A DNA stretch of 64,000 nucleotides from Candidatus Kuenenia stuttgartensis. GTDB lineage: Bacteria; Planctomycetota; GCA-002687715; CAIWVZ01. A program made the translations under genes and the position numbers. The stretch spans positions 62,001-126,000 of the forward strand of contig CAMARR010000003.1 of the NCBI GenBank assembly GCA_945860915.1, in the 5' to 3' direction. Shown piece by piece: positions 1 through 64,000 of this stretch. The notes beneath the pieces were generated by a model. The model ran no database searches. It was not told the origin of the DNA and saw only the letters and a program-made list of their open reading frames with translations. Within the stretch, counting starts at the first letter, position 1. Each line of letters begins with the position of its first letter.

Positions 1-1034
1 TCGCCGTCATTGTCGATGTCGACAAGATAAGCGTTGCCCGCGAAATTGGCGGTTCCCGGCGAATATCCAGGAGCCCCCACCGTGCTGTTCAAGACCGTGG
101 TCGTAAACGACAACGATTGGGAACCGTTTGGAGTCGTATTGAGCAAGTAGGCATCCTGCCCATCGCGGCCCTGGTAGATGTCGAGCTTGCCATCGTTGTT
201 CAGATCGCCGACCTGCATGGTGTAGGTCGCAGCGGTCGGGGCGAGATACAGGTTCGGGAACACGCCTGAACCGTTGTTCAAGCGGATCTTCATCTGTCCG
301 ACGGTTCCGTCTGACTCAACGATGTCGTTGAATCCGTCGTTATTCATATCGACGATCGCCGCTTCTACAGAGAAGGTGGACGATGACCCGCCAGGAATGC
401 GTGTGCTCGTCTGATCGACAAAGTGACCCGTGCCATCGTTGATGAGGAGTCGATCTTCGAGCGTATTGTTGTAGTCGCCGAGATAAAGGTCGTTATCGCC
501 ATCGCCATCGAGGTCGCCGTGCGCCATGGAACAGAATCGGCCGCCCGGCGTGAATACCGGGATTCGGCTATTCTCAATTACGAGGCCCTGCCAGACTCCG
601 CCAATCGCGCCCAAATTGCGGTAGTAGTGCGCCGGTTGGAAGTCCGTGTTGGCAATGACGACATCCTCCCAGCCATCGCCGTCGAAGTCCGCGGCAAGGA
701 CCGAACGCCCCAAGGACGGATTCGCGATGAAGCCAGGAGCGAATGTCGCCGTGAGGTCGGTCAAGACGCCGTTGACGTTCATGAGCAACATGTGCGTGCG
801 GTTTCCGGCCCCATAGAAGCCTTCCTTGCGCACATTCAGTAGATCCTGATCACCGTCGTGATCGATATCGATAAGCCAGAAGTCCTTTTCTTCAGGATCG
901 GTTGTAGCGAGTCCGCCCGTCAAGGATAGGCGAGATCCTGTTGAGTCCGAGAATTGGACCCACGCAGACTGAGCCAGAAGCGCCGGTGCGAGCGTTACGA
1001 CGATCGCCGCGGCACGGATGAGTTGCTTACGCAT
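1..1034 (-). CDS. FG-GAP/VCBS repeat secreted protein (C-terminus cut by window edge)
   Basis: Open reading frame with no stop before the left edge; 344 N-terminal residues are visible. It starts at an ATG at 1034 with GGAG 8 nt upstream and has a signal peptide (MRKQLIRAAAIVVTLAPALLAQ). The mature part carries repeated Asp-rich FG-GAP/VCBS motifs such as DIDHDGDQDLL, DFDGDGWEDVV, DLDGDGDNDLYLGD, DMNNDGFNDIV and DLNNDGKLDIYQG, about 50 residues apart. These are calcium-binding blades of an integrin-alpha-like beta-propeller. A secreted or surface adhesion-type or carbohydrate-binding role is typical of the family; the ligand is unknown. It lies 47 bp downstream of the next secreted-protein gene on the same strand and may share its transcript. 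Confidence 0.85.
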   Translation of the reverse strand, partial: MRKQLIRAAAIVVTLAPALLAQSAWVQFSDSTGSRLSLTGGLATTDPEEKDFWLIDIDHDGDQDLLNVRKEGFYGAGNRTHMLLMNVNGVLTDLTATFAPGFIANPSLGRSVLAADFDGDGWEDVVIANTDFQPAHYYRNLGAIGGVWQGLVIENSRIPVFTPGGRFCSMAHGDLDGDGDNDLYLGDYNNTLEDRLLINDGTGHFVDQTSTRIPGGSSSTFSVEAAIVDMNNDGFNDIVESDGTVGQMKIRLNNGSGVFPNLYLAPTAATYTMQVGDLNNDGKLDIYQGRDGQDAYLLNTTPNGSQSLSFTTTVLNSTVGAPGYSPGTANFAGNAYLVDIDNDG

Positions 1035-1081
1035 CGAGATTTCTCCAAAAAAACAAGCCTGCGCGAAATGCGCCGCGCAGT

Positions 1082-2077
1082 TCAGAATGTGATGTTCGAA
1101 GCCGGTGTCACCTGCGACACCGCGCCACCAACGATGGCAATGGCAATGTAATCAACGCTCAAGCCCGCGGGAATACCAAAGGGCCCGATTTGGAATACGC
1201 CCGCCCCGTCGAGATTGACATGCCAAGGGACCGTCCCTAGAGGGGACATGGCCTGCTCAAGCACCAACGAGTCGAAAGCGATTCCAAACAATGGCCCGCT
1301 CCCAGTCGGTAGCGAGAGATTCAGTGCCACGAGATTGAAGACTTCTGCCCCGGGCAAAGCCGGTGCGTTGGTCTTCATGATCCAATTTCCCGGCCCAGAC
1401 GGGAGGAATGAGAGAGAGAGCGGCGGAATCACCACCGAGGACGACAAGGTGACTTTGTCCACATATCCAAATGACGGGACCGCGGTGTCGCCGCCGTTAC
1501 CCACGTAGACGCGAAGTGTGATGGGTGTCGTCGTGGTAATCGTGGGGAAAAGCGTCACGAGATTCTGAGATAGAGTGATCTTCCCCGTGCAAGGACGATT
1601 GCTGCAAACCATGGTGGTTGGGAACGAACCGGCCGTCGTGTCGACCAAGTAAATCGTCTGGGTAGTTGCACCAACTGTCACCGTCACGGCCATGAAGTCG
1701 TTCCACGATGGGTCGCCCGGGTTCTCTCCGGTCGCGAACGCGACGTCAAGCGTGAGCAACGATCCCGCCGCTCCTATAGTGAACGTTGACTCGATCTTGC
1801 TCACGCCTGTGAACGCTGTGAGCGTTCCCATGACGCTTGACGTCAGCCGCGTCCACTTGGCACCGTCACTTGGAAATCCAACGTCCGTTGCGCACGAGAG
1901 GTAAGGCAGGATCCGGGTAGCGCTGCCGCCCGTCGAAACGGAACTAGACCAACCCGCAGGCATAACTGTCCCGCCTGCCACCGCGGACTCGAATGAACCA
2001 TTTTGAACTTGGCCCAATGCTGTGACGCACGAGGTCGCCGCCAGAATCGCGAGTTTGAACAACGACATAGGGATCAT
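1082..2077 (-). CDS. Secreted beta-rich protein with lineage-type C-terminal module
   Basis: About 331 residues. The ATG at 2077 overlaps the stop of the peroxidase gene as ATGA, which suggests translational coupling; an ATG at 2068 (MSLFKLAILAATSCVTALGQ) is an alternative and gives a cleaner signal peptide. The N-terminal half (QNGSFESA... through about residue 210) looks like a jelly-roll carbohydrate-binding or choice-of-anchor type domain, starting with the typical NGSFE. The last 110 residues form a separate beta-rich module (PLSLSFLPSGPGNW... to VTPASNITF) of the kind that closes several other secreted proteins in this window. No enzymatic motif is visible. Function unknown; secretion is confident, ligand binding is inference. 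Confidence 0.75.
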   Translation of the reverse strand: MIPMSLFKLAILAATSCVTALGQVQNGSFESAVAGGTVMPAGWSSSVSTGGSATRILPYLSCATDVGFPSDGAKWTRLTSSVMGTLTAFTGVSKIESTFTIGAAGSLLTLDVAFATGENPGDPSWNDFMAVTVTVGATTQTIYLVDTTAGSFPTTMVCSNRPCTGKITLSQNLVTLFPTITTTTPITLRVYVGNGGDTAVPSFGYVDKVTLSSSVVIPPLSLSFLPSGPGNWIMKTNAPALPGAEVFNLVALNLSLPTGSGPLFGIAFDSLVLEQAMSPLGTVPWHVNLDGAGVFQIGPFGIPAGLSVDYIAIAIVGGAVSQVTPASNITF

Positions 2078-3729
2078 GGGGTATACGTGGTCACCAACAG
2101 TCCATTCGTTGTCGACACGAAGTCTGACACCGAAGGGTCTATGACAAGCCACTGGAAGAAAAGGGAAGCATCATTAACTGCCGGATCATAGGGGATTGGC
2201 AAGCCCACCGACGCAAATCCCGCACCCGGGACCCCAATTGGGCCAGAGAGCGTCATCGGGATCGAGAATAGGAACGGACTTGCAGGGTCAAGATTCAATG
2301 GAACCGTGTTGTACATAGTCCCAGGGAACGCAGGGGTATCGGCCATCACGAAGTACGCGGACGCGCCGCCGAGCGCTCCTGAGAGCCCGAGGCGGAACTG
2401 ACCATTCCCGAGATTTGGGGTCAATGGAGACACGTGGGTCGGAGTGAATCCGCCAGACCCCATCTTGGCTGTCCCGTAGTTCGTGAAGTACGAGGGAGAC
2501 TCCGAATTGAGGGTCGGCCGATCGAACGGGAACTGCCCCAACAGAACACGAGGATCTGTGAGCCCATTCTGAACGAAGTCGGCAATGGCGATGCGTTGCG
2601 AGTGGTTTAACGGAACCGGAACCATGCGCGGGTCAAGCGACGCTTGATTCGGAAAATCTCCGCCAAGAGAATAGAAGAGGACGACGTCCAACATCGTCTG
2701 CATTCCTCCATTGTGGAAGAACGGTGCTCGCAGTCCCGCATTGCGCAGCGACGGGACACGAAATGCATTGCGGTCCATCGGATTCAACGTCACGGCCTCG
2801 CGGCCTGCATCTTCGGTTCCGGGACGGACGCCGATGTTCGCAAACGAGTGATCTGTGAAGAGCGGCGCGATGTGACACTGCGCGCAATTGGCAATTCCAT
2901 TGAACAGATTCATGCCGAGGATCTGTTGCGGCGTAAGAGCCGTCAGATTGCCGTTCGTGAAGTCATCAAACGGAGTTCCGTCTGGGACCAGCGTGCGCTC
3001 ATACGTCGCGATGGCCATGCCGATACGAGCGGCCGAGATGGTCGGCGTCCCGAACGCGGATTGAAACAATGCCGGATAGGTGGGGTATTGCACCAACGCG
3101 GCGGCCATGGCTGCTGGTAAGTTGCGAGCAAACTGAAGCGGAACTGCGGTAGCGAGCTTCGCGTTGAGGTCACCGAAGTTGCGCGACGAGCAAGCCATTT
3201 CAACGTTGGACAGGACTGGACCGACTGCCTGACTCTCGAGAGCGCCGCCCCATGGAATGACAACTTGGTTGGTCTCCGGATCGGTGAACGTTCCGCTCGC
3301 ACGACCGTCCCAGAAGAGTTCGTCAGCCCACTGAACGCCTATGAACGATGGAGACTTGCGCCCGGTTACTTGGGGCTTAGGAAAGAAGTAAGGATCGGGT
3401 GCGAATTCGCCGGTCGAGTTGCAATGAACAATCCCTCTCGATCCACGGATGTCGTCAGCTGAACCAAAGATTCCGTCTGGGCCCGGATGGATGTTGCCGG
3501 GAGTCGATGTTCTCGGGTCACCACCGCCGACGGCTGGTATGTGACACGTTCCGCACGCCGTCGAATTGTCGCTTGAAAGCTGCTCTTCCCAAAAGAGGAT
3601 CTTGCCCAACATGGCCTTTTCAGCCGTGATGGGGTTCTGGGCCGACTGAGGGACCGGTGGCATCTGAGCCAACAGCGCACCCGAGACGACCGACAACGCA
3701 ACAAAGGCCCTGTAGAGGGTCCGAATCAT
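2074..3729 (-). CDS. Di-haem cytochrome c peroxidase (MauG/CcpA family) with extra C-terminal module
   Basis: 551 residues with a signal peptide ending near ALLAQ and two c-type haem motifs, CGTCH (C59/C62/H63) and CAQCH (C282/C285/H286). The family reduces hydrogen peroxide in the periplasm with electrons from small cytochromes, or, in MauG-like members, oxidises protein substrates. Conserved segments include LGKILFWEEQLS, SPSFIGVQWADELFWDGRA, NAFRVPSLRNAGLRAPFFHNG and the final DFVQNGLTDPR. The catalytic part ends near residue 405. The remaining ~140 residues (SPSYFTNYGTAKMGSGG...) are an added beta-rich module, not part of the standard ~350-residue peroxidase. GGAG lies 8 nt before the ATG. 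Its stop overlaps the start of the downstream secreted protein, so the two are probably co-translated. Confidence 0.9.
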   Translation of the reverse strand: MIRTLYRAFVALSVVSGALLAQMPPVPQSAQNPITAEKAMLGKILFWEEQLSSDNSTACGTCHIPAVGGGDPRTSTPGNIHPGPDGIFGSADDIRGSRGIVHCNSTGEFAPDPYFFPKPQVTGRKSPSFIGVQWADELFWDGRASGTFTDPETNQVVIPWGGALESQAVGPVLSNVEMACSSRNFGDLNAKLATAVPLQFARNLPAAMAAALVQYPTYPALFQSAFGTPTISAARIGMAIATYERTLVPDGTPFDDFTNGNLTALTPQQILGMNLFNGIANCAQCHIAPLFTDHSFANIGVRPGTEDAGREAVTLNPMDRNAFRVPSLRNAGLRAPFFHNGGMQTMLDVVLFYSLGGDFPNQASLDPRMVPVPLNHSQRIAIADFVQNGLTDPRVLLGQFPFDRPTLNSESPSYFTNYGTAKMGSGGFTPTHVSPLTPNLGNGQFRLGLSGALGGASAYFVMADTPAFPGTMYNTVPLNLDPASPFLFSIPMTLSGPIGVPGAGFASVGLPIPYDPAVNDASLFFQWLVIDPSVSDFVSTTNGLLVTTYTP

Positions 3730-3886
3730 GAGGCAACTCCAAAACGCGCCCGCGTTCAGATATGCGGAGTTTACCGCAGAGGTCGTCAGAATCCGAAGGT
3801 CTTTTATTGAGCGAGAGAATGTCTCAACGGAACGGCAGGAGGGAAGGACTCTTCCATTCGTCGCAGACGCTCAATTCGGGATAAAC

Positions 3887-5344
3887 CTACTGAAAGGTAA
3901 GGGTTTGCGATGGCGCGAGCCGAAGTTCGGACGGGCCAGCCCCAATTCCCTGCATGATGAGAGTCAGACTGAGCAGAGCTGGGTCATACGGAATCGGGAT
4001 TCCGATTTGCACCTCTCCAGATGGGCCCATCGGTATCCCGGAGAAGAGCTCGACATAGGTCCCTGGCAGAGGATCAAAACTCAGAACACCATACGGAGCC
4101 ACAGAGATGGCAGCCGGTATCGCGCCAACATATACCGAAACTAAATTGGCCGGAGACGACTCGATGACGAGGTTCGCGGTTTGCCCAATCAAGAGTGGAA
4201 CCGATGTGAACTGCGCCGAGGTCCCCTTCAGAAACGCGATCGCTCGCGGACTGCCGATGTCAAACGCTGCCGCTGTGTCCGTATACACGTCCACTTTCTC
4301 TCCGACATCCTGAGCATCGCCATCGTTGTTTACGTCTCGCATGAAATAGATGCGATCCGGGGTGGTGTCCTCAACAACCGCAATCAGGCCGTCCCCTATG
4401 GCGCAGGTCCACATGCTCGACGGCGCTCCGACAGTAAAGAAAGTCGATTCCTCCGTGCCTAACGAAATCAGATTATTGCTGTCGATGTCGCGTGCCTTCA
4501 GCACCCGCTCAAAGCTCGTATCCGTCACAAACGTGGTTCCATCTCGATCCACGGCTAGGCCATACATGATCGTCGCAGCGGCCGATGGGGGTGAATACCA
4601 AAGTGTAATCTCGCCGGGGTCGTTGCAGTGTCCGTTTGGGATGACATCGTCGTGAAGACGCCAAACGCCACGGGGAATTGCGCCCACAGCACTTTGGCTC
4701 CCAGTCTCGGTATAGAGGATGCTTCCGTCGGGCAGAATCCCTAGATTCGTTGGGACAGAAGCGCCAATCGAAGCGTTCGTAAACGTGGCGTAGATGGTGC
4801 ACTCTCCTGCGTCAAGTGCATCGCCATCGTTGTTGAGGTCGACGAACTTCAAGATGTCGTCGAATCCCGCGCCAGCCGCCGACGAATTGAAGTTGGCGAC
4901 ATATACCGCGCCGTCCAACGAGACGACCATCCCGTAGATGCTCGGTGCAGGCACTGGCGTTGCTGAAAGACTCGGCGTGTACCAGACCCTCGCTTCACCT
5001 AAGCCCATGCAATCGCCGTTTCCATCGAGATCTTCAAGCCTGAGAATCGCATCCGCGGTTGCGTCAGCGACAAAGACCACGTTGCGACGATCGACAGCGA
5101 TGGCCGTCGGAAATCCGAGTGTGACCGTCCCCACGACGCCTTGAACATAGACGGTGACTTCGCCCGCATCGTTGAGGTCGCCGTCGAGGTTGAGGTCCGC
5201 AAGTCGGAGCACTCTTCCTATCCCCGTATCGGTGACCAGTAAGTCGCCTGCGTGCGTGAAGGGGGTCATCGCGGGGGGTACTTGGGCAAAGATGGCCGGC
5301 GCCAACGTAAGGGCGGCTCCGAACAAGGAAGCGATGTGATTCAC
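3887..5344 (-). CDS. Secreted EF-hand-like repeat / beta-propeller protein
   Basis: GTG start at 5344 (GGAG 8 nt upstream) gives a signal peptide VNHIASLFGAALTLAPAIFAQ; the longer ORF upstream has no signal-like N-terminus. About 485 residues. It contains six spaced acidic loops of the type D-x-[DN]-x-[DN]-x-x-x-x-x-GE followed by a hydrophobic strand: DLNLDGDLNDAGEVTVY, DLDGNGDCMGLGEARVW, DLNNDGDALDAGECTIY, NGHCNDPGEITLW, DIDSNNLISLGTEE and DVNNDGDAQDVGEKVDVY. Each sits between propeller-like segments (GDLLVTDTGIGRVLRL, VYVANFNSS, TFVTDTSFERVLKA), so a six-bladed NHL-like propeller with Ca-binding loops is likely. The final 100 residues match the closing module of the neighbours (GIPIPYDPALLSLTLIMQG). 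Function unknown; extracellular Ca-dependent binding is inferred. Confidence 0.8.
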   Translation of the reverse strand: MNHIASLFGAALTLAPAIFAQVPPAMTPFTHAGDLLVTDTGIGRVLRLADLNLDGDLNDAGEVTVYVQGVVGTVTLGFPTAIAVDRRNVVFVADATADAILRLEDLDGNGDCMGLGEARVWYTPSLSATPVPAPSIYGMVVSLDGAVYVANFNSSAAGAGFDDILKFVDLNNDGDALDAGECTIYATFTNASIGASVPTNLGILPDGSILYTETGSQSAVGAIPRGVWRLHDDVIPNGHCNDPGEITLWYSPPSAAATIMYGLAVDRDGTTFVTDTSFERVLKARDIDSNNLISLGTEESTFFTVGAPSSMWTCAIGDGLIAVVEDTTPDRIYFMRDVNNDGDAQDVGEKVDVYTDTAAAFDIGSPRAIAFLKGTSAQFTSVPLLIGQTANLVIESSPANLVSVYVGAIPAAISVAPYGVLSFDPLPGTYVELFSGIPMGPSGEVQIGIPIPYDPALLSLTLIMQGIGAGPSELRLAPSQTLTFQ

Positions 5345-5686
5345 CGAGAAACTCCAAATTGGGTCGAGGCCTGCGAAAAAGTGGCTCGGTAATCGCGTGC
5401 AGCGACCACCCATGCGCCGATCGCGCGTCAGAGTAGATTAGCGATCCGGCAGTCCGACTTGAACGGAATGCGCGTCGTTTTGAAAGACCATTTCCGTGAC
5501 AATTCGTCACGATTCGACATTTTGGCTCAGGAATTCTCGAAGAAACCGCCGATCAGTCCGGGTGCCGATCGGCGCAAGTTCCTTCTCGCAGGGGAATCCC
5601 GTGCAGGGTGTACGGGATGAGGGGAGCAGGCGCCGATCGCATTTTGTACCTGGGCTCGACGCCATCAGCAGGCACGAGGCCCGCCG
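5345..5686. other. Intergenic region without a gene
   Basis: 342 bases between the start of the EF-hand-repeat gene and the stop of addA. No ORF here has coding character or a ribosome-binding site. The only structure seen is the inverted repeat annotated separately at 5547-5574. The half nearest the secreted-protein gene should hold its promoter, but no convincing -35/-10 pair stands out. Confidence 0.5.
5547..5574 (-). terminator. Possible terminator hairpin after addA
   Basis: Perfect 8-bp inverted repeat CGCCGATC / GATCGGCG with a 12-nt loop, about 110 nt downstream of the addA stop. On the minus strand it is followed by GTTTCTTC, a weak pyrimidine tract. This could be an intrinsic terminator for the addBA operon or an operator for the gene below; evidence is modest. 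Confidence 0.3.
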
Positions 5687-8600
5687 TCACCCCAGAGCCC
5701 CCCCGCATCGCCCGGCCGAAAGGTGCTCGCAAGACAGGCACAGTTGCGGGTCGGACGTCTTAGGGAATCCAGCCCGGGCCGCTCCGGAAAGCACACGGAG
5801 GCTCGATTCCGCCGCTTCGAGTTCTGATGCCCCGACCACGTGCACTTCGGAACCGAGTGCTGTAAAGAAAAGAAAACCCTCTACAGGCCGACCCAGAATT
5901 CGCCTTGCCGCAACGCAATACAAAGCCACCTGGGACCGATATCCCTTCTTCTCGATCGACGTCCTCGCTTCACCAAGGTCTCGAGCGACATCAGACTTAA
6001 AGTCAATCACATACGCGGGGCCGTCGCCAGCTGGTGCGTAGAGAAGATCCATCGTCCCCATCACCGGAAGCCCCTCGATGTCGAGTGACACCGTCAACTC
6101 GCTCCGCACTTCGCCTAGAAGTGCGTTCCTAATCTTCTGCCCGAGGTCCCACGCAAGGAAGCCAGTCTCGGCACGCATGACAAGCGCTCGGATGTCTTCG
6201 ACATGACGTCGTTCAAAAATGCCTGCGCTTTGACATGCCCAATCAACATCTTCAGAAGGTAGGCGTCCGGCCGCGAGCGCTTCGAACGCCGCGTGAATGG
6301 CGTTGCCTCGCATGGTGGGAGACAGGGATCGAGCATGAGTCGAATCTGCGCTGACGTTGTGCCCGAGATACGCCTTGCTCGCCGGTGCGCCGAGCCCTTG
6401 TTCCAAAAAGAACTTACGAGGGCACCCCATCGCCGTTGCGAAAGCTGTTGGCCTAAGCGGAACTCGATACATGAATTCGAGTCGAGGCCGTGCTTCCCCC
6501 ACTCCGATCTCAATACTCTCCAAGATCCCACGCAAGTCCTTCCTCGCGTGGCCGTCCAGCTCCGTCGCTCCTTCGCACTTTTTCACCAGCACAAGCGCGC
6601 CTTCCATGCCTAGTATGGGAACTTCGATTTCCGGGACATCGAGCTGTGCATTCAATGCAGACAGGACAGACGCGAGCGCACCCTTAGCGCGCTTTTGTCC
6701 GGCATCGCTCCCGACCAAGACAAGGTGGTCCTGTGCACGCGTCACCGCGACGTAGAGGAGCCTGGCGGATTCGGCCCTCCCCTTTGCCTTCTCGACGGAT
6801 GCAGCCAACGAAGAGAGCTTGCAGGCTTGTTTGCTATCTCGCGACTTGAGCGGCACAACAAGCTGCACCTCGTCGGCTGAAACCCTAAAGCGGATTGGAT
6901 CCAAACTTGGCCCCGACACCGTCACGGTGTCGCCCAACCCAACGAGGATGACGATGGGAAACTCAAGTCCCTTCGATCCGTGGGTCGTCATGATCGTGAT
7001 GGCGTGCTCTTCGCTCGGAGGGTCCGCTTGAGACGTCTTGGTGTCCTCCTCGATCAACGCGCGAAATTCACGTGCCAAAGTGGCGAACGAGGCGTCGCCC
7101 TCATCCTCACGAGATTGGACAACCCTGATGAGCTGATCCACATTTGCTTCGGAACGACCTGACGGGTCAAGCTGGCCAAGGCTAAACCGCAACGAGCTCT
7201 CCCGTATCACGACGTCGAGCAATGCCGAAGCCGGCAAAACGCCGGATAGGTTTCGCCACCGATCGAGGAGAGCGAGTGCCTCTTCGAGAGAACTGCGCTC
7301 CTCCACCGTCAGGAGCGTCGTCGCGTCGCGAGCGCATCGCGTCAACTTTTTCCAGAGGCTTCCCTTCGAGCGCGCGGCACAAGCTTTGGCGAGGATGGTG
7401 TCCGAGAGGCCGACCATGAGAGAGCGAACAAGTCCAAGAGTAGCTGCCGAATCCTCGACATCTGCTACCCACGCAAGCAACGCACAACACTCCTTCACCT
7501 CCGGACGCCCGTAGAAACCCGTACCGGAAATCGTTCGAAACTTGAGGGCTCGACGTGCAAGCGCTGTTTCAAGAGATTCCAATCCTGTGCGCTTCGCCAT
7601 TAGGACCGCAACATCGTTCGCCTTCGCTGGACGAACGCCTCCATTGCCGTCATGAACTTGCCAGCGGTCGAGAATCTCCGTTTCGATCAACTCAGCGACA
7701 TGGCTCATCTCGGCACGACGTGCCGCCTCACGATGAATTCCACCAAGGACTCGAACTTCAATGTGAGAATGGACCGAGATTCCATCGGTGCGACGCGACA
7801 CCATCGGAGACGATGCGGATTCAAAAGGCTCGGCTGTCTCGTCCCGATCTGGATCAGGGAAAATCTCTCGACTCAGCTGATTCGAGAATCCAACGAGCGC
7901 AGCCGTGGAACGGTAGTTCTCGTTGAGCTCGACGACCGCAGCTCCGTCGCGGCTCTTATCGCGGATAATGCCCGTCGCAAGTCGAAATGTTTCGACATCT
8001 CCCTCCCTGAAGCGATAGATGGACTGCTTGTCATCCCCAACGATGCAGACTCCATCCAAATTGGGCGAGAGAGCATTCACGAGCCTCCATTGCCGAGGGT
8101 CGGTGTCTTGAAACTCGTCAACCAGCACGTGTTCAAATGTAGGGCTTGCCTCGCTGCGAGATTCCAGCCTAGACAATGCGTGGTCTATCAAACCCTCGAA
8201 GTCGATGCGATTCTCGGCACGCATGCGCTGTTCCAGCTCGGGCACGCAGTGGAGATAGAGGCGAGCGAGCGCTTTCTCCAATCCGAGATCATGGTGCACC
8301 TTCAACTTCGCGATTCCGCCATCGTCCGTCCAGGCCCCGAGGACCTTCTCCGAGACAGCGAGCAACTCTCGGAATCTGGCCTTCCATGGCCCATCCTTCA
8401 ATGCCGCGGTTGGTGCTGGTTTGCCTTCGTCAAGGACTGAACGCCGCAGGCTCATCGCTGTTTCCAGGTCGTCCGCAGTAAAATTGAGATTCATCAATAC
8501 GTGACGTAACGCGGTGATCGACTCGATGACAACCTTCGAGCGAGAGGCGCGGGAGAATTTGATCTCGCTGAAGGCCGTAACGCAGTCGAGCTGCGCAGCC

Positions 8601-9364
8601 ATCTGCATGCGGCACGCTGAGTCGTTACTCACTTGCAAGCGCCATCGCGATTCTGCGCGCTTCCGTTCGCGCCGATTCTGCGTGTCCACGGATGTCTTGA
8701 GAGAGTCGGCAAGCCGCTCGACATCCACTGCCGTGCGTGATTCAAGAGATCTAGCCCACGGCGACGCCAAGTGGCGCTTACGCAACAACGATTCGAGGCG
8801 GTCGGCGAGGTTTGTCAGCGGTTCATATTCCAGCCATGACTTGAGATCTGCGGACAATGCCCCACGCGCCGGACTCATGACAAGTCGGTCGAGGTACGTC
8901 TCGACGACCTCGCGCGCCGGGTGCCCGACACCTTCGTCTCCGATGATCTGGAAGTTGGCTCCCAGTTCCTTGTCCGGCGTGCCCTGCCTTAGCCAACGCT
9001 GGCAGAAGCCGTGCAATGTGGTGATCCAAGACTCCGGAAGCAAGTCGGCTACACGGAGCCAAGCTGCGCGATCACTATCTGGCGATGTGGGGATGGACTC
9101 ATCGAGTCGAGCTTCACCGCGCGCAAGCAGCAACACGTTGTGTCGAATGCGACGTTGAAGCTCGGCGGCCGCCTTGTTCGTGAAGGTCACAGCCAAGACT
9201 CGATGGACGTCAAATTGAGACGCCCGCAGCGCAAGCAGGTAGCGCACGACCAACGTCGTGCTCTTGCCAGACCCGGCACCCGCCGTGACGGCCTGCCCTA
9301 AGTCCAGTCGTGTAGCTGCGCGCTGAACATCTGACAGACGGTGAATGAGGACCTTGGACGACAT
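5687..9364 (-). CDS. addA: AddA/RecB-like UvrD-family helicase-nuclease
   Basis: 1225-residue double-strand-break processing enzyme. The N-terminus carries superfamily 1 helicase motifs: Walker A AGAGSGKST (residues 28-36), motif Ia VTFTNKAAAELQRR, Walker B VDEFQDTDP (D416/E417), GDDKQSIYRFR, motif V TTHGSKGLEFPIVI and motif VI LYVAVTRAQDHLVL. The C-terminal ~250 residues are a RecB-type PD-(D/E)XK nuclease: GNAIHAAFEAL, GTMDLLY and IDFKSD followed by KKGYRSQVALY. C981 (GCPRKFF) plus the C-terminal CLSC-x7-C resemble the 4Fe-4S staple normally described for AddB, so this subunit may also bind a cluster. The start overlaps the addB stop by 1 nt (TGATG), indicating one operon. Expected role: strand unwinding and resection feeding RecA. 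AdnB-like is an alternative name. Confidence 0.9.
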   Translation of the reverse strand: MSSKVLIHRLSDVQRAATRLDLGQAVTAGAGSGKSTTLVVRYLLALRASQFDVHRVLAVTFTNKAAAELQRRIRHNVLLLARGEARLDESIPTSPDSDRAAWLRVADLLPESWITTLHGFCQRWLRQGTPDKELGANFQIIGDEGVGHPAREVVETYLDRLVMSPARGALSADLKSWLEYEPLTNLADRLESLLRKRHLASPWARSLESRTAVDVERLADSLKTSVDTQNRRERKRAESRWRLQVSNDSACRMQMAAQLDCVTAFSEIKFSRASRSKVVIESITALRHVLMNLNFTADDLETAMSLRRSVLDEGKPAPTAALKDGPWKARFRELLAVSEKVLGAWTDDGGIAKLKVHHDLGLEKALARLYLHCVPELEQRMRAENRIDFEGLIDHALSRLESRSEASPTFEHVLVDEFQDTDPRQWRLVNALSPNLDGVCIVGDDKQSIYRFREGDVETFRLATGIIRDKSRDGAAVVELNENYRSTAALVGFSNQLSREIFPDPDRDETAEPFESASSPMVSRRTDGISVHSHIEVRVLGGIHREAARRAEMSHVAELIETEILDRWQVHDGNGGVRPAKANDVAVLMAKRTGLESLETALARRALKFRTISGTGFYGRPEVKECCALLAWVADVEDSAATLGLVRSLMVGLSDTILAKACAARSKGSLWKKLTRCARDATTLLTVEERSSLEEALALLDRWRNLSGVLPASALLDVVIRESSLRFSLGQLDPSGRSEANVDQLIRVVQSREDEGDASFATLAREFRALIEEDTKTSQADPPSEEHAITIMTTHGSKGLEFPIVILVGLGDTVTVSGPSLDPIRFRVSADEVQLVVPLKSRDSKQACKLSSLAASVEKAKGRAESARLLYVAVTRAQDHLVLVGSDAGQKRAKGALASVLSALNAQLDVPEIEVPILGMEGALVLVKKCEGATELDGHARKDLRGILESIEIGVGEARPRLEFMYRVPLRPTAFATAMGCPRKFFLEQGLGAPASKAYLGHNVSADSTHARSLSPTMRGNAIHAAFEALAAGRLPSEDVDWACQSAGIFERRHVEDIRALVMRAETGFLAWDLGQKIRNALLGEVRSELTVSLDIEGLPVMGTMDLLYAPAGDGPAYVIDFKSDVARDLGEARTSIEKKGYRSQVALYCVAARRILGRPVEGFLFFTALGSEVHVVGASELEAAESSLRVLSGAARAGFPKTSDPQLCLSCEHLSAGRCGGALG

Positions 9365-12300
9365 CAGGGCTCCTCCCCCACGTCATCCGTTGGGGAATCA
9401 TCCGATTCGGGTTCGCCCCACATCGGGGGATCACTCTCCTGTTCAAAGAGCCCATCGGCCACGCCCATGCCTTGGAATCGTTCTCGAGTCTTTGCGCCCA
9501 CGCATACCGCGTTGAATGGACAGCTCGCACAGATCGCCGGGTCTCCTCCATTCGGATGAAATCGACCACGTGAGATACTCACGAGAACATCGGCAGCACG
9601 GGTGATGTAACGATTCTCCAGCGCCAGCATGCCACCCTCTCCGAGCCCGGAGGCTGCCGGTGGTGACTTGCGAATCTTCGCGGCAGCATTCTCCTCACCG
9701 AACGTGCACTCAAGCAGAACTTTCAATGATCGCGGATCGAGGAAGTAGTAGGACGCAACCCGAATTTGGCTTTCGCCCCAAGCATGCTCGGGGTGTTCTG
9801 CTTCAAGTCGGGCCCGTAGGTCTCGCATGACGCGACCGTAGAGTGGCAATTGGAAGCAAAGTCCCTTGCGAACTTCCGATCGCATCCCTGACGCCTTGAC
9901 CTTGTAGTCGATGATGACGAGGTCGCCATCGACAAGATCAACTCGATCAATGGCGCCGCGCAGCGCGAGGGTGACAATCTGCCGTCCGTACGTGTCCGAC
10001 GATGTCGCTGAAATTCGCACGGGATCCCGCGAAAGAGACGTCCCGACGGAAGCTGGTTGACCGAAAGTTACTTCGCACAGACTGGCCGCTTTAGTCCGAG
10101 GCCGGCCCGCCTCGACTACAAGATATGACGCCAACAGTCCCTTTGCCTCCGAATTCGGATCGTCGAGGCCCAAGAGCAGCGAACTGCGCTGAACTTCGGA
10201 AAGCAGACCTTCGGATGGGAGTCGGTCGAGTTCTTCTTCGGCTAACGCGAGCAAGATCGCATGGCGCTCGTCGGAGTTGGGAGCCGCGCTGCCACCCCGG
10301 GAGGCAATCAGATTCTCAAAGCGCTCGAGGATCTTGTGGAGCAAACTTCCTCGCTCCATCGGTGATAGATCGCGACTCATCGATTGCGGGGCCTGCACGC
10401 CGAGGATTCGCTCGTAGTACCACGCCAAAGGACAGCGCACATACGCATCGAGTGACGATGCGGAGATGGGAGTCACTCCAGTCAGAAGATCGGCGATCCA
10501 CGGTACCGCGCCGCCCTCCACCATGCCGTCGAAAGCAGTCGGAGGCCCTTCTCGCCGGCTCCTCGCCGCGTGTGCGCGACGGAGAGCGCCCGCGCCAAGA
10601 TGCCCGATGTTGTTCACGCGTGCGATCAGACCGCTGCGGCGTCCGATTTCCGTCGGGCCGGGGGCCGCCGTTGACCTTGCCCCGAGCATCCGGCCTAACG
10701 CCGAGCATGCGACGCCTGGAATCCACTCTGCAGCGTTCATGTCTGCGATTCGTTCTTTGACGATGAGTTCTGGAGAGGCTGCTTCACGTACAAGGAAGCT
10801 TCGAAGTTCGTCGTATGCGCGCGTCACAAGCGCGGGAGCTCCCGAAGCATCGCGCGCCGAGCAGGAAAACACCACACGGGGAGCCGCGTGAAGGGCGTGC
10901 ACCAAAAGGTGCTCGCTTTCGCGGATCATCGACACACGTGTCCGCATACCGACTCGCGCTGCATCGACTTCAGAGAAAGGGGCTATTGGTTCGGGTGCAG
11001 CGGGAAAGTCTCGCTCGACCAAACCACCAACCAAGAGAACATCGGTCGAGAGCCCTCGAAGATCGCGGAGACCAACCAACTCGATTCCTGAAACGGCATC
11101 AGGACGAATTGGGACCTCTGATGCGGCCAGCATGGAACGGAAAGTCGCGACGTGCTCTTCGAAGGATCGCGTGGAAGATGTCAAGTAAGGCCTACAGCGC
11201 GCGTAGGCGTCCATCGTCTCGACGATGAGCCGATCCGCCCGCCACGCAAAGGCAGCACCCGCGATGAAGTCAGGGTCGTTGTTGTCGAGCCACTTTGTCA
11301 GCCGATGGTCCGACGCAGACATTACGGCAAGTTGTTTCACGCATTCGAGGAAGTTCTCAACGCTGAGGGCCTGCGCGTCACCCCACATAAGCCGGTGGCG
11401 AAGCACCTTCCAACCGCTTGAAACCCGCTGGGCGCTTTCAAGCCGTTGTTGAGCGCGCGCCAATGCGGCGTCTTCTGGGTCGACGCAATCGGCCACTGCT
11501 TCCCGACACGACTTTTCGTAATCCGCTAGACGTTTAGTCCATTCGTCGGCGCCTTGGATGACATGAGCGCATCGCGAGACATCATCAAAATCGGAAGCAG
11601 AGGCGTATCGCGCCTCGCCTCCGTCATCGTCGATCCGAATGCCGCAGCGCAAGGACCGTACCGCGGCTACGACGGCGTCGCGTGCGAAGTCCTGCGTGCG
11701 CAATTGGAGAAGGTCGGCCAATGCCCTCACGGCACCCACATGGATCAGCGACGTTTTTGCATGTGTCACAAGCGGGATTCCAGCGTCATCAGCCAAGGCG
11801 GCAAGCAATGGGGCGATTGCACGATCAGACGGAAACGCAATCGTGATCCGCGGACGTGGCTTGTGAGCCGGTGCCTCGCGATAGGCCAAGACCGCGATGC
11901 CCATGAGTAGGCGGGCTTCGTCCATAGGGGATGTCGGAAACGTCCCCCCGTCACCACGTCGTTGGTCGACGAATTCGACCTGTGTGGGTGTTTCCAAATG
12001 ACGCTTGTGCGGTAGGCGCATGTCGACAACGCCGCTTTCGGTGCCCTCGAAAACAAATCCCCGAGCAGCGAGCCACGCAAGATCGGTTGGGTACCCGCGC
12101 CCGTTCTCCGAATTCGGCGAACACGCATACACTCCACCACCGAACTCTTCTGCCGATGCCGTGCTCGGAATGTCGAGCAACCAGATGACCTCGTCCCAAG
12201 ATTCGAATAGCTTTTCGAACACCTGTCGCTCGATCAGTGAGCCGAGATAGAAGCCCTCGACGACAAGGCGATGCCGTGCGGGAAACAAGCGATCCAAGGG

Positions 12301-12900
12301 GATCTCGGGCCCGCCCAAGTCGCGCGCGACCTCGACGAAGGTGCCGGCCTCGTCGTACACCTTCAGATCCTTGAGGCGATCCATGTAGCGATCGAAGGCG
12401 ACAAGACCGCCTTGAACGAACGGTGAGCCCTGACGGAGCGAAGGGAATCGGGTCTTGGCTACCGCCGCGCTAAAAACCGGGACCGACGCATCGAGCCCTG
12501 TTGGTGCTGCTGCTGTGAGCTCCCATGCTTGCTTAAGGCGGCGACTGAACAAGATGAGCCAGTCGGCTGCACCGGCAACCTCTCGAAACTCGCGGGGAAT
12601 CGACTCATCGGTGGCCAGAAGGTCGTCGACAAGTAGCGCCTGCTGATGCGGAGCGAGAACCGTTCTAGGTGTCCTGCGATGACGACTCAGAAGGGCCACT
12701 AGATCTTCGAGCGTGAGGCATCGATCGCGGAAAGACCCGCCGCGAATCTCCATCTCGACCTCTCGAAGGCGCGTAACTCGACTGTGATTGCGCGCGACAT
12801 GGAGATACCCAGACGGGAATTCTGAAAGTGCCGCGCGAAAAAGGGCGTCGGCCCGATCACCGCCCGGTGCGCCAAGTATTGCCCGCTTAGTCGTCGCCAT
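9364..12900 (-). CDS. addB: AddB-like inactivated helicase / PD-(D/E)XK nuclease subunit
   Basis: 1178 residues from the ATG at 12900 (MATTKRAILGAPGGDRADAL); upstream in-frame sequence is low-quality and collides with the divergent HIT gene. The position of Walker A reads GAPGGDRAD and lacks the GKT lysine, so this subunit is probably a helicase pseudoenzyme, as in AddB. The C-terminus keeps the nuclease: RGSLLHKILERFE, GAIDRVD and IIDYKVK. The four-cysteine iron-sulphur staple is present as C in VRCPLAWYYERIL and CASCPFNAVC (CX2CX5C). First gene of the addBA operon; partner of AddA in end resection. The separation from HIT by 80 bp suggests a divergent promoter between them. Confidence 0.85.
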   Translation of the reverse strand: MATTKRAILGAPGGDRADALFRAALSEFPSGYLHVARNHSRVTRLREVEMEIRGGSFRDRCLTLEDLVALLSRHRRTPRTVLAPHQQALLVDDLLATDESIPREFREVAGAADWLILFSRRLKQAWELTAAAPTGLDASVPVFSAAVAKTRFPSLRQGSPFVQGGLVAFDRYMDRLKDLKVYDEAGTFVEVARDLGGPEIPLDRLFPARHRLVVEGFYLGSLIERQVFEKLFESWDEVIWLLDIPSTASAEEFGGGVYACSPNSENGRGYPTDLAWLAARGFVFEGTESGVVDMRLPHKRHLETPTQVEFVDQRRGDGGTFPTSPMDEARLLMGIAVLAYREAPAHKPRPRITIAFPSDRAIAPLLAALADDAGIPLVTHAKTSLIHVGAVRALADLLQLRTQDFARDAVVAAVRSLRCGIRIDDDGGEARYASASDFDDVSRCAHVIQGADEWTKRLADYEKSCREAVADCVDPEDAALARAQQRLESAQRVSSGWKVLRHRLMWGDAQALSVENFLECVKQLAVMSASDHRLTKWLDNNDPDFIAGAAFAWRADRLIVETMDAYARCRPYLTSSTRSFEEHVATFRSMLAASEVPIRPDAVSGIELVGLRDLRGLSTDVLLVGGLVERDFPAAPEPIAPFSEVDAARVGMRTRVSMIRESEHLLVHALHAAPRVVFSCSARDASGAPALVTRAYDELRSFLVREAASPELIVKERIADMNAAEWIPGVACSALGRMLGARSTAAPGPTEIGRRSGLIARVNNIGHLGAGALRRAHAARSRREGPPTAFDGMVEGGAVPWIADLLTGVTPISASSLDAYVRCPLAWYYERILGVQAPQSMSRDLSPMERGSLLHKILERFENLIASRGGSAAPNSDERHAILLALAEEELDRLPSEGLLSEVQRSSLLLGLDDPNSEAKGLLASYLVVEAGRPRTKAASLCEVTFGQPASVGTSLSRDPVRISATSSDTYGRQIVTLALRGAIDRVDLVDGDLVIIDYKVKASGMRSEVRKGLCFQLPLYGRVMRDLRARLEAEHPEHAWGESQIRVASYYFLDPRSLKVLLECTFGEENAAAKIRKSPPAASGLGEGGMLALENRYITRAADVLVSISRGRFHPNGGDPAICASCPFNAVCVGAKTRERFQGMGVADGLFEQESDPPMWGEPESDDSPTDDVGEEP

Positions 12901-12980
12901 GGGGGCGAAGAGTACACCAGAAGGGGGACATGGCCGGCGCAGCTCAATAACTTCCTGTTCCGCAGAGCTACGATGACGAC

Positions 12981-13400
12981 GTGACCTCCACTTGCGATCT
13001 GTGTTCGAGTCCTGGCGGCGAGCTCCTCTACGAAGATGACCTCGCCCGCATCGTGTCTGTCGAGTCCGCCGATTACCCGGGGTACTGCCGCGTCGTTCTC
13101 CGGGCCCACGTTCGCGAATTGACGGACCTGCCCCCCGTTGATCGGCGCCACCTAATGGACCTCGTCTTCGCAACCGAGACCGCCGTCCTCGGCACGGTCA
13201 ATCCCGACAAGATCAACGTGGCGAGCTTGGGGAATGTGACTCCGCATGTGCACTGGCACGTGATTCCGAGATGGTCGCTCGACCCCTGCTTTCCAAACCC
13301 GATTTGGGGTAAACAACTCCGCGACCCATCCCCTCGCCACCCCCCCCAGAACCTCACAGGCAAGCTTCGCGCCGCGATCGCCCTCCATCTCGCCGACTGA
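12981..13400 (+). CDS. HIT family hydrolase/nucleotidyl-binding protein
   Basis: 139 residues, GTG start. It ends its fold with the histidine triad HVHWHVIPR (HxHxHxx), the nucleotide-binding motif of HIT proteins that hydrolyse dinucleoside polyphosphates or AMP-lysine type phosphoramidates. An N-terminal CDLC pair (residues 5 and 8) resembles the short zinc-ribbon-like start of many bacterial HIT proteins. The C-terminal WGKQLRDPSP... KLRAAIALHLA is like that of proteobacterial HIT proteins of unknown substrate. Transcribed divergently from addBA. Exact substrate cannot be assigned. Confidence 0.88.
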   Translation: MTSTCDLCSSPGGELLYEDDLARIVSVESADYPGYCRVVLRAHVRELTDLPPVDRRHLMDLVFATETAVLGTVNPDKINVASLGNVTPHVHWHVIPRWSLDPCFPNPIWGKQLRDPSPRHPPQNLTGKLRAAIALHLAD

Positions 13401-13628
13401 GGCTTCGCCCAAGTCGGCGCTGAGTTCACGACCATTTTTCGGGCTTTCGATCACCTAGAGGCTCTGCAGGCCGTCAAACTGGGCTCGATACCCGGGGAAA
13501 AGGCGCTAATGGGCCAACTTTATTGCACCTTCAACATTCGCAGAGGTGTTCGAAGGCGCGTCATGCGTCAGAATCTTCTAGAGATACGAGTCGCTAAGTC
13601 GAAATAATGGGACTGCAGGAGTGTTTCG
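13401..13628 (+). promoter_or_regulatory. Leader region of the CoA-ligase operon with an imperfect hairpin
   Basis: 228 bases without an ORF. Contains an imperfect inverted repeat at 13528-13556: CCTTC-AACA against TGTT-(C)-GAAGG, nine pairs with one bulge and a 10-nt loop, not followed by a T tract. It may be an operator or leader structure for the downstream operon. A GGAG at 13618-13621 serves the TTG start at 13629. Confidence 0.3.
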
Positions 13629-15113
13629 TTGACGGGCATTTCGAAGTGGGATTTCATCGGAGCGAACGAGCGCAAGGTCTGGCAGGGCCGGGCCTTTGGG
13701 CGATTCGTCCGTGATCAGGTAGCGCCGTATAGCCCTTTCTATCGAAAGCTCTTCGCCCAACAGCGTATCGACCCGACACAACTTCGATCGCTCGATGACT
13801 TGAGACGGATCCCATTCACCACAAAAGAAGACCTTCTTCCGACAGCTGAACGACCCGATGCGGCCCGCGATTTCATCCTGACTCCGACAGAAGAGACGCT
13901 CCGCGCGCACTTGCCGCTATCAAGGAAGCTCCAGTTCCTTGGACAGTCTGCCCTCGGCAGAAAAGACCGGGTGCGTGCTTCGCTGCAATCCGAATACAAC
14001 CCGGAGACACTCTTGGTGACGACGGGGAGGTCCGCCGGATCGGTGCCTGTCTTTCTCACGCCTCATGACCGACGTCGACTCGTCGAAGCTGGGAGACGCA
14101 TCTGCGGACACCTCGATCTTAAGTCCGGACGTGACCGCACGCTCTCCCTATTCCCCTACGCCCCCCATCTTGCATTTTGGCAAGTGTCCGCGTGCGGTGA
14201 GGGCGCAAATGTTTTGACATTCAACTCGGGCGGTGGGCGGATTATCCCAACGACCAGGCTGCTCGAAACCATTGCGACATTCCGGCCAACGTGCATCGCC
14301 GGAATGCCCGGCTTTGTCGGACATCTGCTGCGACAGGCCGTCGCCGAGAACCGCGATTGGTCCTCTGTCAAAGTCGTGACTCTTGGGGGCGAGAACGTAC
14401 CCCAGGGCCTTGCCGATAAGCTATCCCAACTTCTCATGCGCGTCCGCGCACCGAAAGCGCGTGTCGTCAGCGTTCTCGGCTTCACCGAAGCGCGCTCGTG
14501 CTGGACAGAATGTCACCATGGGCGCTTCGGTTTCCACACGAATCCTGACATGGAAGTCCTCGAAATCGTGGACCCCGCAACAGGCGACCCTCTCCCCGAG
14601 GGGGCAACAGGCGAACTTGTTTACTCGTGCCTGAATGGTCGCGGATCCGTACTCCTGCGTTACCGAACCGGCGACATCATCGAGGGTGGCGTGTCCGAAT
14701 CGGAGCCATGCCGCGGATGCGGAAGTTTGGTCCCACGCATCCGATCCGATCTTGCTCGTGTTTCAAACGTACGCGAGTTGAATCTGAGCAAAGTAAAAGG
14801 CACTTTAGTCAACCTTAACGACCTCTCTTCGATCATCACGGGAGACGCCGGCGTTGAGGAATGGCAACTTGAGATATGCAAACGCAACGACGACGCTCTC
14901 GACGTCGATGAGCTCGTACTGAACGTCTCGCAACGGGGAACAGAGCCATTGTCGAACCTTGAGGCGCGCCTGCAGTCCGCGATTTTTGCGCGCTCGGAGC
15001 TTCATGTGAACCACATCAGGTCCATGCCGCTCGCCGAGGTTGTTGCGCGACTCGGTACGGAGACTCAAACCAAGGAGGATCGGATTGTCGACCGCCGTCA
15101 CCACGCACGCTGA
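13629..15113 (+). CDS. PaaK-like AMP-dependent CoA ligase
   Basis: 494 residues, TTG start with GGAG 7 nt upstream. It resembles phenylacetate-CoA ligase family enzymes: N-terminal YSPFYRKLFAQQRI and LDDLRRIPFTTKEDL (typical PaaK entry), a P-loop-like TTGRSAGSVPVF in place of SSGTTGxP, GGENVP, VLGFTEARSCWTECH, and LLRYRTGDI followed by a CRGCG pair typical of the PaaK C-terminal domain (REL-x-SKVKGTLVN). It would activate a carboxylic acid to its CoA thioester through an adenylate. Next to a beta-oxidation fusion enzyme and a thiolase, it probably primes the substrate for that pathway. The acid (aromatic or fatty) is not deducible. Its 3' end overlaps the next gene by 29 nt. Confidence 0.82.
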   Translation: MTGISKWDFIGANERKVWQGRAFGRFVRDQVAPYSPFYRKLFAQQRIDPTQLRSLDDLRRIPFTTKEDLLPTAERPDAARDFILTPTEETLRAHLPLSRKLQFLGQSALGRKDRVRASLQSEYNPETLLVTTGRSAGSVPVFLTPHDRRRLVEAGRRICGHLDLKSGRDRTLSLFPYAPHLAFWQVSACGEGANVLTFNSGGGRIIPTTRLLETIATFRPTCIAGMPGFVGHLLRQAVAENRDWSSVKVVTLGGENVPQGLADKLSQLLMRVRAPKARVVSVLGFTEARSCWTECHHGRFGFHTNPDMEVLEIVDPATGDPLPEGATGELVYSCLNGRGSVLLRYRTGDIIEGGVSESEPCRGCGSLVPRIRSDLARVSNVRELNLSKVKGTLVNLNDLSSIITGDAGVEEWQLEICKRNDDALDVDELVLNVSQRGTEPLSNLEARLQSAIFARSELHVNHIRSMPLAEVVARLGTETQTKEDRIVDRRHHAR

Positions 15114-17115
15114 AGCAGCATCGACACGCCCATCGAAGGCCCGGTGTGTTCGCTTGGATGAACTAGGCGAAGGTCGGGTCGCCATCACCCTTGATGGGGG
15201 CGACAGTGTGTTTCTGTTCGATTCATCGATGCTCGACTCGCTGGCAGCACACGTCGTTGCCATCAAAGCGAGGACCGACATCCGTTTGGTGTTCATCCGC
15301 GGAACCGGGCACACGACTTGGTGCGGAGGCGCAGACCTCGAGGCATTTGGTGGCCTCGCGACACAAGATGCCGTCCGGGCCATCGTGACTCGCGGCCAAG
15401 AGGTGTTTGACGCACTCGCAAACTTGCCTATGCCGACCATCGCCCTCGTCGACGGCGTCGCACTCGGTGGCGGATTCGAACTCGCACTGTCTTGCCGGAT
15501 GCGCGTGGCGTCGGAATCGGCACGAGTAGGCCTGCCTGAAGTCATGCTCGGCATCATTCCGGCTTGGGGTGGGTGCACCCGCCTTACTCGACTCGTCGGA
15601 CCGATCAGAGCCCTCGACGTCATCACAACTGGGCGAACCTACAATGCGCTACGCGCTTTCCGCGCGGGGCTCGTCGACAGCATCGTGCCGTCGACCCACC
15701 TCTTGGAAGAGGGCGAGCGTCTCGCTGGCACACCTCCGCGTCGGCAGATTTCAACATCGACCAAGCTCCTCTGGGCAACGGCTCCGGGCCGTTACCTCGT
15801 CCGCTCGCAAGCGCGCAAGAAGGTGATGGCGGTCACATCGGGCCACTACCCGGCACCGCTCGCAGCGATCGACGTAGTGACGGGCCAGCACGGCCTCAGC
15901 GTTAACGCCGGCCTTCAGCTTGAGCGACTCACTGTCGCACCACTTGCCACCGGAGCAGTCGCTCGCTCGCTTCTTCGCGTCTTCCAAGCAACGCGTCCCT
16001 CTTCGCGCCCGCTTTTGGTTCGTGAGGCTCAGGCACTGCCCGTTCCATCGCTGATCGGTGTCGTGGGAGCCGGTGTGATGGGCGGTGCAATCGCCCGCAC
16101 CCTCGCGGTGAAGGGAATCCCCGTGCGGCTAGTGGATCCATCCGAAGAGGCACTTGGCCGAACTCGGCGGGCCTTAGCCGAAGAACTCGAGAAGAAATCG
16201 CGCGGTGGTGATCTTACTCGGGCCGAAGCTCGGCGACGTCTTCTCCTACTCAGTGTCGCGACGTCGCTCTCAGGGCTCAAGCATGCCGACCTCGTCATCG
16301 AAGCCGTTCCCGAACGCGCAGACGCTAAGGCCAGCATTCTGCAGCGCCTTCGCGCTGAAGTCGGACCGACGACGGTCGTTGCATCCAACACATCTTCGTT
16401 CCCGGTCGGCGAACTCGCGAAGAGCTTCGGCGATGCTTCGCGCCTAGTCGGCCTGCATTTCTTTAACCCAGTCGACAAACTCCCGCTCGTCGAAGTCATT
16501 CGTGGATCTGAGTCGTCGCCCGAATCGCTGCGTGTCGCGGTGAAGGTAGCCCTCGAACTGGGCAAGACGCCGATCATCGTCGGTGACGGGCCAGGCTTCC
16601 TAGTCAACCGCCTCTTCACTCCCTACCTTCGCGCGGCATGCGATCTCGCCGTCGAAGGCGTGCCGATTTCGCGCATCGACTCCGCCATCGAAGCATGGGG
16701 CATGGCGATGGGCCCTTTCAGGCTCATGGACATGATCGGACTCGATGTGCTGCACGATGTGGGAACGAATCTGGCATCGCGCGGAGCCAAGGGCTCGCAT
16801 ACCCTGCTCGAAACCCTGCTCGCGCGTGGATGCACCGGGCAAAAGTCGTCCCGCGGCTTCTATGTATGGAAGTCGGGAAAGCCCCAACCCAACCCTGCAC
16901 TTCCAGGCTTCGTCGGGCGCGACGATCCAAGAACGCCTGCGCAACTTGCCGACCAATTGCTTGCAGTATTAGGGGCTGAGGCCGAAGCGGCACTCCTTGA
17001 GGGTACAGTGACTTCCGTGAACGACATCGATCTCGCATCAATTCTTGGGATGGGCTTCCCCGCATGGCGCGGTGGACTAGCCCACGCGCTTGGCATCAAG
17101 GGATGTGAGACGTGA
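15085..17115 (+). CDS. Enoyl-CoA hydratase / 3-hydroxyacyl-CoA dehydrogenase fusion (FadB/FadJ-like)
   Basis: 676 residues. A TTG at 15085 lies 6 nt after a perfect AAGGAGG, a much better start than the ATG at 15040 inside the ligase gene. Residues ~25-210 are a crotonase domain with GGADLEAF, GVALGGGFELALSCRM and LPEVMLGIIPAWGG, so both catalytic glutamate positions are present. From ~320 follows the dehydrogenase: Rossmann GVVGAGVMGGAIART, FFNPVDKLPLVEVI, GDGPGFLVNRLFTPYL, and a second 3HCDH half ending GFPAWRGGLAHALG. It hydrates 2-enoyl-CoA and oxidises the 3-hydroxyacyl-CoA with NAD. At 676 aa it is slightly shorter than E. coli FadB (~730). Coupled to the thiolase by a GTGA overlap. Confidence 0.92.
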   Translation: MSTAVTTHAEAASTRPSKARCVRLDELGEGRVAITLDGGDSVFLFDSSMLDSLAAHVVAIKARTDIRLVFIRGTGHTTWCGGADLEAFGGLATQDAVRAIVTRGQEVFDALANLPMPTIALVDGVALGGGFELALSCRMRVASESARVGLPEVMLGIIPAWGGCTRLTRLVGPIRALDVITTGRTYNALRAFRAGLVDSIVPSTHLLEEGERLAGTPPRRQISTSTKLLWATAPGRYLVRSQARKKVMAVTSGHYPAPLAAIDVVTGQHGLSVNAGLQLERLTVAPLATGAVARSLLRVFQATRPSSRPLLVREAQALPVPSLIGVVGAGVMGGAIARTLAVKGIPVRLVDPSEEALGRTRRALAEELEKKSRGGDLTRAEARRRLLLLSVATSLSGLKHADLVIEAVPERADAKASILQRLRAEVGPTTVVASNTSSFPVGELAKSFGDASRLVGLHFFNPVDKLPLVEVIRGSESSPESLRVAVKVALELGKTPIIVGDGPGFLVNRLFTPYLRAACDLAVEGVPISRIDSAIEAWGMAMGPFRLMDMIGLDVLHDVGTNLASRGAKGSHTLLETLLARGCTGQKSSRGFYVWKSGKPQPNPALPGFVGRDDPRTPAQLADQLLAVLGAEAEAALLEGTVTSVNDIDLASILGMGFPAWRGGLAHALGIKGCET

Positions 17116-18413
17116 CAGCGCCGGTGGCGATTCTTGGCGGCGTACGTACGCCATTTGGCAAGGCAGGCGGCGCACTGCGCTCTCTGGCAACGGAAGATCT
17201 CGGCGCCATCGTCACCCGCGAAGTCTTGGCACGCGTCGGTCTTAGGGCATCGCTCGTCGATGCGCTCATCGCTGGAAATGTGGGCCAGCCGGCCGGCGCC
17301 CAGAATGTGGGCCGGGTCATTGCACTTTTGGCCGGATTGCCAAACTCAGTGCCGGGCGTCACCGTGCATCGCAACTGTGCGTCAGGCCTTGAAGCGGTCG
17401 TCCAAGCCGCGGACCTGATCCGATTGGGCCGTGCATCCATTGTCGTCGCAGTCGGCGTCGAGTCGATGTCGAACTACCCAATCCACTTCAACGACCGCGC
17501 CGCTGCTTGGTTCGCACGCATGGCACGAAGCAAGAGCATGGGGGCGAAGCTCTCGACATTCGCTGCGTGGCGGCCGTCGTTTCTCTCTCCCGTGCCCGCG
17601 ATTCTCAAGGGACTTAAAGATCCTGTCTCGGGCCTCGGCATGGGTGAAGCCACCGAACGCGTCGCCCGAGAATGGGGAGTCACGCGCCTCGATTGTGACG
17701 CCTATGCCGTTGATTCGAATCTTCGGGCGGCGAAGGCACGTGAGCGACTCGCTGAGGAGATCGTCCCGGTTGCAACGTCATACGGTGTACTTTCGAACGA
17801 TGAGGGCGTGAGACCCGACTCAAGCCCCGCCGCACTCGCGCGGCTTACGCCCCGGTTTGATCGTCGACTGGGGATGTTGACGGCGGGCAACTCGTCGCAG
17901 GTCAGCGACGGAGCCGTTGCGGTCGTTCTCGCATCCGACGCTGCGATCACTACTCATCGACTCACCCCGCTCGGGTACCTCGGCGCAAGCCACGTTGCGG
18001 CACTCGAACCTGAGCGATTTGCGCTAGGTCCGCTTCTGGCAATCGCCGGTCTCCATCCGGGTCGCTCCATCCCTTGGGACCGCTACGATCGTGTCGAGAT
18101 TAACGAGGCGTTCGCGGCGCAGATCCTAGTCGGATTGCGAGCAGCCGCAGATCCTGAGTTCGCGCGCATGCGGCTCTCGCTTCCTGCCGCCCTCGGTGCC
18201 CCACCACTCGCCCGTCTCAATCAGGACGGTGGTGCCATCGCGATCGGACACCCTGTCGGCGCATCCGGTGCACGGCTCGTGCTGAATGCGCTCATGGGAC
18301 TTAAGCGCGATGGCGGCGAGCGCGCACTCGTCAGCCTCTGCGTGGGTGGCGGCCTTGGAATGGCCGCCGTGCTTGCGTCGACGCCCGCGGCGTTGACTCA
18401 ACACCAATCGTGA
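17112..18413 (+). CDS. Acetyl-CoA C-acyltransferase (thiolase, FadA/FadI-like)
   Basis: 433 residues, GTG start overlapping the previous stop. Thiolase hallmarks are all present: nucleophilic Cys in HRNCASGLEAV, the NEAF motif (EINEAFAAQI), the His in GGAIAIGHPVGASG and the second catalytic Cys in SLCVGGGLGMA. It cleaves 3-ketoacyl-CoA to acetyl-CoA and a shortened acyl-CoA. With the upstream fusion protein it completes a two-subunit fatty-acid-oxidation complex; the length (~433) is closer to FadI than FadA. It is followed 8 nt later by a terminator-like hairpin. Confidence 0.93.
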   Translation: MTAPVAILGGVRTPFGKAGGALRSLATEDLGAIVTREVLARVGLRASLVDALIAGNVGQPAGAQNVGRVIALLAGLPNSVPGVTVHRNCASGLEAVVQAADLIRLGRASIVVAVGVESMSNYPIHFNDRAAAWFARMARSKSMGAKLSTFAAWRPSFLSPVPAILKGLKDPVSGLGMGEATERVAREWGVTRLDCDAYAVDSNLRAAKARERLAEEIVPVATSYGVLSNDEGVRPDSSPAALARLTPRFDRRLGMLTAGNSSQVSDGAVAVVLASDAAITTHRLTPLGYLGASHVAALEPERFALGPLLAIAGLHPGRSIPWDRYDRVEINEAFAAQILVGLRAAADPEFARMRLSLPAALGAPPLARLNQDGGAIAIGHPVGASGARLVLNALMGLKRDGGERALVSLCVGGGLGMAAVLASTPAALTQHQS

Positions 18414-18420
18414 AATGAAG

Positions 18421-18446
18421 CGTGGAGGCCATTTCTGGCCCCCACG
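18421..18446 (+). terminator. Terminator hairpin after the thiolase operon
   Basis: Inverted repeat CGTGG-A-GGCC, loop ATTTCT, GGCC-C-CCACG, starting 8 nt after the thiolase stop. Nine pairs with a single A/C mismatch. A-rich rather than T-rich sequence follows, so termination strength in the plus direction is uncertain, but the placement between convergent operons is typical. Confidence 0.5.
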
Positions 18447-18455
18447 AATCAAAAT

Positions 18456-18472
18456 CGCGCCGCTTCGGCGTG
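18456..18472 (-). terminator. Intrinsic terminator of the SPFH/NfeD operon
   Basis: On the minus strand, directly after the SPFH stop: stem CGCCG / CGGCG with a 3-nt AAG loop (extendable by two pairs), followed by CGATTTTGATT, a T-rich tract. Good match to a Rho-independent terminator. Confidence 0.6.
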
Positions 18473-18474
18473 AT

Positions 18475-19389
18475 CTAAGAAACGCGCTTGGCTGCCGACA
18501 TGGCGGTCGCAATGACAGACGCCACGTCCGAGACGTTCGACGGAACGATCATCGTGTTGTTGGTCTTCGCTAGATTGGCGAAGGCATCGATATAGTGTTC
18601 CGCAACTCGAAGCTGCACCGCCTCGGGGCCTCCCGCCTGCTTGATGGCGTCGGCCACCTTGCGAATACCATCGGCCGTTGCATCAGCACGCGCGAGGATC
18701 GCCGAAGCCGCACCTTCTGCTTCGTTGATCTGTAGCTGCCGATTAGCCTCTGATTCCTTGATGGTCTGCTGTTTGCGCCCCTCAGCCAGATTGATGGCGG
18801 CATCGCGCTCACCTTCCGACGTCAAGATCGCCGCCCGCTTCTCACGTTCGGCGCGCATTTGCTTTTCCATCGCAGCGAGCACATCGCGCGGCGGTGTGAT
18901 GTTCTTGATCTCATAGCGAAGGACCTTCACACCCCACGGGCCCGTCGCCTTGTCGAGTTCCTCGACCACGGACTTGTTGATCGTCCCCCGCTCCTCGAAC
19001 GTGCGGTCGAGCTCGATCTTGCCGATTTCGCTGCGAAGCGTCGTCTGCGCAAGTTGCGTGATGGCGAACATGAAATTGGACACGCCGTAGGAAGCCAACT
19101 TGGGGTCAATAGTCTGCATGTACAGAACACCGTCCACGGTCACTTGGACGTTGTCGCATGTGATGCAGACCTGCTCCGCCACATCCACTGCGATTTCCTT
19201 CAGATTGTGCTTGTAGCGAATCTGATCGAGAAATGGGATGAGGATGTGGAACCCTGCGTGCAAGGTGCCAGAGAATTTCCCGAGGCGTTCAACGATGAAT
19301 GCCATCTGTTGGGGCACCACCACTGCTGTCTTGGCAATAATGACAATAACCAACAGCGCGATGACGAGTGTGACGACTAGTGTTTCCAT
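18475..19389 (-). CDS. SPFH/band-7 (stomatin-like, QmcA-type) membrane protein
   Basis: 304 residues: one N-terminal membrane helix (VTLVIALLVIVIIAKTAVVV), then the SPFH domain (VPQQMAFIVERLGKFSGTLHAGFHILIPFLDQI; VTVDGVLYMQTIDPKLASYGV), and an Ala/Glu-rich coiled coil (MRAEREKRAAILTSEGERDA). Stomatin-like proteins form large membrane-microdomain cages. The gene follows an NfeD gene by 21 nt, the standard partner of stomatin operons. Role: membrane organisation and probably protease regulation; specific client unknown. Confidence 0.93.
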   Translation of the reverse strand: METLVVTLVIALLVIVIIAKTAVVVPQQMAFIVERLGKFSGTLHAGFHILIPFLDQIRYKHNLKEIAVDVAEQVCITCDNVQVTVDGVLYMQTIDPKLASYGVSNFMFAITQLAQTTLRSEIGKIELDRTFEERGTINKSVVEELDKATGPWGVKVLRYEIKNITPPRDVLAAMEKQMRAEREKRAAILTSEGERDAAINLAEGRKQQTIKESEANRQLQINEAEGAASAILARADATADGIRKVADAIKQAGGPEAVQLRVAEHYIDAFANLAKTNNTMIVPSNVSDVASVIATAMSAAKRVS

Positions 19390-19410
19390 GCAAATTCTCC
19401 GAATTTCGCG

Positions 19411-19839
19411 CTATTCAGCGCGCAATCTGATTTTGAGGCCTTCAAGGGCGATCACGCGACAGCGTTGCCCTTTGGTGAGCGGCACATCGCCGGCGTTCTC
19501 GGCAATCCAAGGAACACCGCGCAATTCGGCTTGACCAACCGCCCCAGGCACAATGTCTGCGAGCGGGCTTGCGACTTCGCCAACGATCGAGTCCATGTTC
19601 GTCGGTCCGATGCGCTTGACGAGCTTGACCAACATGGGACGGAAAAGAAGCATGGTGGCGAAGGAGACCCCCGACCACACAATCCATTCCATGGATGAGT
19701 CGGAAATTACCCCCATCTTCGTAAGGATGCCGGTGACAATCCCTCCGAATCCGAAGAAGAACAGGAAGAAACTCCCCGGCGTTAGTACTTCTGCCGCGAG
19801 CAGGGCGACCCCGCCGACGACCCACATCCACCATTCCAT
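19411..19839 (-). CDS. NfeD family membrane protein
   Basis: 142 residues from the ATG at 19839, which sits 7 nt after a GGAGG; an ATG two codons upstream is too close to that site. Three to four hydrophobic helices (WMWVVGGVALLAAEVLTPGSFFLFFFGFGGIVTGIL; WIVWSGVSFATMLLFRPML), then a C-terminal OB-fold (residues ~85-140: IVGEVASPLADIVPGAVGQAELRG ... GQRCRVIALEGLKIRL). This is the short NfeD1b-like form without the ClpP-like protease domain. It is the first gene of a two-gene operon with the SPFH protein, and NfeD/stomatin pairs interact physically in other bacteria. Confidence 0.92.
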   Translation of the reverse strand: MEWWMWVVGGVALLAAEVLTPGSFFLFFFGFGGIVTGILTKMGVISDSSMEWIVWSGVSFATMLLFRPMLVKLVKRIGPTNMDSIVGEVASPLADIVPGAVGQAELRGVPWIAENAGDVPLTKGQRCRVIALEGLKIRLRAE

Positions 19840-19958
19840 GGGCATGCCTCCAGTCCGCGACTCTAACGAGATACGACCCTCACCAATACGAGCGGAAGAT
19901 CGGAACTTCCCCCGACTTCGGAATGTCGTGTTGGGGCATGTGCCCCCTTGCGGGCGAT

Positions 19959-20504
19959 TTAGTCGAAAAGCTCTGCGTCCTTGAAAAGGACTCCGGCACG
20001 GTCTTTGGCGGAAAGAAGGGGATTCCCATCACAGGGCCAGGCGATTCCCAACTGCGGATCGTTCCATAGAATCGTCCGTTCGAAGCTCGGAGCGTAGTAG
20101 TCCGTGGTCTTGTAGAGGAAATCGGCCATATCCGAAAGCACAAGGAACCCGTGCGCTAAGCCAGGCGGGACCCAGAACATCTTGCGATTCTCTTCCGAGA
20201 GCTCGACGCACGCGATTTTGCCGAAGGTAGGCGACGAGCGCCTGATGTCGACCGCGACATCAAACACTCTCCCGGACGCAACGCGAACGAGTTTCCCTTG
20301 GGGTTGGCACACCTGGTAATGCAGCCCCCGAAGGACGCCCTTCCCGGACCTCGAATGGTTGTCCTGCAGGAATTCAGCATGAACACCCGCCGCCTCACGC
20401 AGTAGCTGGCGGTTGTACGTCTCCATGAAGAACCCACGCGAATCCCCAAATACTCTCGGTTCAAGCACAAGGGCATCATGAATTGGCGTCGAGGTGACTT
20501 GCAT
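19959..20504 (-). CDS. rfbC: dTDP-4-dehydrorhamnose 3,5-epimerase
   Basis: 181 residues from the ATG at 20504 (MQVTSTPIHDALVLEPRVFG), the usual start of the family; the longer GTG start adds ten atypical residues. Cupin-fold RmlC motifs: GDSRGFFMETYN, catalytic His region VLRGLHYQ, VDIRRSSPTFGK, FWVPPGLAHGFLVLS and the Tyr of YKTTDYYAP. It epimerises dTDP-4-keto-6-deoxyglucose at C3 and C5 for dTDP-rhamnose, a cell-surface sugar donor. The other rml genes are not in this window, which is odd for this pathway. Confidence 0.93.
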   Translation of the reverse strand: MQVTSTPIHDALVLEPRVFGDSRGFFMETYNRQLLREAAGVHAEFLQDNHSRSGKGVLRGLHYQVCQPQGKLVRVASGRVFDVAVDIRRSSPTFGKIACVELSEENRKMFWVPPGLAHGFLVLSDMADFLYKTTDYYAPSFERTILWNDPQLGIAWPCDGNPLLSAKDRAGVLFKDAELFD

Positions 20505-20571
20505 GTTCGTCGTGCCCCATCGAGGAGCGATCACATTCTACGAAAGATCCCGATCCAACTCGGAGCGAAAG

Positions 20572-21312
20572 CTAGTGAGTTGAGATTGTCGCCACGGAGG
20601 GCAAAGACGCTAGCGCCGCATCCCAAAGTCGATGCCGGGCGTCCAGCGCTTCGAGTCCAAACCTCTCGGCCTTGTCGTGAAGGAGTGCATCGCCCTTACA
20701 CAGAGCGTGAAGGCACTTTTCGGCAAGTGGGCCATGCTCCCCAGAGTCAACTTCGATGTGTCTATCGAGGTACCAGAGGAACGTCGGTGCCTGCACGCCC
20801 TCGCGACGCAACGTCTTCGTCATTGTCTCGAACATGCCCGGAATGAGTCGTTCACGACCATAGAAGAACGCCGCGGCAATCTCGACCGGCGTACGCCGAC
20901 GCGCGGTTTCCAGCGTGAAGTTCACGAAGGCACGTGGTCCAGAAGGGATGCGAGCCATGTCGAAATCAACCAAGAACTCATCGATTGTCGACGTGTCGGC
21001 CCCCACTTCACGCATGGCTCGTAGATACAGTTCAAAATGGCTTGTCGCTTCCCCCCGGGCGTCTAGGTCAGACTCCTCCCCCAAGACGATCTCATTGATC
21101 AGTCGGACGAGCTCGCCCGGGTACCGAGAAGGGGTCCACGGAACTTCCGTACACGTGACTTCGCGCTGCAGGGCTTTGAGCAACGACATGAAGTCCCATA
21201 CAGCGAACACATGGACCTGCATGAAAGCCCTCACAGAGACCAAGTCGGTGAGGCGGGCGAAGATCGGGTGTTGAGATACGGATTTTTGGCGTGAAAGGAG
21301 GGGTGAAGTCAT
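20572..21312 (-). CDS. DUF3050 family protein (haem-oxygenase-like fold)
   Basis: 246 residues from the ATG at 21312. The segment HPIFARLTDLVSVRAFMQVH and VFAVWDFMSLLKALQREVTC matches the DUF3050 signature as I recall it; further family-like stretches are ARGEATSHFELYLRAM and the HIEVDSGEHGPLA near the C-terminus. Conserved His/Glu residues suggest a helical metal-binding fold like TENA/haem-oxygenase proteins, but no reaction has been established for the family to my knowledge. Divergent from tgt. Confidence 0.8.
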   Translation of the reverse strand: MTSPLLSRQKSVSQHPIFARLTDLVSVRAFMQVHVFAVWDFMSLLKALQREVTCTEVPWTPSRYPGELVRLINEIVLGEESDLDARGEATSHFELYLRAMREVGADTSTIDEFLVDFDMARIPSGPRAFVNFTLETARRRTPVEIAAAFFYGRERLIPGMFETMTKTLRREGVQAPTFLWYLDRHIEVDSGEHGPLAEKCLHALCKGDALLHDKAERFGLEALDARHRLWDAALASLPSVATISTH

Positions 21313-21387
21313 CGGCAAGATGGGTCGCGCCGAGGCACGCTACCAAGGTCCGCGAATCTCGGCGAGGGGTGCTATCGTGCCGGTCTC

Positions 21388-22611
21388 ATGCCTAAGAAGG
21401 ACATCGGATTCGAGCTCTTGAACACGGACGGTACCGCCCGCCGTGGCAGATTCCGAACTCACCACGGGACAGTCGACACCCCGACTTTCATGGCCGTCGG
21501 CACACAAGGTGCCGTTAAGGCAATGACACCCGACCAAGTCCTCGCAACGGGTGCTGAGGTGGTGCTCGCGAACACCTTCCACCTCGCGCTCGAGGATCGT
21601 CGAGAACTCGTGAAGCGCGCCGGAGGCCTTCACAAGTTCATGGCGTGGGACAAGACGATTCTTACAGACTCGGGTGGATTCCAAGTGTTTTCGCTACCCG
21701 ACAAGACCATCACTGATGAAGGGGTGACGTTCCGTTACGAGCGCGATGGAAGCCCCACGGTTCTCAACCCAGAAACGTCGATGGCCATTCAACGCGACCT
21801 CGGCGCAGACATCGTCATGGCGTTCGATGAGTGCTGCCCTCCCGATTCCCCTAAGCCCTATGTCGTAAAGAGCATTGATCGTACCACGCGGTGGGCCAAG
21901 CGTTGCCGCGACTTTGACCTCGCTCCGCATCAGTTTCTCTTCGGCATTGTCCAAGGCGGTCTGTTCGACGACCTTCGCCGTCGCAGCGCGGAAGCGCTCA
22001 CCCAAATCCCATTCGACGGTTACGCCATCGGTGGTGTCAGCGTGGGCGAGGGCTTCGATATGCTCGTCAAAGTGACGCGGCTGACCGCGCCGCTCCTTCC
22101 GCCTAATCTGCCGCGCTATCTCATGGGGGTTGGGCTCCCCGAAGATCTACTGTCGTGTATTGAGCACGGTATTGACATGTTTGATTGTGTCATCCCGACC
22201 CGCTACGCCCGCGGCGGAACGTTGTTCACTCGAACAGGCAAACTCCGGCTTTACGACAAGAAGTATCGCCGAGACCGCTATCCCATCGATACGGCGTGCG
22301 GGTGCTACACCTGCTCGAAATTCTCACGAATGGTGCTCCGCCACCTCTACTACGCGCGCGAACCACTCTTCGAGACACTCGCTTCCATCCACAATGTCCA
22401 CTTCTATGAGGACTTGATGCGCGACTCTCGAACCGCCATTGAGCAGAACGGTTTTTCGACGTTCAAGACGTCGTGGCTCGCCCGGTACGGATTCGATCCC
22501 GTTTTGAAGCGCGAGACGCGTGAGCGCGAACATCGCGTGGATCCTCGTGAGGACTTCCGCACACTTCACGCCGAACGCGATGGCCGTCGTCGCGATGAGG
22601 ACGCTAGGTGA
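21388..22611 (+). CDS. tgt: tRNA-guanine(34) transglycosylase
   Basis: 407 residues. Exchanges G34 for preQ1 in the anticodon of Asn/Asp/His/Tyr tRNAs, leading to queuosine. Diagnostic motifs: GTVDTPTFMAVGTQGAVK, LTDSGGFQVFSL (Asp near residue 94), FDECCPPDS, GIVQGG, YAIGGVSVGE, the nucleophile region MFDCVIPTRYARGG and the zinc site CGCYTC ... VLRHLYYA. The short LALEDRRELVKRAGG replaces the usual LRPG loop. The stop overlaps the next start as GTGA. Confidence 0.96.
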   Translation: MPKKDIGFELLNTDGTARRGRFRTHHGTVDTPTFMAVGTQGAVKAMTPDQVLATGAEVVLANTFHLALEDRRELVKRAGGLHKFMAWDKTILTDSGGFQVFSLPDKTITDEGVTFRYERDGSPTVLNPETSMAIQRDLGADIVMAFDECCPPDSPKPYVVKSIDRTTRWAKRCRDFDLAPHQFLFGIVQGGLFDDLRRRSAEALTQIPFDGYAIGGVSVGEGFDMLVKVTRLTAPLLPPNLPRYLMGVGLPEDLLSCIEHGIDMFDCVIPTRYARGGTLFTRTGKLRLYDKKYRRDRYPIDTACGCYTCSKFSRMVLRHLYYAREPLFETLASIHNVHFYEDLMRDSRTAIEQNGFSTFKTSWLARYGFDPVLKRETREREHRVDPREDFRTLHAERDGRRRDEDAR

Positions 22612-23465
22612 CCTACGCGCTTCTCGACTCGGGCGATGGCCGCAAGCTCGAGCGCGTGGGCCCGTATCTTCTCGATCGGCAGGCTCCCGCGGCCATCTGG
22701 AAGCCACGACTTCCCATCGGTGAATGGAATCGCGCAGACGCCGTCCACCATCGTTCAGACAAGGGTGGTGGCTCTTGGGAGTTTCGCACGAAGCTTCCCG
22801 AAAAGTGGGAAGCGGTATGGGGTGGATTCACCTTCATCGTGAAGCCGACGCCTTTTGGCCATATTGGACTCTTCGCCGAACACGCTGCGCGTTGGAAGTC
22901 CCTGGCCCAATCAGTGAGCGCGGCCACGGTACGCCTTGGTCGACCGCCAGACATCCTGAATCTCTTCGCTTACACTGGCGGTGCCACGATGGCCGCTTCC
23001 CGAGCCGGCGCTTCGGTGTGCCATGTAGATGCAGCGAAGGGCGTTGTCGACTGGGCGCGCGAACACGCCGCCCGCAACAGCCTCGGCGAGCGCCCTATTC
23101 GTTGGATCGTCGATGACTGTTCCGAGTATCTGGCTCGCGAAGCTCGGCGTGGCCGACGTTACGACGGGATACTCTTTGACCCCCCCTCGTTCGGACGAGG
23201 GTCGCGTGGCGAAGTCTGGAAGATCGAAGATGGAATCCATACTCTTCTAGATCTCTGCGTCGGCGTCCTTAACCCGGACCCCGCCTACGTCCTGTTCACA
23301 TGCCATACCCCCGGGTTCACCCCTACGGTCCTCGGCGAGCTCCTTGCCGAGCGAATCGCGGGTTTCCCCGGGCAAAAGACGTCCGGAGAGATGCTCATAC
23401 CGGAGAAAACCGGTCGCTCACTTCCCTCCGGCTCATTTGCAGAGTGGGCCCAAACAGGCGACTAG
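22608..23465 (+). CDS. RlmI/RlmL-like class I SAM-dependent RNA methyltransferase
   Basis: 285 residues, GTG start overlapping the tgt stop. A C-terminal Rossmann methyltransferase core: FGHIGLFAEHAARW, motif I LNLFAYTGGATMAASRAGA, VDAAKGVVDWAREHAARN, and motif IV DPPSFGRG. These are typical of RlmI (23S rRNA C1962 m5C) and the related S-adenosylmethionine-dependent SAM_MT family. The N-terminal PUA domain of RlmI is missing; instead ~80 residues (YALLDSGDGRKLERVGPYLLDR) precede the catalytic domain, as in the shorter family of putative RNA methyltransferases. The target RNA is not determinable. Coupling to tgt suggests an RNA-modification unit. Confidence 0.85.
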   Translation: MTYALLDSGDGRKLERVGPYLLDRQAPAAIWKPRLPIGEWNRADAVHHRSDKGGGSWEFRTKLPEKWEAVWGGFTFIVKPTPFGHIGLFAEHAARWKSLAQSVSAATVRLGRPPDILNLFAYTGGATMAASRAGASVCHVDAAKGVVDWAREHAARNSLGERPIRWIVDDCSEYLAREARRGRRYDGILFDPPSFGRGSRGEVWKIEDGIHTLLDLCVGVLNPDPAYVLFTCHTPGFTPTVLGELLAERIAGFPGQKTSGEMLIPEKTGRSLPSGSFAEWAQTGD

Positions 23466-23544
23466 CCAGAATCCTCCCGATTCATGGCACGCCGATAGTC
23501 CCTGAAAAGACCTAGCCCGGCCTCCGAATGGTTAGATTGCTGTC

Positions 23545-24135
23545 ATGCGAAAGATCCTAGGGATTGTCTTTCTTCTCTCGGCCACGGTCCTCATCGCGCA
23601 CGGTCTCTTTTCAGAGGCCGAGGCGGAGCGCCGGATGCCCGAAGTTGCCGCGACCACGGATGTCAACACCTTCCGTCGCGTCGCAATGGAATTCCCCTAT
23701 TGTCAGGCCACCATCAACGCCCGACTGACGCACCTCAAAGCGGCCGAAGGAACTCTCGCCTACACGCGATTCATCGATTCACGCGAGTTTGCCCGAACCG
23801 TACTCTCTACACACAAGACGCTTCTCAACGGTGCATCAGCCAAGCCACCGTACCTGACGCCGGAAGCCGCGGCGATCGTCGGGCTGCTCGCAATGTTCCT
23901 CGCGATTCTGCTGCCCGGCACTCGGTTCCGGTTCCTCGCATTCTTCGTGTTTTTGGGTTCAGTGTTCGCAGCGCTCGCTGCAAGTTTCCCGCCCGAAACA
24001 CAGGTCGTCCTTTGCAGGGACATTGCCTATTCTAATTTGGTGATCGCGTGGATGCCACGCATCGCACAAGGACTTATCGCACTCGCTGGCCTTCTCATCG
24101 TATTTGAGAAGGGGTCGAAGCCGGCCGCAGCATGA
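23545..24135 (+). CDS. Membrane protein of unknown function
   Basis: 196 residues. An N-terminal helix (ILGIVFLLSATVLIAHGLF), a ~90-residue soluble segment with no recognisable motif, then three hydrophobic helices (AAAIVGLLAMFLAILLPG; RFLAFFVFLGSVFAALAASF; IAQGLIALAGLLIVF). The topology suggests an extracytoplasmic domain held between TM1 and TM2. ATGA overlap with an in-frame alternative start of the next gene. I do not recognise a family. Confidence 0.65.
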   Translation: MRKILGIVFLLSATVLIAHGLFSEAEAERRMPEVAATTDVNTFRRVAMEFPYCQATINARLTHLKAAEGTLAYTRFIDSREFARTVLSTHKTLLNGASAKPPYLTPEAAAIVGLLAMFLAILLPGTRFRFLAFFVFLGSVFAALAASFPPETQVVLCRDIAYSNLVIAWMPRIAQGLIALAGLLIVFEKGSKPAAA

Positions 24136-24197
24136 GCCCAATCCCGCCCACAACTCGCCCATTCAAACTTTCCATCCGCACGATTCGGAGTCTGATC

Positions 24198-26435
24198 ATG
24201 CAACGCCTCACTCTCGTCATCGCGTCACTCGCTCTTTGTCTGACAGTCGCTCAAGGGCAGAGCCTTGCCGATGTCATCCCCGCCGACACCCTCCTCTATG
24301 CGAAGCTCGTCGATCCGATCGGTGACTTCGAAAAACTCAGTGGGTCCGGGGACGTTTGGGCGCGTCCTGACAAAGTCTCGTCCAAGTCCCGAAGCGCCAC
24401 AGAGAAAAGCCTCAAGCGTGTCGACGAATCGATAGGCGTTCAGGGCGGAACCATGGACTCCTGGACTCGCGCCATCGGGTCCATTGAGATCGCACTTTTC
24501 TCGTTTGAGTTCGATTCCGAGTCATTTACTGGCGGCGGCGCGCCACCAACGCTCGACTTCGCTGCGATTCTCGAATCTCCGCTGGCGATCGAGATGTACA
24601 ACCAATTCTCTGGCATGCTCATCGACTCTGGTGCCGGAACCCGCAACGAGCGCGGCGACATCGTGATCGATACCGGAGGCGAGCAACAGCCGCTGTTCAG
24701 CGTCCAAGGCACACGCATGATTCTCGCCGGCAATGAAGATCGCCTCAACAAGGTAGTCGCGGCGTTCAAGCAGGGGCGCGATGTCAACCCACTTTCGGCA
24801 AGCGCCAACTTCAAAGCCGTGTGCGGTGCCTCGAAGGGCGCGCGCGTTGTCTACGGTCGGATGGGTCCGATCCTGCGCTTCATCTCGGAGAAACTCGACG
24901 ACAGCGCGCGCGGCAGCATGGATAACATCCTCAAGCCGCTCGGCATGTACGACATCGATTCGGTGGGTTACTACGAAGATGGACCAAACGGCGTGATCAC
25001 GATGAAAGGTGACAAGGACGTCAACCTATTCAAACTCCTGAAGGGCGGAACGGCGACACCCGCGCTTCAAGGTCTTCTTCCCGAGGACACGGCCTTCGCA
25101 TTAGGTCACGCAGCGAACTTCGCGGAGCACTATGGCCGTATCGAGGGCTTCTTAGTCGACCCCGCGACATTCCCGTTTGCGATGTTCGTGAGTGGCGGCC
25201 TCACGGGTCTCGTGATGCAAGCAGGACTCTCGCCCAAGGCGATCACCGAATCGATTAAGGAAGGATTCGCTGCGGCGCTCGTTCCAGACGAGAACGGTGA
25301 CATCCAACCTCAGAATGCGTTGGTGATCCTTACCAAAGTGCCAGACCGTGCCGAGGCAGAGAAACTGCTCGACCGCGTCGGTAGGTCCTACGGCAAAGGC
25401 AAGGGAATTACGTACACGAAAGTTGAAGAAGGCGGAATCCTTTGGATGAAACCTGCGGATCCGAAGGCTGCAACTTCTCAACCTGCTCCGTCCGAAGGCG
25501 CTACCTCGCAACCAGCGACCACGCCTCCCGCCGAACCACCTGCGAGATCGTCAACTCCCACGCAAGGTGAGACCGATGGTGGGCCGGAGCGTATCACCAT
25601 CGGTGTGTCCATCGGCAACGAAGGCGGACTGCGCACGGAAGTCGTCCGTGCAACTGATGACGCGCCGCAGGACGCCGAAAGCCGGCCGCGCAACTTCCGC
25701 GGACGCCGCAATACTCAACGGGCAATCTCGGAAGCGGACCGCAACGTGCTCGGCGCCTACGTCAATGGCTATGTGATTATGGGCAAAACAGTTCCCGTCA
25801 AGAAGGTCATCGCTTCGGTGACCGGCAAAGCCCCGACGCTCGCAGCAGCCGGTGCCTATGCGCGCCTTCCTCAACAAGCGACCTTCTTCGTCAATCTTGG
25901 ACTTAAGTCCATCTTCAAGTCGATCCCCGATTTCGCCGGCGCATTCTCTTTGCTCAAGGGCACGCAGTCGATCGGCATTGCCGCCGTCGCAACGGACACG
26001 ACCGTCACTATCACGTCTAACCGAGCGTCCGGTCAGCTTTGGGGCATCTTCGCCGCAGCCGGAATGGCGGGAGAACAAGACCGTGGCGATCGCACGGCAA
26101 TTGTTGACGCGCTCCGCGATATTGGGAAGCGAACCACTGACTACGCAGCGGCGAAAAAGGCGTGGCCAAAATCGCTCGCGGACCTCGGCTATCCTGCGGA
26201 CAAGCCACTCGTCTTCGCCGATAGCGAGGGCAAGATGAAGCCAATCGTATTCCTCCCTCCGAAGGGACCAGCGGACAAGCCGGACTCCGCATTTGGCACC
26301 AATGGCCAACGCGTTCTGTTGGCGTATTGGGATTCGATGGACATGGGACGCCTCTGCGTGAGCCTCGATGGCGGCGCGTGGGGTTGGAGCGAATCTGAAT
26401 TCATCGGCGCCCTGCGTCGGTACAACGGGAACTGA
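24198..26435 (+). CDS. Large exported protein, unknown (DUF3352-like architecture)
   Basis: 745 residues from the ATG at 24198, chosen because GGAG lies 7 nt upstream and it begins a signal peptide (MQRLTLVIASLALCLTVAQG). Mature start SLADVIPADTLLYAKLVDP resembles the opening of exported DUF3352-like proteins (xxPADTxxYxxL). A Pro/Thr/Ser/Gln linker (ATSQPAPSEGATSQPATTPP) lies around residues 435-460. The C-terminal ~60 residues contain pseudopilin-like wording (KAWPKSLADLGYPADKPLVF; LAYWDS). No catalytic motif recognised. It is followed by a coupled GT-C-like membrane protein, with which it may act at the cell surface. Confidence 0.75.
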   Translation: MQRLTLVIASLALCLTVAQGQSLADVIPADTLLYAKLVDPIGDFEKLSGSGDVWARPDKVSSKSRSATEKSLKRVDESIGVQGGTMDSWTRAIGSIEIALFSFEFDSESFTGGGAPPTLDFAAILESPLAIEMYNQFSGMLIDSGAGTRNERGDIVIDTGGEQQPLFSVQGTRMILAGNEDRLNKVVAAFKQGRDVNPLSASANFKAVCGASKGARVVYGRMGPILRFISEKLDDSARGSMDNILKPLGMYDIDSVGYYEDGPNGVITMKGDKDVNLFKLLKGGTATPALQGLLPEDTAFALGHAANFAEHYGRIEGFLVDPATFPFAMFVSGGLTGLVMQAGLSPKAITESIKEGFAAALVPDENGDIQPQNALVILTKVPDRAEAEKLLDRVGRSYGKGKGITYTKVEEGGILWMKPADPKAATSQPAPSEGATSQPATTPPAEPPARSSTPTQGETDGGPERITIGVSIGNEGGLRTEVVRATDDAPQDAESRPRNFRGRRNTQRAISEADRNVLGAYVNGYVIMGKTVPVKKVIASVTGKAPTLAAAGAYARLPQQATFFVNLGLKSIFKSIPDFAGAFSLLKGTQSIGIAAVATDTTVTITSNRASGQLWGIFAAAGMAGEQDRGDRTAIVDALRDIGKRTTDYAAAKKAWPKSLADLGYPADKPLVFADSEGKMKPIVFLPPKGPADKPDSAFGTNGQRVLLAYWDSMDMGRLCVSLDGGAWGWSESEFIGALRRYNGN

Positions 26436-28372
26436 CCATCGACCGGTCGAAGAACTCACGTCTTCTCACGGCGGGCGCCGCGATCCTCGCGACGTCCGCC
26501 GGTCTCGTTCTCTTATTCCCGCTTCTCCGCTTCCTGCTGATCTACTCGCGGAATGCCCTTCTTGCCGGAGACGGCGGCGATGACTGGCTCTATCTCTTCT
26601 ATGTCGAAACCGGACTAGCGAAAATCCTCGGGACCGACCCCCGCGCTCTCCTCAATGCCGGCTATTTCTTCCCAACACATGAAACCAGCCTGCTCTTTAC
26701 CGAGCATCACCTCGGTTTCACCGCGCTCCTCGCGCCCTTAAAGGCATGGATACCTGACACTCTGCAGTTGATGAGCGTAGGCACCATCATCGCGATCGTG
26801 GGTGGGCTTGCCGGCACATTCGCTTGGTCGCGGTATGTCGGCGCGACCCGCTTCGCATCGCTTGTGGCGACACTCGCATTCGCAGGATCGGGAGGCTTCC
26901 TCGCGTTGATGCCACGACCGTTCTTTTGGGCCATCGGATTAGTGCCCGTAGTCGCCATGCTCGCTAGTCAAGTTGCGAGGAAGCCGACGATTGCCCGCGG
27001 CCTCGCGTTCGGTCTCGTGCTCGGCTACCTCGGCTGGTGCTCCTCACACCTCGCGGTCATGGGCGCGGTCTTCGCAACCCTTGGGCTCTTGGTTCCAACT
27101 ACCGACTCGGAGGAGCCGTTGCCGCGTTTCACGCGGCGCGCGGGCGCGATGCTTGCCCTCGGATGCCTCGTTGCTTTGGCCGTCGTTGCCCCGTTTGCGG
27201 TCCCTCAAGCAAGTACCCTCATGAGCAACGGATTCGAGCGATCACTTTCAGATCAAGCTCGCGAGGTCCCATCAGTTTCGGGCCTTGTGGGCACCCCTTG
27301 GATGGCGACTCGACGTTGGCTTGAGTCCACGTTCCAGATCGCTCCACCGCAAGGAGAAGTGTTCTCCGGGATGTCGCCATGGCTTGCGCTCGCGCTGATC
27401 GTTGCCGCTGGAATTGCCCTTTGCAAAGTCAGTCCCCGCGTTGGGTCGCGCCCAATTGGCCCGGCGCTCATCGTCGGCGCCATCGGTACCTGCCTCGCGT
27501 GGCTCGTTCCCGAGGAGATTGCAGGCATCGCGGTCGATCGGCCTGCCACCGCCATTACGTACGGAATCGCCGGCCTCATGAGTGTTCTTCTGTGGCGCCG
27601 CCTTGCTGAAGTCGTACGCTCGCCCTTTGGCGCGGCAACGATGGCTACATTCCTCCTTGCATGCATGACGCTTGGCCCAATGCTGAGGACGGATCACGGC
27701 GCGATCCCCACCCCAGCATTGCTCGTGTGTCGCCTCCCGGGGCTCTCAGCAATCCGGCTTTCGGCGCGCTGGGGAATCGTGATGAACCTCGCTGCCGCAG
27801 GTGCGTTTGCCGCCGCATTGACGTCAATTCGGCGAGCGAGCCTTCGCGGTGCAGCCTGTCTCCTCGCGGCGTTCCTTATCAGCTACGACGTTGTCCAAGA
27901 GAACCACTTCGACGCGGAGATGCCTTTCCCGCAACAATCGAAGCTAAGCGAACGCGCGGTCGATCGCATCCTGAAGGCACTTCCGCGTGAGGGCGCTGTG
28001 ATGGAGCTCCCATGGCTGGATGGACCAAAGGAGGTTCCGCGCATGATGGCGATTCACTTCCACGGTCGGCCGCTGGTCAACGGATACGCAGGTATGGTTC
28101 CAGCGTTCTTCGCGTATCACGCGGCACAGTCGGCGCCGGCGCTCATCAATGGTCGCACGCCCAATGACTACGAGTTCTCAAGCTTCCGCGCGTTCGGAGC
28201 GCGGTACTGGGTCATTCACCTCGACCGCATGCCGCCAAGCGCGGAGGCCACCTGGAGACAACCCCGCACCCCATTGAACGTCGTCGCTGAATGCGACGGG
28301 GGCCGCACCCTCATACTTGAGGATCCGGCCCCTTCAATTGCGAGTCTGACGGACCTGCCGTCGTCACGCTAG
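26432..28372 (+). CDS. Polytopic GT-C/YfhO-like membrane protein with a probable CTG start
   Basis: The frame codes clearly from about 26432 (TIDRSKNSRLLTAGAAILAT...). There is no ATG, GTG or TTG between the in-frame stop at 26396 and the ATG at 26768, and starting at 26768 would delete the first helix and the acidic loop GDGGDDWLYLFY that corresponds to the catalytic-loop region of GT-C proteins. CTG at 26432 overlaps the previous stop as CTGA, so coupled initiation at CTG is the best reading (646 residues). There are some 10-12 hydrophobic helices, then a soluble C-terminal part (RILKALPREGAVMELPW; HFHGRPLVNGYAGMVPAFF; RAFGARYWVIHLDRMPP) like that of uncharacterised YfhO/GT39-type proteins. 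Probable lipid-linked-sugar glycosyltransferase; substrate unknown. Confidence 0.75.
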   Translation: MTIDRSKNSRLLTAGAAILATSAGLVLLFPLLRFLLIYSRNALLAGDGGDDWLYLFYVETGLAKILGTDPRALLNAGYFFPTHETSLLFTEHHLGFTALLAPLKAWIPDTLQLMSVGTIIAIVGGLAGTFAWSRYVGATRFASLVATLAFAGSGGFLALMPRPFFWAIGLVPVVAMLASQVARKPTIARGLAFGLVLGYLGWCSSHLAVMGAVFATLGLLVPTTDSEEPLPRFTRRAGAMLALGCLVALAVVAPFAVPQASTLMSNGFERSLSDQAREVPSVSGLVGTPWMATRRWLESTFQIAPPQGEVFSGMSPWLALALIVAAGIALCKVSPRVGSRPIGPALIVGAIGTCLAWLVPEEIAGIAVDRPATAITYGIAGLMSVLLWRRLAEVVRSPFGAATMATFLLACMTLGPMLRTDHGAIPTPALLVCRLPGLSAIRLSARWGIVMNLAAAGAFAAALTSIRRASLRGAACLLAAFLISYDVVQENHFDAEMPFPQQSKLSERAVDRILKALPREGAVMELPWLDGPKEVPRMMAIHFHGRPLVNGYAGMVPAFFAYHAAQSAPALINGRTPNDYEFSSFRAFGARYWVIHLDRMPPSAEATWRQPRTPLNVVAECDGGRTLILEDPAPSIASLTDLPSSR

Positions 28373-28375
28373 GTT

Positions 28376-28390
28376 CGGCTCATTGAGCCG
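28376..28390. repeat. 15-bp palindrome overlapping the matrixin stop codon
   Basis: CGGCTCA-T-TGAGCCG, a perfect 7-bp inverted repeat with a 1-nt centre, in the 7-bp gap between convergent genes and containing the stop of the minus-strand gene. It could form a short bidirectional terminator hairpin; no T tract on either side. Confidence 0.45.
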
Positions 28391-29642
28391 TGGCACTCAC
28401 TCCGTTCGAGATGAGTGCGATGCCCGATGGCGCGCCCTCCTCATACACACAGAGGGCCAGTCGGAATCCGATGCCTGCCACTGCGGGGTGCGTTGGCACC
28501 GCGAAGAAGCCCGTCGCATGGCCGGCACCATTGAGCGCTCCGTAGAAGTTGGTGAACCATGTGGGACTGGGCGAAAGGACGTTCCACATGAACAACTCGT
28601 CTACCGCAACCGGGAGAACGCGCATGTCGTTGGCATCAAGATAGTCTCCCATCAGCGTGTCGCCGCCGCCCGAGAGTGAAATCACCGCTTGGTAGTACGC
28701 GCCTGGGTATTGCGGCGCATTAAACGCGACCGGTACCACGGCGCCACGCACGAGCGCGCTGCCGAGCGTCAATTCCTCGAATCGGAAGCCATTGACGAGA
28801 GTCGAACTCAGTCCATTGCACGTCAACACGACGTTGACAGGACCCGTCGCAGTCATAGCGGACGGCGTAACGAATGTCATCGTCGAGCTGTTAAGCACCG
28901 TCACGTCAATCGCCGGGATCCCACCGACGGTCACCGTCGTCGCATTCGATGTGAGATTGGAACCAGTCACCGTCACGGTCGTACCACCCACAGCCGAGCC
29001 CGATACCGGGAACACGGACCCAAGGCTCGGCGTAGCGACGCCGTAGATCGCACGGGCGCCACTGATGTCGTCGGCGTCGAGGGTACGGAGCGCAGTCGAG
29101 CCTGCGGCAACGCTGGGGTACATTGAAGCGCTCGGCACTGCACTATGGTCAAGACCCAGCGCATGGCCGAACTCGTGAACCGCAACCGACCTGATGTCGA
29201 ACTGCGACGCAGTTGGATTTCGCGCCCACACGAAGTTAGTGAGCCCGTCCTTAGCGTAGTACTCAATATCGAATTGAAGTGCCACGCCACCGACAGACCA
29301 CCAGTAACAGATGGCGAGTGCGCCATTGCCATCGGTCGGGCTGTAGTGAACGGAATTCACACCGTCGTAGGCGACAGAGGCTACCGACGACGTACCCGTG
29401 TAGTTGAAGTCAAACGGAACCTGCGCTTGTTGATGCCACGCAGAAGCTCCCGCAGTCACTTCTGCAACCTGCTGGGTCGGCGTGCCGGCCGCGGCGCCTG
29501 GGAAGTTGGGGTTCACGACATAGGAGACCGCTGATGAGTTCCAGTGGATTCCGGTCAATGAGTAGGCTGACACCTCTTCGCGATGTGCGACGAAGAGTGC
29601 GCCAGAAGCCAAGGCCAAGGTGAGGATGGCGTTGATTTTCAT
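28380..29642 (-). CDS. Secreted matrixin-type (M10) zinc metalloprotease with IPT domain
   Basis: 420 residues from the ATG at 29642 (GGAG 8 nt upstream); signal peptide MKINAILTLALASGALFVAH. The catalytic domain (residues ~28-205) carries the metzincin motif HEFGHALGLDH (H156, E157, H160, H166), a Met-turn in SASMYPS and the matrixin-like LDADDISGARAIYG. It is followed by an IPT/TIG immunoglobulin-like domain (SVFPVSGSAVGGTTVTVTG ... VNVVLTCNG) and a C-terminal beta-rich ~130-residue module. It should be an extracellular endopeptidase; no obvious pro-peptide cysteine switch is seen. The 152-residue secreted protein upstream ends 13 bp before this start, forming a two-gene unit. Confidence 0.9.
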   Translation of the reverse strand: MKINAILTLALASGALFVAHREEVSAYSLTGIHWNSSAVSYVVNPNFPGAAAGTPTQQVAEVTAGASAWHQQAQVPFDFNYTGTSSVASVAYDGVNSVHYSPTDGNGALAICYWWSVGGVALQFDIEYYAKDGLTNFVWARNPTASQFDIRSVAVHEFGHALGLDHSAVPSASMYPSVAAGSTALRTLDADDISGARAIYGVATPSLGSVFPVSGSAVGGTTVTVTGSNLTSNATTVTVGGIPAIDVTVLNSSTMTFVTPSAMTATGPVNVVLTCNGLSSTLVNGFRFEELTLGSALVRGAVVPVAFNAPQYPGAYYQAVISLSGGGDTLMGDYLDANDMRVLPVAVDELFMWNVLSPSPTWFTNFYGALNGAGHATGFFAVPTHPAVAGIGFRLALCVYEEGAPSGIALISNGVSATAQ

Positions 29643-29655
29643 GATGACTCCTGAC

Positions 29656-30114
29656 TCACTTCTTTTCGCAAAGTGAAAGAATGGAAGAACGCAGACCCGC
29701 ATAGGTCTGACCCTTGATCTCGCGGATCGAGTCGCCGACGACGGTGAACTTTCCGCGGAACCAGCCGTAAACTTCCGACGAGGCCGACTCTCGACGCAGG
29801 AAACAAACGACCTTCTCCCCTGCGGAGAAAACGGGCGCATCGCCAACGTGTTGAGTCACGTTGCCGACGGTGCCTCCAGGGACAGTTACAAGGACTGATG
29901 AGGCTGCTGATCCCTTAAGGGTCTCAGTTACTTCGACCCTGACGGTCGTCTCGATCCTCGTGTGGGTGTCATTCCAGGCTGACTCAATTGACTTGACGGA
30001 TCCTACAACGACGCGACCTGAACCCTCGCAAAGTTGCGCGAGTGAAAGCGGTCGAACTGAGAGATCCGGGACAACAAGCGCGAGCACGAGCGCACATAAC
30101 GATGAATAACGCAT
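29656..30114 (-). CDS. Small secreted protein paired with the matrixin
   Basis: 152 residues, ATG preceded by CGGAGG 10 nt upstream. Signal peptide MRYSSLCALVLALVVPDLSV. Motifs VVVGSVKSIESAW, TTVRVEVTETLKGS, VTVPGGTVGNVTQHVGDAP and FSAGEKVVCFLRRE match, from memory, a family of small secreted proteins that commonly sit beside M10-type proteases in bacteria. Two cysteines (LCEGSG and LSLCEKK) flank the domain. A role as inhibitor, chaperone or substrate of the protease is inferred from synteny only. Confidence 0.7.
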   Translation of the reverse strand: MRYSSLCALVLALVVPDLSVRPLSLAQLCEGSGRVVVGSVKSIESAWNDTHTRIETTVRVEVTETLKGSAASSVLVTVPGGTVGNVTQHVGDAPVFSAGEKVVCFLRRESASSEVYGWFRGKFTVVGDSIREIKGQTYAGLRSSILSLCEKK

Positions 30115-30141
30115 GACTTCGATACCTCCGTGGGATGCGAG

Positions 30142-30203
30142 GTCCGCCGCAGGGGATGGGCGGACACTCCTTCGCCGGAATTTTTATCGGCGCGACCCCT
30201 GCG
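30142..30203 (-). promoter_or_regulatory. Candidate structured mRNA leader with a possible pseudoknot
   Basis: Upstream of the protease pair. Minus-strand RNA can form (i) a 7-bp hairpin GUCCGCC / GGCGGAC (30165-30159 with 30148-30142) whose 10-nt loop CAUCCCCUGC can pair over 7-8 nt with upstream CGCAGGGG (30203-30196), giving a pseudoknot, and (ii) a 5-bp hairpin CGCCG / CGGCG (30192-30188 with 30177-30173) between those strands. It ends about 12 nt before the CGGAGG ribosome-binding site. I cannot match it to a named riboswitch. Lying downstream of the preceding gene, it could partly be a terminator, but no T tract follows. Confidence 0.35.
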
Positions 30204-30232
30204 CTACTGAACACGGAATATCGTCAGATGAA

Positions 30233-30261
30233 TAAATGACGTCGATGTAACTTTATGTCAA
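30233..30261 (-). promoter_or_regulatory. Putative sigma-70-like promoter for the protease pair
   Basis: A perfect TTGACA (-35) on the minus strand at 30261-30256, just after the stop of the EI24-like gene, in an AT-rich patch. The -10 element is weaker: CATTTA at 17-bp spacing or TTTATT at 19 bp. A transcript from here would include the structured leader. Confidence 0.35.
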
Positions 30262-30266
30262 ATACA

Positions 30267-30992
30267 TCAATCGGTGCGGCCATCGGGGTGAAGCAGTGTT
30301 GCGCCGACGACTGCACACGGTGCCACGAACGGCAGCGTCACGATGGGAAATAGGAGCAACCAGACGGCAAGCCCAAATCCCGTGGTTTCGAGAATGTTCG
30401 ACGACATGCGATTGAGCTTCGATCGAAGCGGTCGTCCGCGAATGTCGAACGGATAAGAGAGGAACGGATAACCCGCTAGCCACCACGAAATCACCGTGCC
30501 GATGATTGGGCCGATAGGCGGAAACGAGAGCGAAATTAGCACGGCTAAAATCGCGCCCACTAAGGAGACTAAGAGATTCCCGGATTCAATTCGTATGGCC
30601 AGCAGAATCGAATCCAGCACGCTTCTTTGTGGTGCTTCAACATTCCGATCACCGAGCATCTCTTTGGCCACTCGAAAGGAAAGCGCTTCGTTGAACGGTC
30701 CTCCCAGCACCCCCGCGAGGAGAAGATAGGAAAGCAACAACACGGGGAGCATCGCAATCCACAAAAGGACACGCACGATCCACTCGGCAGCCGACTCCCA
30801 CCATGACCCTGTGGAGCGGAGAGCTTCGATCATCCATGGCTCCACGATGCGGATCCATCCCCAGGCGACTAGCACGAGCACCAGAACATTGAGCAAGATC
30901 GGAATTGCTGCGAGCGGCCATAGCCGCGGGCGTTGGAGCAAATGCACCCATCCCCGAAACGGCGCGAGCCATCCCGACACGAAGGCGCTCAT
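30267..30992 (-). CDS. EI24/CysZ-like membrane protein
   Basis: 241 residues with four or more hydrophobic helices and the family pattern: FVSGWLAPFRGWVHLLQRPRLWPLAAIPI at the N-terminus, LLSYLLLAGVLGGPFNEALS in the middle (EI24-type GPFND), LLVSLVGAILAVLISLSFPPIGPIIG, and a C-terminal ETTGFGLAVWLLLFPIVTLPFVAPCAVVGATLL ending with the typical L-H-P-D-G. In E. coli, CysZ is a sulphate transporter; many EI24 proteins have no known role. The start overlaps the stop of the small membrane-protein gene (ATGA). Confidence 0.85.
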   Translation of the reverse strand: MSAFVSGWLAPFRGWVHLLQRPRLWPLAAIPILLNVLVLVLVAWGWIRIVEPWMIEALRSTGSWWESAAEWIVRVLLWIAMLPVLLLSYLLLAGVLGGPFNEALSFRVAKEMLGDRNVEAPQRSVLDSILLAIRIESGNLLVSLVGAILAVLISLSFPPIGPIIGTVISWWLAGYPFLSYPFDIRGRPLRSKLNRMSSNILETTGFGLAVWLLLFPIVTLPFVAPCAVVGATLLHPDGRTD

Positions 30993-31183
30993 GGTTTGTC
31001 ACGCAGGTGTGGAGCGAACCTGAGATAAAGGACACAGAGCACCGTGATTGCAAGCCCAAGAAGCAACAGGTGCCTGGCATCTGATGCTCCACGGCTCATT
31101 CGCAAGGCACTGATCCCTGCGAGAACAAGGCCGAAGATCGCGAACGATCGCATCAGGAAGCGGTGCACGGGAAGAAGCCTCAT
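30989..31183 (-). CDS. Small two-helix membrane protein
   Basis: 64 residues with two hydrophobic stretches (SFAIFGLVLAGISALRM and HLLLLGLAITVLCVLYLRF). It overlaps the EI24-like gene by 4 nt (ATGA) and starts 25 bp after the solute-binding-protein gene, so it is probably a real translated gene in that operon. No family recognised. Confidence 0.6.
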   Translation of the reverse strand: MRLLPVHRFLMRSFAIFGLVLAGISALRMSRGASDARHLLLLGLAITVLCVLYLRFAPHLRDKP

Positions 31184-31208
31184 GACAAGTTCTCGTTATT
31201 GGTGGGTG

Positions 31209-32879
31209 TCACTTGGAAACAGACCCGAGGCACCAGTTGAGGACGTGGGGGCCCATTCCCTTGACGCCCTTCCCCAAAAGCGTCCATTCGGAGATCTCGG
31301 CAATCGGAACCCACGCAACTTCATCACGGATTTTCTCGAGCAATCGTCCGGAGACATTCATGCGATTGAGTCCCGGCTCTTGCAAACAGAACTCTTCATA
31401 GAGCCGATCAACCTCTGGCGAGGCAAAGTGCCCGTAGTTTGCACCCCACGAGCCCGAGACCTTATCCGTCGTGAAGAGTTGGAAGTAGTTTTCCGCATCC
31501 GGGTAGTCGATGAACCAGGACGTCCATGCGATGCCGAAGTCTCCGCGGCCAAGCCTATCCATGAATGGCCCGATCTGTTCGACCTTCGGTACGAGCGTGA
31601 TCCCCACCTCGGCAGACTGCCTCACCATGAGGTCCACCGCTTTGGTAATCCGAGGATCACCGAAATCTGTGAAAACGAAGTCGAGTGGCGGCAGCTGCTT
31701 CTCCGGCCCAAAGCCCTCCCGCTGCAATGCGGCCTTCGCCTTCAAAACGTCGCGACGTGCTAGTGACCAAGGCGTATTTTTGATCATGTCCTGTTCGGGG
31801 AGCGCGAGCGGCAGCGGAGAATCTGTTCGCTTGGCGTAGCCCGTGAAGCCTGCCTTGACGATCGCGTCGCGATCGAGCGACAACGCCATTGCCTCCCGAA
31901 TACCCTTCTTCGACAGTACCGGACTCCCACAATTGAACACGAGGTACGCGGTCGTGAGCGGTAGCGTGGGCTGCATCGTGACTCCCTTCCCTTTCATCGC
32001 GGGGAGCAGGGTGCGATCGGCGTTCAGAAAGAACTTCACTTGGGGAGCAAGAAGCTCGACCGCATCGAGCTCACCGGCAATGAATCGAGTGGCGACCGCT
32101 TCGGGGTCCGAGACCGGCTCAAGGCGCAGTTCCTCAATGTTCCCGTCGTGAAGGCCCCGTCCGTCGCGATGACGCGAAAATCGGGTCACAAACTGTGTTC
32201 GTTCAATGACCCGGAATGGGCCGGTGCCCACGGGGTGCTCGGAGAGATCTCGTCCGTACTTGCGGAAAGCCTCGATGGGGACGATCGACGCCCATGTCTG
32301 GGTGAGGAGTGCCCGGAGTTGAGGAAACGGTCGGGTTAACGTGATGACGACTGTGTCTCCGTCCACCCTGAACCCCGACGGAATTGCATCGTAGTCAGCC
32401 GCCCGATTGCTCGTCGCCTTCTCACGCCACGAGTCCAATCCGTCGACGCGACCCTCAAGGAACAACTTCCAAGCAGGGCTCGGAATCTCAGGGTCCGCGA
32501 TTCGGAGTAGTGAGAACACCACATCCTGCGGCGTCACAGCCCGGCCCTTTCCTCCCTCAAAGCAAGCATCTGCCTGGAAGGTGGCCCCCGGCATCATCTT
32601 GAGGCGAACCACCTTTCGCTCCGCGTCAACGGGGAGCCATTCGCAAAGCCCGGGGACGACTGTGATCTTTCCGTCGGCCCCAACGCCGGCACGTAGGGGT
32701 GATTCGAAGACCTGCTGAAAGTGGCGTTGATGCAGCAAGTCGATAATCCGCGCCGGATCGAAAGTAGTCGGGGTCGCGGAAACCGAAATTCTGAGCAACC
32801 GTGGCTTGGCCGAAGCCTGACCGAGGGTCGGTAGACACGTCAACACAAGGGTCGCAAGAACGATGACAAACCGGGTCAT
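31209..32879 (-). CDS. Family 5 extracellular solute-binding protein (Opp/Dpp-like)
   Basis: 556 residues from the ATG at 32879 (GGGAG upstream, signal peptide [20 protein letters not shown]); the longer frame overlaps the divergent icd gene. SBP_bac_5 features: [102 protein letters not shown] and [18 protein letters not shown]. It binds peptides or other oligomers for ABC import. No Cys lipobox and no permease/ATPase genes nearby, so it is an orphan binding protein here. Heads a three-gene operon. Confidence 0.92.
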
Positions 32880-32981
32880 TCGAGACTCCCTTTCCCGTTC
32901 GCCCGGGACGGCGTTGGGGGCAACTTCTTGACGGCTAGAGTACCCGACTTCGGGCCCAAGGCCCAACGCGAGATCCATACC

Positions 32982-34199
32982 ATGAACAAGATCAAAGTCG
33001 TCAAGCCGGTCGTTGAACTCGACGGCGACGAGATGACACGAATCATCTGGCAGTTCATCAAAGAACAGTTGATTCTCCCCTACCTCGACATCCAACTCGA
33101 GTATTACGACCTAGGCATCGAGTACCGAGACAGTACGAACGACCAAGTCACGGTCGATTCAGCTCGAGCGATCGCGAAGCATGGTGTCGGCGTCAAATGC
33201 GCCACCATCACGCCCGACGAGGCGCGGGTCAAAGAGTTCAACCTCAAGAAGATGTGGAAGTCGCCGAACGGGACGATTCGCAACATCCTTGGAGGCGTGA
33301 TCTTCCGCGAGCCGATCATCATTTCGAACATTCCCCGTTTGGTGCCACACTGGACGAAGCCGGTGGTCGTGGGTCGTCACGCATTCGGCGATCAGTATCG
33401 CGCCACGGATTTCCGGGTCCCCGGCGCCGGCGCCCTAACCCTGACGTTCACCCCGAAGGACGGAAGCGCGCCGATCCAACATGAGGTGTATCAATTCGAG
33501 GGCTCGGGCGTCGCCATGGCGATGTACAACGTCGACGAGTCCATTCGGGACTTCGCGCGAGCTTCCTTGCGGTACGGTCTTGCGCGCAACTACCCCGTCT
33601 ACCTCTCGACGAAAAACACGATCCTGAAGGCCTACGATGGGCGCTTCAAGGACATCTTCGCCGAGGTCTACGAGACCGAATTCAAAGCCGAGTTCGAGAA
33701 CGCAAAACTCACCTACGAGCACCGCCTCATCGACGACATGGTGGCAGCGTGCCTCAAGTGGGAAGGCGGCTATGTTTGGGCGTGCAAGAACTACGACGGT
33801 GACGTCCAGAGCGACACGGTGGCTCAAGGCTTCGGCTCGTTAGGTCTCATGACCTCAGTGCTCATGACGCCAGACGGAAAGACGGTGGAAGCCGAAGCGG
33901 CCCACGGCACGGTGACTCGGCACTACCGCCTCCATCAAGAGGGCAAGCCCACATCTACCAACCCGATCGCGTCGATCTTCGCATGGACGCGCGGACTGGC
34001 CCATCGCGGCAAGCTGGACGGCACCCCCGCCGTGACGCAATTCGCGGATACACTCGAGCGCGTGACAATCAAGACCGTTGAGGAGGGCAAGATGACTAAA
34101 GACCTCTCGCTCCTCATCGGTCCGAAGCAGCCGCACCTCACCACCGAACAGTTCCTCGAAGCCGTTCGCTCCAACCTCGAAACCGCGATGAGGCGCTAA
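32982..34199 (+). CDS. icd: NADP-dependent isocitrate dehydrogenase
   Basis: 405 residues from the ATG at 32982 ([20 protein letters not shown]), the standard start of the eukaryote-like homodimeric class. Motifs: [121 protein letters not shown]. It oxidises isocitrate to 2-oxoglutarate with NADP in the TCA cycle. It converges with the next gene, overlapping by 4 nt at the stop codons. Confidence 0.96.
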
Positions 34200-36316
34200 C
34201 GATCGCGTCGCGCCTCTGCCAACCCGGCAAGTGCACGTTCGATCTTGGATTTCCGGAGGCCGCAAGCCAGTGGGCGTGCGGCCTCTAGCGCTTTTCTCGC
34301 TTCGTCGTTGTCGCCGAGGGCTGCCTCTGCATCTGCAAGGGCCATGAGCAACCCAGGCCGTGCGGAATCCTGCGCGCCAGACTCCAAAGTGTCGCGCAAT
34401 CCGTTTCGAACGCGCTCAATCGCGCGAAGCGACGCCTCACGCCCTTGATCGCTTTCGAGCCGCCGTGCCAGTTCCAGCACGGTGCGAACCCGGGTCTCCG
34501 GGTCGGGCGCCTCCCGAACTGCTTCCTCGAGCATGGCGATGGCACCTTTAAGATCACCGCGCGACACGTCGATTTCGGCAGCGACGCGAAGGGCTTCATT
34601 GCGCGCAACCGTTCCTCGCGCCAATGCCGTTCGTCCATTCCCCGCCAAATCTGATGTGACGGCTGCACGCGCTGACTCTAGAACCGCTTGTGCATCGGCC
34701 GCGCGCGACCGATCACGAAGAAAGTTCGCGTAGTTAAGGGCGGAACGAAACTCGTGCGGATGAACTCTCAGCTCCTCCTTCCATGTGTTTTCAGCCGCAG
34801 TGTCCATTCCGCGAAGCGCGAAGGTCAGTGCAAGCCCGCCACGCGCTGTCGAAATACTCGGATCCTGCTCAATCGTGAGTCGGAAGAACTTCTCAGCATC
34901 GCCAAGCCGCACCTCCTTCACGGCAGGATCAGGCTCGGTCGACGCGCGGCGGAGATTGAATCTCGCATACGCGAGGGCTGACTGAACACGCGCAGGTGAT
35001 CGCTCGACCGCTTTTTGAAGGAGATCGGCCACACGGTCAAACGAGCCTGGCGCCGATTCAGCGCCACCTTCGCGCTCAAGCAAAGCTGCCGCGAGCACTT
35101 GATAGCCCCCACCAACTTGCGGTGCTGATCGGATTTGTGATTCAAAAAGCGTATCTACGCTCTGCCATTCGTCCGACCGACGATACGAAAGAACGATGAA
35201 GGGAAGTGCACATCCAAACAAGAGCAACGCCGCGCGGGTCGGAGACTTCCACAGGCGTTCCATGCATATACCGAAAAGCAACGCGGCGCCCGCCATGGGA
35301 AGAGTCATGAAGCGCTCGGCGAATGTCTCGCCTGTTCTGTAGACAATATTTAACACGGGAACAAGCGGAATAAAGAACAAGAGGTAGCCGAATGCGCCGC
35401 GAGCCCTAAGTCGGTCCGATTCTTCACGTGACCACGCCGCCCACACAGCAAAGAGCGATGCGAGGAGAACCATCCCTCCAAGAAGGATTCGGGCAGACGA
35501 CACGGGGATCGTCGGGTCGTCGTACTCATTGATCAGCGGCATGGGCGCGACGACTTTCGACGCATAATCCGCAAGGAACTGAAGTCCGAAGAGAAATCGT
35601 TCCCAAAGTGATACTCCGCCCAACACCTGCATGGCACCTTCCGGCCCTATCGTTCCGAGAACGTGAAGCCTAAAGGACAGCGCAGCGGCAAGAGCAACTC
35701 CAGTCACCATCAGGTGTAGCCGACGCGCGGCGAGAGGTAAGCCGGGCAGGAGCGGCAGCAGAAAGAGGACAACGGCTCCTTGCTCCTTCGCGAACGTGGC
35801 GGCGACGACTAGCAACGCTGCCAAGCTCGCGCGCGCAAAACCCGGACGTGATCCAACCCATAGCGCTAACAGACTGAACCACGCCATGAGCAACTCAGAG
35901 CGACCCGATATCCAGTTCACTGCCTCGGTTCGCACGGGATGAACCGCGTACAGCGTCGCGGCTGCCGCAGCGAGACCCGGATGCAGCCCAAGGGTCATGA
36001 GAAGGCCTGCGAAGGTGGCTGCGAGAAGAGCAGCCAACAGGAGGTTGGTATCGTGAAATGCCGTAGGGGTTTCGCCTCCCCGCCGCGCGTCTAACGCCAA
36101 GCTGACCGTGGTCATCGGTCGATAGAGGCCCAAGAGATCTCCGCTGGAAGGCGCAAACGGCGTCAAAAATGCCTCAAGCAACGGCCTACCACCAACGACT
36201 TGCGGGTTGTTCACGACGTAGACCGCATCGTCGCGAATCCACCCCCCCGTTCGCGCGGGCAATGCCAGAACAACAGCAAGCAGCGCCGGAACCAAAAATG
36301 CCGCCCATCGTGCCAT
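34196..36316 (-). CDS. TMTC-like membrane protein with C-terminal TPR repeats
   Basis: 706 residues. N-terminal half: about 10 membrane helices with the GT-C/TMTC signature [45 protein letters not shown] and [23 protein letters not shown]-terminal half (from ~395): TPR-like helical repeats ([76 protein letters not shown]). In animals TMTCs are protein O-mannosyltransferases; bacterial homologues are presumed glycosyltransferases or surface-polymer factors. The acidic pair in IRDD fits the GT-C catalytic loop. The stop codon overlaps that of icd. Confidence 0.85.
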
Positions 36317-36369
36317 GCCCCGATGATGCTCTTAGGTTCCCGGCAGTGCAACCCGGATAGGATGAGTCT

Positions 36370-37878
36370 GTGAAAGCGCAGATATTGATCCTCTCGGGGC
36401 CGCAACGGGGGAAGACCGTCACCTCCGGCAAGGATTCGATTCTCATCGGCGGCGACCCCACCACCGAGGTGTGTGTGGGATTGGGTCCGCAGATCAAGCC
36501 GATCCAAGCGAAGCTGATCTACGACCACGACGCGTGCGCCTTTCACTTGCGCCGAATCGACGGCCACGTCTTCGTCAATCACAACGAGATCGAAGAGATC
36601 ATTTTGGCCGAGGACGATCTCATCGAGATCGGAATCAACGGGCCACAGGTCCGATTTCGGACGTACCCGGAGCTCGGTTCGGTTTGCAAACCGGTTCACC
36701 GCATGTTGCGCGACGCGCGCGACGTGAAGGACAAAACTGGTTCCGTGCAGGCCGCTGGTTTGGCTCTCTTCCGCGACCTATTCACTCAAGCCACCTGGCA
36801 ACTCAAGGTGTTCTTCCCGATTGGCGTTGCCGCATTGGTGTTCCTAATTTCCCTCGGCGCCGGATGGATGGGTGGGCATCTCGACACAGACCAGGAAGCC
36901 GAAATGGCGCGGCTGCGTGACGAAAGTCGTCGATTCTCCGAAGAACTCGATTCACAGCGCAAGGCGACCTCAGCTGCGCTTGAGCGAGTCACACGAGATC
37001 TGGAAGCGCAGCAAGTCGCAGCATCGCGGAATGTCTCGTCCAAGGACCTCGAGACTCTTCGAGCAGAGTTCTCGGCACGTGCCGTCGCCATCGACGACAT
37101 GATCAAGAATGATGCCGCACTCAAGCACGTCTTAGAGGAAGACTCTAAGTCGGTGGCGCTCATCCACGGGTCGGTTGGATTCAAGACGTCGGCTGGAGTG
37201 TGGCTCAAAGACCGGGATGGCGACCGCATTGAACTCGAGTACACGGGCTCCGGGTTCATCATCACAGCCGACGGCATCCTCGTGACCAACCGGCATGTCG
37301 CACAGCCATGGTGGAAGAACGACTCCGCCCAGGCGGCAATTAGCGCCGGTTGCTCGCCGGAGTGGCTGCGTCTTGTGGCCGTGTTTCCTAGTCGCAAGCC
37401 GATCGACATCGACCCCAAGAGCATTCGCCTGCGTGCGGACGAGATCGACGTGGCACTGATGTCCGTCAAAGCGGATGGACTCCTTCCGCTTCCTCTCAGC
37501 GAAGCCGACCCCAAGTCACTGCGCGGTCGTCGCATTGTGCTGCTTGGCTACCCGACTGGAGTGAAGGCCCTCTTGGCCAAGGCTGAACAGGATGTCGCAG
37601 AAGCAGTGACCGCAACAGCCAATTCGCTTTCCGAAGTCTTAGAGGGTCTCGCAAGCCGCGGAGCCGTCGCACCTGTCGCGACACAGGGCGCCCTCAACGA
37701 TGTCGGCGTTTCGAAACTCGTCTTCGATGCCGACACGACATCCGGCGGATCGGGCGGTCCCATCTTCGGACCCGATGGCCGCGTGATAGGTGTCGCATTC
37801 GCCATTGTCCGTGACTTCGGCGGATCCAATCTAGGTGTGCCGATTCGCTTCGCCAAGGAACTCCTATCGAAGCCCTGA
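36370..37878 (+). CDS. FHA domain - transmembrane - coiled coil - trypsin-like serine protease
   Basis: 502 residues, GTG start. Residues 1-95: FHA-like fold (AQILILSGPQRGKTVTSGKDS, ILIGGDPTTEVCVG, QAKLIYDHDACAFHLRRIDG, VFVNHNEI, EEIILAEDDLIEIG), which would read phosphothreonine in the cytoplasm; the Arg/Ser pair of classical FHA is not clearly kept. One membrane helix at ~142-162 (VFFPIGVAALVFLISLGAGW), then a long coiled coil (~170-255). The C-terminal chymotrypsin-fold protease (275-502) has the triad in TNRHVA (His), EIDVALM (Asp) and TSGGSGGP (Ser). The protease would be extracytoplasmic, so the protein could couple intracellular phospho-signals to envelope proteolysis. Confidence 0.88.
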   Translation: MKAQILILSGPQRGKTVTSGKDSILIGGDPTTEVCVGLGPQIKPIQAKLIYDHDACAFHLRRIDGHVFVNHNEIEEIILAEDDLIEIGINGPQVRFRTYPELGSVCKPVHRMLRDARDVKDKTGSVQAAGLALFRDLFTQATWQLKVFFPIGVAALVFLISLGAGWMGGHLDTDQEAEMARLRDESRRFSEELDSQRKATSAALERVTRDLEAQQVAASRNVSSKDLETLRAEFSARAVAIDDMIKNDAALKHVLEEDSKSVALIHGSVGFKTSAGVWLKDRDGDRIELEYTGSGFIITADGILVTNRHVAQPWWKNDSAQAAISAGCSPEWLRLVAVFPSRKPIDIDPKSIRLRADEIDVALMSVKADGLLPLPLSEADPKSLRGRRIVLLGYPTGVKALLAKAEQDVAEAVTATANSLSEVLEGLASRGAVAPVATQGALNDVGVSKLVFDADTTSGGSGGPIFGPDGRVIGVAFAIVRDFGGSNLGVPIRFAKELLSKP

Positions 37879-37911
37879 CTCGTCCCTGCGCTCGGTGCTA
37901 ACTTCCGCGTC

Positions 37912-38463
37912 ATGACTGCCCGCAACGAACGCCTTGTTTGGGTCGACCTCGAGATGACCGGACTTGATCCTCTGCGCTGCAAGATCATTCAGATCGCAAC
38001 CCTTGTGACCGACAGTGATCTCAACTTGGTTGCCGAAGGGCCCAACATTGTGTGTCATGCGACTGAAGAGGAGCTCCTCTCGCTGTCGGACTGGTCCCGC
38101 GACATGTTCACGAAATCCAAACTCTTGGATCAGGTTCGGGCTTCGGTGACATCGCGCTCAGAGGCTGAATCGCAGACCGTCGAGTTCCTGAAGCAACATG
38201 TTGCACCTGGCTCATCGCCGCTCTGCGGCAATTCCATTTGGAACGACCGCCAATTCCTGTGGCACGGGATGCGTTCCGTGCACGACTTCGTGCATTACCG
38301 AAACATCGATGTTTCTTCGTTCAAAGAGGTACTCCGGCGTTGGCACCCGACCCGCTACCAGCCGCCATCCAAAAAGAACCTTCACGATGCGATGGCTGAC
38401 ATACACGAGTCCGTCGCTGAACTCCGCTACTATCGCGATGCCTTCATCGGCCCTAAGGGTTGA
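37912..38463 (+). CDS. orn: Oligoribonuclease
   Basis: 183 residues, DEDDh 3'-5' exonuclease: WVDLEMTGLDPLRCKIIQIA (first D/E pair), CHATEEELLSLSDWSRDMFTKS, GNSIWNDRQFL, HYRNIDVSSFKEVLRRW and the final HDAMADIHESVAELRYYRD with the catalytic H/D. It degrades 2-5-nt RNAs and pGpG to mononucleotides. Length equals the family norm (~180). Its 3' end overlaps the convergent unknown gene by 11 nt. Confidence 0.96.
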   Translation: MTARNERLVWVDLEMTGLDPLRCKIIQIATLVTDSDLNLVAEGPNIVCHATEEELLSLSDWSRDMFTKSKLLDQVRASVTSRSEAESQTVEFLKQHVAPGSSPLCGNSIWNDRQFLWHGMRSVHDFVHYRNIDVSSFKEVLRRWHPTRYQPPSKKNLHDAMADIHESVAELRYYRDAFIGPKG

Positions 38464-39043
38464 ACCGCCGGTACTCAAACAAGTTGGCAAGTGGGGCGGA
38501 TGAATATCCCGCGACTTCGCCCAGACTACGGGCCGTGTCCGCAGTCGTCAGAAACAACAGGATTCCCTGATTCCTCTGCGCGACTTTCTCGAGCACTTCG
38601 TCCGCGATCGATCCGCATTCGGCCGAAGGCGCCGTCCTGCCGAGATCCCTTCCAAGAATCGCTGCTCCCTGGGCCTCGACGGCCAATGCCGCGCAGCCGA
38701 GTCCCATAAACCCCAATTCGACATCTGTCCCGCCGACCTGAATCGTCTCAGGCCATGAAACGATCGCGATAGACCTTTCAGCAGAACGACCAAGTGTGAT
38801 CAATTCGCCAATGAATGTCGGGCCGCCGCCGTCGGCCGTGAAGCTCGCGGTGGCACGACGCAACTCACCGAGGTTCGGGGACGAGAGCCAGTCGTAGAGG
38901 GCCTCTCCCGCATAGGCAACGCCCTCTGTAGACGCTTTCGCATCTCGCATCCGAAAGAGCGTGGCACCTGATTCCAACTTAAGGAACAGGCGCTTCACTC
39001 CTTCACTGAAGTAGCCCGGGTGATAATGAAGTTCGAATGCCAT
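38453..39043 (-). CDS. Hypothetical protein, last gene of the bamD-cdaA-glmM operon
   Basis: 196 residues. MAFELHYHPGYFSEGVKRLF start; soluble alpha/beta pattern with FIGELITLGRSAERSIAIVS and AAILGRDLGRTAPSAECGS. No motif that I recognise. It begins 3 nt after the algH stop, so it is almost certainly co-translated with it, and ends by overlapping orn by 11 nt. Function unknown. Confidence 0.7.
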   Translation of the reverse strand: MAFELHYHPGYFSEGVKRLFLKLESGATLFRMRDAKASTEGVAYAGEALYDWLSSPNLGELRRATASFTADGGGPTFIGELITLGRSAERSIAIVSWPETIQVGGTDVELGFMGLGCAALAVEAQGAAILGRDLGRTAPSAECGSIADEVLEKVAQRNQGILLFLTTADTARSLGEVAGYSSAPLANLFEYRRFNP

Positions 39044-39046
39044 GAA

Positions 39047-39616
39047 TCAGTTGGATCGGAAACCAGACAGCGAATTCGGCGGCAGTGGGAACGGCAACTC
39101 GGCTCTGGCCATCGCGTCGTCCCAGAGATCCTCTGCCGGTGTTCCGAGCAACGTCTCGGTCTCAAGGTCGACAACGTCCCATGATCCCTCGTTGATTTCG
39201 TCTTCAAGTTGGCCCTTGGACCACCCTGCGTAGCCGCGCATAAATCGAAAAGAACTTGGAGCAGGGTCTCGAGCCGACGCGTGCGCCACGTTTGTGAGGA
39301 GCTGGAGATCGCCTCCAAGCCACAGGCCGTCGCGAATGAGTGACCCAGACGAATCGAGATCTCCGCGATTATGGACCACCCAGGCAACCTCCGGCTGAAC
39401 TGGGCCTGCGATCCACACGACGTCGTGTCGAAAATTGAGCCCCTTCATCGAACCGACCAATTCGCCTATTCGAAGCGGCGTCGGTTTGTTCATTACCAAG
39501 CCCGTTGCTCCACGCGATGAGCTGTAATCGATCAACACGATGACGGATCGAGCAAACACCGGCCCGCTTACGGGTTGGTGCGCGACAAGAGAAACACCCT
39601 TGCGAAGACCCTTCAT
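39047..39616 (-). CDS. YqgE/AlgH family protein
   Basis: 189 residues with the family pattern: SLVAHQPVSGPVFARSVIVL, SSRGATGLVMNKPTPL, AGPVQPEVAWVVHNRG, WLGGDLQLLTNVA, RFMRGYAGWSKGQLEDEINEG and SWDVVDLETETLLGTPAEDLWDDAM. The family is widespread (AlgH influences alginate in Pseudomonas) but its biochemical role is unresolved. ATGA overlap with the acyltransferase upstream. Confidence 0.93.
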   Translation of the reverse strand: MKGLRKGVSLVAHQPVSGPVFARSVIVLIDYSSSRGATGLVMNKPTPLRIGELVGSMKGLNFRHDVVWIAGPVQPEVAWVVHNRGDLDSSGSLIRDGLWLGGDLQLLTNVAHASARDPAPSSFRFMRGYAGWSKGQLEDEINEGSWDVVDLETETLLGTPAEDLWDDAMARAELPFPLPPNSLSGFRSN

Positions 39617-40335
39617 GGAGAGACTCTACCGCGAAATCCATCGGACGCAGATGCGTGCCATGCCGTGGTCCACGCGGCGTGGATGCGCTCGGCAATCTCA
39701 TTTGAAGTTAGGCCTGCGACACCAAACGGTTCGAGGAAGTCGATTCTAAGGTCGCGCCGCCACGTGGGCGGGCCATAGCGAAGCAACACCGGCCAGACTT
39801 CGACAGACACTCCGCGCGCGGAAGCAGCCACAGCTGACTCGATTTCATGCGTCCCTCGAATTGGTCGCACGTGATCATTGTCGCGCGTCCCCTCGGGAAA
39901 GAAAACGAGCGGTTGTCCTCGATCAAGGATCTCGCGCCGCACGTCATCTGCCTCCGCATTGATCGAAGCCATGACCTGCATGGCTTCATCCTTCGTCAGG
40001 CCGCGGCGTTCCTTGAGTCGGAGGATCTCCTTCGGGCGCATCACAGGGAAACCTCCGCAGACTCGGAGGAGCGGCACGATCCTTCCAAGCACCGCATAGC
40101 CGACAAATGAACCCATTTGAAAGTTGGATCGAAGCCCGAGCAACGCGTGTACCTGCCACGACATAGCGGGGATATCCCACCCTGATCCATGTTTCGCGGC
40201 AACGAGCACAGCACCAGTCGGTCGACGACCGTGCGAAACGACCGTCACACGATGGCGAAGGCGAAGCAACCAGGAGGACACTAGATTCGTGGGGTGCCAC
40301 AGCCAGGGGAGAATTCGGATCTTGGAGTCGGACAT
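39613..40335 (-). CDS. PlsC-like lysophospholipid acyltransferase
   Basis: 240 residues. Acyltransferase motif I HGSGWD (HX4D) in VLVAAKHGSGWDIP, and motif III FFPEGTRDND (FPEGTR). It would transfer an acyl chain to 1-acylglycerol-3-phosphate or another lysolipid at the membrane. The sequence WLLRLRHRVTVVSHGRRPTG at the N-terminus is in line with PlsC-like proteins lacking long TM helices. Starts 38 bp after the SEC-C gene and overlaps algH by 4 nt. Confidence 0.9.
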   Translation of the reverse strand: MSDSKIRILPWLWHPTNLVSSWLLRLRHRVTVVSHGRRPTGAVLVAAKHGSGWDIPAMSWQVHALLGLRSNFQMGSFVGYAVLGRIVPLLRVCGGFPVMRPKEILRLKERRGLTKDEAMQVMASINAEADDVRREILDRGQPLVFFPEGTRDNDHVRPIRGTHEIESAVAASARGVSVEVWPVLLRYGPPTWRRDLRIDFLEPFGVAGLTSNEIAERIHAAWTTAWHASASDGFRGRVSP

Positions 40336-40373
40336 CGGAGATGAATGCTAGCGAAGACTCATGCAACGCGCGG

Positions 40374-40880
40374 TCAGCCATCAAAGAGCTTGGCGCAGCA
40401 GACCTTGTACTTCTTGCCCGACCCACAAAAACACGGGTCGTTCCGTCCGAGCTTAGTGCCAGGGCGTTTGAACGGGACTTGCGGAGCATCACTGCGACGT
40501 CGCCCGCGCGTCGGGTCGGCGCACGCGGTCTGGAAGGCCGACCGTGCGGCTCCGACAGCCATGACGATCTCGAATGGACTGACGCCCGGCTGCTGCGCGA
40601 TTGAAAAAAGCAGAAACTCTTCGAGAAGGTCGGGGACATCATCAAGCCAAGCCTCGGACCCACCCACACGTGCGGGTAGATGGCTTGTCAGCATCTCGCG
40701 CACGCGCTCGCCGTCGAGATCGCGTGGCGTCACCGCAACATCTTCTGAACACACTGCGACCATGACTTCTAGAATCGGCGCAAGGGAAGCACCCAAGCGC
40801 TCCGTCGCACGACGACCGGCGTCTCCGTCACGAAATGACGCGGCGAGGAGTCGCCAGTAATCCACGAGACCGTCCGTCAT
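40374..40880 (-). CDS. SEC-C motif protein coupled to the MNIO enzyme
   Basis: 168 residues. The C-terminal 27 residues are a SEC-C zinc-binding motif (GRNDPCFCGSGKKYKVCCAK; CXC...CC). The N-terminal ~130 residues are an uncharacterised, mostly helical domain (YWRLLAASFRDGDAGRRATERLG, DDVPDLLEEFLLFSIAQQPGVS). It overlaps the upstream DUF692 gene by 4 nt (ATGA), so the two are translationally coupled. SEC-C binds zinc and often mediates ribosome or protein contacts. Here it may be an adaptor or, more speculatively, a cysteine-containing substrate of the neighbouring iron enzyme. Confidence 0.85.
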   Translation of the reverse strand: MTDGLVDYWRLLAASFRDGDAGRRATERLGASLAPILEVMVAVCSEDVAVTPRDLDGERVREMLTSHLPARVGGSEAWLDDVPDLLEEFLLFSIAQQPGVSPFEIVMAVGAARSAFQTACADPTRGRRRSDAPQVPFKRPGTKLGRNDPCFCGSGKKYKVCCAKLFDG

Positions 40881-42658
40881 GACGCGGAGTCACCCGCGAG
40901 CAACACGCCATCGCGCACCAAACTTGCCGAAAGTTCGCGCACTTCGGCGACGTCTACCTCAAAGTCGCGGGCGATCGCGAGAAGATCCTCTTCCGCAAGC
41001 GGAGAAATCGCCGCCGCACGCAGCAGCGATGCTGTCCCTGGATCCAGTATTTCTGCGGCTCCCGTCGGGACTTTGAATGCGTCGATGCAGGCCCCCGGAG
41101 ACAAAAGGATGAACTCATCTTCGTCGCCAAGCTCGGGTCGCGGCAAGCCATTGAGCTTGCCGTTTCTGAGCGCCGCCAAGACAGCGAGCCATCCATCGAG
41201 TGTGCCTTCGGGACACGCGACGACCGCGACGGCCCCCGAGACCCCGAGCGTTCCCTTCGACGGCCGCGGCCCCGGCGATGTACGCCGAACACTGACAAGC
41301 GCTTGCTCGAGATAAGCCACGCTCTTTAAGAATCGATCGTCGCGCGTCTTCACTCGTTCGACCGCATAGGAAGCGAAACCGATGGGAAGCCTCCCTTGTG
41401 ACGCAACCGTGTTGTGAAAATGGTCCGTTCGAACAAACTCCGCGACGAATCCAGGGTCCGCTTGATGATCCATCGCAAGTGCGACCGTTGCCGAACACTC
41501 GAGACTGGCGTTCCCCAACACTTGCGCCGCACGACGACCACCGTGATCAGCAGTGACACCCTCGATTGGCGCTGCGATCAGCAGATCACGCGCAATGGGT
41601 TCGAGGCCGTCCCCCTGTCTCGAAACCGAATCACCCGCCCGCCACGCCCTTGCAAGGCCAACGTCAAGCTCACAACGGAAGAGAAACCGCTGGAGCGGCA
41701 TCAGAGCGTTCGGTGCGAGTGTTGGTGTGGGGTCTTCTGAGCGAACCAGCTGCGTCGATGCAGCACGTGCATGGGGCTGACGCGTAGGCGCGGAGGCATT
41801 CCAAGCATTTACCACGCGTTGGAAAAGCGGAACAACTTGCTGGATCGGATTGCGTTCGCACTCGACAACCACCGCCCTCAGATTATTCGCGCGGCCCATC
41901 ACGAAGTCCAGCATGTCCCACAACTCGGGGAGGGGCTCCACTCCGTGGTCATCATCAACGAAGATCTTCCCGGCGTGACGGAAGGGTGAACCTCCGGCAA
42001 CATGGATTTCAACCACCCTCCACCAAGGGAAGTCGGTGAAGCCGTCGAGTGGCGCATGTCCCGTCACTCGCTGGTAAACGGCGAGATGCGCGAGGTCGAT
42101 GAGAATCGCCGAATCCGCGTGATCCGCAACACGGGCCCAATAGTCGAGCAGGTGAAGGCGCCCGAGGTAGACATGCGCAGGAGGGTTTTCAGGAAGCACC
42201 TCGAATCCAGTGGCTTCGCGCAGACGCACGACGGACTCGGCCATCAGGCGAGCAGATGCGGGCTCGAGAATCGGTGGCTGAAGAAGCCCATGGCCGCGAT
42301 CTCTTGCGCCCGCATGCCAGAGTCCGGCGTCGCCGCAAAGCCAAACCGCATTAGCCTGCCGGGCGAGTGCCGCCGTTGAGTTCATCCAGTCGTTCGTCAG
42401 ACTCGATGGGTCTTCGAGATTCGCGTCAAGGAAGTGATAGGTCGTCGGTGCGCCCGTCGAGATCCAAGCCTGCGCCGTGGCGTCCATGCCGCGATCGAGA
42501 TCGGCTCCGATCTCCAGGAACCTAGCAAACTCTCCGTGCGAGCTGCGCAACTCGAGCGGATCGACGCCCGACCGACTCGCGCCAAACTCAGTCGAGATGC
42601 CTACGCCGAGCTCGGGAAGCCGCGCAATGCGATCTGCAAAGGAAGACGCGTGAGACAT
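40877..42658 (-). CDS. DUF692/MNIO-type multinuclear iron enzyme fused to a partner-like domain
   Basis: 593 residues. Residues ~15-285 fit the MNIO (DUF692) TIM barrel: LGVGISTEFGA, TTYHFLDANLED (H75), EVLPENPP (E157/N158), ILIDLAHLAVY (D188/H191), VVEIHVAGG (E217/H219), VDDDHGVEPLPELW (D235/H238), VVVECERN (E266). These correspond to the metal-ligand positions of TglH/MbnB-like oxidases that modify cysteine or aspartate in ribosomal peptides. Residues ~300-593 are an added region (LMPLQRFLFRCELDVGLARA; FLKSVAYLEQALVSVRR; a final helical LLRAAAISPLAEEDLLAIAR) resembling the separate partner proteins (HvfC/MbnC/TglI-like) that bind substrate. Starts 9 bp after glmM and is coupled to the SEC-C gene. 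Substrate unknown. Confidence 0.75.
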   Translation of the reverse strand: MSHASSFADRIARLPELGVGISTEFGASRSGVDPLELRSSHGEFARFLEIGADLDRGMDATAQAWISTGAPTTYHFLDANLEDPSSLTNDWMNSTAALARQANAVWLCGDAGLWHAGARDRGHGLLQPPILEPASARLMAESVVRLREATGFEVLPENPPAHVYLGRLHLLDYWARVADHADSAILIDLAHLAVYQRVTGHAPLDGFTDFPWWRVVEIHVAGGSPFRHAGKIFVDDDHGVEPLPELWDMLDFVMGRANNLRAVVVECERNPIQQVVPLFQRVVNAWNASAPTRQPHARAASTQLVRSEDPTPTLAPNALMPLQRFLFRCELDVGLARAWRAGDSVSRQGDGLEPIARDLLIAAPIEGVTADHGGRRAAQVLGNASLECSATVALAMDHQADPGFVAEFVRTDHFHNTVASQGRLPIGFASYAVERVKTRDDRFLKSVAYLEQALVSVRRTSPGPRPSKGTLGVSGAVAVVACPEGTLDGWLAVLAALRNGKLNGLPRPELGDEDEFILLSPGACIDAFKVPTGAAEILDPGTASLLRAAAISPLAEEDLLAIARDFEVDVAEVRELSASLVRDGVLLAGDSAS

Positions 42659-42667
42659 GATGTCGAC

Positions 42668-44008
42668 TTATGTCAGAGATTCTGTGGCGACACCCATGAG
42701 ATGCGCCATCCAACGATCAACCATATCGCGCCGTCGCCCCTCAACCATGATGCGAAGCAGAGGCTCGGTCCCCGACCATCGGATGAGGACACGTCCCTCA
42801 CTGCCCATTTCCTGCTCCGCTGCCGCGATGGCCTCGGGCAATCCTGCGATTGCTGCGATGGGAACCTTGGCTTTCGCGTGAATATTCTTAAGCACCTGAG
42901 GGAAGGTCTCCATTTCACGCGCGAGCTCGGCCAGCGCCATGTCACGGCGCGTCATCACCTCTAGAACACGAAGGGCCGCATAAAGTCCGTCGCCCGACCA
43001 GCGGGCGCCTTCGCGAAAAATGATGTGCCCCGACTGCTCGCCACCGAGAACGGCTCCCATCTCGTCCATCTTTTGAGACACAAAGCGATCACCTACCGGC
43101 GTGATCTCAAGCTTGATGCCATCGTTCTTTACGAAGTGGTGAAGACCTAGGTTTGACATCACCGTTGTCACAAGCAAACGGTCGACGAGTTCACCTCGCG
43201 CTGCGAGATCCCGAGCAAGGATGCCCATGATGGCGTCGCCATCGCGCAGCTTGCCATCTTCGTCCAACATCAAGACTCGATCAGCGTCTCCATCAAGTGC
43301 AATCGCAATCGCCCCGCGATGCCGTCTGACCAGTGGCGCCATCGCTTCAACCGCGACGACTCCCGCGTTGTCGTTGATGTTGTGTCCTGTCGGCTCCGCG
43401 TTCACAACGACGACGGACGCACCCAGCGCATTCAGGAGCTCCGGTCCGATGGAAGACGCGGCGCCGTGCGCACAGTCGAGAATCAACGTGCGACCTACGA
43501 GGGACAGCTTCGTTAGCCGTTGACGCATAGCTGCGACGTAGCGATGCGATGCGCCTTCATCCTTGCTCCGGAGCGCCCGAGGCGCCGCGACGATGCCGGG
43601 GTCCTGATCAATGAGTGTCTCAATCCGGATCTCATCCGCGTCGGGCAATTTGCGGCCGTCACGTCCAAAGAACTTGATGCCATTGTCCGGCGCAGGATTG
43701 TGTGACGCCGAAACTACAATGGCGAGATCGAAGCCCTCTTCCCTCGCGATCCACTGCACGGCAGGCGTCGTGAGAATCCCACCGTCGGACACGGCAACTC
43801 CCGCCCCAAGGAATCCAGACGCTAGGGCATCGGTCATCCAGGGGCCCGACGTGCGTGTGTCGCGACCAATCAGAATGCGGCGTGAGCCACCCATTGACGC
43901 CACGTAGGCACCAGCAGCACGGCCATAGGCCTCGACACGTTCGCGTGTGAGAGCCCCAACGCCCGCGAGACCTCGAATGCCATCGGTTCCGAAATACTTG
44001 CGACTCAA
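42668..44008 (-). CDS. glmM: Phosphoglucosamine mutase
   Basis: 446 residues, TTG start, N-terminus LSRKYFGTDGIRGLAG (FGTDGIRG is diagnostic). Active-site serine loop VVSASHNPAPDNGIKFF, metal-binding ALDGDADRVLMLDE, sugar loop GEQSGHI, phosphate loop IRWSGTEPLLRIMVEG. Interconverts glucosamine-6-P and glucosamine-1-P for UDP-GlcNAc (peptidoglycan, LPS). Sits 9 bp after cdaR, the order conserved in Firmicutes and Chlamydia, where GlmM binds and inhibits the c-di-AMP synthase. Confidence 0.97.
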   Translation of the reverse strand: MSRKYFGTDGIRGLAGVGALTRERVEAYGRAAGAYVASMGGSRRILIGRDTRTSGPWMTDALASGFLGAGVAVSDGGILTTPAVQWIAREEGFDLAIVVSASHNPAPDNGIKFFGRDGRKLPDADEIRIETLIDQDPGIVAAPRALRSKDEGASHRYVAAMRQRLTKLSLVGRTLILDCAHGAASSIGPELLNALGASVVVVNAEPTGHNINDNAGVVAVEAMAPLVRRHRGAIAIALDGDADRVLMLDEDGKLRDGDAIMGILARDLAARGELVDRLLVTTVMSNLGLHHFVKNDGIKLEITPVGDRFVSQKMDEMGAVLGGEQSGHIIFREGARWSGDGLYAALRVLEVMTRRDMALAELAREMETFPQVLKNIHAKAKVPIAAIAGLPEAIAAAEQEMGSEGRVLIRWSGTEPLLRIMVEGRRRDMVDRWMAHLMGVATESLT

Positions 44009-44017
44009 CTCGCCCCC

Positions 44018-45163
44018 CTAGTTCGATGAACGAATCACGGTGACTTCCACGGGACTTGGCTCGACACTCTGCAACTTGAGGCCGGTCGGAATTCTGAAGA
44101 CCTCCACCGAAACCGACTCGGCGGCAAGCACTCGGGTTCCTTCTGAGACCGCCGCGCGCGCGACAAGGCGATCGGTGTCGATCTCAGCGCGCAACATTCT
44201 ACGGAGTTCCTCCAAACGAGAAGGATCGCGCCATGCGTCGACGATGGAACGAGCGCCCGACAACCGAACGGTCACGACGGGCCTCTCGCTGTCGAGCGGC
44301 TTGGGCAGCACAAATCGCCAGTTCGCTCCCGGTGACACGGCCAGACGCAGTGCGACCCGCGGCACCTCAATCGATGCGTCTTCGGCGGGGACGAAACTGA
44401 CCGTGGCCTCAATCACCTGGCGAGCGTCGAAACGAATGAACTTCTGACCGAACTCGGGTGGCAACGAGTTGAGGACGGTCTTAAAGTCCGACGTTCGCCC
44501 CCCACACGGGATCTGCAGCATCGCCTCCGAAATTGCACTTGGACCCTCAAGCCAAGACGCCGGACCGAGCACGCGCGCTGTGGGCGGATCAATTGCGACC
44601 TTTGCCGTCAGGGTCCCGGCGACGTCGAACGCTTGACCAATGAGCCTCACTTCTCGGGTTGCCAAGCGATCAAGGATCACCTGCACCGGCGGGAATAACT
44701 CCGCCGTGACAGTGCCGAGCCCCGTTTCGACGTCCTTGCCGTCGATTGCCCGTGGAGTCTCGTTGCCGCGCTCGCCAGGAGCGCGCTGTAGCCACGATTC
44801 GCGCAAGGCCACGCTCGCAGACACGCGGCGCGTGTCCTTGAGGCTACCCGCAAGCCTCTGCGGCCCGCGAATGACTAGCCTCGCGCGCGGTGTGTCAACT
44901 CTCCGAACGGCGACGTTCCCTTCCGGAGTCAGCAGCAATTCGCGACGCAATGCCGATGTCGGGCGACTCGCCGCGGCATCGGCGACCACCACATCGACTT
45001 CGCCGTCAAACAGCGTCACCTGCTGTTCGCGGTCAATGATCGCGATCAGAACGCTCGCGAGAATGATCGCGAGGATCTTTGGGAAAAGGTGGTCCGTGAG
45101 GAGCCCGCGGACGAACCCGTGACGTTCGCTCGTACGAGTCAAACGTTGATTGCCGGTGCTCAT
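44018..45163 (-). CDS. cdaR: YbbR-domain membrane protein, CdaA regulator
   Basis: 381 residues: one N-terminal helix (LFPKILAIILASVLIAIID), then YbbR-like repeats (ARLVIRGPQRLAGSLKDTRRVSASVAL; VQVILDRLATREVRL; AKVAIDPPTARVLGPASWLEG). Predicted extracytoplasmic with a cytoplasmic N-terminus. CdaR homologues modulate c-di-AMP synthesis by CdaA. The gene overlaps cdaA by 4 nt (ATGA) and precedes glmM, giving strong positional support. Longer than a two-domain YbbR protein and Arg/Val-rich in between. Confidence 0.88.
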   Translation of the reverse strand: MSTGNQRLTRTSERHGFVRGLLTDHLFPKILAIILASVLIAIIDREQQVTLFDGEVDVVVADAAASRPTSALRRELLLTPEGNVAVRRVDTPRARLVIRGPQRLAGSLKDTRRVSASVALRESWLQRAPGERGNETPRAIDGKDVETGLGTVTAELFPPVQVILDRLATREVRLIGQAFDVAGTLTAKVAIDPPTARVLGPASWLEGPSAISEAMLQIPCGGRTSDFKTVLNSLPPEFGQKFIRFDARQVIEATVSFVPAEDASIEVPRVALRLAVSPGANWRFVLPKPLDSERPVVTVRLSGARSIVDAWRDPSRLEELRRMLRAEIDTDRLVARAAVSEGTRVLAAESVSVEVFRIPTGLKLQSVEPSPVEVTVIRSSN

Positions 45164-45948
45164 GCCCCCTCCGTCACATCTGTCGCATCTTCGGGAGGCA
45201 CGGGAAGAAGTAGCACTTCCCTGAGGCGTTCGAGCGAAACTCCGGTTTCCAACTTACCGCGTCGGGCGACGGAAATACGCTGTGTTTCTTCCGACACCAC
45301 AATCGCAATCGCATCTGAATCTTCGGTCACTCCGAGAGCGGCTCGGTGTCGTGTACCAAGGGTTCGAGCCAACGTCGCGTTCTCGGATAACGGCAGCATG
45401 CAACCTGCTGCGACAATTCTCTCGCCGCGCAACAAAAGGGCGCCATCGTGGAGCGGAGAATCCTTGGAGAAAATCGACACGATCAGCGCCGGACCGACCG
45501 CCGCGTCAACCCGAACAGCCGCTGGCCCTTCGATCAGGCCTCCCAATCCGTCCCCGCCTTCTACAACGATGATCGCGCCAAGCCCCCGCTTGGCGAGTCG
45601 GTCGACCGCAGTCACAAGCTCCTCCGTCGCACCTTTGCTGACGCGAGAAAGCCCGAGAAGGAACTCGGAGTCACCGAGTGAAACCAAGGCTTGCCTCAAC
45701 TCAGGCTGAAAGACCACGAGAAGCCCGATGACGACAAAAGCCATTCCTCGATCAGCGATCCACTGAATACGCTGGAGATCGAGGGCCTTTGCAAGCGAAA
45801 TGCCGCCGACAAGGAAGACTACGACGACAAAAATGAACCCCTTGAGAACTCCTGATCCCCGGGTCTCCTGCAAGAAGCGAATGCAGGCGTAGATGACCAT
45901 CGACAGGATGAGGATCTCGATCGCCGTCCGAAGCCAGTCCATGTTCAT
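45160..45948 (-). CDS. cdaA: Diadenylate cyclase (c-di-AMP synthase)
   Basis: 262 residues: three N-terminal helices (ILILSMVIYACIRFL; GFIFVVVVFLVGGISLA; GMAFVVIGLLVVFQPELRQAL), then the DisA_N catalytic domain with DSPLHDGALLL (DGA) and TLGTRHRAALG (RHR). It condenses two ATP into c-di-AMP at the membrane, governing potassium/osmotic and cell-wall homeostasis. ATGA overlaps with folP upstream and cdaR downstream show tight coupling. Confidence 0.96.
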   Translation of the reverse strand: MNMDWLRTAIEILILSMVIYACIRFLQETRGSGVLKGFIFVVVVFLVGGISLAKALDLQRIQWIADRGMAFVVIGLLVVFQPELRQALVSLGDSEFLLGLSRVSKGATEELVTAVDRLAKRGLGAIIVVEGGDGLGGLIEGPAAVRVDAAVGPALIVSIFSKDSPLHDGALLLRGERIVAAGCMLPLSENATLARTLGTRHRAALGVTEDSDAIAIVVSEETQRISVARRGKLETGVSLERLREVLLLPVPPEDATDVTEGA

Positions 45949-46805
45949 GGAAGAACTCCGGCTGCGCTCACGGCCTCTGCAACTTTCACGGCGTCGGCGG
46001 CGAACCCGACGTGATGAACGCGTACGAGTTCAACCGAGGCCTTTGCACATCCAGCCACGACAACCGCAGTCGCTACATCACGATCCTTGGGGTCGGTTCG
46101 CCCGGTCAACACACCAAGGAAAGCCTTACGCGACGGCCCAACACAAAGCGGGTACCGCCCCATGCGCAGCTGATCAAGTTGCGCGAGCAAGGCTAAATTG
46201 TGCTCCGCGGATTTTGCGAAACCGAGCCCGGGATCAAGGATGACGCGCCTTGAGTCAATCCCTGCAGACTCTGCCCGGCTCACCGCCAACGCGAGCTCCG
46301 CGACGACGTCCGTAACGACAGCGTTGTAGTTCGCCATCGATTGCATCGTTCTTGGATTTCCACGACGGTGCATGAGGATGACGGCGGCGTCGGTTCTTGC
46401 GACCACTTGGGACAACGAGGGATCCTCACTCAACCCACTGACGTCGTTGAGGATCGATGCGCCGGCTCGCCACGCTTCATCAAACACGGCAGCCTTGGTT
46501 GTGTCGACGCTGATAGGAATGCCGATGCGCTCGACGAGTGCGCGCACGACCGGAACAACCCGACGAAGTTCGTGCTCAAGGGAAATCGCGTCCGCCATCG
46601 GCCGTGTCGACTCGCCTCCGACATCGAGGACCAATGCCCCCGCAGCAACCATGAGCTTCGCCGCGGCAACGACCTCTTCGAGATCAGCATAGGACCCGCC
46701 ATCGCTGAACGAATCCGGCGTGATGTTGAGAATCCCCATGATGGCCGTCGGGCCACCCGCATCGAGCACGCGACCACGCCCAAGTGGGAGATCGAATCGA
46801 CGCAT
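45945..46805 (-). CDS. folP: Dihydropteroate synthase
   Basis: 286 residues from the ATG at 46805 (MRRFDLPLGRGRVLDAG); the longer frame runs into lptE. Motifs AIMGILNITPDSFSDGG, DVGGESTRPMAD, PISVDTTKAAVFDEAW, ASILNDVSG, VILMHRRGNPRTM, ILDPGLGFAKSAEHNLALL and VGPSRKAFLG. Joins p-aminobenzoate to the pterin for folate. Overlaps cdaA by 4 nt. Confidence 0.97.
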   Translation of the reverse strand: MRRFDLPLGRGRVLDAGGPTAIMGILNITPDSFSDGGSYADLEEVVAAAKLMVAAGALVLDVGGESTRPMADAISLEHELRRVVPVVRALVERIGIPISVDTTKAAVFDEAWRAGASILNDVSGLSEDPSLSQVVARTDAAVILMHRRGNPRTMQSMANYNAVVTDVVAELALAVSRAESAGIDSRRVILDPGLGFAKSAEHNLALLAQLDQLRMGRYPLCVGPSRKAFLGVLTGRTDPKDRDVATAVVVAGCAKASVELVRVHHVGFAADAVKVAEAVSAAGVLP

Positions 46806-46812
46806 GGCGGCT

Positions 46813-47322
46813 TCAGCCGCTCCGGGTCGCGTCGGCGCGTACGAATGTCGCCTTCTGAAGTTCGAGGACGATGTCCTCGCCGAGCTCACGCATGAGCTTG
46901 GCGCGAACGGCCTCAAGATCTTCCCCACGGTCGCGGATGCCCTCGGCACGTCGCGTCATTTTGAACTGCGAAATCACGCGCCCCGTGGTTCGCTCTGCAA
47001 GCACGACTTCAACCTCGGCGATGACACCTTCTTCAAGTGTCACTTCCTTCCGATCGACGACGAGTGGCGCACGACCAATGCGGAGAATGCGCGTCGAAAG
47101 GACGGCCTCGGCGTGCGCTAGGTCACGAACAGTCACATCCGTGCGCCGCATTAACTGTCGTGTCACTTCGCGAGTCAGCGAAATCTCATCGCCACGGTAA
47201 AACGTGTCGTTGGTGCCCATGCGAACTGCAATGGTGCTGACACCCTCGGGCATCAGAGAGCCTGTCGAGTAGCCACAGCCGGCGACACAGAGCGCAAGCA
47301 CGATTCGACGGAATCGGATCAA
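46813..47322 (-). CDS. LptE-like LPS-assembly lipoprotein
   Basis: 169 residues. Lipoprotein signal with a Cys followed by the family hallmark: LALCVAGCGYSTGSLMPEGV-STIAVRMGTNDTF. LptE plugs the LptD barrel that inserts LPS in the outer membrane. The segment SLTREVTRQLMRRTDVTVRDLAHAEAVLSTRI fits the short LptE/DUF799-like family of PVC and delta-type bacteria. ATGA overlap with the bamD-like gene. Implies an outer membrane with LPS-type lipid export. Confidence 0.85.
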   Translation of the reverse strand: MIRFRRIVLALCVAGCGYSTGSLMPEGVSTIAVRMGTNDTFYRGDEISLTREVTRQLMRRTDVTVRDLAHAEAVLSTRILRIGRAPLVVDRKEVTLEEGVIAEVEVVLAERTTGRVISQFKMTRRAEGIRDRGEDLEAVRAKLMRELGEDIVLELQKATFVRADATRSG

Positions 47323-48491
47323 TTCGATCCCCCACTAGGTCGGGTGGACGGAAGAGATTCGGACGACGTTTTGGGTTCGATCACCGTCGGACGAGAGTCC
47401 GTTGTGGACGCGCGCGAGGCCGGTCCCCGGCCTCGTGCAACCGCCAATCGCCGCTCTTCGGCTTCAAGTTGCTCTTGAGCAACTTCAGGAACCACGTCAA
47501 CCAGCGCCGCGATCCGCAGACGCGCTCGGTCTGCAGCATTCGATTTGGGCCAGTCCGCCACAAGCTTCAAGTAGTAGTAACGGGCACTGTAAGCCTTGCC
47601 CATACTCTCATACCAATCGGCGACTTTGTACATGCGATCGGATTCAATGGACTCGAGCCATTGCAGCATGCGTAACGCATCATCCCGCCATTCGCCTTGT
47701 GGGAAATCCTTGATGTAGGTGACGATGCGTTCGCGCGCATCCGCGTTGATTTTTGGATCGTAGTAGTCGCCCTTGACTCGCCGATAACGGCAGTAGCCCT
47801 GGTAGTACCGCGCAGCCGTGTACCACTCGGAGTTGGTGTAATTCTGTGCGAGGAGATCGAATGCTGGCGTGGCTAACTCCCAGTCTTCGTCTTCCACGAA
47901 GTACCTCGCAAGCTGCCACTGTGCATCCGCGGCGCGGGCGGAATTAGGGTAAGTCGAAACTATCCACTTCATGATCTCGACGCCGCGCCCACGATTCGAG
48001 AAGATCCCAAAGAACGATGACATCCGCCCCTCGATGTACTCGCGTCCCGATACGTAGGCGTGCTCTTCGATGACCTTAGATCGATCTGAAATGCTGTGGT
48101 TGAGAGCATAAGACTTGCATGCCGTGAAGCACCTGCCGTAGTCGCCGTCGAGGAACGTGGACTCCACCCACAAGTACCGCGAAACCTCGTCGTATTCGGA
48201 GGCCGGAAAGTCCTCGACAAACTCCTCGAAAAGGTCGCCGGCTTCTTCGAAGTCCTTGGCGTCAAACGCGGCCTTGGCTCCATCAAACGCGGCCTTCTGC
48301 GCAACACGCTGCTCTGGTGTCACTTCGATGCGACCACGACGAAGTACCGCAAGCTTTTCTTTCTCTTCGCGCCCGGGATCGGATCGGAGGAACTCTGGAA
48401 GAGACTGATTCGCCTTACGCCCGAGGGCCGAGCACCCCGAAAGGACGCCAAGGAGTAGCGCAAGTAGAAGAAGTGAGGATCGAGGGCGCAT
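47319..48491 (-). CDS. BamD-like outer-membrane assembly lipoprotein with TPRs
   Basis: 390 residues from the ATG at 48491 (MRPRSSLLLLALLLGVLSGC, lipobox LSGC). TPR/Sel1-like helical repeats follow (FEEAGDLFEEFVEDFPASEYDEVSRYLWVESTFLDGDY; AADAQWQLARYFVEDEDWELATPAFDLL; SARYYYLKLVADWPKSNAADRARLRI), the YfiO/BamD pattern. The Ser/Arg-rich tail (RASTTDSRPTVIEPKT) is unstructured. Part of the beta-barrel assembly machinery by homology. First gene of the long minus-strand operon. Confidence 0.82.
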   Translation of the reverse strand: MRPRSSLLLLALLLGVLSGCSALGRKANQSLPEFLRSDPGREEKEKLAVLRRGRIEVTPEQRVAQKAAFDGAKAAFDAKDFEEAGDLFEEFVEDFPASEYDEVSRYLWVESTFLDGDYGRCFTACKSYALNHSISDRSKVIEEHAYVSGREYIEGRMSSFFGIFSNRGRGVEIMKWIVSTYPNSARAADAQWQLARYFVEDEDWELATPAFDLLAQNYTNSEWYTAARYYQGYCRYRRVKGDYYDPKINADARERIVTYIKDFPQGEWRDDALRMLQWLESIESDRMYKVADWYESMGKAYSARYYYLKLVADWPKSNAADRARLRIAALVDVVPEVAQEQLEAEERRLAVARGRGPASRASTTDSRPTVIEPKTSSESLPSTRPSGGSN

Positions 48492-48736
48492 GGGACTCCG
48501 GAGGGTCAAGGCGGCTCGCACCCCCCAAAAGTGGAAGCGATCGAATCACCGTCCCTCAACCGAGATCGATCCTAGGACCGTGGAGGGAGGGGGTCAAGGA
48601 CGACAAATGACAAGTACCCCCTAACTCGGCTCACACGTGCATGTCAGCTTATCGAGATGAAATTCGAGTCCCGCTCCTTAGTACAATGCTCACGACACGC
48701 CAGCGACTCAAAAGCGCCGAACTTAGGAGCCCGCAC

Positions 48737-49207
48737 TTGCCCCAAGAGGGATATGAAATCGAACGAAAATTCCTGCTGTCAGGAACTCCGCCGTCGGTCC
48801 TAGATTCCCCAAAGCTGGTCGTTAAGCAGGGCTGGATTCCTGGGAAAAAACTCAAGGAACGACTTCGGATGACGAGCTACGAAGACGGAAGCGCTCGGTA
48901 CTTTCGCACCGTGAAATCGGGGTCGGGGCTCGTCAAGATCGAGATCGAAGAGCAGACCAACGCGGAGCTGTTCGACTACCTCTGGCCACTGACCGTCGGA
49001 CGGCGTGTAACGAAACTGCGTTACTTGGTGCAAGAGGTCGGGTTTCTCTGGGAAGTCGATGTCTTCACCGACCGCGAACTAGTCCTCGCCGAAGTCGAGT
49101 TGCCGACGCCTGAGTCACTTGCCCCCATGCCCGCCTGGATCCTCCCGTACATGGTCCGTGAAGTCACGGAAGACTCGTCCTACTCCAACTCGTCGCTGGC
49201 CTTCTGA
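48737..49207 (+). CDS. CYTH-domain protein (triphosphatase-like)
   Basis: About 156 residues from a TTG at 48737, which has AGGAG 8-9 nt upstream; an ATG at 48641 would add a poorly conserved N-terminus. The CYTH signature EIERKFLL (ExExK) opens the domain, followed by VVKQGWIP, ERLRMTSYEDGSARYFRTVKSGSG and WEVDVFTDRELVLAEVEL. CYTH enzymes hydrolyse inorganic or nucleoside triphosphates or form cAMP. The 3' end overlaps recO on the opposite strand by 28 nt. Confidence 0.82.
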   Translation: MPQEGYEIERKFLLSGTPPSVLDSPKLVVKQGWIPGKKLKERLRMTSYEDGSARYFRTVKSGSGLVKIEIEEQTNAELFDYLWPLTVGRRVTKLRYLVQEVGFLWEVDVFTDRELVLAEVELPTPESLAPMPAWILPYMVREVTEDSSYSNSSLAF

Positions 49208-49992
49208 GACAAGGGGTTCTCCGGGCGTAGGAACCTCGCTGCGCAGAGTTCCTTCTCCAGCACGTTCTCGAGACAGGCATCTAGGACGGCTCGCATGGCG
49301 AGGGCCCCCGAGTCCGAGACGCTGAGCGCCACGGCATCCGCAATAAGTGCGTCGCGTGCTGTCAGAAGAAGTCGGCGTGGCGCCGATGCAAGAGGTATTA
49401 GGCCAGGAGTCGACCCCTGTAGGCAACTGCTGCAGACAACTCCCCCGCGTCCCGGCGAGATCTTCACTGCAGCCTTCTCAGGAGCCTTCTTGCGGCACAA
49501 GGCACAACCTTCGAGCATCGGCGCAAATCCCGCATATCCCAACCACCGGAGATCGAACCGTGCCGTGACGGCGGCGACGGATGTGGGCGGCGACACCTCA
49601 AGCCCGGCGAGCGTTTCGACCGCTAGATCGAATCGAGCCGTATCGGGATCCTGATCCCTATGACCTTCGTGAAGGATCTCGGTGACATGACACGCGGCGT
49701 GAAATCGGTTCAAGTCGTCTCGCAGCCCTGGGAAACCAGTAACGACCCGCCAGCGCGTCAACAGGTTCAGGCTGTCGCCTTTGCGCCATTTGATCGTAGC
49801 TTCGCCAAGTTGCGCGAGATCTAGCGGACCGAGCAAATCCGGATTGGGCTTTCGGATGCCCTTGGCAAGAACAGAGGCTCGGCCTCGTGTTCGAGTCATC
49901 AAGCGTCCGATTTGACTATTCTCGCTGTAATCCTGACGCTTCAGGACTAACGCAAGCGTCGTTTCCCCGGGGTCCTTCTGCGACACGGTCAC
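49180..49992 (-). CDS. recO: Recombination mediator RecO
   Basis: 270 residues. N-terminal OB fold (TLALVLKRQDYSENSQIGRLMTRTRGRASVLAKGIRK), helical middle, and the zinc finger CALCRKKAPEK ... GGVVCSSCLQ. RecO loads RecA with RecFR on SSB-coated DNA and anneals strands. Its start overlaps the stop of the CNNM-type gene as ATGA. Confidence 0.92.
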   Translation of the reverse strand: MTVSQKDPGETTLALVLKRQDYSENSQIGRLMTRTRGRASVLAKGIRKPNPDLLGPLDLAQLGEATIKWRKGDSLNLLTRWRVVTGFPGLRDDLNRFHAACHVTEILHEGHRDQDPDTARFDLAVETLAGLEVSPPTSVAAVTARFDLRWLGYAGFAPMLEGCALCRKKAPEKAAVKISPGRGGVVCSSCLQGSTPGLIPLASAPRRLLLTARDALIADAVALSVSDSGALAMRAVLDACLENVLEKELCAARFLRPENPLSQKASDELE

Positions 49993-51320
49993 TCAGCCGC
50001 CGTGCGAATCCGAAGGCGTGAGATGCGTCGCTCATCAGCATCCACCACGGTAATCACCACGCCATCCTTCTCGAGCGCCTCGCCACACTTCGGGATCCGC
50101 CCGAGCTGCGAATACACATAGCCGCCGAGCGTGTCGTACGACTCGTCTTCCGGAAGCCCAACACCCATTTTGCGATTGAGATCGTCGACCCGAACGGTCG
50201 CCGCCACATCAGCCTCGTAGTCGCCATGCATCACAATGTCGGCTGGCGCCGCAGCCTCCTCGGTGTCGAGTTCGTCGTGAATTTCACCAACGATTTCTTC
50301 GATCAGATCCTCAATGGTCGCGATTCCTGCGGTGCCTCCGTATTCATCGACGACGACCGCTAGATGCGCCCGACCCGATCGGAGTTCACGCAGGAGTTCA
50401 GGCACCGGCTTGCTCTCCGGCACAAACATTGCGGGTCGCATGATCGAACGGAGAGTCGGAAACTCATGGGCCGGTTTGCCGACATGCGCTAGGAGATCTT
50501 TGACGAATAGGATTCCGACGATTCGATCAACGGTGCCTTCATGCAGCGGCACCCGGGAATGGCCCATTTCATGCGCCTGACGAATGGCTTCTGGAAAGGG
50601 CGTCTCAACGGGTAACGAAACCATGCGCGTCCGCGGCGTCATGACTTCCGCAACCGGTCGATCTCGAAAGCCGATCAAGTTGTGAAAGATCGCGGCCTCG
50701 TCCTTCCGCAGGACGCCGTCTTTTTCACCTTCGCTGATCGCATCGAGCACCTCGTCGCGAAATTCGGCTGCATCATCGACCTTGTCCTCGGGTACACCCA
50801 CGATGCGCGCCAAGCCCGACCCAAGTCGCGACATGGCCCATCGGACCGGAGTAAGGACGAAATCCGTCGCGAGAATGAATGGCAACAAGAGGAGGAGACC
50901 GCGCTCAGGCTTGCGTCGCACGGCTTCGCGAAGCGTCCCGTATAGCCCGATGATGACGACCGCGAGAAACGCGCCGAGGCGCTTGACGGCATCTCCAAGC
51001 TCTGACGGAGCGCCCTCGCCTCCAATTCCGGTCCCAACGATCAGGACGGTGAACGCGACAAGCCGGACGATCACCATCGAGTCAATGAGCTCGAATTCAC
51101 GTTCAAGCAACGCGTCGATGCGCTTCAGCCGTGGCGCTTCAACCATGTCCTGCAGGCGATTACGCCGCCGATTGCGTATGGCGCTTTCACCCGCGATGGC
51201 CAGAGCCAAGAACAGCCCGGACACCCACCAGATCAACGAGAATGGGGCTAACGCCGACGCCACTCCGGGGTTAGTGGCGGCCGAGAGACTCGGCAGAACA
51301 TTGAGGGACGAGATGCTCAC
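49989..51320 (-). CDS. CNNM/CorC-type hemolysin-like transporter
   Basis: 443 residues. Several N-terminal hydrophobic helices (SLIWWVSGLFLALAIAGES; IVRLVAFTVLIVGTGIGG; LLLLLPFILATDFVL) of DUF21 type, a CBS pair (EVMTPRTRMVSLPVETPFPEAIRQAHEMGHSRVPLHEG ... SIMRPAMFVPESKPVPELLRELR) and a C-terminal CorC_HlyC domain (HLAVVVDEYGGTAGIATIEDLIEEIVGEIHDELD). Family members mediate Mg2+/Co2+ efflux or homeostasis. Coupled to recO by a 4-nt overlap, upstream in the operon. Confidence 0.93.
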   Translation of the reverse strand: MSISSLNVLPSLSAATNPGVASALAPFSLIWWVSGLFLALAIAGESAIRNRRRNRLQDMVEAPRLKRIDALLEREFELIDSMVIVRLVAFTVLIVGTGIGGEGAPSELGDAVKRLGAFLAVVIIGLYGTLREAVRRKPERGLLLLLPFILATDFVLTPVRWAMSRLGSGLARIVGVPEDKVDDAAEFRDEVLDAISEGEKDGVLRKDEAAIFHNLIGFRDRPVAEVMTPRTRMVSLPVETPFPEAIRQAHEMGHSRVPLHEGTVDRIVGILFVKDLLAHVGKPAHEFPTLRSIMRPAMFVPESKPVPELLRELRSGRAHLAVVVDEYGGTAGIATIEDLIEEIVGEIHDELDTEEAAAPADIVMHGDYEADVAATVRVDDLNRKMGVGLPEDESYDTLGGYVYSQLGRIPKCGEALEKDGVVITVVDADERRISRLRIRTAAE

Positions 51321-51645
51321 AAGAAGACTGAAACTCTAACTCCCTCCGAGGATCTAGCGCAGGCCGCCTAGTACATGCGCATTCAATTTCGACATAACCA
51401 TATTCAGAATAGTACTTTATGGCATTTTAGATGGATGGTCGAATCGGGATCCGGACTCGTCTTACGGATCGAGGGTCCGGTGGCCTCGACCACCTGAAGT
51501 CCTTTCCGTTACCTCAACGAGAAATCGTTCCGAGAATCAAACAAATCCACGGATGACAGAAACGGCGCGTCCGTATGATCTTGAACCCAACGGAGGCAAA
51601 CCATGGCGGATTACGCCATGAGGCCTCCAACAACCGGAGATCACT
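51321..51645. other. Intergenic region with an AT-rich promoter-like patch
   Basis: 325 bases between divergent genes. 51381-51430 is an AT-rich patch unlike its surroundings, with a -35-like TTCGAC but only a weak -10, so it may hold promoters for either gene. TATGAT at 51574-51579 is another possible -10 for the YHS gene. A two-tier hairpin precedes the YHS gene (51592-51628). Confidence 0.4.
51592..51628 (+). repeat. Two-tier inverted repeat in the leader of the YHS gene
   Basis: Outer stem GGAGGC (51592-51597) / GCCTCC (51623-51628) encloses an inner perfect stem CATGGCG (51602-51608) / CGCCATG (51614-51620) with a GATTA loop. The structure sequesters a GGAGG and two ATG codons but leaves the true site CCGGAG (51634-51638) free before the ATG at 51646. 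It may act as a 5' stabiliser or regulatory leader. Confidence 0.5.
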
Positions 51646-52128
51646 ATGCGTTCATTCCTTGCCCTCGCGTTGTTCGTGTCCTTGTTTGCCTCATCGGCGA
51701 TCGCGCAGTCCACCATCATGAACAAGGACTGCACCGTCATGTCGAAGCCGGCCAAGAAAGAGTTCTTCGTAGACACCCCCAAGGGCCGCGTCTACCTGTG
51801 CTGCAAAGGCTGCCTCAAGAAGGCCGGCGCAGACGTCGAAGCGACTTACGCCAAGGCGTATCCCGAGACCAAGAAGCTCGAGTCGGCAACGTGCCCGGTC
51901 ACCGGCGAGAAGCTCAACGACAAGGCTGTCACCGTGACCTACAAGGGTTACGAGTTCAAAGTCTGCTGCAACGACTGCGCCAAGAAGTTCTCCGAGAAGG
52001 GTGACGCGGGCGACGCATTCGTCCACAAGCTGACCTCGAAGAAGGAAGACAAGCCGGCCAAGAAGGAAGACAAACCGGCGAAGAAAGAAGACAAGCCGGC
52101 CAAAAAGGAAGACAAACCGAACGGCTGA
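51646..52128 (+). CDS. Secreted double YHS/TRASH-type cysteine protein with Lys-rich tail
   Basis: 160 residues, GGAG before the ATG; signal peptide MRSFLALALFVSLFASSAIA. Two consecutive metal-binding modules: CTVMSKPAKKEFF-x-VYLCCKGC (residues ~28-60) and CPVTGEKLNDKA-x-FKVCCNDC (~84-112), each with a lone Cys before a CCxxC cluster as in YHS/TRASH domains. Four near-identical KKEDKPA repeats form a highly charged tail. Secreted copper/heavy-metal binding is likely. Well isolated between convergent and divergent neighbours with its own terminator. Confidence 0.85.
   Translation: MRSFLALALFVSLFASSAIAQSTIMNKDCTVMSKPAKKEFFVDTPKGRVYLCCKGCLKKAGADVEATYAKAYPETKKLESATCPVTGEKLNDKAVTVTYKGYEFKVCCNDCAKKFSEKGDAGDAFVHKLTSKKEDKPAKKEDKPAKKEDKPAKKEDKPNG
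52039..52119 (+). repeat. 21-nt tandem repeat encoding KKEDKPA
   Basis: Four in-frame units (last one truncated) of about 21 nt at the 3' end of the YHS gene, encoding KKEDKPA. Synonymous differences between copies (AAG/AAA, GCC/GCG) show some age. Repeat number is probably variable between strains. Confidence 0.8.
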
Positions 52129-52151
52129 TAGTTCGAGTCTTTACTTTGAGA

Positions 52152-52190
52152 CCGACGAGGGCGTTGGCGTCAGTGCCAGCGCCCTGTCGG
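52152..52190. terminator. Strong hairpin between convergent YHS and glycosyltransferase genes
   Basis: Inverted repeat CCGAC-(G)-AGGGCG-T-TGGC, loop GTCAGT, GCCA-G-CGCCCT-GTCGG: 15 Watson-Crick pairs with one bulge and one mismatch, starting 23 nt after the YHS stop. No long T tract on either strand, so it may work as a bidirectional, partly Rho-assisted terminator. Confidence 0.55.
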
Positions 52191-52250
52191 CTACCTAAGG
52201 GGCCCCTGCGGGTCCTCGTCCACTTGAATCAACACCTTTCCCGCCCGTTC

Positions 52251-53354
52251 TCACACGAGGCTGAGGTAAAGGTCAGCGTGACGCCGCGCGCATGAGTCCC
52301 ATGTAAAATCGCGGGCGCGCTCGAATCCACGCGCCGAAAGATCATCCCGCCGGTGCCGGTCTCGAAGAACGCGATCGAGTGCCAACGCAAGGGAATGTGG
52401 ATCGCCAACTTCGAAGTACTCGGCGGCGTCACCCGCAACCTCTGGGATCGCTGAAGTTCGAGCGGCAACCACGGGTGTCCCCGATGCCATCGCTTCGATC
52501 AGGGGGATTCCGAAGCCTTCCAGTTTCGATGCAAGCACGTATGCCGACGCTTCTCGAAACAAGTCAGGGAGATCTTCCCGCGCGACATAGCCTGGCAGAA
52601 ACACGTCCGATTCAAGGCCCAAATGGCAGATCTCGTCTTGGAGTTCGTCCAAGCCAGACTGATGTTTCCCGGCCAGCACGAGAGCGTGGCCCGCCATGCT
52701 TGAATCGCGGAGCTCGGCAAATGCGCGCACGATCGTAATCGGGTCCTTTCGATGTCGGATGGTGCCAAGCGCGAGGACATAGGGACGCGCGCTCATGCCA
52801 TAGCGGTCGCGCGCGAGGGCAGGTCCAACCGGTCGAAAATCGCTATCAACTCCATGCGGAATCACGTGAACGCGAGACGCCGCGCTCGGCGCCAAAGCGC
52901 AAAGTGTGTCACGAGTCGATCGCGAGGGAACGACAATCGCGTGCGCGGTTGCCAGTGCGTGAAAAACGCGAAGTCGATGCGGCGACAACATGCCACCTTC
53001 TCCAGGGACTTGCCCCGGAGCCGGAAGGTCATGCACGGTCACGACCTTGCGAGCAGATGCGAAGTGCGACATCGCCGCGACCGGCGCGTGAAGCACACGG
53101 ATGCCCTCCGCCGCGACCACCTGCGGCAACACAGTTTCGCGCCACAGGGCGCGGCCTGGCCCGGGTCGGGCAGACACTAATCGCCCTGGTTCGCTTACGC
53201 GAGGAGCGGGGTGCCCTTCACGCGTAATCACTGACACCGTGAGTTCCGGCGCAACACGAGGAAGAGTCTCGGCGAGTCGACGCGCGTAGCGCTCGACTCC
53301 CGTTTCCTCCGCAACCTCGAGGCAGGTGAGGTCCAGTCCGACATGAAGCGTCAT
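52251..53354 (-). CDS. GT4-family glycosyltransferase
   Basis: 367 residues. N-terminal GT4 pattern HVGLDLTCLEVAEETGVERYARRLAETLP; Rossmann middle RVHVIPHGVDSDFRPVG; C-terminal nucleotide-sugar site YVLALGTIRHRKDPITIVRAF, VFLPGYVAREDLPDLFREASAYVLASKLEGFGIPLIEAMASGTPVVA (EX7E: E in LEGFG and E in IEAM). A retaining mannosyl- or related transferase for cell-surface glycans. Its start overlaps the HAD gene by 4 nt (ATGA). Confidence 0.92.
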   Translation of the reverse strand: MTLHVGLDLTCLEVAEETGVERYARRLAETLPRVAPELTVSVITREGHPAPRVSEPGRLVSARPGPGRALWRETVLPQVVAAEGIRVLHAPVAAMSHFASARKVVTVHDLPAPGQVPGEGGMLSPHRLRVFHALATAHAIVVPSRSTRDTLCALAPSAASRVHVIPHGVDSDFRPVGPALARDRYGMSARPYVLALGTIRHRKDPITIVRAFAELRDSSMAGHALVLAGKHQSGLDELQDEICHLGLESDVFLPGYVAREDLPDLFREASAYVLASKLEGFGIPLIEAMASGTPVVAARTSAIPEVAGDAAEYFEVGDPHSLALALDRVLRDRHRRDDLSARGFERARDFTWDSCARRHADLYLSLV

Positions 53355-54025
53355 CCGAGGATCGCCTCAAGGAATGCAGAGGGCGGGTCCATCGCCGTAA
53401 AAGCGTGATCCGGATCCAGGGCTGCGAGGGTCTCGTACGTGCAGCCGCCAGTGGCGACAGCCACGGCCACCGCATCGCCATATCGGGCTGCGAGCACGTC
53501 GTTTTCGGTGTCGCCGATCATCACCACGTCGCGTGGCCCCGCAGGGCGGTGGCCAAGTTCGGCGGCACGCGCGCGCGCGATGCGCACCAACTCGCCGCGA
53601 TGCCGCGAATCGCACCCGTAGGCACCGACCATGAAATGGTCCGTGATCTCGTCTTTGGCCAGCTTGATTTCCGCGCCGCGACGCACATTTCCGGTCACTA
53701 GGCCGACCATGACGTTGGGCATCGACGACAGTTCATCCAGGACTGCCCGGACACCCGGCAACAAGAGACTCGGTGCTGCCGAGACCTCACGCGAGAGATT
53801 GGCAAGGTAGGCAGCGAGAATCGACGCGTGATCCTCGGATTTCCCTCCGGCCCGGCGGATTCCTTCGTCGATGATGTCGGGATCGGTGCGTCCGTGGAAC
53901 CCATACCCCTCGAACACATCGGTTGTTCCATAGTGGGCTGTAAAAGCACCTTCAATGCTCCGTCGTCCGATACCAACCGGCCGGATTAAGGTGCCATCAA
54001 TGTCGAAGAGAACGAGCCGTCGCAT
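53351..54025 (-). CDS. HAD-superfamily phosphatase (Gph-like)
   Basis: 224 residues. HAD motifs: LFDIDGTLIRP (DxD nucleophile/acid), a capping helical region with FTAHYGTTDVFEGYGFHGRTD, LVTGNVRRGAEIKLA (motif II Thr/motif III area) and MIGDTENDVLAAR (motif IV). Close to phosphoglycolate phosphatase-like enzymes; the actual substrate cannot be told. Transcribed divergently from the radical SAM fusion gene, with the glycosyltransferase downstream. Confidence 0.88.
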   Translation of the reverse strand: MRRLVLFDIDGTLIRPVGIGRRSIEGAFTAHYGTTDVFEGYGFHGRTDPDIIDEGIRRAGGKSEDHASILAAYLANLSREVSAAPSLLLPGVRAVLDELSSMPNVMVGLVTGNVRRGAEIKLAKDEITDHFMVGAYGCDSRHRGELVRIARARAAELGHRPAGPRDVVMIGDTENDVLAARYGDAVAVAVATGGCTYETLAALDPDHAFTAMDPPSAFLEAILG

Positions 54026-54063
54026 CGGGTCGATCCTAGCACCGTGATAAACTCTTGATTCCG

Positions 54064-56418
54064 ATGGACCAACCTCCCTACACCGTCCTCCTCACTGGCG
54101 CGACGGGCTACCTAGGCCGACGCCTCCTTTCCCGCCTCGTGGCTTCGGGACACCGCGTCGTCGCCCTTGTCCGTCATCGCGACGGATTGGGGGCGTTGCC
54201 AGCGGGCGAGGTAACAGTCATCGAGGCGGACTTAGATCAGCCGATCGGGATCAAATTGGGATTTGGCGTCGACGTCCTCGTTCACGCAGCGGCGCTGATT
54301 GACTACGACGCAGGATGGGCCAAGCTTGAACGAACCAACGTCCAAGGCTCGAAGCACGCGGCCGAGTTTGCCATCCGTTCAGGAGCTAAGCGCGGCATCC
54401 TCATCTCGAGTGTCGCAGCAGCAGGACCACTCTTCCCAACGTCGTTGCCAGCCGGAGAAGCCACCGGTCGAGACCCCGACACGGAGTACGGTCGGTCGAA
54501 GCTCCTTGGCGAAACTGCGTTCAGCGATTCTTTTGCGGCCGCGAAGCTCGAATCCCTCATCCTGCGGATGAGCAACTTGGTCGGCGATGGACACCCAGGA
54601 ATCGTTGAGCCGTTGTTTGCCGCGGCCCACGGTGGGGATCCAACCGCGCTGATTGCGGAATGGAATCAACATCGGTGGCAGCCTCTCCATGTTCTCGATG
54701 CCGCCGAAGCCGTGCTGAGCGCCGTGCAATTCGGTGGCTCTGGGATCTACACGCTCACTGATGGCACGACACCGACCGTCGGAGATCTGGTTCGAGATGT
54801 TGCTTGGTCTCTTCGCGGGTTTGGCTTGACAACCACCATCCCGCCGCTTGCATTCGGCGGACCACAAAGCCCCGAACGCATCCATTACGCCTATGTCCCG
54901 ACCCGCGCCTTTGCGGAGTGGAATTGGGCCGCTACTCGGACGTTTTCTCAAACGGTTATCGAACTTGCGGCATCGCGCGGACTGAAACGGGTCCGGACCG
55001 GTGCATTTCGTGTCGAAGGACCGCTTAAGACGGTCCTTCTCAACACTCCTGCCGCAGGCATGAAGTTGTCTCGCGATATGGCGGGGGGACTTGGCTTCGT
55101 CCATGAGTCCGACGATCGGTTCCAGCCACTCGACCTTCTATGGCTCGCTGCCCGACTTGAGAATGTGGGGTGGCCAGTCGAAGTGATCGACGGCAACCTC
55201 ATGGAGTTCACCGTCGGCGAACTCCTCTTTTATCTCGCCCGCACTCACGTCGATGCCATCGTTGCGGACGTCAACTTGCCGACGTTCGAAGCGGACCTCG
55301 TCTTCCTCAAGACGCTCAAGGAAGCGAGTCGCGTGCGCGTCATTGCGAAAACGGTTCTTTCACAAGGTGGCTTCATCGAGCGCCTGCTTCTCGAAGCGGG
55401 AGTCGATCTCGTCCTCCTCGGCGAATGTGACCTCACCATCGAACGGGTCATTTCCGGGGACGATGTCCGGGGAACCGCTCGCCTCGTTGACGGCCACGTC
55501 GAGGTGACCCCCGAAGAGAAGCTCGAGGATCTCGACCAACTGCCGATCCCGGCCCGCCATTTCCTCCCGAAGGAGGGCTACTCGTATTCGCTGCTTCCGA
55601 AGGACGGTTTCACCACCATCCAGACATCACGCGGGTGCCCTTATTCGTGCGGCTATTACTGCCCCTATCCGATGACCCAGGGTAAGGCATGGCGCGCCCG
55701 CTCTGCGGCCCATGTTGTCAAAGAGATCGAGGCATGTGTCGCCGCGGGCTACCGCCACTTCCTGATGCGAGACGCAACGTTCACGCTAGACCGCAAGCGT
55801 ACGCTCGACATCTGTCGCGAAATTTCCGCACGTGGCCTGCCCATCACCTTCTGGTGCGAGACGCGCATCAACTGCCTGGACGCGGAAGTTCTCGAAGCGA
55901 TGGCAAAAGCTGGTTGCAAGGGAATCAACTTTGGACTCGAGTCGGGGGACGACGAAATCCTCCGATCAGGCGCAAAGTCGGGCGTCGACGTCAAGAAAAT
56001 CCGGAGCATTCTGGCAGAGACCGATCGGCACGGGATCATCTCGCACCTGCTCGTGGTCGTTGGACTTCCACAGGAGACTCGGCGCTCCATCATGGGAACC
56101 TACCTCCTCCTCGGCGAACTTCCGGCGCGCACTCTCGGCGTCACGGGCATCACACCGTTCCCAGGCACGCAGCTGTGGAAGGATGCCGAGGCTAAGGGGT
56201 GGGTTAAGTCGCGTGAGTGGAGCCTCTACGGCGGCAACCAGGCCGTCATGAGCACCGACCACCTCACACAGGCAGACATCCGTTTTGCTGCCGAGATGCT
56301 GTTCACCTACTTCAATCTGACCCGACCTGGTCAGGGAACAGCGGAAGCGATTGAAGCCCACCGCGTCCGTATGCGCGAATGGGTCGAGCACGGCCTCGAT
56401 CGGTTGATTCCAGTCTGA
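54064..56418 (+). CDS. SDR epimerase-like / B12-binding / radical SAM fusion protein
   Basis: 784 residues from the ATG at 54064 (an in-frame TTG lies 9 nt upstream). Residues ~5-300: extended short-chain dehydrogenase with TGATGYLGRRLL (GxxGxxG), ISSVAAAG and YGRSK (YxxxK). ~325-460: a cobalamin-binding-like Rossmann domain (AARLENVGWPVEVIDGN ... VDAIVADVNLPTFEADL ... LLGECDLTIERVISG), without the DxHxxG base-off motif. ~515-720: radical SAM barrel with RGCPYSCGYYCPYP, whose cysteines are C525, C529 and C533 (CX3CX3C rather than CX3CX2C), GINFGLESGDDEIL and VVVGLPQETRRS. The protein could epimerise or modify a sugar or lipid-linked glycan; the product is unknown. Confidence 0.8.
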   Translation: MDQPPYTVLLTGATGYLGRRLLSRLVASGHRVVALVRHRDGLGALPAGEVTVIEADLDQPIGIKLGFGVDVLVHAAALIDYDAGWAKLERTNVQGSKHAAEFAIRSGAKRGILISSVAAAGPLFPTSLPAGEATGRDPDTEYGRSKLLGETAFSDSFAAAKLESLILRMSNLVGDGHPGIVEPLFAAAHGGDPTALIAEWNQHRWQPLHVLDAAEAVLSAVQFGGSGIYTLTDGTTPTVGDLVRDVAWSLRGFGLTTTIPPLAFGGPQSPERIHYAYVPTRAFAEWNWAATRTFSQTVIELAASRGLKRVRTGAFRVEGPLKTVLLNTPAAGMKLSRDMAGGLGFVHESDDRFQPLDLLWLAARLENVGWPVEVIDGNLMEFTVGELLFYLARTHVDAIVADVNLPTFEADLVFLKTLKEASRVRVIAKTVLSQGGFIERLLLEAGVDLVLLGECDLTIERVISGDDVRGTARLVDGHVEVTPEEKLEDLDQLPIPARHFLPKEGYSYSLLPKDGFTTIQTSRGCPYSCGYYCPYPMTQGKAWRARSAAHVVKEIEACVAAGYRHFLMRDATFTLDRKRTLDICREISARGLPITFWCETRINCLDAEVLEAMAKAGCKGINFGLESGDDEILRSGAKSGVDVKKIRSILAETDRHGIISHLLVVVGLPQETRRSIMGTYLLLGELPARTLGVTGITPFPGTQLWKDAEAKGWVKSREWSLYGGNQAVMSTDHLTQADIRFAAEMLFTYFNLTRPGQGTAEAIEAHRVRMREWVEHGLDRLIPV

Positions 56419-56568
56419 CAATAGACATGCGGCGCATCCCACGGCCGCCGGAGCAGTCGAATTGACAGGTCGTATGGGCCACATGGGCCACTTCGAATAC
56501 GCACCTCGTCTGATTCTCGCCGGGGGGGCGAGACAGCAACATGGATCCCTGTTCTTCCCGGTGTAGCC

Positions 56569-57003
56569 ATGACATCCAACTCCAAACTCCCGCGCCACGA
56601 AGTCGATGTCGCCACCGTCGGCGAATCGGTGAGAACCGCCGCCCAGCGTATGCAACAACGCCGGGTCGGCTGCGTCGTCGTGGTAGATCGCGAAGATCGC
56701 CCAATCGGAATCCTGACGGACCGTGACCTTGCAATCCGAGTGGTTGCAGCGGGCCTCAACCCGCTCGACGTCAAAGTCGGCGAGGTCATGACCCCCAACC
56801 CCACCACGGCTCCCGAGGATGCCGATTCCGACCGTCAGTTAACCGCCATGCGTTCAGCGCGCGTCCGAAGGCTGCCTCTGGTTGACCGCAACGGTCGCTT
56901 GAGAGATCTCATCGCACTCGATGATCTTCTCGCGCTTGAGGCTCACCGCCTCGGTACGGTCGCCGACCTGCTGTACGGCACCGGCCCTAAGTCCTCTAGT
57001 TAG
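56569..57003 (+). CDS. Two-CBS-domain protein
   Basis: 144 residues; two CBS motifs: VATVGESVRTAAQRMQQRRVGCVVVVD, DRPIGILTDRDLAIRV, VGEVMTPNPTTAPEDADSDRQLTAM and RRLPLVDRNGRL. Stand-alone CBS pairs sense adenine nucleotides. The stop codon overlaps that of the convergent MBL gene (4 nt). Confidence 0.9.
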   Translation: MTSNSKLPRHEVDVATVGESVRTAAQRMQQRRVGCVVVVDREDRPIGILTDRDLAIRVVAAGLNPLDVKVGEVMTPNPTTAPEDADSDRQLTAMRSARVRRLPLVDRNGRLRDLIALDDLLALEAHRLGTVADLLYGTGPKSSS

Positions 57004-57827
57004 GCCCCGGCCGTCGCCACGCGCCCAAAGAGCCGGGTCGGTCGATCCTGAAACGAAACCCAGCGTTCGAGGCCGGTTCTCTTCGGACCCGTCGCCTGCG
57101 TAAACGCCCTTCGAACATGTTCCGCGGAGTTGTTTTGCTCTGACAAATGAGCAAGGACAAGAGTACGCAAGGACAGATTGGCGTAGCGCGCCAAGGCGTT
57201 GGCAGCATCCGCGTTCGCGAGATGCCCGTATTCAGACCCAATGCGCCCCTTGAGGTGTGCGGGATACGGACCATCGGCGAGCATTCTCGGATCGTAATTC
57301 GACTCCATGACCAACGTCGTGCAGCGCGAAATCGCTTCTCCGACCACCGCATCGACTGAGCCCAAGTCGGTGAACACGCCCAACGTCTCGCCCTCGTGAT
57401 GAAGGAGAAACCCCACGGGCTCTGCGGCGTCGTGGGGCTTTGCAATGGGTTCGACTACGAGATCGCCGACTGTGAAGGGTGTCGCGTGGCCGATTCCTCG
57501 AACCTTCTCCACGCCCTTAAGACGGTCGGAGATGACGGCGCGAGTCCCATCTGTGCACCACACCGTCGCTCCCATACCTCGCGCCACGACTCCGACGCCG
57601 GAGACATGATCGTGGTGCTCGTGCGTGATCAGGATGCCGTCGATGCGTCGGTCACCGACGCCCACTTGGTCCATCCTCGATTGGGTCTCCTTCAGGTTGA
57701 GACCTGCATCGACGAGGAGTCGGACCGAGTTGGTCGCAACCAACACGGCATTCCCACGACTTCCGCTTCCTAGAACACAGAATTCCAATCGGCTCCCCAA
57801 CTTGCTCGGCAAGCATGGTGCGTGCAC
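57000..57827 (-). CDS. YycJ/WalJ-like metallo-beta-lactamase-fold hydrolase
   Basis: 275 residues. LEFCVLGSGSRGNAVLVAT opening and the metal site THEHHDHVSGVG (HxHxDH), then GVFTDLGSVDA (second Asp) and VLAHLSEQNNSAEHVRR (late His). Matches the YycJ/YvnB-type MBL exonuclease-like family, whose members hydrolyse nucleic-acid phosphodiesters; function in this organism unknown. Confidence 0.9.
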   Translation of the reverse strand: MHAPCLPSKLGSRLEFCVLGSGSRGNAVLVATNSVRLLVDAGLNLKETQSRMDQVGVGDRRIDGILITHEHHDHVSGVGVVARGMGATVWCTDGTRAVISDRLKGVEKVRGIGHATPFTVGDLVVEPIAKPHDAAEPVGFLLHHEGETLGVFTDLGSVDAVVGEAISRCTTLVMESNYDPRMLADGPYPAHLKGRIGSEYGHLANADAANALARYANLSLRTLVLAHLSEQNNSAEHVRRAFTQATGPKRTGLERWVSFQDRPTRLFGRVATAGA

Positions 57828-57893
57828 GGTGGATCGGCGTCAAGAAGCGCGGGCCAACTCTTGAAGCGAGCGAGCCCACGTTACCCTTACCCC

Positions 57894-58943
57894 ATGCTCC
57901 GCACGATCAGGCAACTCGGCCGCCAATGGCCCTTCTCAGTACCGGCAACTATCGTCGGGTCCATCGTATTGGCCTACGGACTCGCAGCGCTTGCGGCAAA
58001 GGAGCTCGGCGCGCTTCAGTCGATGGGGACTATGACGACCTATGCATATGTCGTCTGCGGCGCGTTGGACCCGGGCGAAATCGCCGGCCCCCGACCATGG
58101 ACAAGCTGGTTCACCTCGGCCTTCTTACATGGCGGGTTGATTCATCTGATCATGAATTCGATGAGCATCCTGCAGCTCGGTCGCCTTCTCGATGCCCTTA
58201 CGATGCCACGCAGCACCTTGCTTGCTTATCTCATGGGCGTCGTTGGTGGCGCAGCTGCGGTCATGGCTTTAGGGTGGTTCCAAGGCGGTGGCTCGGTGAC
58301 CATCGGAGCCAGTTCAGGAGCCTGCGGAATACTCGGGGCGTTGCTTGGCCTCATCTATCGCGCGCGCGGTGCCATGCTTGCGGAACTCCGACGTGAACTT
58401 CTCACGTCGACTGCCATTCTGATCGCAATCGGCTTTGCGCCTGGCATCAGCGCCATTGGGCACGCTGGAGGCCTGATCGCCGGGGTCGCGTGCGGGCTGA
58501 TACTCCGGCAACGTGGGAGTATCCGTCTGGCGCGAGACCCGTGGACATCGGGTCCGGACATTGCAGCAGCCGTTCTCACCTTTGCTTGTGTATTGGCGCT
58601 CGGAATCTCGGCATATCGCATCCCAAATGACATCAAGGTTTTGAAGTCGACCAAACCCCTCAGCGAACAGATTGAATCCCTGCGCAAGTGGTTATCACCG
58701 AACACACCTGCCCCAACCGAGATCGAACTTCGGGATTGGATCAACGTCAACGACCAGCTCAAACTCCCGCGTGCCTACGTCCCGATCATGGATGAAGTGC
58801 GGCGGGTGGCGGTCACGAGTGGCCTGCTTGATGGTCGAGCCATGAATTCGGATGAGGCTCAAAAAGCAACGCGGGCCATCGACACACTCCTAGAGCGTTT
58901 CGCGGCCGCAGCATTGTCCAGTGGGTGGTTCGAAAACCCGTGA
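57894..58943 (+). CDS. Rhomboid-family intramembrane serine protease
   Basis: 349 residues from the ATG at 57894 (MLRTIRQLGRQ); the longer frame overlaps the divergent MBL gene. Six or so membrane helices with rhomboid residues: FTSAFLHGGLIHLIMNSMSILQLGRLLD (HxxxxxHxxxN-like), TIGASSGACGILGALLGL (GxSG nucleophile) and ISAIGHAGGLIAGVACGL (catalytic His). A C-terminal soluble ~130 residues (LKSTKPLSEQIESLRKWLSP) is extra. Cleaves single-pass membrane proteins; target unknown. Confidence 0.92.
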   Translation: MLRTIRQLGRQWPFSVPATIVGSIVLAYGLAALAAKELGALQSMGTMTTYAYVVCGALDPGEIAGPRPWTSWFTSAFLHGGLIHLIMNSMSILQLGRLLDALTMPRSTLLAYLMGVVGGAAAVMALGWFQGGGSVTIGASSGACGILGALLGLIYRARGAMLAELRRELLTSTAILIAIGFAPGISAIGHAGGLIAGVACGLILRQRGSIRLARDPWTSGPDIAAAVLTFACVLALGISAYRIPNDIKVLKSTKPLSEQIESLRKWLSPNTPAPTEIELRDWINVNDQLKLPRAYVPIMDEVRRVAVTSGLLDGRAMNSDEAQKATRAIDTLLERFAAAALSSGWFENP

Positions 58944-59068
58944 CTTTGCAAATCGGCCGCGACCCTCGAAGCCCAAAGTCTGAGGCCTGAGAGAACTCGA
59001 GGCGGGTTCGACTAGAAATCAACGAACGCGCGCACGAGCCGAGCATGACACAGATCGCAACAGTGACA

Positions 59069-59470
59069 TCAGCGAGATGTACGGCGATAGACGAGCTCTT
59101 CGACCTTGAGGCGAGTCGCCTCGTCGATTCCAGTGGGGAGGAATCTCAATGAGATCTCGTACGCGCCCGGCCGCCCAACGCACGGCGCGGACCGGACCAC
59201 TTCGCCGATAAATTGAATCCCACTTTCAATCTCTGCCACTTCGAGACTCACTGCAACCTGCTCCCCGAGCGCGGCGGCCGTGTCCGCAACAAAAGCAAAC
59301 CCACCAAGCGATAGATTCCGCGACCAAGCAGTCCCAATTGGCGGCCGCCCGAGATCATCGAGGCCGCGATCAACAAATGTAATAGTCGCCTTAAAATTGT
59401 CGTCTACACGAACAAATCGTCGCTGTTCGGTGCCGCGCGGCTTTGAGGGCTTCTCTGCTCCTTCAGTCAT
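59069..59470 (-). CDS. PilZ-domain protein
   Basis: 133 residues from the ATG at 59470. PilZ c-di-GMP motif: QRRFVRVDDNF (RxxxR) early and SRNLSLGGFAFVAD (DxSxxG-like NLSLGG) about 35 residues later. Then EVAEIESGIQFIGEVVRSAP. The second element has N-L-S-L-G-G in place of D-x-S-x-x-G, a common variant. A cyclic-di-GMP receptor by family; partner unknown. Much of the longer upstream reading frame belongs to the divergent gene. Confidence 0.85.
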   Translation of the reverse strand: MTEGAEKPSKPRGTEQRRFVRVDDNFKATITFVDRGLDDLGRPPIGTAWSRNLSLGGFAFVADTAAALGEQVAVSLEVAEIESGIQFIGEVVRSAPCVGRPGAYEISLRFLPTGIDEATRLKVEELVYRRTSR

Positions 59471-59609
59471 GTTGCCGATACTACCGGACTTCGCAGGTTT
59501 CATAAGCACAAGAGAACAGGCGGGTCGATTTCTTGGCATCACCGTCGATAATCCTTCGGCTGACCGTCTGTGGATTTCGGACGCCCCAAATGCGTTACAC
59601 TCAGTTGCC

Positions 59610-60203
59610 ATGAACGCCCAAGTCGTCCCCCACAGTGGCGGCCTTCCAAAAGATGAGCTTGTCGGTGTGATCGAAGGTTGGTTGCGCGCTGACCCAGACT
59701 TGAAATTTAAGTCTGTCAAGAAAGACGCGCAGCGATTTCTCGGTGCACTCGTGACTCCAAAGCTCTTTCGCGCCGCATGTGACAGGTTGTGTTTGGCGCG
59801 TCCCCTGCGATCCCCGAACCGAGGAGCTCCCAACGTGCCCCGAGAATCTACACCGTTGATGAATTGGCTAGTTGCTTTTCTGACGAAGAACCCTGAGGCG
59901 ACCTTCCATGAAGCCAAGGATGCGGCGCAAAAAGCCGGCCACTCATTCGACCGAGCAATCGTGTTTGGACTTGCCCGAAAGAAATGTGGCTTGGCGCCAA
60001 TGAAGCCACGGACAACCCCACCCGGGAAACCAGGCCGCAAGCCCAAGTCCGCCGCTTTAGACAACGACGGGTCGTTCCGCACGAGCGAAATTTCGGACCT
60101 TCCATTCCGGCAGATTGAAGCCCGATTCAGGGCACTTCAAGCCGAAGTCTCAAGGCTCCGCAGTGCCCTCCAAAAGGCCCGCGCAGCGCTTGACGGCATC
60201 TGA
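59610..60203 (+). CDS. Duplicated-module putative DNA-binding protein
   Basis: 197 residues from the ATG at 59610 (MNAQVVPHSGGLPKDEL). It contains two copies of a ~40-residue helical module: residues ~23-63 (WLRADPDLKFKSVKKDAQRF ... LFRAACDRLCLA) and ~85-125 (FLTKNPEATFHEAKDAAQKA ... DRAIVFGLARKKCGLA), sharing the pattern [WF]L-x3-P-x3-F-x2-x-K-x2-AQ and a closing Ala/Cys-rich helix. A basic Pro-Gly-Lys linker (PPGKPGRKPKSA) resembles an AT-hook, and the C-terminus is a coiled coil (FRALQAEVSRLRSALQKA). A chromatin-like or regulatory role is inferred; no family is recognised. Confidence 0.65.
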   Translation: MNAQVVPHSGGLPKDELVGVIEGWLRADPDLKFKSVKKDAQRFLGALVTPKLFRAACDRLCLARPLRSPNRGAPNVPRESTPLMNWLVAFLTKNPEATFHEAKDAAQKAGHSFDRAIVFGLARKKCGLAPMKPRTTPPGKPGRKPKSAALDNDGSFRTSEISDLPFRQIEARFRALQAEVSRLRSALQKARAALDGI

Positions 60204-60252
60204 CCACGATTATCCCCTAATTCCTCCACGCGGTCCCTGATAGCGTGGAGGT

Positions 60253-61548
60253 ATGACGGACCCGGACCGCGACGACCTCATTCAGCACGTTCTGAGAGTG
60301 CAGCGCACGATCCGCACGTGCGAGGGCTGTGGGCAATGCTGCACCGAGGCTTTCAATAGTGTTGCCATCCTTCCCGTGGAAGCGAGGCGCGTCGCTGTTC
60401 ACGTCGCGACGTGGTCGGCCGATCGCCAGAAGGCGTACCGCGCTCGGATCGAATCCGCGATCGAGCAGTTTTCCTTGCGTGTTGGCGGCAAGAACCGCAA
60501 CTACACGTGCCCTTTCCTCGAATCAGACATGTCGTGCGCGCTTCCGTTCGACGTGAAGCCGGTCGCCTGCCTCGCATTTAATCCGGTGTCGCCGGATGCG
60601 TGCGAGATGGACCCGCGGCGATTCGACGCGGCCCACGCGACTGCAGCTGCCCGCAACCAAGAAGCCGGGTTCCCGGAGCGTCGTGTTCCCATACCCGTGG
60701 CGGTTCTCGCGGCGCTCGACCGCAAGATTCCACAGCGCGGAGCAGGATCAGCGACCACCGAGCCGGGCACGGCGCCTCGCAAATCGCTTCCGGCAAAGCC
60801 CATCGCGCTGCCCCGCCTCCTTTCCAAGTGGGGCGTCTGTTCGCGCAAGGAGGCAGAAGATCGCATCAACAACGGTCGAGTCGCAGTCGATGGGAATGTC
60901 GTGCGAGACGTCCTGTTCGAAGTTCGCCCACAGCGAGCCAAGATCACCGTGGACGGAAAGCCCGTTTCAGAAGGCAACGGTTCACGCACACACTCGTGGC
61001 TCGCTATGAACAAGCCCCGAGGCGTCGTTACGACGACCAAAGACCCGAAGGGGCGCCAAACGATCATGGACATCCTTGGCGATGGGGCGCGCCCGGGAGT
61101 CATGCCCGTTGGACGACTCGACGCCGACAGCGCGGGGCTCCTACTTCTCACGAGCGACCACGCCACCGCAGACAAGCTCCTTGATCCGCTCACACATGTC
61201 CTCAAGACCTATCGAGTCAAAGTGGCGGGACATCTCAGCCCAGACACGTGCCGTCGCCTTCTGTCGGAGACAATCGAAGTCGAAGGCCTGAAACTCGGCC
61301 CATTCGACGATTTAGAAATCGTCTCTGAGGGCCCCAAGTCGACGTGGGTGCTGGCATCGCTACGAGAAGGCAAGAACCGTCAGGTACGCAGGCGTTTCGC
61401 GCACGAGGGCCATGAGGTCGAGGTCCTCGTTCGCACGCGATTTGGGCCCGTCAGCCTTGGCGACCTCAAACCAGGTGAAGTTCGTCCACTTACTTCGGAA
61501 GAGGTATCACGGATACTCGGGACGTCGGGGCTGCGACATCCTCAATGA
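60253..61548 (+). CDS. YkgJ-like cysteine domain fused to an RluB/RsuA-type pseudouridine synthase
   Basis: 431 residues. Residues 1-165: Zn/Fe-S-type YkgJ domain with TCEGCGQCCTE (C23, C26, C29, C30) and later YTCPFLESDMSCALPFDVKPVACLAF. After a linker (~168-178) comes an S4 domain (PRLLSKWGVCSRKEAEDRINNGRVAVDG) and the synthase core (SWLAMNKPRGVVTTTKDP; catalytic D290 in GRLDADSAGLLLLT; KTYRVKVAGHLS; REGKNRQVRRRF). RsuA/RluB enzymes isomerise a uridine in 16S or 23S rRNA. A YkgJ fusion to this enzyme is not an arrangement I know. It overlaps the convergent exporter gene by 59 nt. Confidence 0.88.
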   Translation: MTDPDRDDLIQHVLRVQRTIRTCEGCGQCCTEAFNSVAILPVEARRVAVHVATWSADRQKAYRARIESAIEQFSLRVGGKNRNYTCPFLESDMSCALPFDVKPVACLAFNPVSPDACEMDPRRFDAAHATAAARNQEAGFPERRVPIPVAVLAALDRKIPQRGAGSATTEPGTAPRKSLPAKPIALPRLLSKWGVCSRKEAEDRINNGRVAVDGNVVRDVLFEVRPQRAKITVDGKPVSEGNGSRTHSWLAMNKPRGVVTTTKDPKGRQTIMDILGDGARPGVMPVGRLDADSAGLLLLTSDHATADKLLDPLTHVLKTYRVKVAGHLSPDTCRRLLSETIEVEGLKLGPFDDLEIVSEGPKSTWVLASLREGKNRQVRRRFAHEGHEVEVLVRTRFGPVSLGDLKPGEVRPLTSEEVSRILGTSGLRHPQ

Positions 61549-62629
61549 ACACTTCGACTTGTTGACCACACCAAGGCGTAAGGCCTTTCGGCACTTCGAC
61601 GATCTCGTAAATGACCTGTAACACGCGCGTATCCACCCGTTCGAAAACGGAACCTGTGAGCGCACGCTTGGGAATCACGTAAGGATCAATTCGCACAAAT
61701 TTGATTCGAAGAGCCTCGTCCTTCGCTTGATGACCTCGAAGGAACGCGACCCCCGGCGCGCCCGGCACGAACCGTGACGCGTCGTTTTCGTCCAAATCTA
61801 CGCGGATATGCAGGGGATTCGTGTCCCCCATGACGATCGGAGCGATCGTTGACGAAAGTGTCACGCCCTCGCCCGCGCGAATGTTGACCTGAAGCACATC
61901 GCCTTCAATGGGAGCGCGAACCACGAGTCGATCCAAGTCCACTTTCAGCGCTTCGGAGTTGGATTGCGCCACGGCGACGGCTGCGCGCGCGGCGTCGACG
62001 CTCGTTTGTGCCACTAGAACATCCGGTGCCCAAGCCCCCGCTTCGGCGAGCATAAGTTCCGCCCGCGCCTTCGCCAGCTGAGCCTCGCGCACCGCAACGG
62101 CGAACTCTGCCGCCTTGGTGTCGCGGTCCCGAGCTGCCCCGGACTTCAAAAGTAGTTTCTCGCGATCGAGTCGATCGCGATCATCGGCAAGTTGACGCTC
62201 GACCTCCAACACATGCGCTCGCAGGGCCGGAAGACTCTCGGGACGAGGCTCCGCCTTCTGCCGGGCTAATGCAGCCATCGCCGCCGCCACCGACGATTGA
62301 GCAGCGGCCACCGCGGCTTCCGCTTTCGCGAGTTCCGACTTGAGATGCCTATCGTCGAGCCGAAAGAGCACGTCGCCGCGCTTGACCTTCATCCCGTGAC
62401 GCGCAACGACCTCCGCAACGACGCCCGAGAGTTCCGACGCGACATCAACGACCTCCGAAGACGGTTCGACTAATCCCGCTCCGGAGAGAGAATGCACAAA
62501 CGGCTTGGCGGCAGGCAGGTAGACGGGGCTTGGGTCCGGGACCTTCTTTGACAAATCGTTGACCGTCCAAGCGGCCACCCCGAGCCCCGAAAGCGCGATG
62601 AGGGGAAGGACGAGCGTTGCGACTCTCAT
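61490..62629 (-). CDS. DevB-like HlyD-family membrane-fusion protein of an ABC exporter
   Basis: 379 residues with an N-terminal membrane helix (VLPLIALSGLGVAAWTVNDL). Biotinyl-lipoyl-like strands (GAGLVEPSSEVVDVASELSGVVAEVVARHGMKVKRGDVLFRLD), a long coiled-coil hairpin (residues ~90-200, Ala/Arg/Leu rich) and the second half of the barrel (LVVRAPIEGDVLQVNIRAGEGVTLS, PLHIRVDLDENDASRF). Fits DevB/MacA-type adaptors. First ATG overlaps the ATPase stop by 4 nt, with the ATPase and permease genes upstream. Confidence 0.9.
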   Translation of the reverse strand: MRVATLVLPLIALSGLGVAAWTVNDLSKKVPDPSPVYLPAAKPFVHSLSGAGLVEPSSEVVDVASELSGVVAEVVARHGMKVKRGDVLFRLDDRHLKSELAKAEAAVAAAQSSVAAAMAALARQKAEPRPESLPALRAHVLEVERQLADDRDRLDREKLLLKSGAARDRDTKAAEFAVAVREAQLAKARAELMLAEAGAWAPDVLVAQTSVDAARAAVAVAQSNSEALKVDLDRLVVRAPIEGDVLQVNIRAGEGVTLSSTIAPIVMGDTNPLHIRVDLDENDASRFVPGAPGVAFLRGHQAKDEALRIKFVRIDPYVIPKRALTGSVFERVDTRVLQVIYEIVEVPKGLTPWCGQQVEVFIEDVAAPTSRVSVIPLPK

Positions 62630-63420
62630 GAATGTGACTCCGAAGTTCCGGGCGCACCCGGCTCACCTCGCCTTGCGAGGCGAGCAATCCGACCATCCGA
62701 CATGACTGCGAAGACATCAGCGTAACCATACAGACGTATGTCGTGAGTGACCACGACCACGGCGCGCCCCGGCTCGACTGCGACATCGCGAATGAGGTTC
62801 ATAATCATGCGTCCTGAGTCTCCGTCGAGAGCGGCTGTCGGTTCGTCGCAGACAAGAAGGCGCGGATGATGGACCAATGCGCGAGCAATCGCGACACGTT
62901 GTTGCTGACCACCCGAAAGTGCAGCGGGACGCACCCGCAGCTTGTCGCCGAGGCCGACCCTCACCAGCATGTCGCGCGCGCGCGCACGCGCAATACGACG
63001 GGTCGATCCACTGAGGAGCAGCGGGATCTCGACGTTCTCTTCCGAGGTCAACCCGGGAAGCAGATTGTATTGTTGAAAGACGAATCCGATATTCGATCGG
63101 CGAAAGGCGGTCTTCCCTTCGGCATCCATCGTGTCGATGCGCTGTCCAAAGGCTTCAATCGTTCCCTCGTCGATGTCGAGCGTCGCCGCTAAAACCGAAA
63201 TCAGTGTCGTCTTTCCACAACCCGATGGTCCGACCACCATCGTGATGCCGCCGGACAGGATGTCGAGGCTGACTCCATCCAACGCGCGGACGGCCTGATC
63301 GCCACTGCCGTACACCTTGACAAGCCCGCGCGCGTTAACGACCGGGTAGGCCACGGTGCCGGTTGCTCGTGCGGCGTCCGGCTTCGCAAAAGGGTCCGAT
63401 GTTGCCGGGCCTTGACTCAT
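62626..63420 (-). CDS. DevA-like ABC transporter ATP-binding protein
   Basis: 264 residues. Walker A GPSGCGKTT, Q-loop FVFQQYNLLPGLT, signature LSGGQQQRVAIARALVHHPRLLVCDEPTAALD (Walker B with Glu), H-loop VVVVTHDI. N-terminus AYPVVNARGLVKVYGSGDQAVRALDG. Matches LolD/MacB/DevA-type ATPases. Stop overlaps the adaptor start and its start overlaps the permease stop (ATGA both), forming the operon devC-devA-devB-like. Confidence 0.93.
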   Translation of the reverse strand: MSQGPATSDPFAKPDAARATGTVAYPVVNARGLVKVYGSGDQAVRALDGVSLDILSGGITMVVGPSGCGKTTLISVLAATLDIDEGTIEAFGQRIDTMDAEGKTAFRRSNIGFVFQQYNLLPGLTSEENVEIPLLLSGSTRRIARARARDMLVRVGLGDKLRVRPAALSGGQQQRVAIARALVHHPRLLVCDEPTAALDGDSGRMIMNLIRDVAVEPGRAVVVVTHDIRLYGYADVFAVMSDGRIARLARRGEPGAPGTSESHS

Positions 63421-64000
63421 TTGAAGACCATTGCCGGCTCCGTCTTCGAAACCTTGCGAAGGGCAACAAGGCCGGCACCCATGCAGAGACTGAATACTGC
63501 CCCTGCAGCGATCACGAGTAGCTCACTCGTAAGGTACGTCGGAAGCTGGCCGTTCGGACCCGCCGATCGTGCGACGAGGGAAGCCATTCCAACGCCAATA
63601 CCATAGCCGAGTCCGGCAACCGTGCATGCTTGGGCGATGATCATCGCCGCGAGCATTCTCTCCGACGCGCCCATGGCCTTGAGTGCCGCGAACTGCTTCA
63701 GATTGTCGACGGCGAAGCTATAGAAGGTCTGACCTGCGATCGCCGCTCCGACGATGAACCCCAGTGCGATCGTCGTTCCAATATTGATCGCAATACCCGT
63801 GTACTTGAGCACGTACCGGATGGTGCGCCACCGAAAGTCCTCTGGCGACTCGGCGGCAAGGCCCGTCGCCGCGCGAATACGAGCGGCCACCTCATTGTGG
63901 TCTGCGCCCTCGGCAACTTTGACAAGAACCGCCGACATCGTGGAACGTTCGCTCGGCACCCACTGGATCGCCTGTGAGTAGCGCGTGTGTATGACAGGGA
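63417..64000 (-). CDS. DevC/FtsX-like ABC transporter permease (N-terminus beyond window)
   Basis: 194 C-terminal residues visible; the frame is open to the right edge (…YSQAIQWVPSERSTM). FtsX-domain helices: INIGTTIALGFIVGAAIAGQTFYSF, LAAMIIAQACTVAGLGYGIGVGMASL, LLVIAAGAVFSLCMGAGLVAL, with the signature NLKQFAALKAMGASER (NxRxRRxxLRxxGAs-like). C-terminal KVSKTEPAMVFK is typical of DevC/MacB permeases. Substrate of DevBCA-type exporters is often a glycolipid; not proven here. Confidence 0.9.
   Translation of the reverse strand, partial: PVIHTRYSQAIQWVPSERSTMSAVLVKVAEGADHNEVAARIRAATGLAAESPEDFRWRTIRYVLKYTGIAINIGTTIALGFIVGAAIAGQTFYSFAVDNLKQFAALKAMGASERMLAAMIIAQACTVAGLGYGIGVGMASLVARSAGPNGQLPTYLTSELLVIAAGAVFSLCMGAGLVALRKVSKTEPAMVFK

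Follow-up and report, generated by a model that had tools for sequence, protein, structure and literature searches.

Does the 593-residue protein encoded at this planctomycete locus unite an MNIO (DUF692) enzyme and its partner protein in a single chain, and, if so, where is the substrate encoded? A preliminary description of the DNA had proposed such a fusion, suggested that a translationally coupled SEC-C protein might be its substrate or adaptor, and pointed to the placement of the two genes inside a cell-wall/c-di-AMP operon.

Genomic Locus and Gene Arrangement

The window, that is, the whole stretch of DNA analyzed (64,000 nucleotides), comes from the 2.37-Mb, 87% complete MAG of a planctomycete in which the 593-residue fusion is the only DUF692 protein. 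Both predicted ORFs, of 593 and 168 codons, are present, and the 4-nt overlap (ATGA) through which they were thought to be coupled was verified. The locus comprises the following features.

40877..42658, minus strand: fused gene for MNIO and partner (P0001), 593 aa; ORF, Pfam, and 62-63% identity to the fused counterparts in the other two genomes of the genus
41789..42658, minus strand: MNIO (DUF692) TIM-barrel domain, residues 1-290; PF05114, Foldseek, and invariant columns
41711..41788, minus strand: linker, residues 291-316, without Cys; AlphaFold2 pLDDT ~70-74 around residues 291-310
40880..41710, minus strand: partner (PME-type) region, residues 317-593; separate downstream homolog, hhalign, and Foldseek
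40374..40880, minus strand: SEC-C protein (P0002), 168 aa; SEC-C match and ATGA overlap with the fused gene
42668..44008, minus strand: glmM-type phosphoglucosamine mutase, the upstream neighbor (context only); PGM_PMM domains
44018..45163, minus strand: protein in the ybbR position (context only); no Pfam match, located between cdaA and glmM, conserved in the order
45160..45948, minus strand: cdaA-type diadenylate cyclase (context only); DAC and CdaA_N
39613..40335, minus strand: acyltransferase, the downstream neighbor (context only); PF01553

The fused gene lies 9 nt from glmM and -4 nt from the SEC-C gene, with 38 nt to the acyltransferase gene that comes after. A sequencing artifact as the source of the fusion was ruled out, given that three genomes of the genus with different linkers agree; the two further genomes are both recorded as Planctomycetota. 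Elsewhere in the window (36370-37878, plus strand), a single protein combines an FHA-like N terminus (PF16697, weak) with a trypsin-like protease domain.

The linkage of cdaA and glmM is common to the order, and the flank examined after glmM in eight further genomes from that order contained neither an MNIO gene nor a SEC-C gene. The cell-wall/c-di-AMP placement is thus real in this genome but specific to the genus, so that the operon position carries little functional information; a functional tie to this operon was rejected on the same grounds.

The N-Terminal Half Is a DUF692 Protein with an Altered Set of Candidate Ligands

Residues 46-270 match PF05114 with 53.2 bits against a cut-off of 25 (E 3e-14). 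The whole fused chain, modeled with AlphaFold2 from an 87-sequence alignment, attained a pLDDT of 94 and a pTM of 0.92, and the best PDB folds recovered by Foldseek for the MNIO half were TglH (E 5e-11), HS_1138 (3bww), and MbnB, with TM-scores, by target length, of 0.70-0.79 to 8hci_B, 3bww, and 7dz9. The predicted fold therefore bears out the TIM barrel expected from sequence, with TglH, 3bww, and MbnB as the nearest solved structures.

Fourteen residues, namely, H75, C108, D110, H115, E157, N158, D188, H191, E217, H219, D236, H238, E266, and E268, are invariant in 48 relatives. They include the residues originally listed as ligands, except that D235 was wrongly chosen: Asp, Glu, or Asn occurs there, and the invariant residue is D236. 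The candidate metal-binding residues are H75, D110 (for which H115 could be an alternative), E157, D188, H191, H219, D236, H238, and E266. In TglH, the iron ligands are His71, His107, Glu151, Asp184, Asn187, His216, Asp229, His231, and Glu258 (PMC10880893), to which H75, D110, E157, D188, H191, H219, D236, H238, and E266 align in this order, the pairings of H75 and D110 resting on alignment to other DUF692 proteins because they fall outside the stretch aligned to TglH. Seven of the positions correspond (H75, E157, D188, H219, D236, H238, and E266); His107 is replaced by D110, and Asn187 by H191, an invariant His in the relatives compared. With two TglH iron positions altered, the metal set is possibly not canonical. 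Four residues past the anchoring Trp, the canonical MNIOs of the phylum have His, the present subfamily has Asp, and a sister group of planctomycete MNIOs (L009, L010, L011, and L012) has Glu. This sister group shares the LDxGH and ENPP/ENAP motifs, with His replacing Asn and Glu at the position of the SDH His, and at several of its loci a different, shorter gene comes next.

The C-Terminal Half Is an MNIO Partner

The chain extends ~277 residues past the MNIO domain and linker, and this region consists of a helical N-terminal portion (~317-460) and an RRE-like C-terminal portion (~471-593). Searches of the PDB with the partner region by sequence alone gave no significant match, so that structure and profile-profile comparisons were required. 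In hhalign, the partner profile aligned over 240 columns with DUF2063 proteins from this phylum, with a probability of 94-96 (E 8.5e-8 and 7e-9), the eight shuffled and one reversed controls remaining below 0.4. None of 55 partner-family members matches the DUF2063 signature itself. The partner model (pLDDT 94.8) yielded TglI (8hi7_A and 8hci_A), followed by NGO1945 (3dee), as its first three PDB matches in Foldseek; the RRE-like C-terminal domain gave only weak matches, to PqqD and TbiB1, with E above 1. The proposed likeness of residues 290-593 to HvfC, MbnC, and TglI was accordingly right in kind, by both profile and fold, but MbnC is absent among the matches. Taken with the gene pairing described below, the DUF2063 profile match and the TglI and NGO1945 folds identify the C-terminal half as an MNIO partner.

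At its N terminus, over the first 50 residues, the partner is similar to NHLP-type RiPP leader proteins (for example, residues 7-51 of the protein encoded at L115:7885-8739): NF038399 is matched by 24 of the 55 members (best E 1.2e-7) and PF14407 by 8, with the individually inspected scores below the curated cut-off. This similarity could stem from a helical recognition fold common to both or from a leader-like segment of ancestral origin.

The Enzyme-Partner Pairing Is Conserved and the Fusion Is Recurrent

A scan of 84,980 genomes for the subfamily motifs retrieved 80 loci, distributed among Planctomycetota, Myxococcota (Nannocystis, Enhygromyxa, and Paraliomyxa), Acidobacteriota, Eisenbacteria, and Krumholzibacteriota; within its own phylum, the subfamily is rare (10/392 genomes). 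In relatives from the same order and phylum, at 45-60% identity, an MNIO-only protein of ~290 aa is encoded ahead of a 250-320-aa protein homologous to the C-terminal half of the fusion. A partner is present in 76 of 82 loci, as a separate downstream gene in 67 and fused to the MNIO in 9, and two of the six partner-less loci stop at the edge of the sequence; the MNIO is kept without the usual downstream partner in L087, L101, L126, and L153. The separate genes overlap by exactly 4 nt in 49 of the 67 pairs. The association of enzyme and helper is thus genuine, and several bacterial phyla have preserved it.

All three genomes of the genus encode the fused form, with linkers that differ. Mapping the fused label onto a 75-row tree takes seven changes, at least four of which are forced by well-supported branches, suggesting that the fusion, or its loss, probably occurred several times. 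One Eisenbacteria MAG (HKST-UBA01) carries both a separate pair (L097) and a fused one (L113). The contig with another fused MNIO (L122) is labeled, most likely wrongly, as a Klebsiella pneumoniae MAG; the MNIO itself clusters with sequences from myxobacteria.

The SEC-C Gene Is a Local Neighbor

P0002 carries a SEC-C motif at residues 146-163 (38.2 bits against a cut-off of 20.4, E 1e-9), and the ATGA overlap recurs in all three genomes of the genus, as would be expected if the cysteines of the SEC-C protein were modified by the adjoining MNIO, the protein acting as substrate or adaptor. The distribution of its orthologs, however, makes this reading very improbable. At least nine further genomes encode orthologs that are 34-47% identical along most of the protein: in three (G008, G011, and G026), the full-length ortholog is on a different contig from the MNIO, and six (G003, G005, G007, G009, G014, and G029) have it without any close relative of this MNIO. 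No locus among those inspected outside the genus places a SEC-C gene beside the MNIO gene. The CxC...CC motif is retained in the aligned orthologs away from the MNIO, and CxC...CC is the ordinary metal-binding motif of SEC-C domains. Conservation of the gene pair across relatives, put forward as a check of the original proposal, therefore turned out to be confined to one genus; the overlap with the fused gene is a local arrangement, and the SEC-C protein was discarded as an MNIO companion. From these distributions, we judge that it probably plays no functional part outside this genus.

Neighboring Genes and the Search for a Substrate

The initial impression that no obvious precursor gene lies nearby holds, the intergenic gaps given above leaving no room for one. 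Across 82 loci, comparison of the 4,737 short ORFs lying up to 4 kb away revealed no conserved precursor peptide; such a search is blind to peptides that are very short or highly variable and to genes beyond that distance. The source genome, at 87% completeness, has no member of PF10048, PF09836, TIGR04222, or NF038399. A conventional RiPP system with a short, unannotated precursor gene near the enzyme would fit the ease with which short, variable precursors are overlooked, and PMC12452194 presents assignment without small ORFs as hazardous; nevertheless, because the gaps in the genus leave no space and the relatives share no small-ORF family within 4 kb, we consider such a system quite improbable. 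With no precursor gene adjacent, the most likely source of the substrate is a gene at another place in the genome.

No third gene, small or large, recurs across the 82 loci, the neighbors being lineage-specific and including genes for an S9 peptidase, a transketolase, a tricorn-like protease, a DUF5916 protein, and an esterase. In three planctomycetes (L034, L035, and L140), the pair is followed by genes for a secreted S9 prolyl oligopeptidase and an FAD-dependent oxidoreductase-like protein, and an S9 peptidase is also a neighbor in L112. Four related genomes (L077, L082, L083, and L089) have, after the pair, related genes for proteins of 770-900 aa, a transketolase where tested (L083).

Ordinary metabolic genes among the neighbors, such as that for transketolase, the two changed ligand positions, and the lack of a precursor recurring near the MNIO in 82 loci would also be compatible with an MNIO-like oxidase whose substrate is a small molecule or metabolite, the C-terminal half serving for stability or regulation only. 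This explanation appears unlikely, given that the C-terminal half is, by profile and fold, of the substrate-binding partner type and accompanies the MNIO in 76 of the 82 loci, and that the characterized MNIOs covered by PMC12452194 act on ribosomal peptides.

Proposed Function

The reading that we favor, and hold to be reasonably probable, is that MNIO and PME partner form one single-chain enzyme, which modifies a substrate specified by a gene at another site in the genome. The N-terminal TIM barrel would harbor a multi-iron center and carry out the O2-dependent oxidation of a side chain or the backbone of a peptide or protein, whereas the C-terminal PME-type helical domain, together with the RiPP-recognition-like winged helix, would bind the substrate and deliver it to the barrel in the way that TglI serves TglH. 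Most relatives distribute these functions over two genes that overlap by 4 nt; a single gene would unite them here and in several further lineages. The substrate, encoded at a distance, would be modified in trans.

A broader and more tentative proposal, which may well prove wrong, is that this MNIO-partner subfamily, whose members occur in Planctomycetota, Myxococcota, Acidobacteriota, and other phyla, no longer follows the gene-cluster mode and has become a free-standing, sometimes single-chain enzyme that modifies a dispersed protein substrate in trans and, with its altered ligand set (Asp at TglH His107 and His at Asn187), perhaps catalyzes a different reaction.

MNIO enzymes have nearly always been discovered via neighboring precursor genes, a route by which a widespread pair that lacks a common precursor would go unnoticed. 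A natural single-chain fusion of enzyme and partner poses no co-expression problem and fixes the assignment of partner to enzyme, which makes substrate fishing practical.

Comparison with Known MNIO Systems

Measured against NCBIfam equivalogs, the MNIO domain scores far below the cut-offs for BufB (46.7 of 310 bits, a weak match), ApyH (44.4 of 400), and HvfB (26.3 of 360). The partner is homologous, at the profile level, to the DUF2063 proteins (PME-type 1) of the BufB/BufC and HvfB/HvfC systems; a difference from these systems is that the source genome contains neither the bufferin precursor family PF10048 nor PF09836.

The partner family is common in Nannocystaceae, the group to which Plesiocystis pacifica belongs. 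PME-type 2 partners were defined by Antoine et al. in 2025 (PMC12452194), whose model D is a separate 276-aa partner from Plesiocystis pacifica; given the prevalence of the family in Nannocystaceae, this myxobacterial protein probably belongs to the family described here, a separate-gene form of which would then already have been modeled as PME-type 2. According to the same paper, PME-type 2 partners have a DUF2063-like fold without the DUF2063 signature and are encoded directly after the MNIO. Here, too, a separate gene follows the MNIO in 67 loci, the DUF2063 signature is unmatched in 55 members, and the folds are those of NGO1945 and TglI. The partners treated there are separate proteins, whereas the present one is fused; the accessible part of the paper describes fusions of MNIO to nitroreductase and the winged helix of MovX, but no MNIO-PME fusion. 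MovX, the Vibrio methanobactin-like MNIO, resembles the present protein in combining, within one chain, an MNIO with an extra domain that maybe does the partner's job, but that domain is described there (PMC12452194) as a winged helix only, compared with the full two-part partner found here.

The TglH/TglI holoenzyme of the pearlin (3-thiaglutamate) pathway is the top structural match for each half of the fusion and has a composition like that predicted here, an MNIO barrel with a partner made of a helical N-terminal domain and a C-terminal RRE, for which the fusion has an RRE-like domain. It differs in being split into two chains, in having a known precursor (TglA), and in using His107 and Asn187 as iron ligands (PMC10880893), where the alignment places D110 and H191 in the single chain described here.

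Follow-up and report, generated by a model that had tools for sequence, protein, structure and literature searches.

What one protein would do with both an extended SDR and a radical SAM enzyme is the question raised by a gene in the window, by which is meant the whole 64,000-nucleotide stretch of planctomycete DNA analysed here. The gene spans 54064..56418 on the + strand. A preliminary description took its product to be an NAD-dependent sugar epimerase/dehydratase joined to a cobalamin-type radical SAM enzyme with an atypical cluster motif. The question is whether this architecture is real, what the radical SAM half most resembles, and which reaction the two halves would carry out together.

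Domain layout of the fusion

The reading frame begins with an ATG at 54064, ends with a stop at 56416-56418 and encodes 784 aa with no internal stops; a TTG at 54055 offers another possible start. Residues 1-305 (54064..54978, +) constitute an extended SDR domain, the proposed ketone reductase, recognised by fold matches and by the Pfam Epimerase family (PF01370, residues 8-223, E 1.1e-24). A Rossmann-type domain follows at the N-terminus of the radical SAM part (residues about 321-510; 55024..55593, +); it occupies the position of a B12 domain without the B12 signature, and the alignment with AprD4 begins at its residue 321. The radical SAM core (residues about 515-756; 55606..56331, +) matches PF04055 over residues 520-682 (E 1e-15). 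The intact frame and the two Pfam matches establish that an SDR and a radical SAM enzyme share one chain, as first described.

The motifs claimed for the gene were also recovered by direct reading. The nucleotide-binding GxxGxxG is GATGYLG (residues 12-18; 54097..54117, +) and the catalytic YxxxK is YGRSK (residues 142-146; 54487..54501, +). C525, C529 and C533, spaced CX3CX3C, lie in CPYSCGYYC (55636..55662, +) with no other cysteine nearby; the corresponding stretch of AprD4 is CPYPCRFYC. An AlphaFold2 model of the whole chain, used for the fold comparisons, has a mean pLDDT of 85.9 and a pTM of 0.78.

Conservation of the fusion across one order

The assembly is a draft in 23 contigs, and a sequencing or assembly artefact, either an indel within the motif or a false fusion, could in principle produce both unusual features. 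This explanation is practically negligible, since the same fusion and the same cysteine spacing recur in four more species, each assembled independently. The complete fusion occurs in five genomes of one planctomycete order, the window's own included. The copy in G002, of the same genus, is full length at 74% identity, and those in G004, G006 and G009, of the same order, are full length at 51-52%. All five read CPYSCG(Y/F)YCPYP with identical spacing, so that the alignment of close homologues leaves no room for an indel. When 392 Planctomycetota genomes were searched with the AprD4 model at E 1e-70, only the five genomes with the full fusion responded; a contig pattern scan, whose reach was limited to close relatives, returned the G002 contig.

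A sixth copy, in G010, is a contig-end fragment (L042, G010:C222, 3-1490, −) of 42% identity that ends before the cysteine motif. GxxGxxG is conserved in all six copies. The five complete fusions thus carry both motifs of an extended SDR, whereas YxxxK is lost in G010, which reads RGASW where the others have YGRSK. The catalytic Tyr and Lys are gone, and the reductase of this copy may be dead or altered.

Between the window's genome and G002, dN/dS is about 0.2 for the SDR and about 0.12 for the radical SAM core, values that are rough with dS near saturation, and changes are most frequent at third codon positions. From these substitutions, purifying selection seems to act on both halves.

The radical SAM half and AprD4

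By sequence profile and modelled fold, the closest known protein of the radical SAM half is AprD4. The NCBIfam AprD4 model (NF033070) scores 254 bits on the fusion against 158 for the next model, HpnJ (TIGR03471), and this order is reversed in the scanned relatives outside the AprD4 and fusion clade, where HpnJ or BchE ranks above AprD4. The top PDB sequence match is the AprD4 structure 6fd2 (E 1.9e-58), spanning residues 321-756. The same entry, AprD4 with paromamine, is ranked first by Foldseek (E 1e-34, target TM 0.89), with the next radical SAM enzyme by fold at a target TM of 0.76. AprD4 and the five fusions form a clade with support of 100/98-99 in three trees, and the clade persists when one or the other of two unstable long-branch rows is left out.

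This grouping rests on profile, fold, tree and motif together, because pairwise identity does not set AprD4 (about 30%) above relatives with the canonical motif (26-32%) and the AprD4 branch is long, at about 2 changes per column. The five fusions score 254-280 bits with the AprD4 model, short of its curated equivalog cut-off of 500 bits, and the fusion is therefore not filed as an AprD4 equivalog. The undistinguished identity and a score of half the cut-off leave room for a radical SAM half that is related to AprD4 and performs another radical reaction, such as an epimerisation, a dehydrogenation or a ring rearrangement of the type expected of an HpnJ/BchE relative, with the SDR resolving or preceding it. 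This alternative is rather unlikely, given that the HMM ranking, the fold ranking, the tree clade and the shared motif all point to AprD4.

The cysteine motif had been presented as atypical, one residue longer than the canonical CX3CX2C. It is not new, because AprD4, the closest characterised enzyme, has the same CX3CX3C spacing in FGCPYPCRFYCPYP. A relative in G008 reads CPYGCSYCPYP, which differs by one residue between the second and third cysteines. A split-gene relative in G127 has CX3CX3C too (CTFSCASYC); its position shifts between trees, and shared ancestry of the motif was not adopted as an explanation there. If the relationship to AprD4 holds, CX3CX3C would suggest membership of the AprD4 lineage among uncharacterised proteins.

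The middle domain and the question of cobalamin

The cobalamin-type domain of the preliminary description was not supported by comparison with Pfam. PF02310, the B12-binding family, reaches only E 0.075 and 13.3 bits on the middle domain against a cut-off of 32.1, and the domain contains no DxHxxG. The same model gives no match on AprD4 and clear ones elsewhere: 6e-24 for the control P0003, 2e-12 and 2e-24 for two canonical relatives, with G008 and G127 in between. The sequence thus indicates a middle domain that keeps the position of the Rossmann fold and has lost the B12 signature, as in AprD4.

The reading first offered was that of a B12-radical SAM enzyme attached to an NAD-dependent sugar epimerase/dehydratase; such an enzyme would depend on cobalamin and might, for instance, be a methylase. 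The fusion belongs to the same superfamily as such enzymes, and its overall fold also resembles the B12-radical SAM enzymes MgmA and TsrM, but the PF02310 result, set against the scores of the canonical relatives and the control, the missing DxHxxG and the closer match to AprD4 make this highly improbable, and a B12 enzyme was rejected on the first two of these grounds.

The SDR half and its cofactor

Fold searches place the SDR half beside WbmG, MoeE5 and GalE at target TM values of about 0.6-0.78. GalE-type enzymes hold on to their NAD through an acidic residue that follows the second strand, whereas an Arg at this position favours NADPH. All six fusions have an Arg there (VVALVR and equivalents), and this conserved residue suggests that NADPH is the cofactor. 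The SDR thus shares fold and GxxGxxG/YxxxK motifs with WbmG, GalE and MoeE5, whose solved enzymes bind NAD, and probably differs from them in cofactor. Of the NAD-dependent sugar epimerase/dehydratase originally proposed, the extended SDR stands, while its role is better read as that of a reductase partner.

The identity of these fold neighbours as NDP-sugar enzymes raises another alternative, in which the SDR acts first or separately as an NDP-sugar epimerase or dehydrogenase that prepares the substrate and the radical SAM half modifies the same NDP-sugar. A split locus in G008, where a Gfo/Idh enzyme accompanies an NDP-sugar-type SDR, is in keeping with it. The Arg in place of an acidic residue in 6/6 fusions argues against it, as does the AprD4/AprD3 precedent, a reductive process with a glycoside as its substrate, and it is quite improbable.

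A proposed two-step reaction

On the way to apramycin, paromamine is dehydrated by AprD4, after which AprD3, a partner enzyme that depends on NADPH, brings the C3' deoxygenation to its end (PMC5461906; PMC11033246). By analogy, the fusion would be a single-chain counterpart of AprD4 plus AprD3, a diol dehydratase and ketone reductase making a deoxysugar-containing glycoside, a reading to which we assign a probability of roughly 0.57. The suggestion that the two domains act in succession on a single sugar-type substrate gains support from this precedent.

The reaction that we infer would begin with SAM cleavage by a [4Fe-4S] cluster on C525, C529 and C533. The resulting 5'-deoxyadenosyl radical would take H from a carbon of a sugar-ring vicinal diol, which would then lose water to become a ketone, as in an AprD4-type 1,2-diol dehydratase. 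The N-terminal SDR would then work in the reductive direction, using NADPH to convert the ketone into the deoxysugar of the final glycoside. A small glycoside or glycan built by the adjacent GT4 glycosyltransferase is the probable substrate, and the neighbouring HAD phosphatase might clear a phosphate if the substrate is phosphorylated. Where an SDR shares its chain with an AprD4-type enzyme, the simplest reading places both steps on that chain. The points against it are the identity of ~30%, the long branch, the score at half the curated cut-off, the loss of Tyr and Lys of YxxxK from the SDR of G010 and the presence of the GT4 and HAD genes in G008 and G011 where the fusion is missing.

Genomic neighbourhood

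The fusion gene is divergent from a pair of genes encoding a HAD-family phosphatase (53351..54025, −; PDB 2hcf, E 2.6e-31) and a GT4 glycosyltransferase (52251..53354, −), which overlap by 4 bases. The C-terminal half of the GT4 protein is MshA-type (PDB 7qsg, E 6e-15). An MshA-like acceptor, inositol phosphate, is not claimed for it, as the match covers that half only; the genome does have an inositol-1-phosphate synthase-type gene.

This divergent pair flanks the fusion in 6/6 genomes, and the GT4 gene, present in eight genomes, adjoins the HAD gene in every one of them. In G008 and G011, however, the pair lies near metallo-hydrolase and rhomboid genes at the same locus without the fusion. 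Two histories would account for this, loss of the fusion from G008 and G011 or its insertion in the other genomes; the GT4-HAD pair can function without it, and the adjacency may be inherited synteny. The adjacency is the weaker evidence because the pair also occurs alone. The view that the neighbouring glycosyltransferase fits thus agrees with its constant place beside the fusion and is tempered by these two genomes.

In family f2 of the order, neither the fusion nor the GT4 has a strong match, and the HAD protein has a single weak one. The joint absence of all three genes from G001, of the same genus, was dropped as evidence of common function; it is uninformative because a contig ends inside a relative of the gene that flanks the fusion in G002, and the assembly gap may hold the three genes.

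Two other genes of the window are recorded here in their own right. A 431-aa frame at 60253-61548 (+) encodes a CxxCxxCC-type Cys-rich domain and an S4/pseudouridine synthase in one protein; the Cys-rich part falls just under the Pfam cut-off (21.3 vs 23 bits), and the protein is full length in 3/3 genomes of the genus, while in other genera its halves match separate places. At 51646-52128 (+), a 160-aa protein has a Cys-rich TRASH-like segment, C-terminal KKEDKPA repeats and a weak Pfam match only.

Split relatives

The SDR and the radical SAM enzyme are separate only in the distant genomes G008 and G127, where an SDR still adjoins the radical SAM gene. An SDR kept apart in every relative, which would have told against the preliminary description, is not what the relatives show. 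At locus L044 of G127 the radical SAM gene (7674-9011, −) overlaps the SDR gene (6781-7677, −), amid GT4 genes, an O-antigen ligase-type gene and a sulfotransferase. The order in G008 is SPASM radical SAM, Gfo/Idh, SDR, radical SAM with the canonical motif, SDR. In these split pairs, an SDR and such a radical SAM enzyme are again found side by side in sugar-related loci, a point in favour of the proposed two-step reaction.

Two side observations concern similar clusters. G127 carries near-identical regions at G127:C1 18000-36000 (L044) and 39500-57000 (L045), about 22 kb apart and 79-99% identical in protein gene by gene, each with the split SDR and CX3CX3C radical SAM pair and glycosyltransferases. 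On plasmid NZ_CP106952.1 of Eleftheria terrae, a cluster at 5621-14462 (L053) combines a PIG-L deacetylase and a pair of SDRs with glycosyltransferases of WecB type and of family GT4; it also has two radical SAM proteins, next to each other, in which the cluster motif is the canonical CX3CX2C.

Novelty and significance

A literature search, with most subscription journals outside its scope, found no description of a radical SAM-SDR fusion of this kind, and the fusion looks undescribed. What is already known is CX3CX3C as a feature of AprD4, and in the best reading the fusion would work like AprD4 plus AprD3. Within the same literature, AprD4-type radical SAM diol dehydration appears in aminoglycoside pathways only. 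Neither aminoglycoside genes among the nearby genes scanned (GT4, HAD, CBS, metallo-hydrolase, rhomboid, PilZ) nor a close AprD4 homologue in the plasmid collection was found. Somewhat short of even odds, and so tentatively, the fusion may be a natural one-chain deoxygenase, a radical diol dehydratase plus ketone reductase, whose deoxysugar belongs to a planctomycete glycoside pathway unconnected with antibiotics, and an optional module on a conserved glycosyltransferase-phosphatase pair. If so, a fused relative in environmental Planctomycetota would mean that the same chemistry serves other glycans, and a covalently coupled two-step catalyst would be useful for deoxysugar production.

Comparison with known systems

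HpnJ (TIGR03471) and other HpnJ/BchE-like radical SAM proteins belong to the same superfamily as the fusion, and HpnJ is its next-best model. They fall outside the clade of AprD4 and the fusions, however, and nearly all examined have the canonical CX3CX2C; in both of those scored with the B12 model, the B12 domain can be recognised.

AprD4 shares with the fusion its fold, its CX3CX3C motif, a Rossmann domain devoid of the B12 signature, an AGGLG segment near the start of that domain and membership of one clade. The fusion differs in its sequence (about 30% identity, 254 of 500 bits), in its planctomycete rather than actinomycete host and in the SDR on the same chain. The proposed likeness to AprD3 is one of role, that of the reductase partner to an AprD4-type enzyme; AprD3 is a separate protein, whereas the fusion carries its SDR on the same chain as the radical SAM enzyme.
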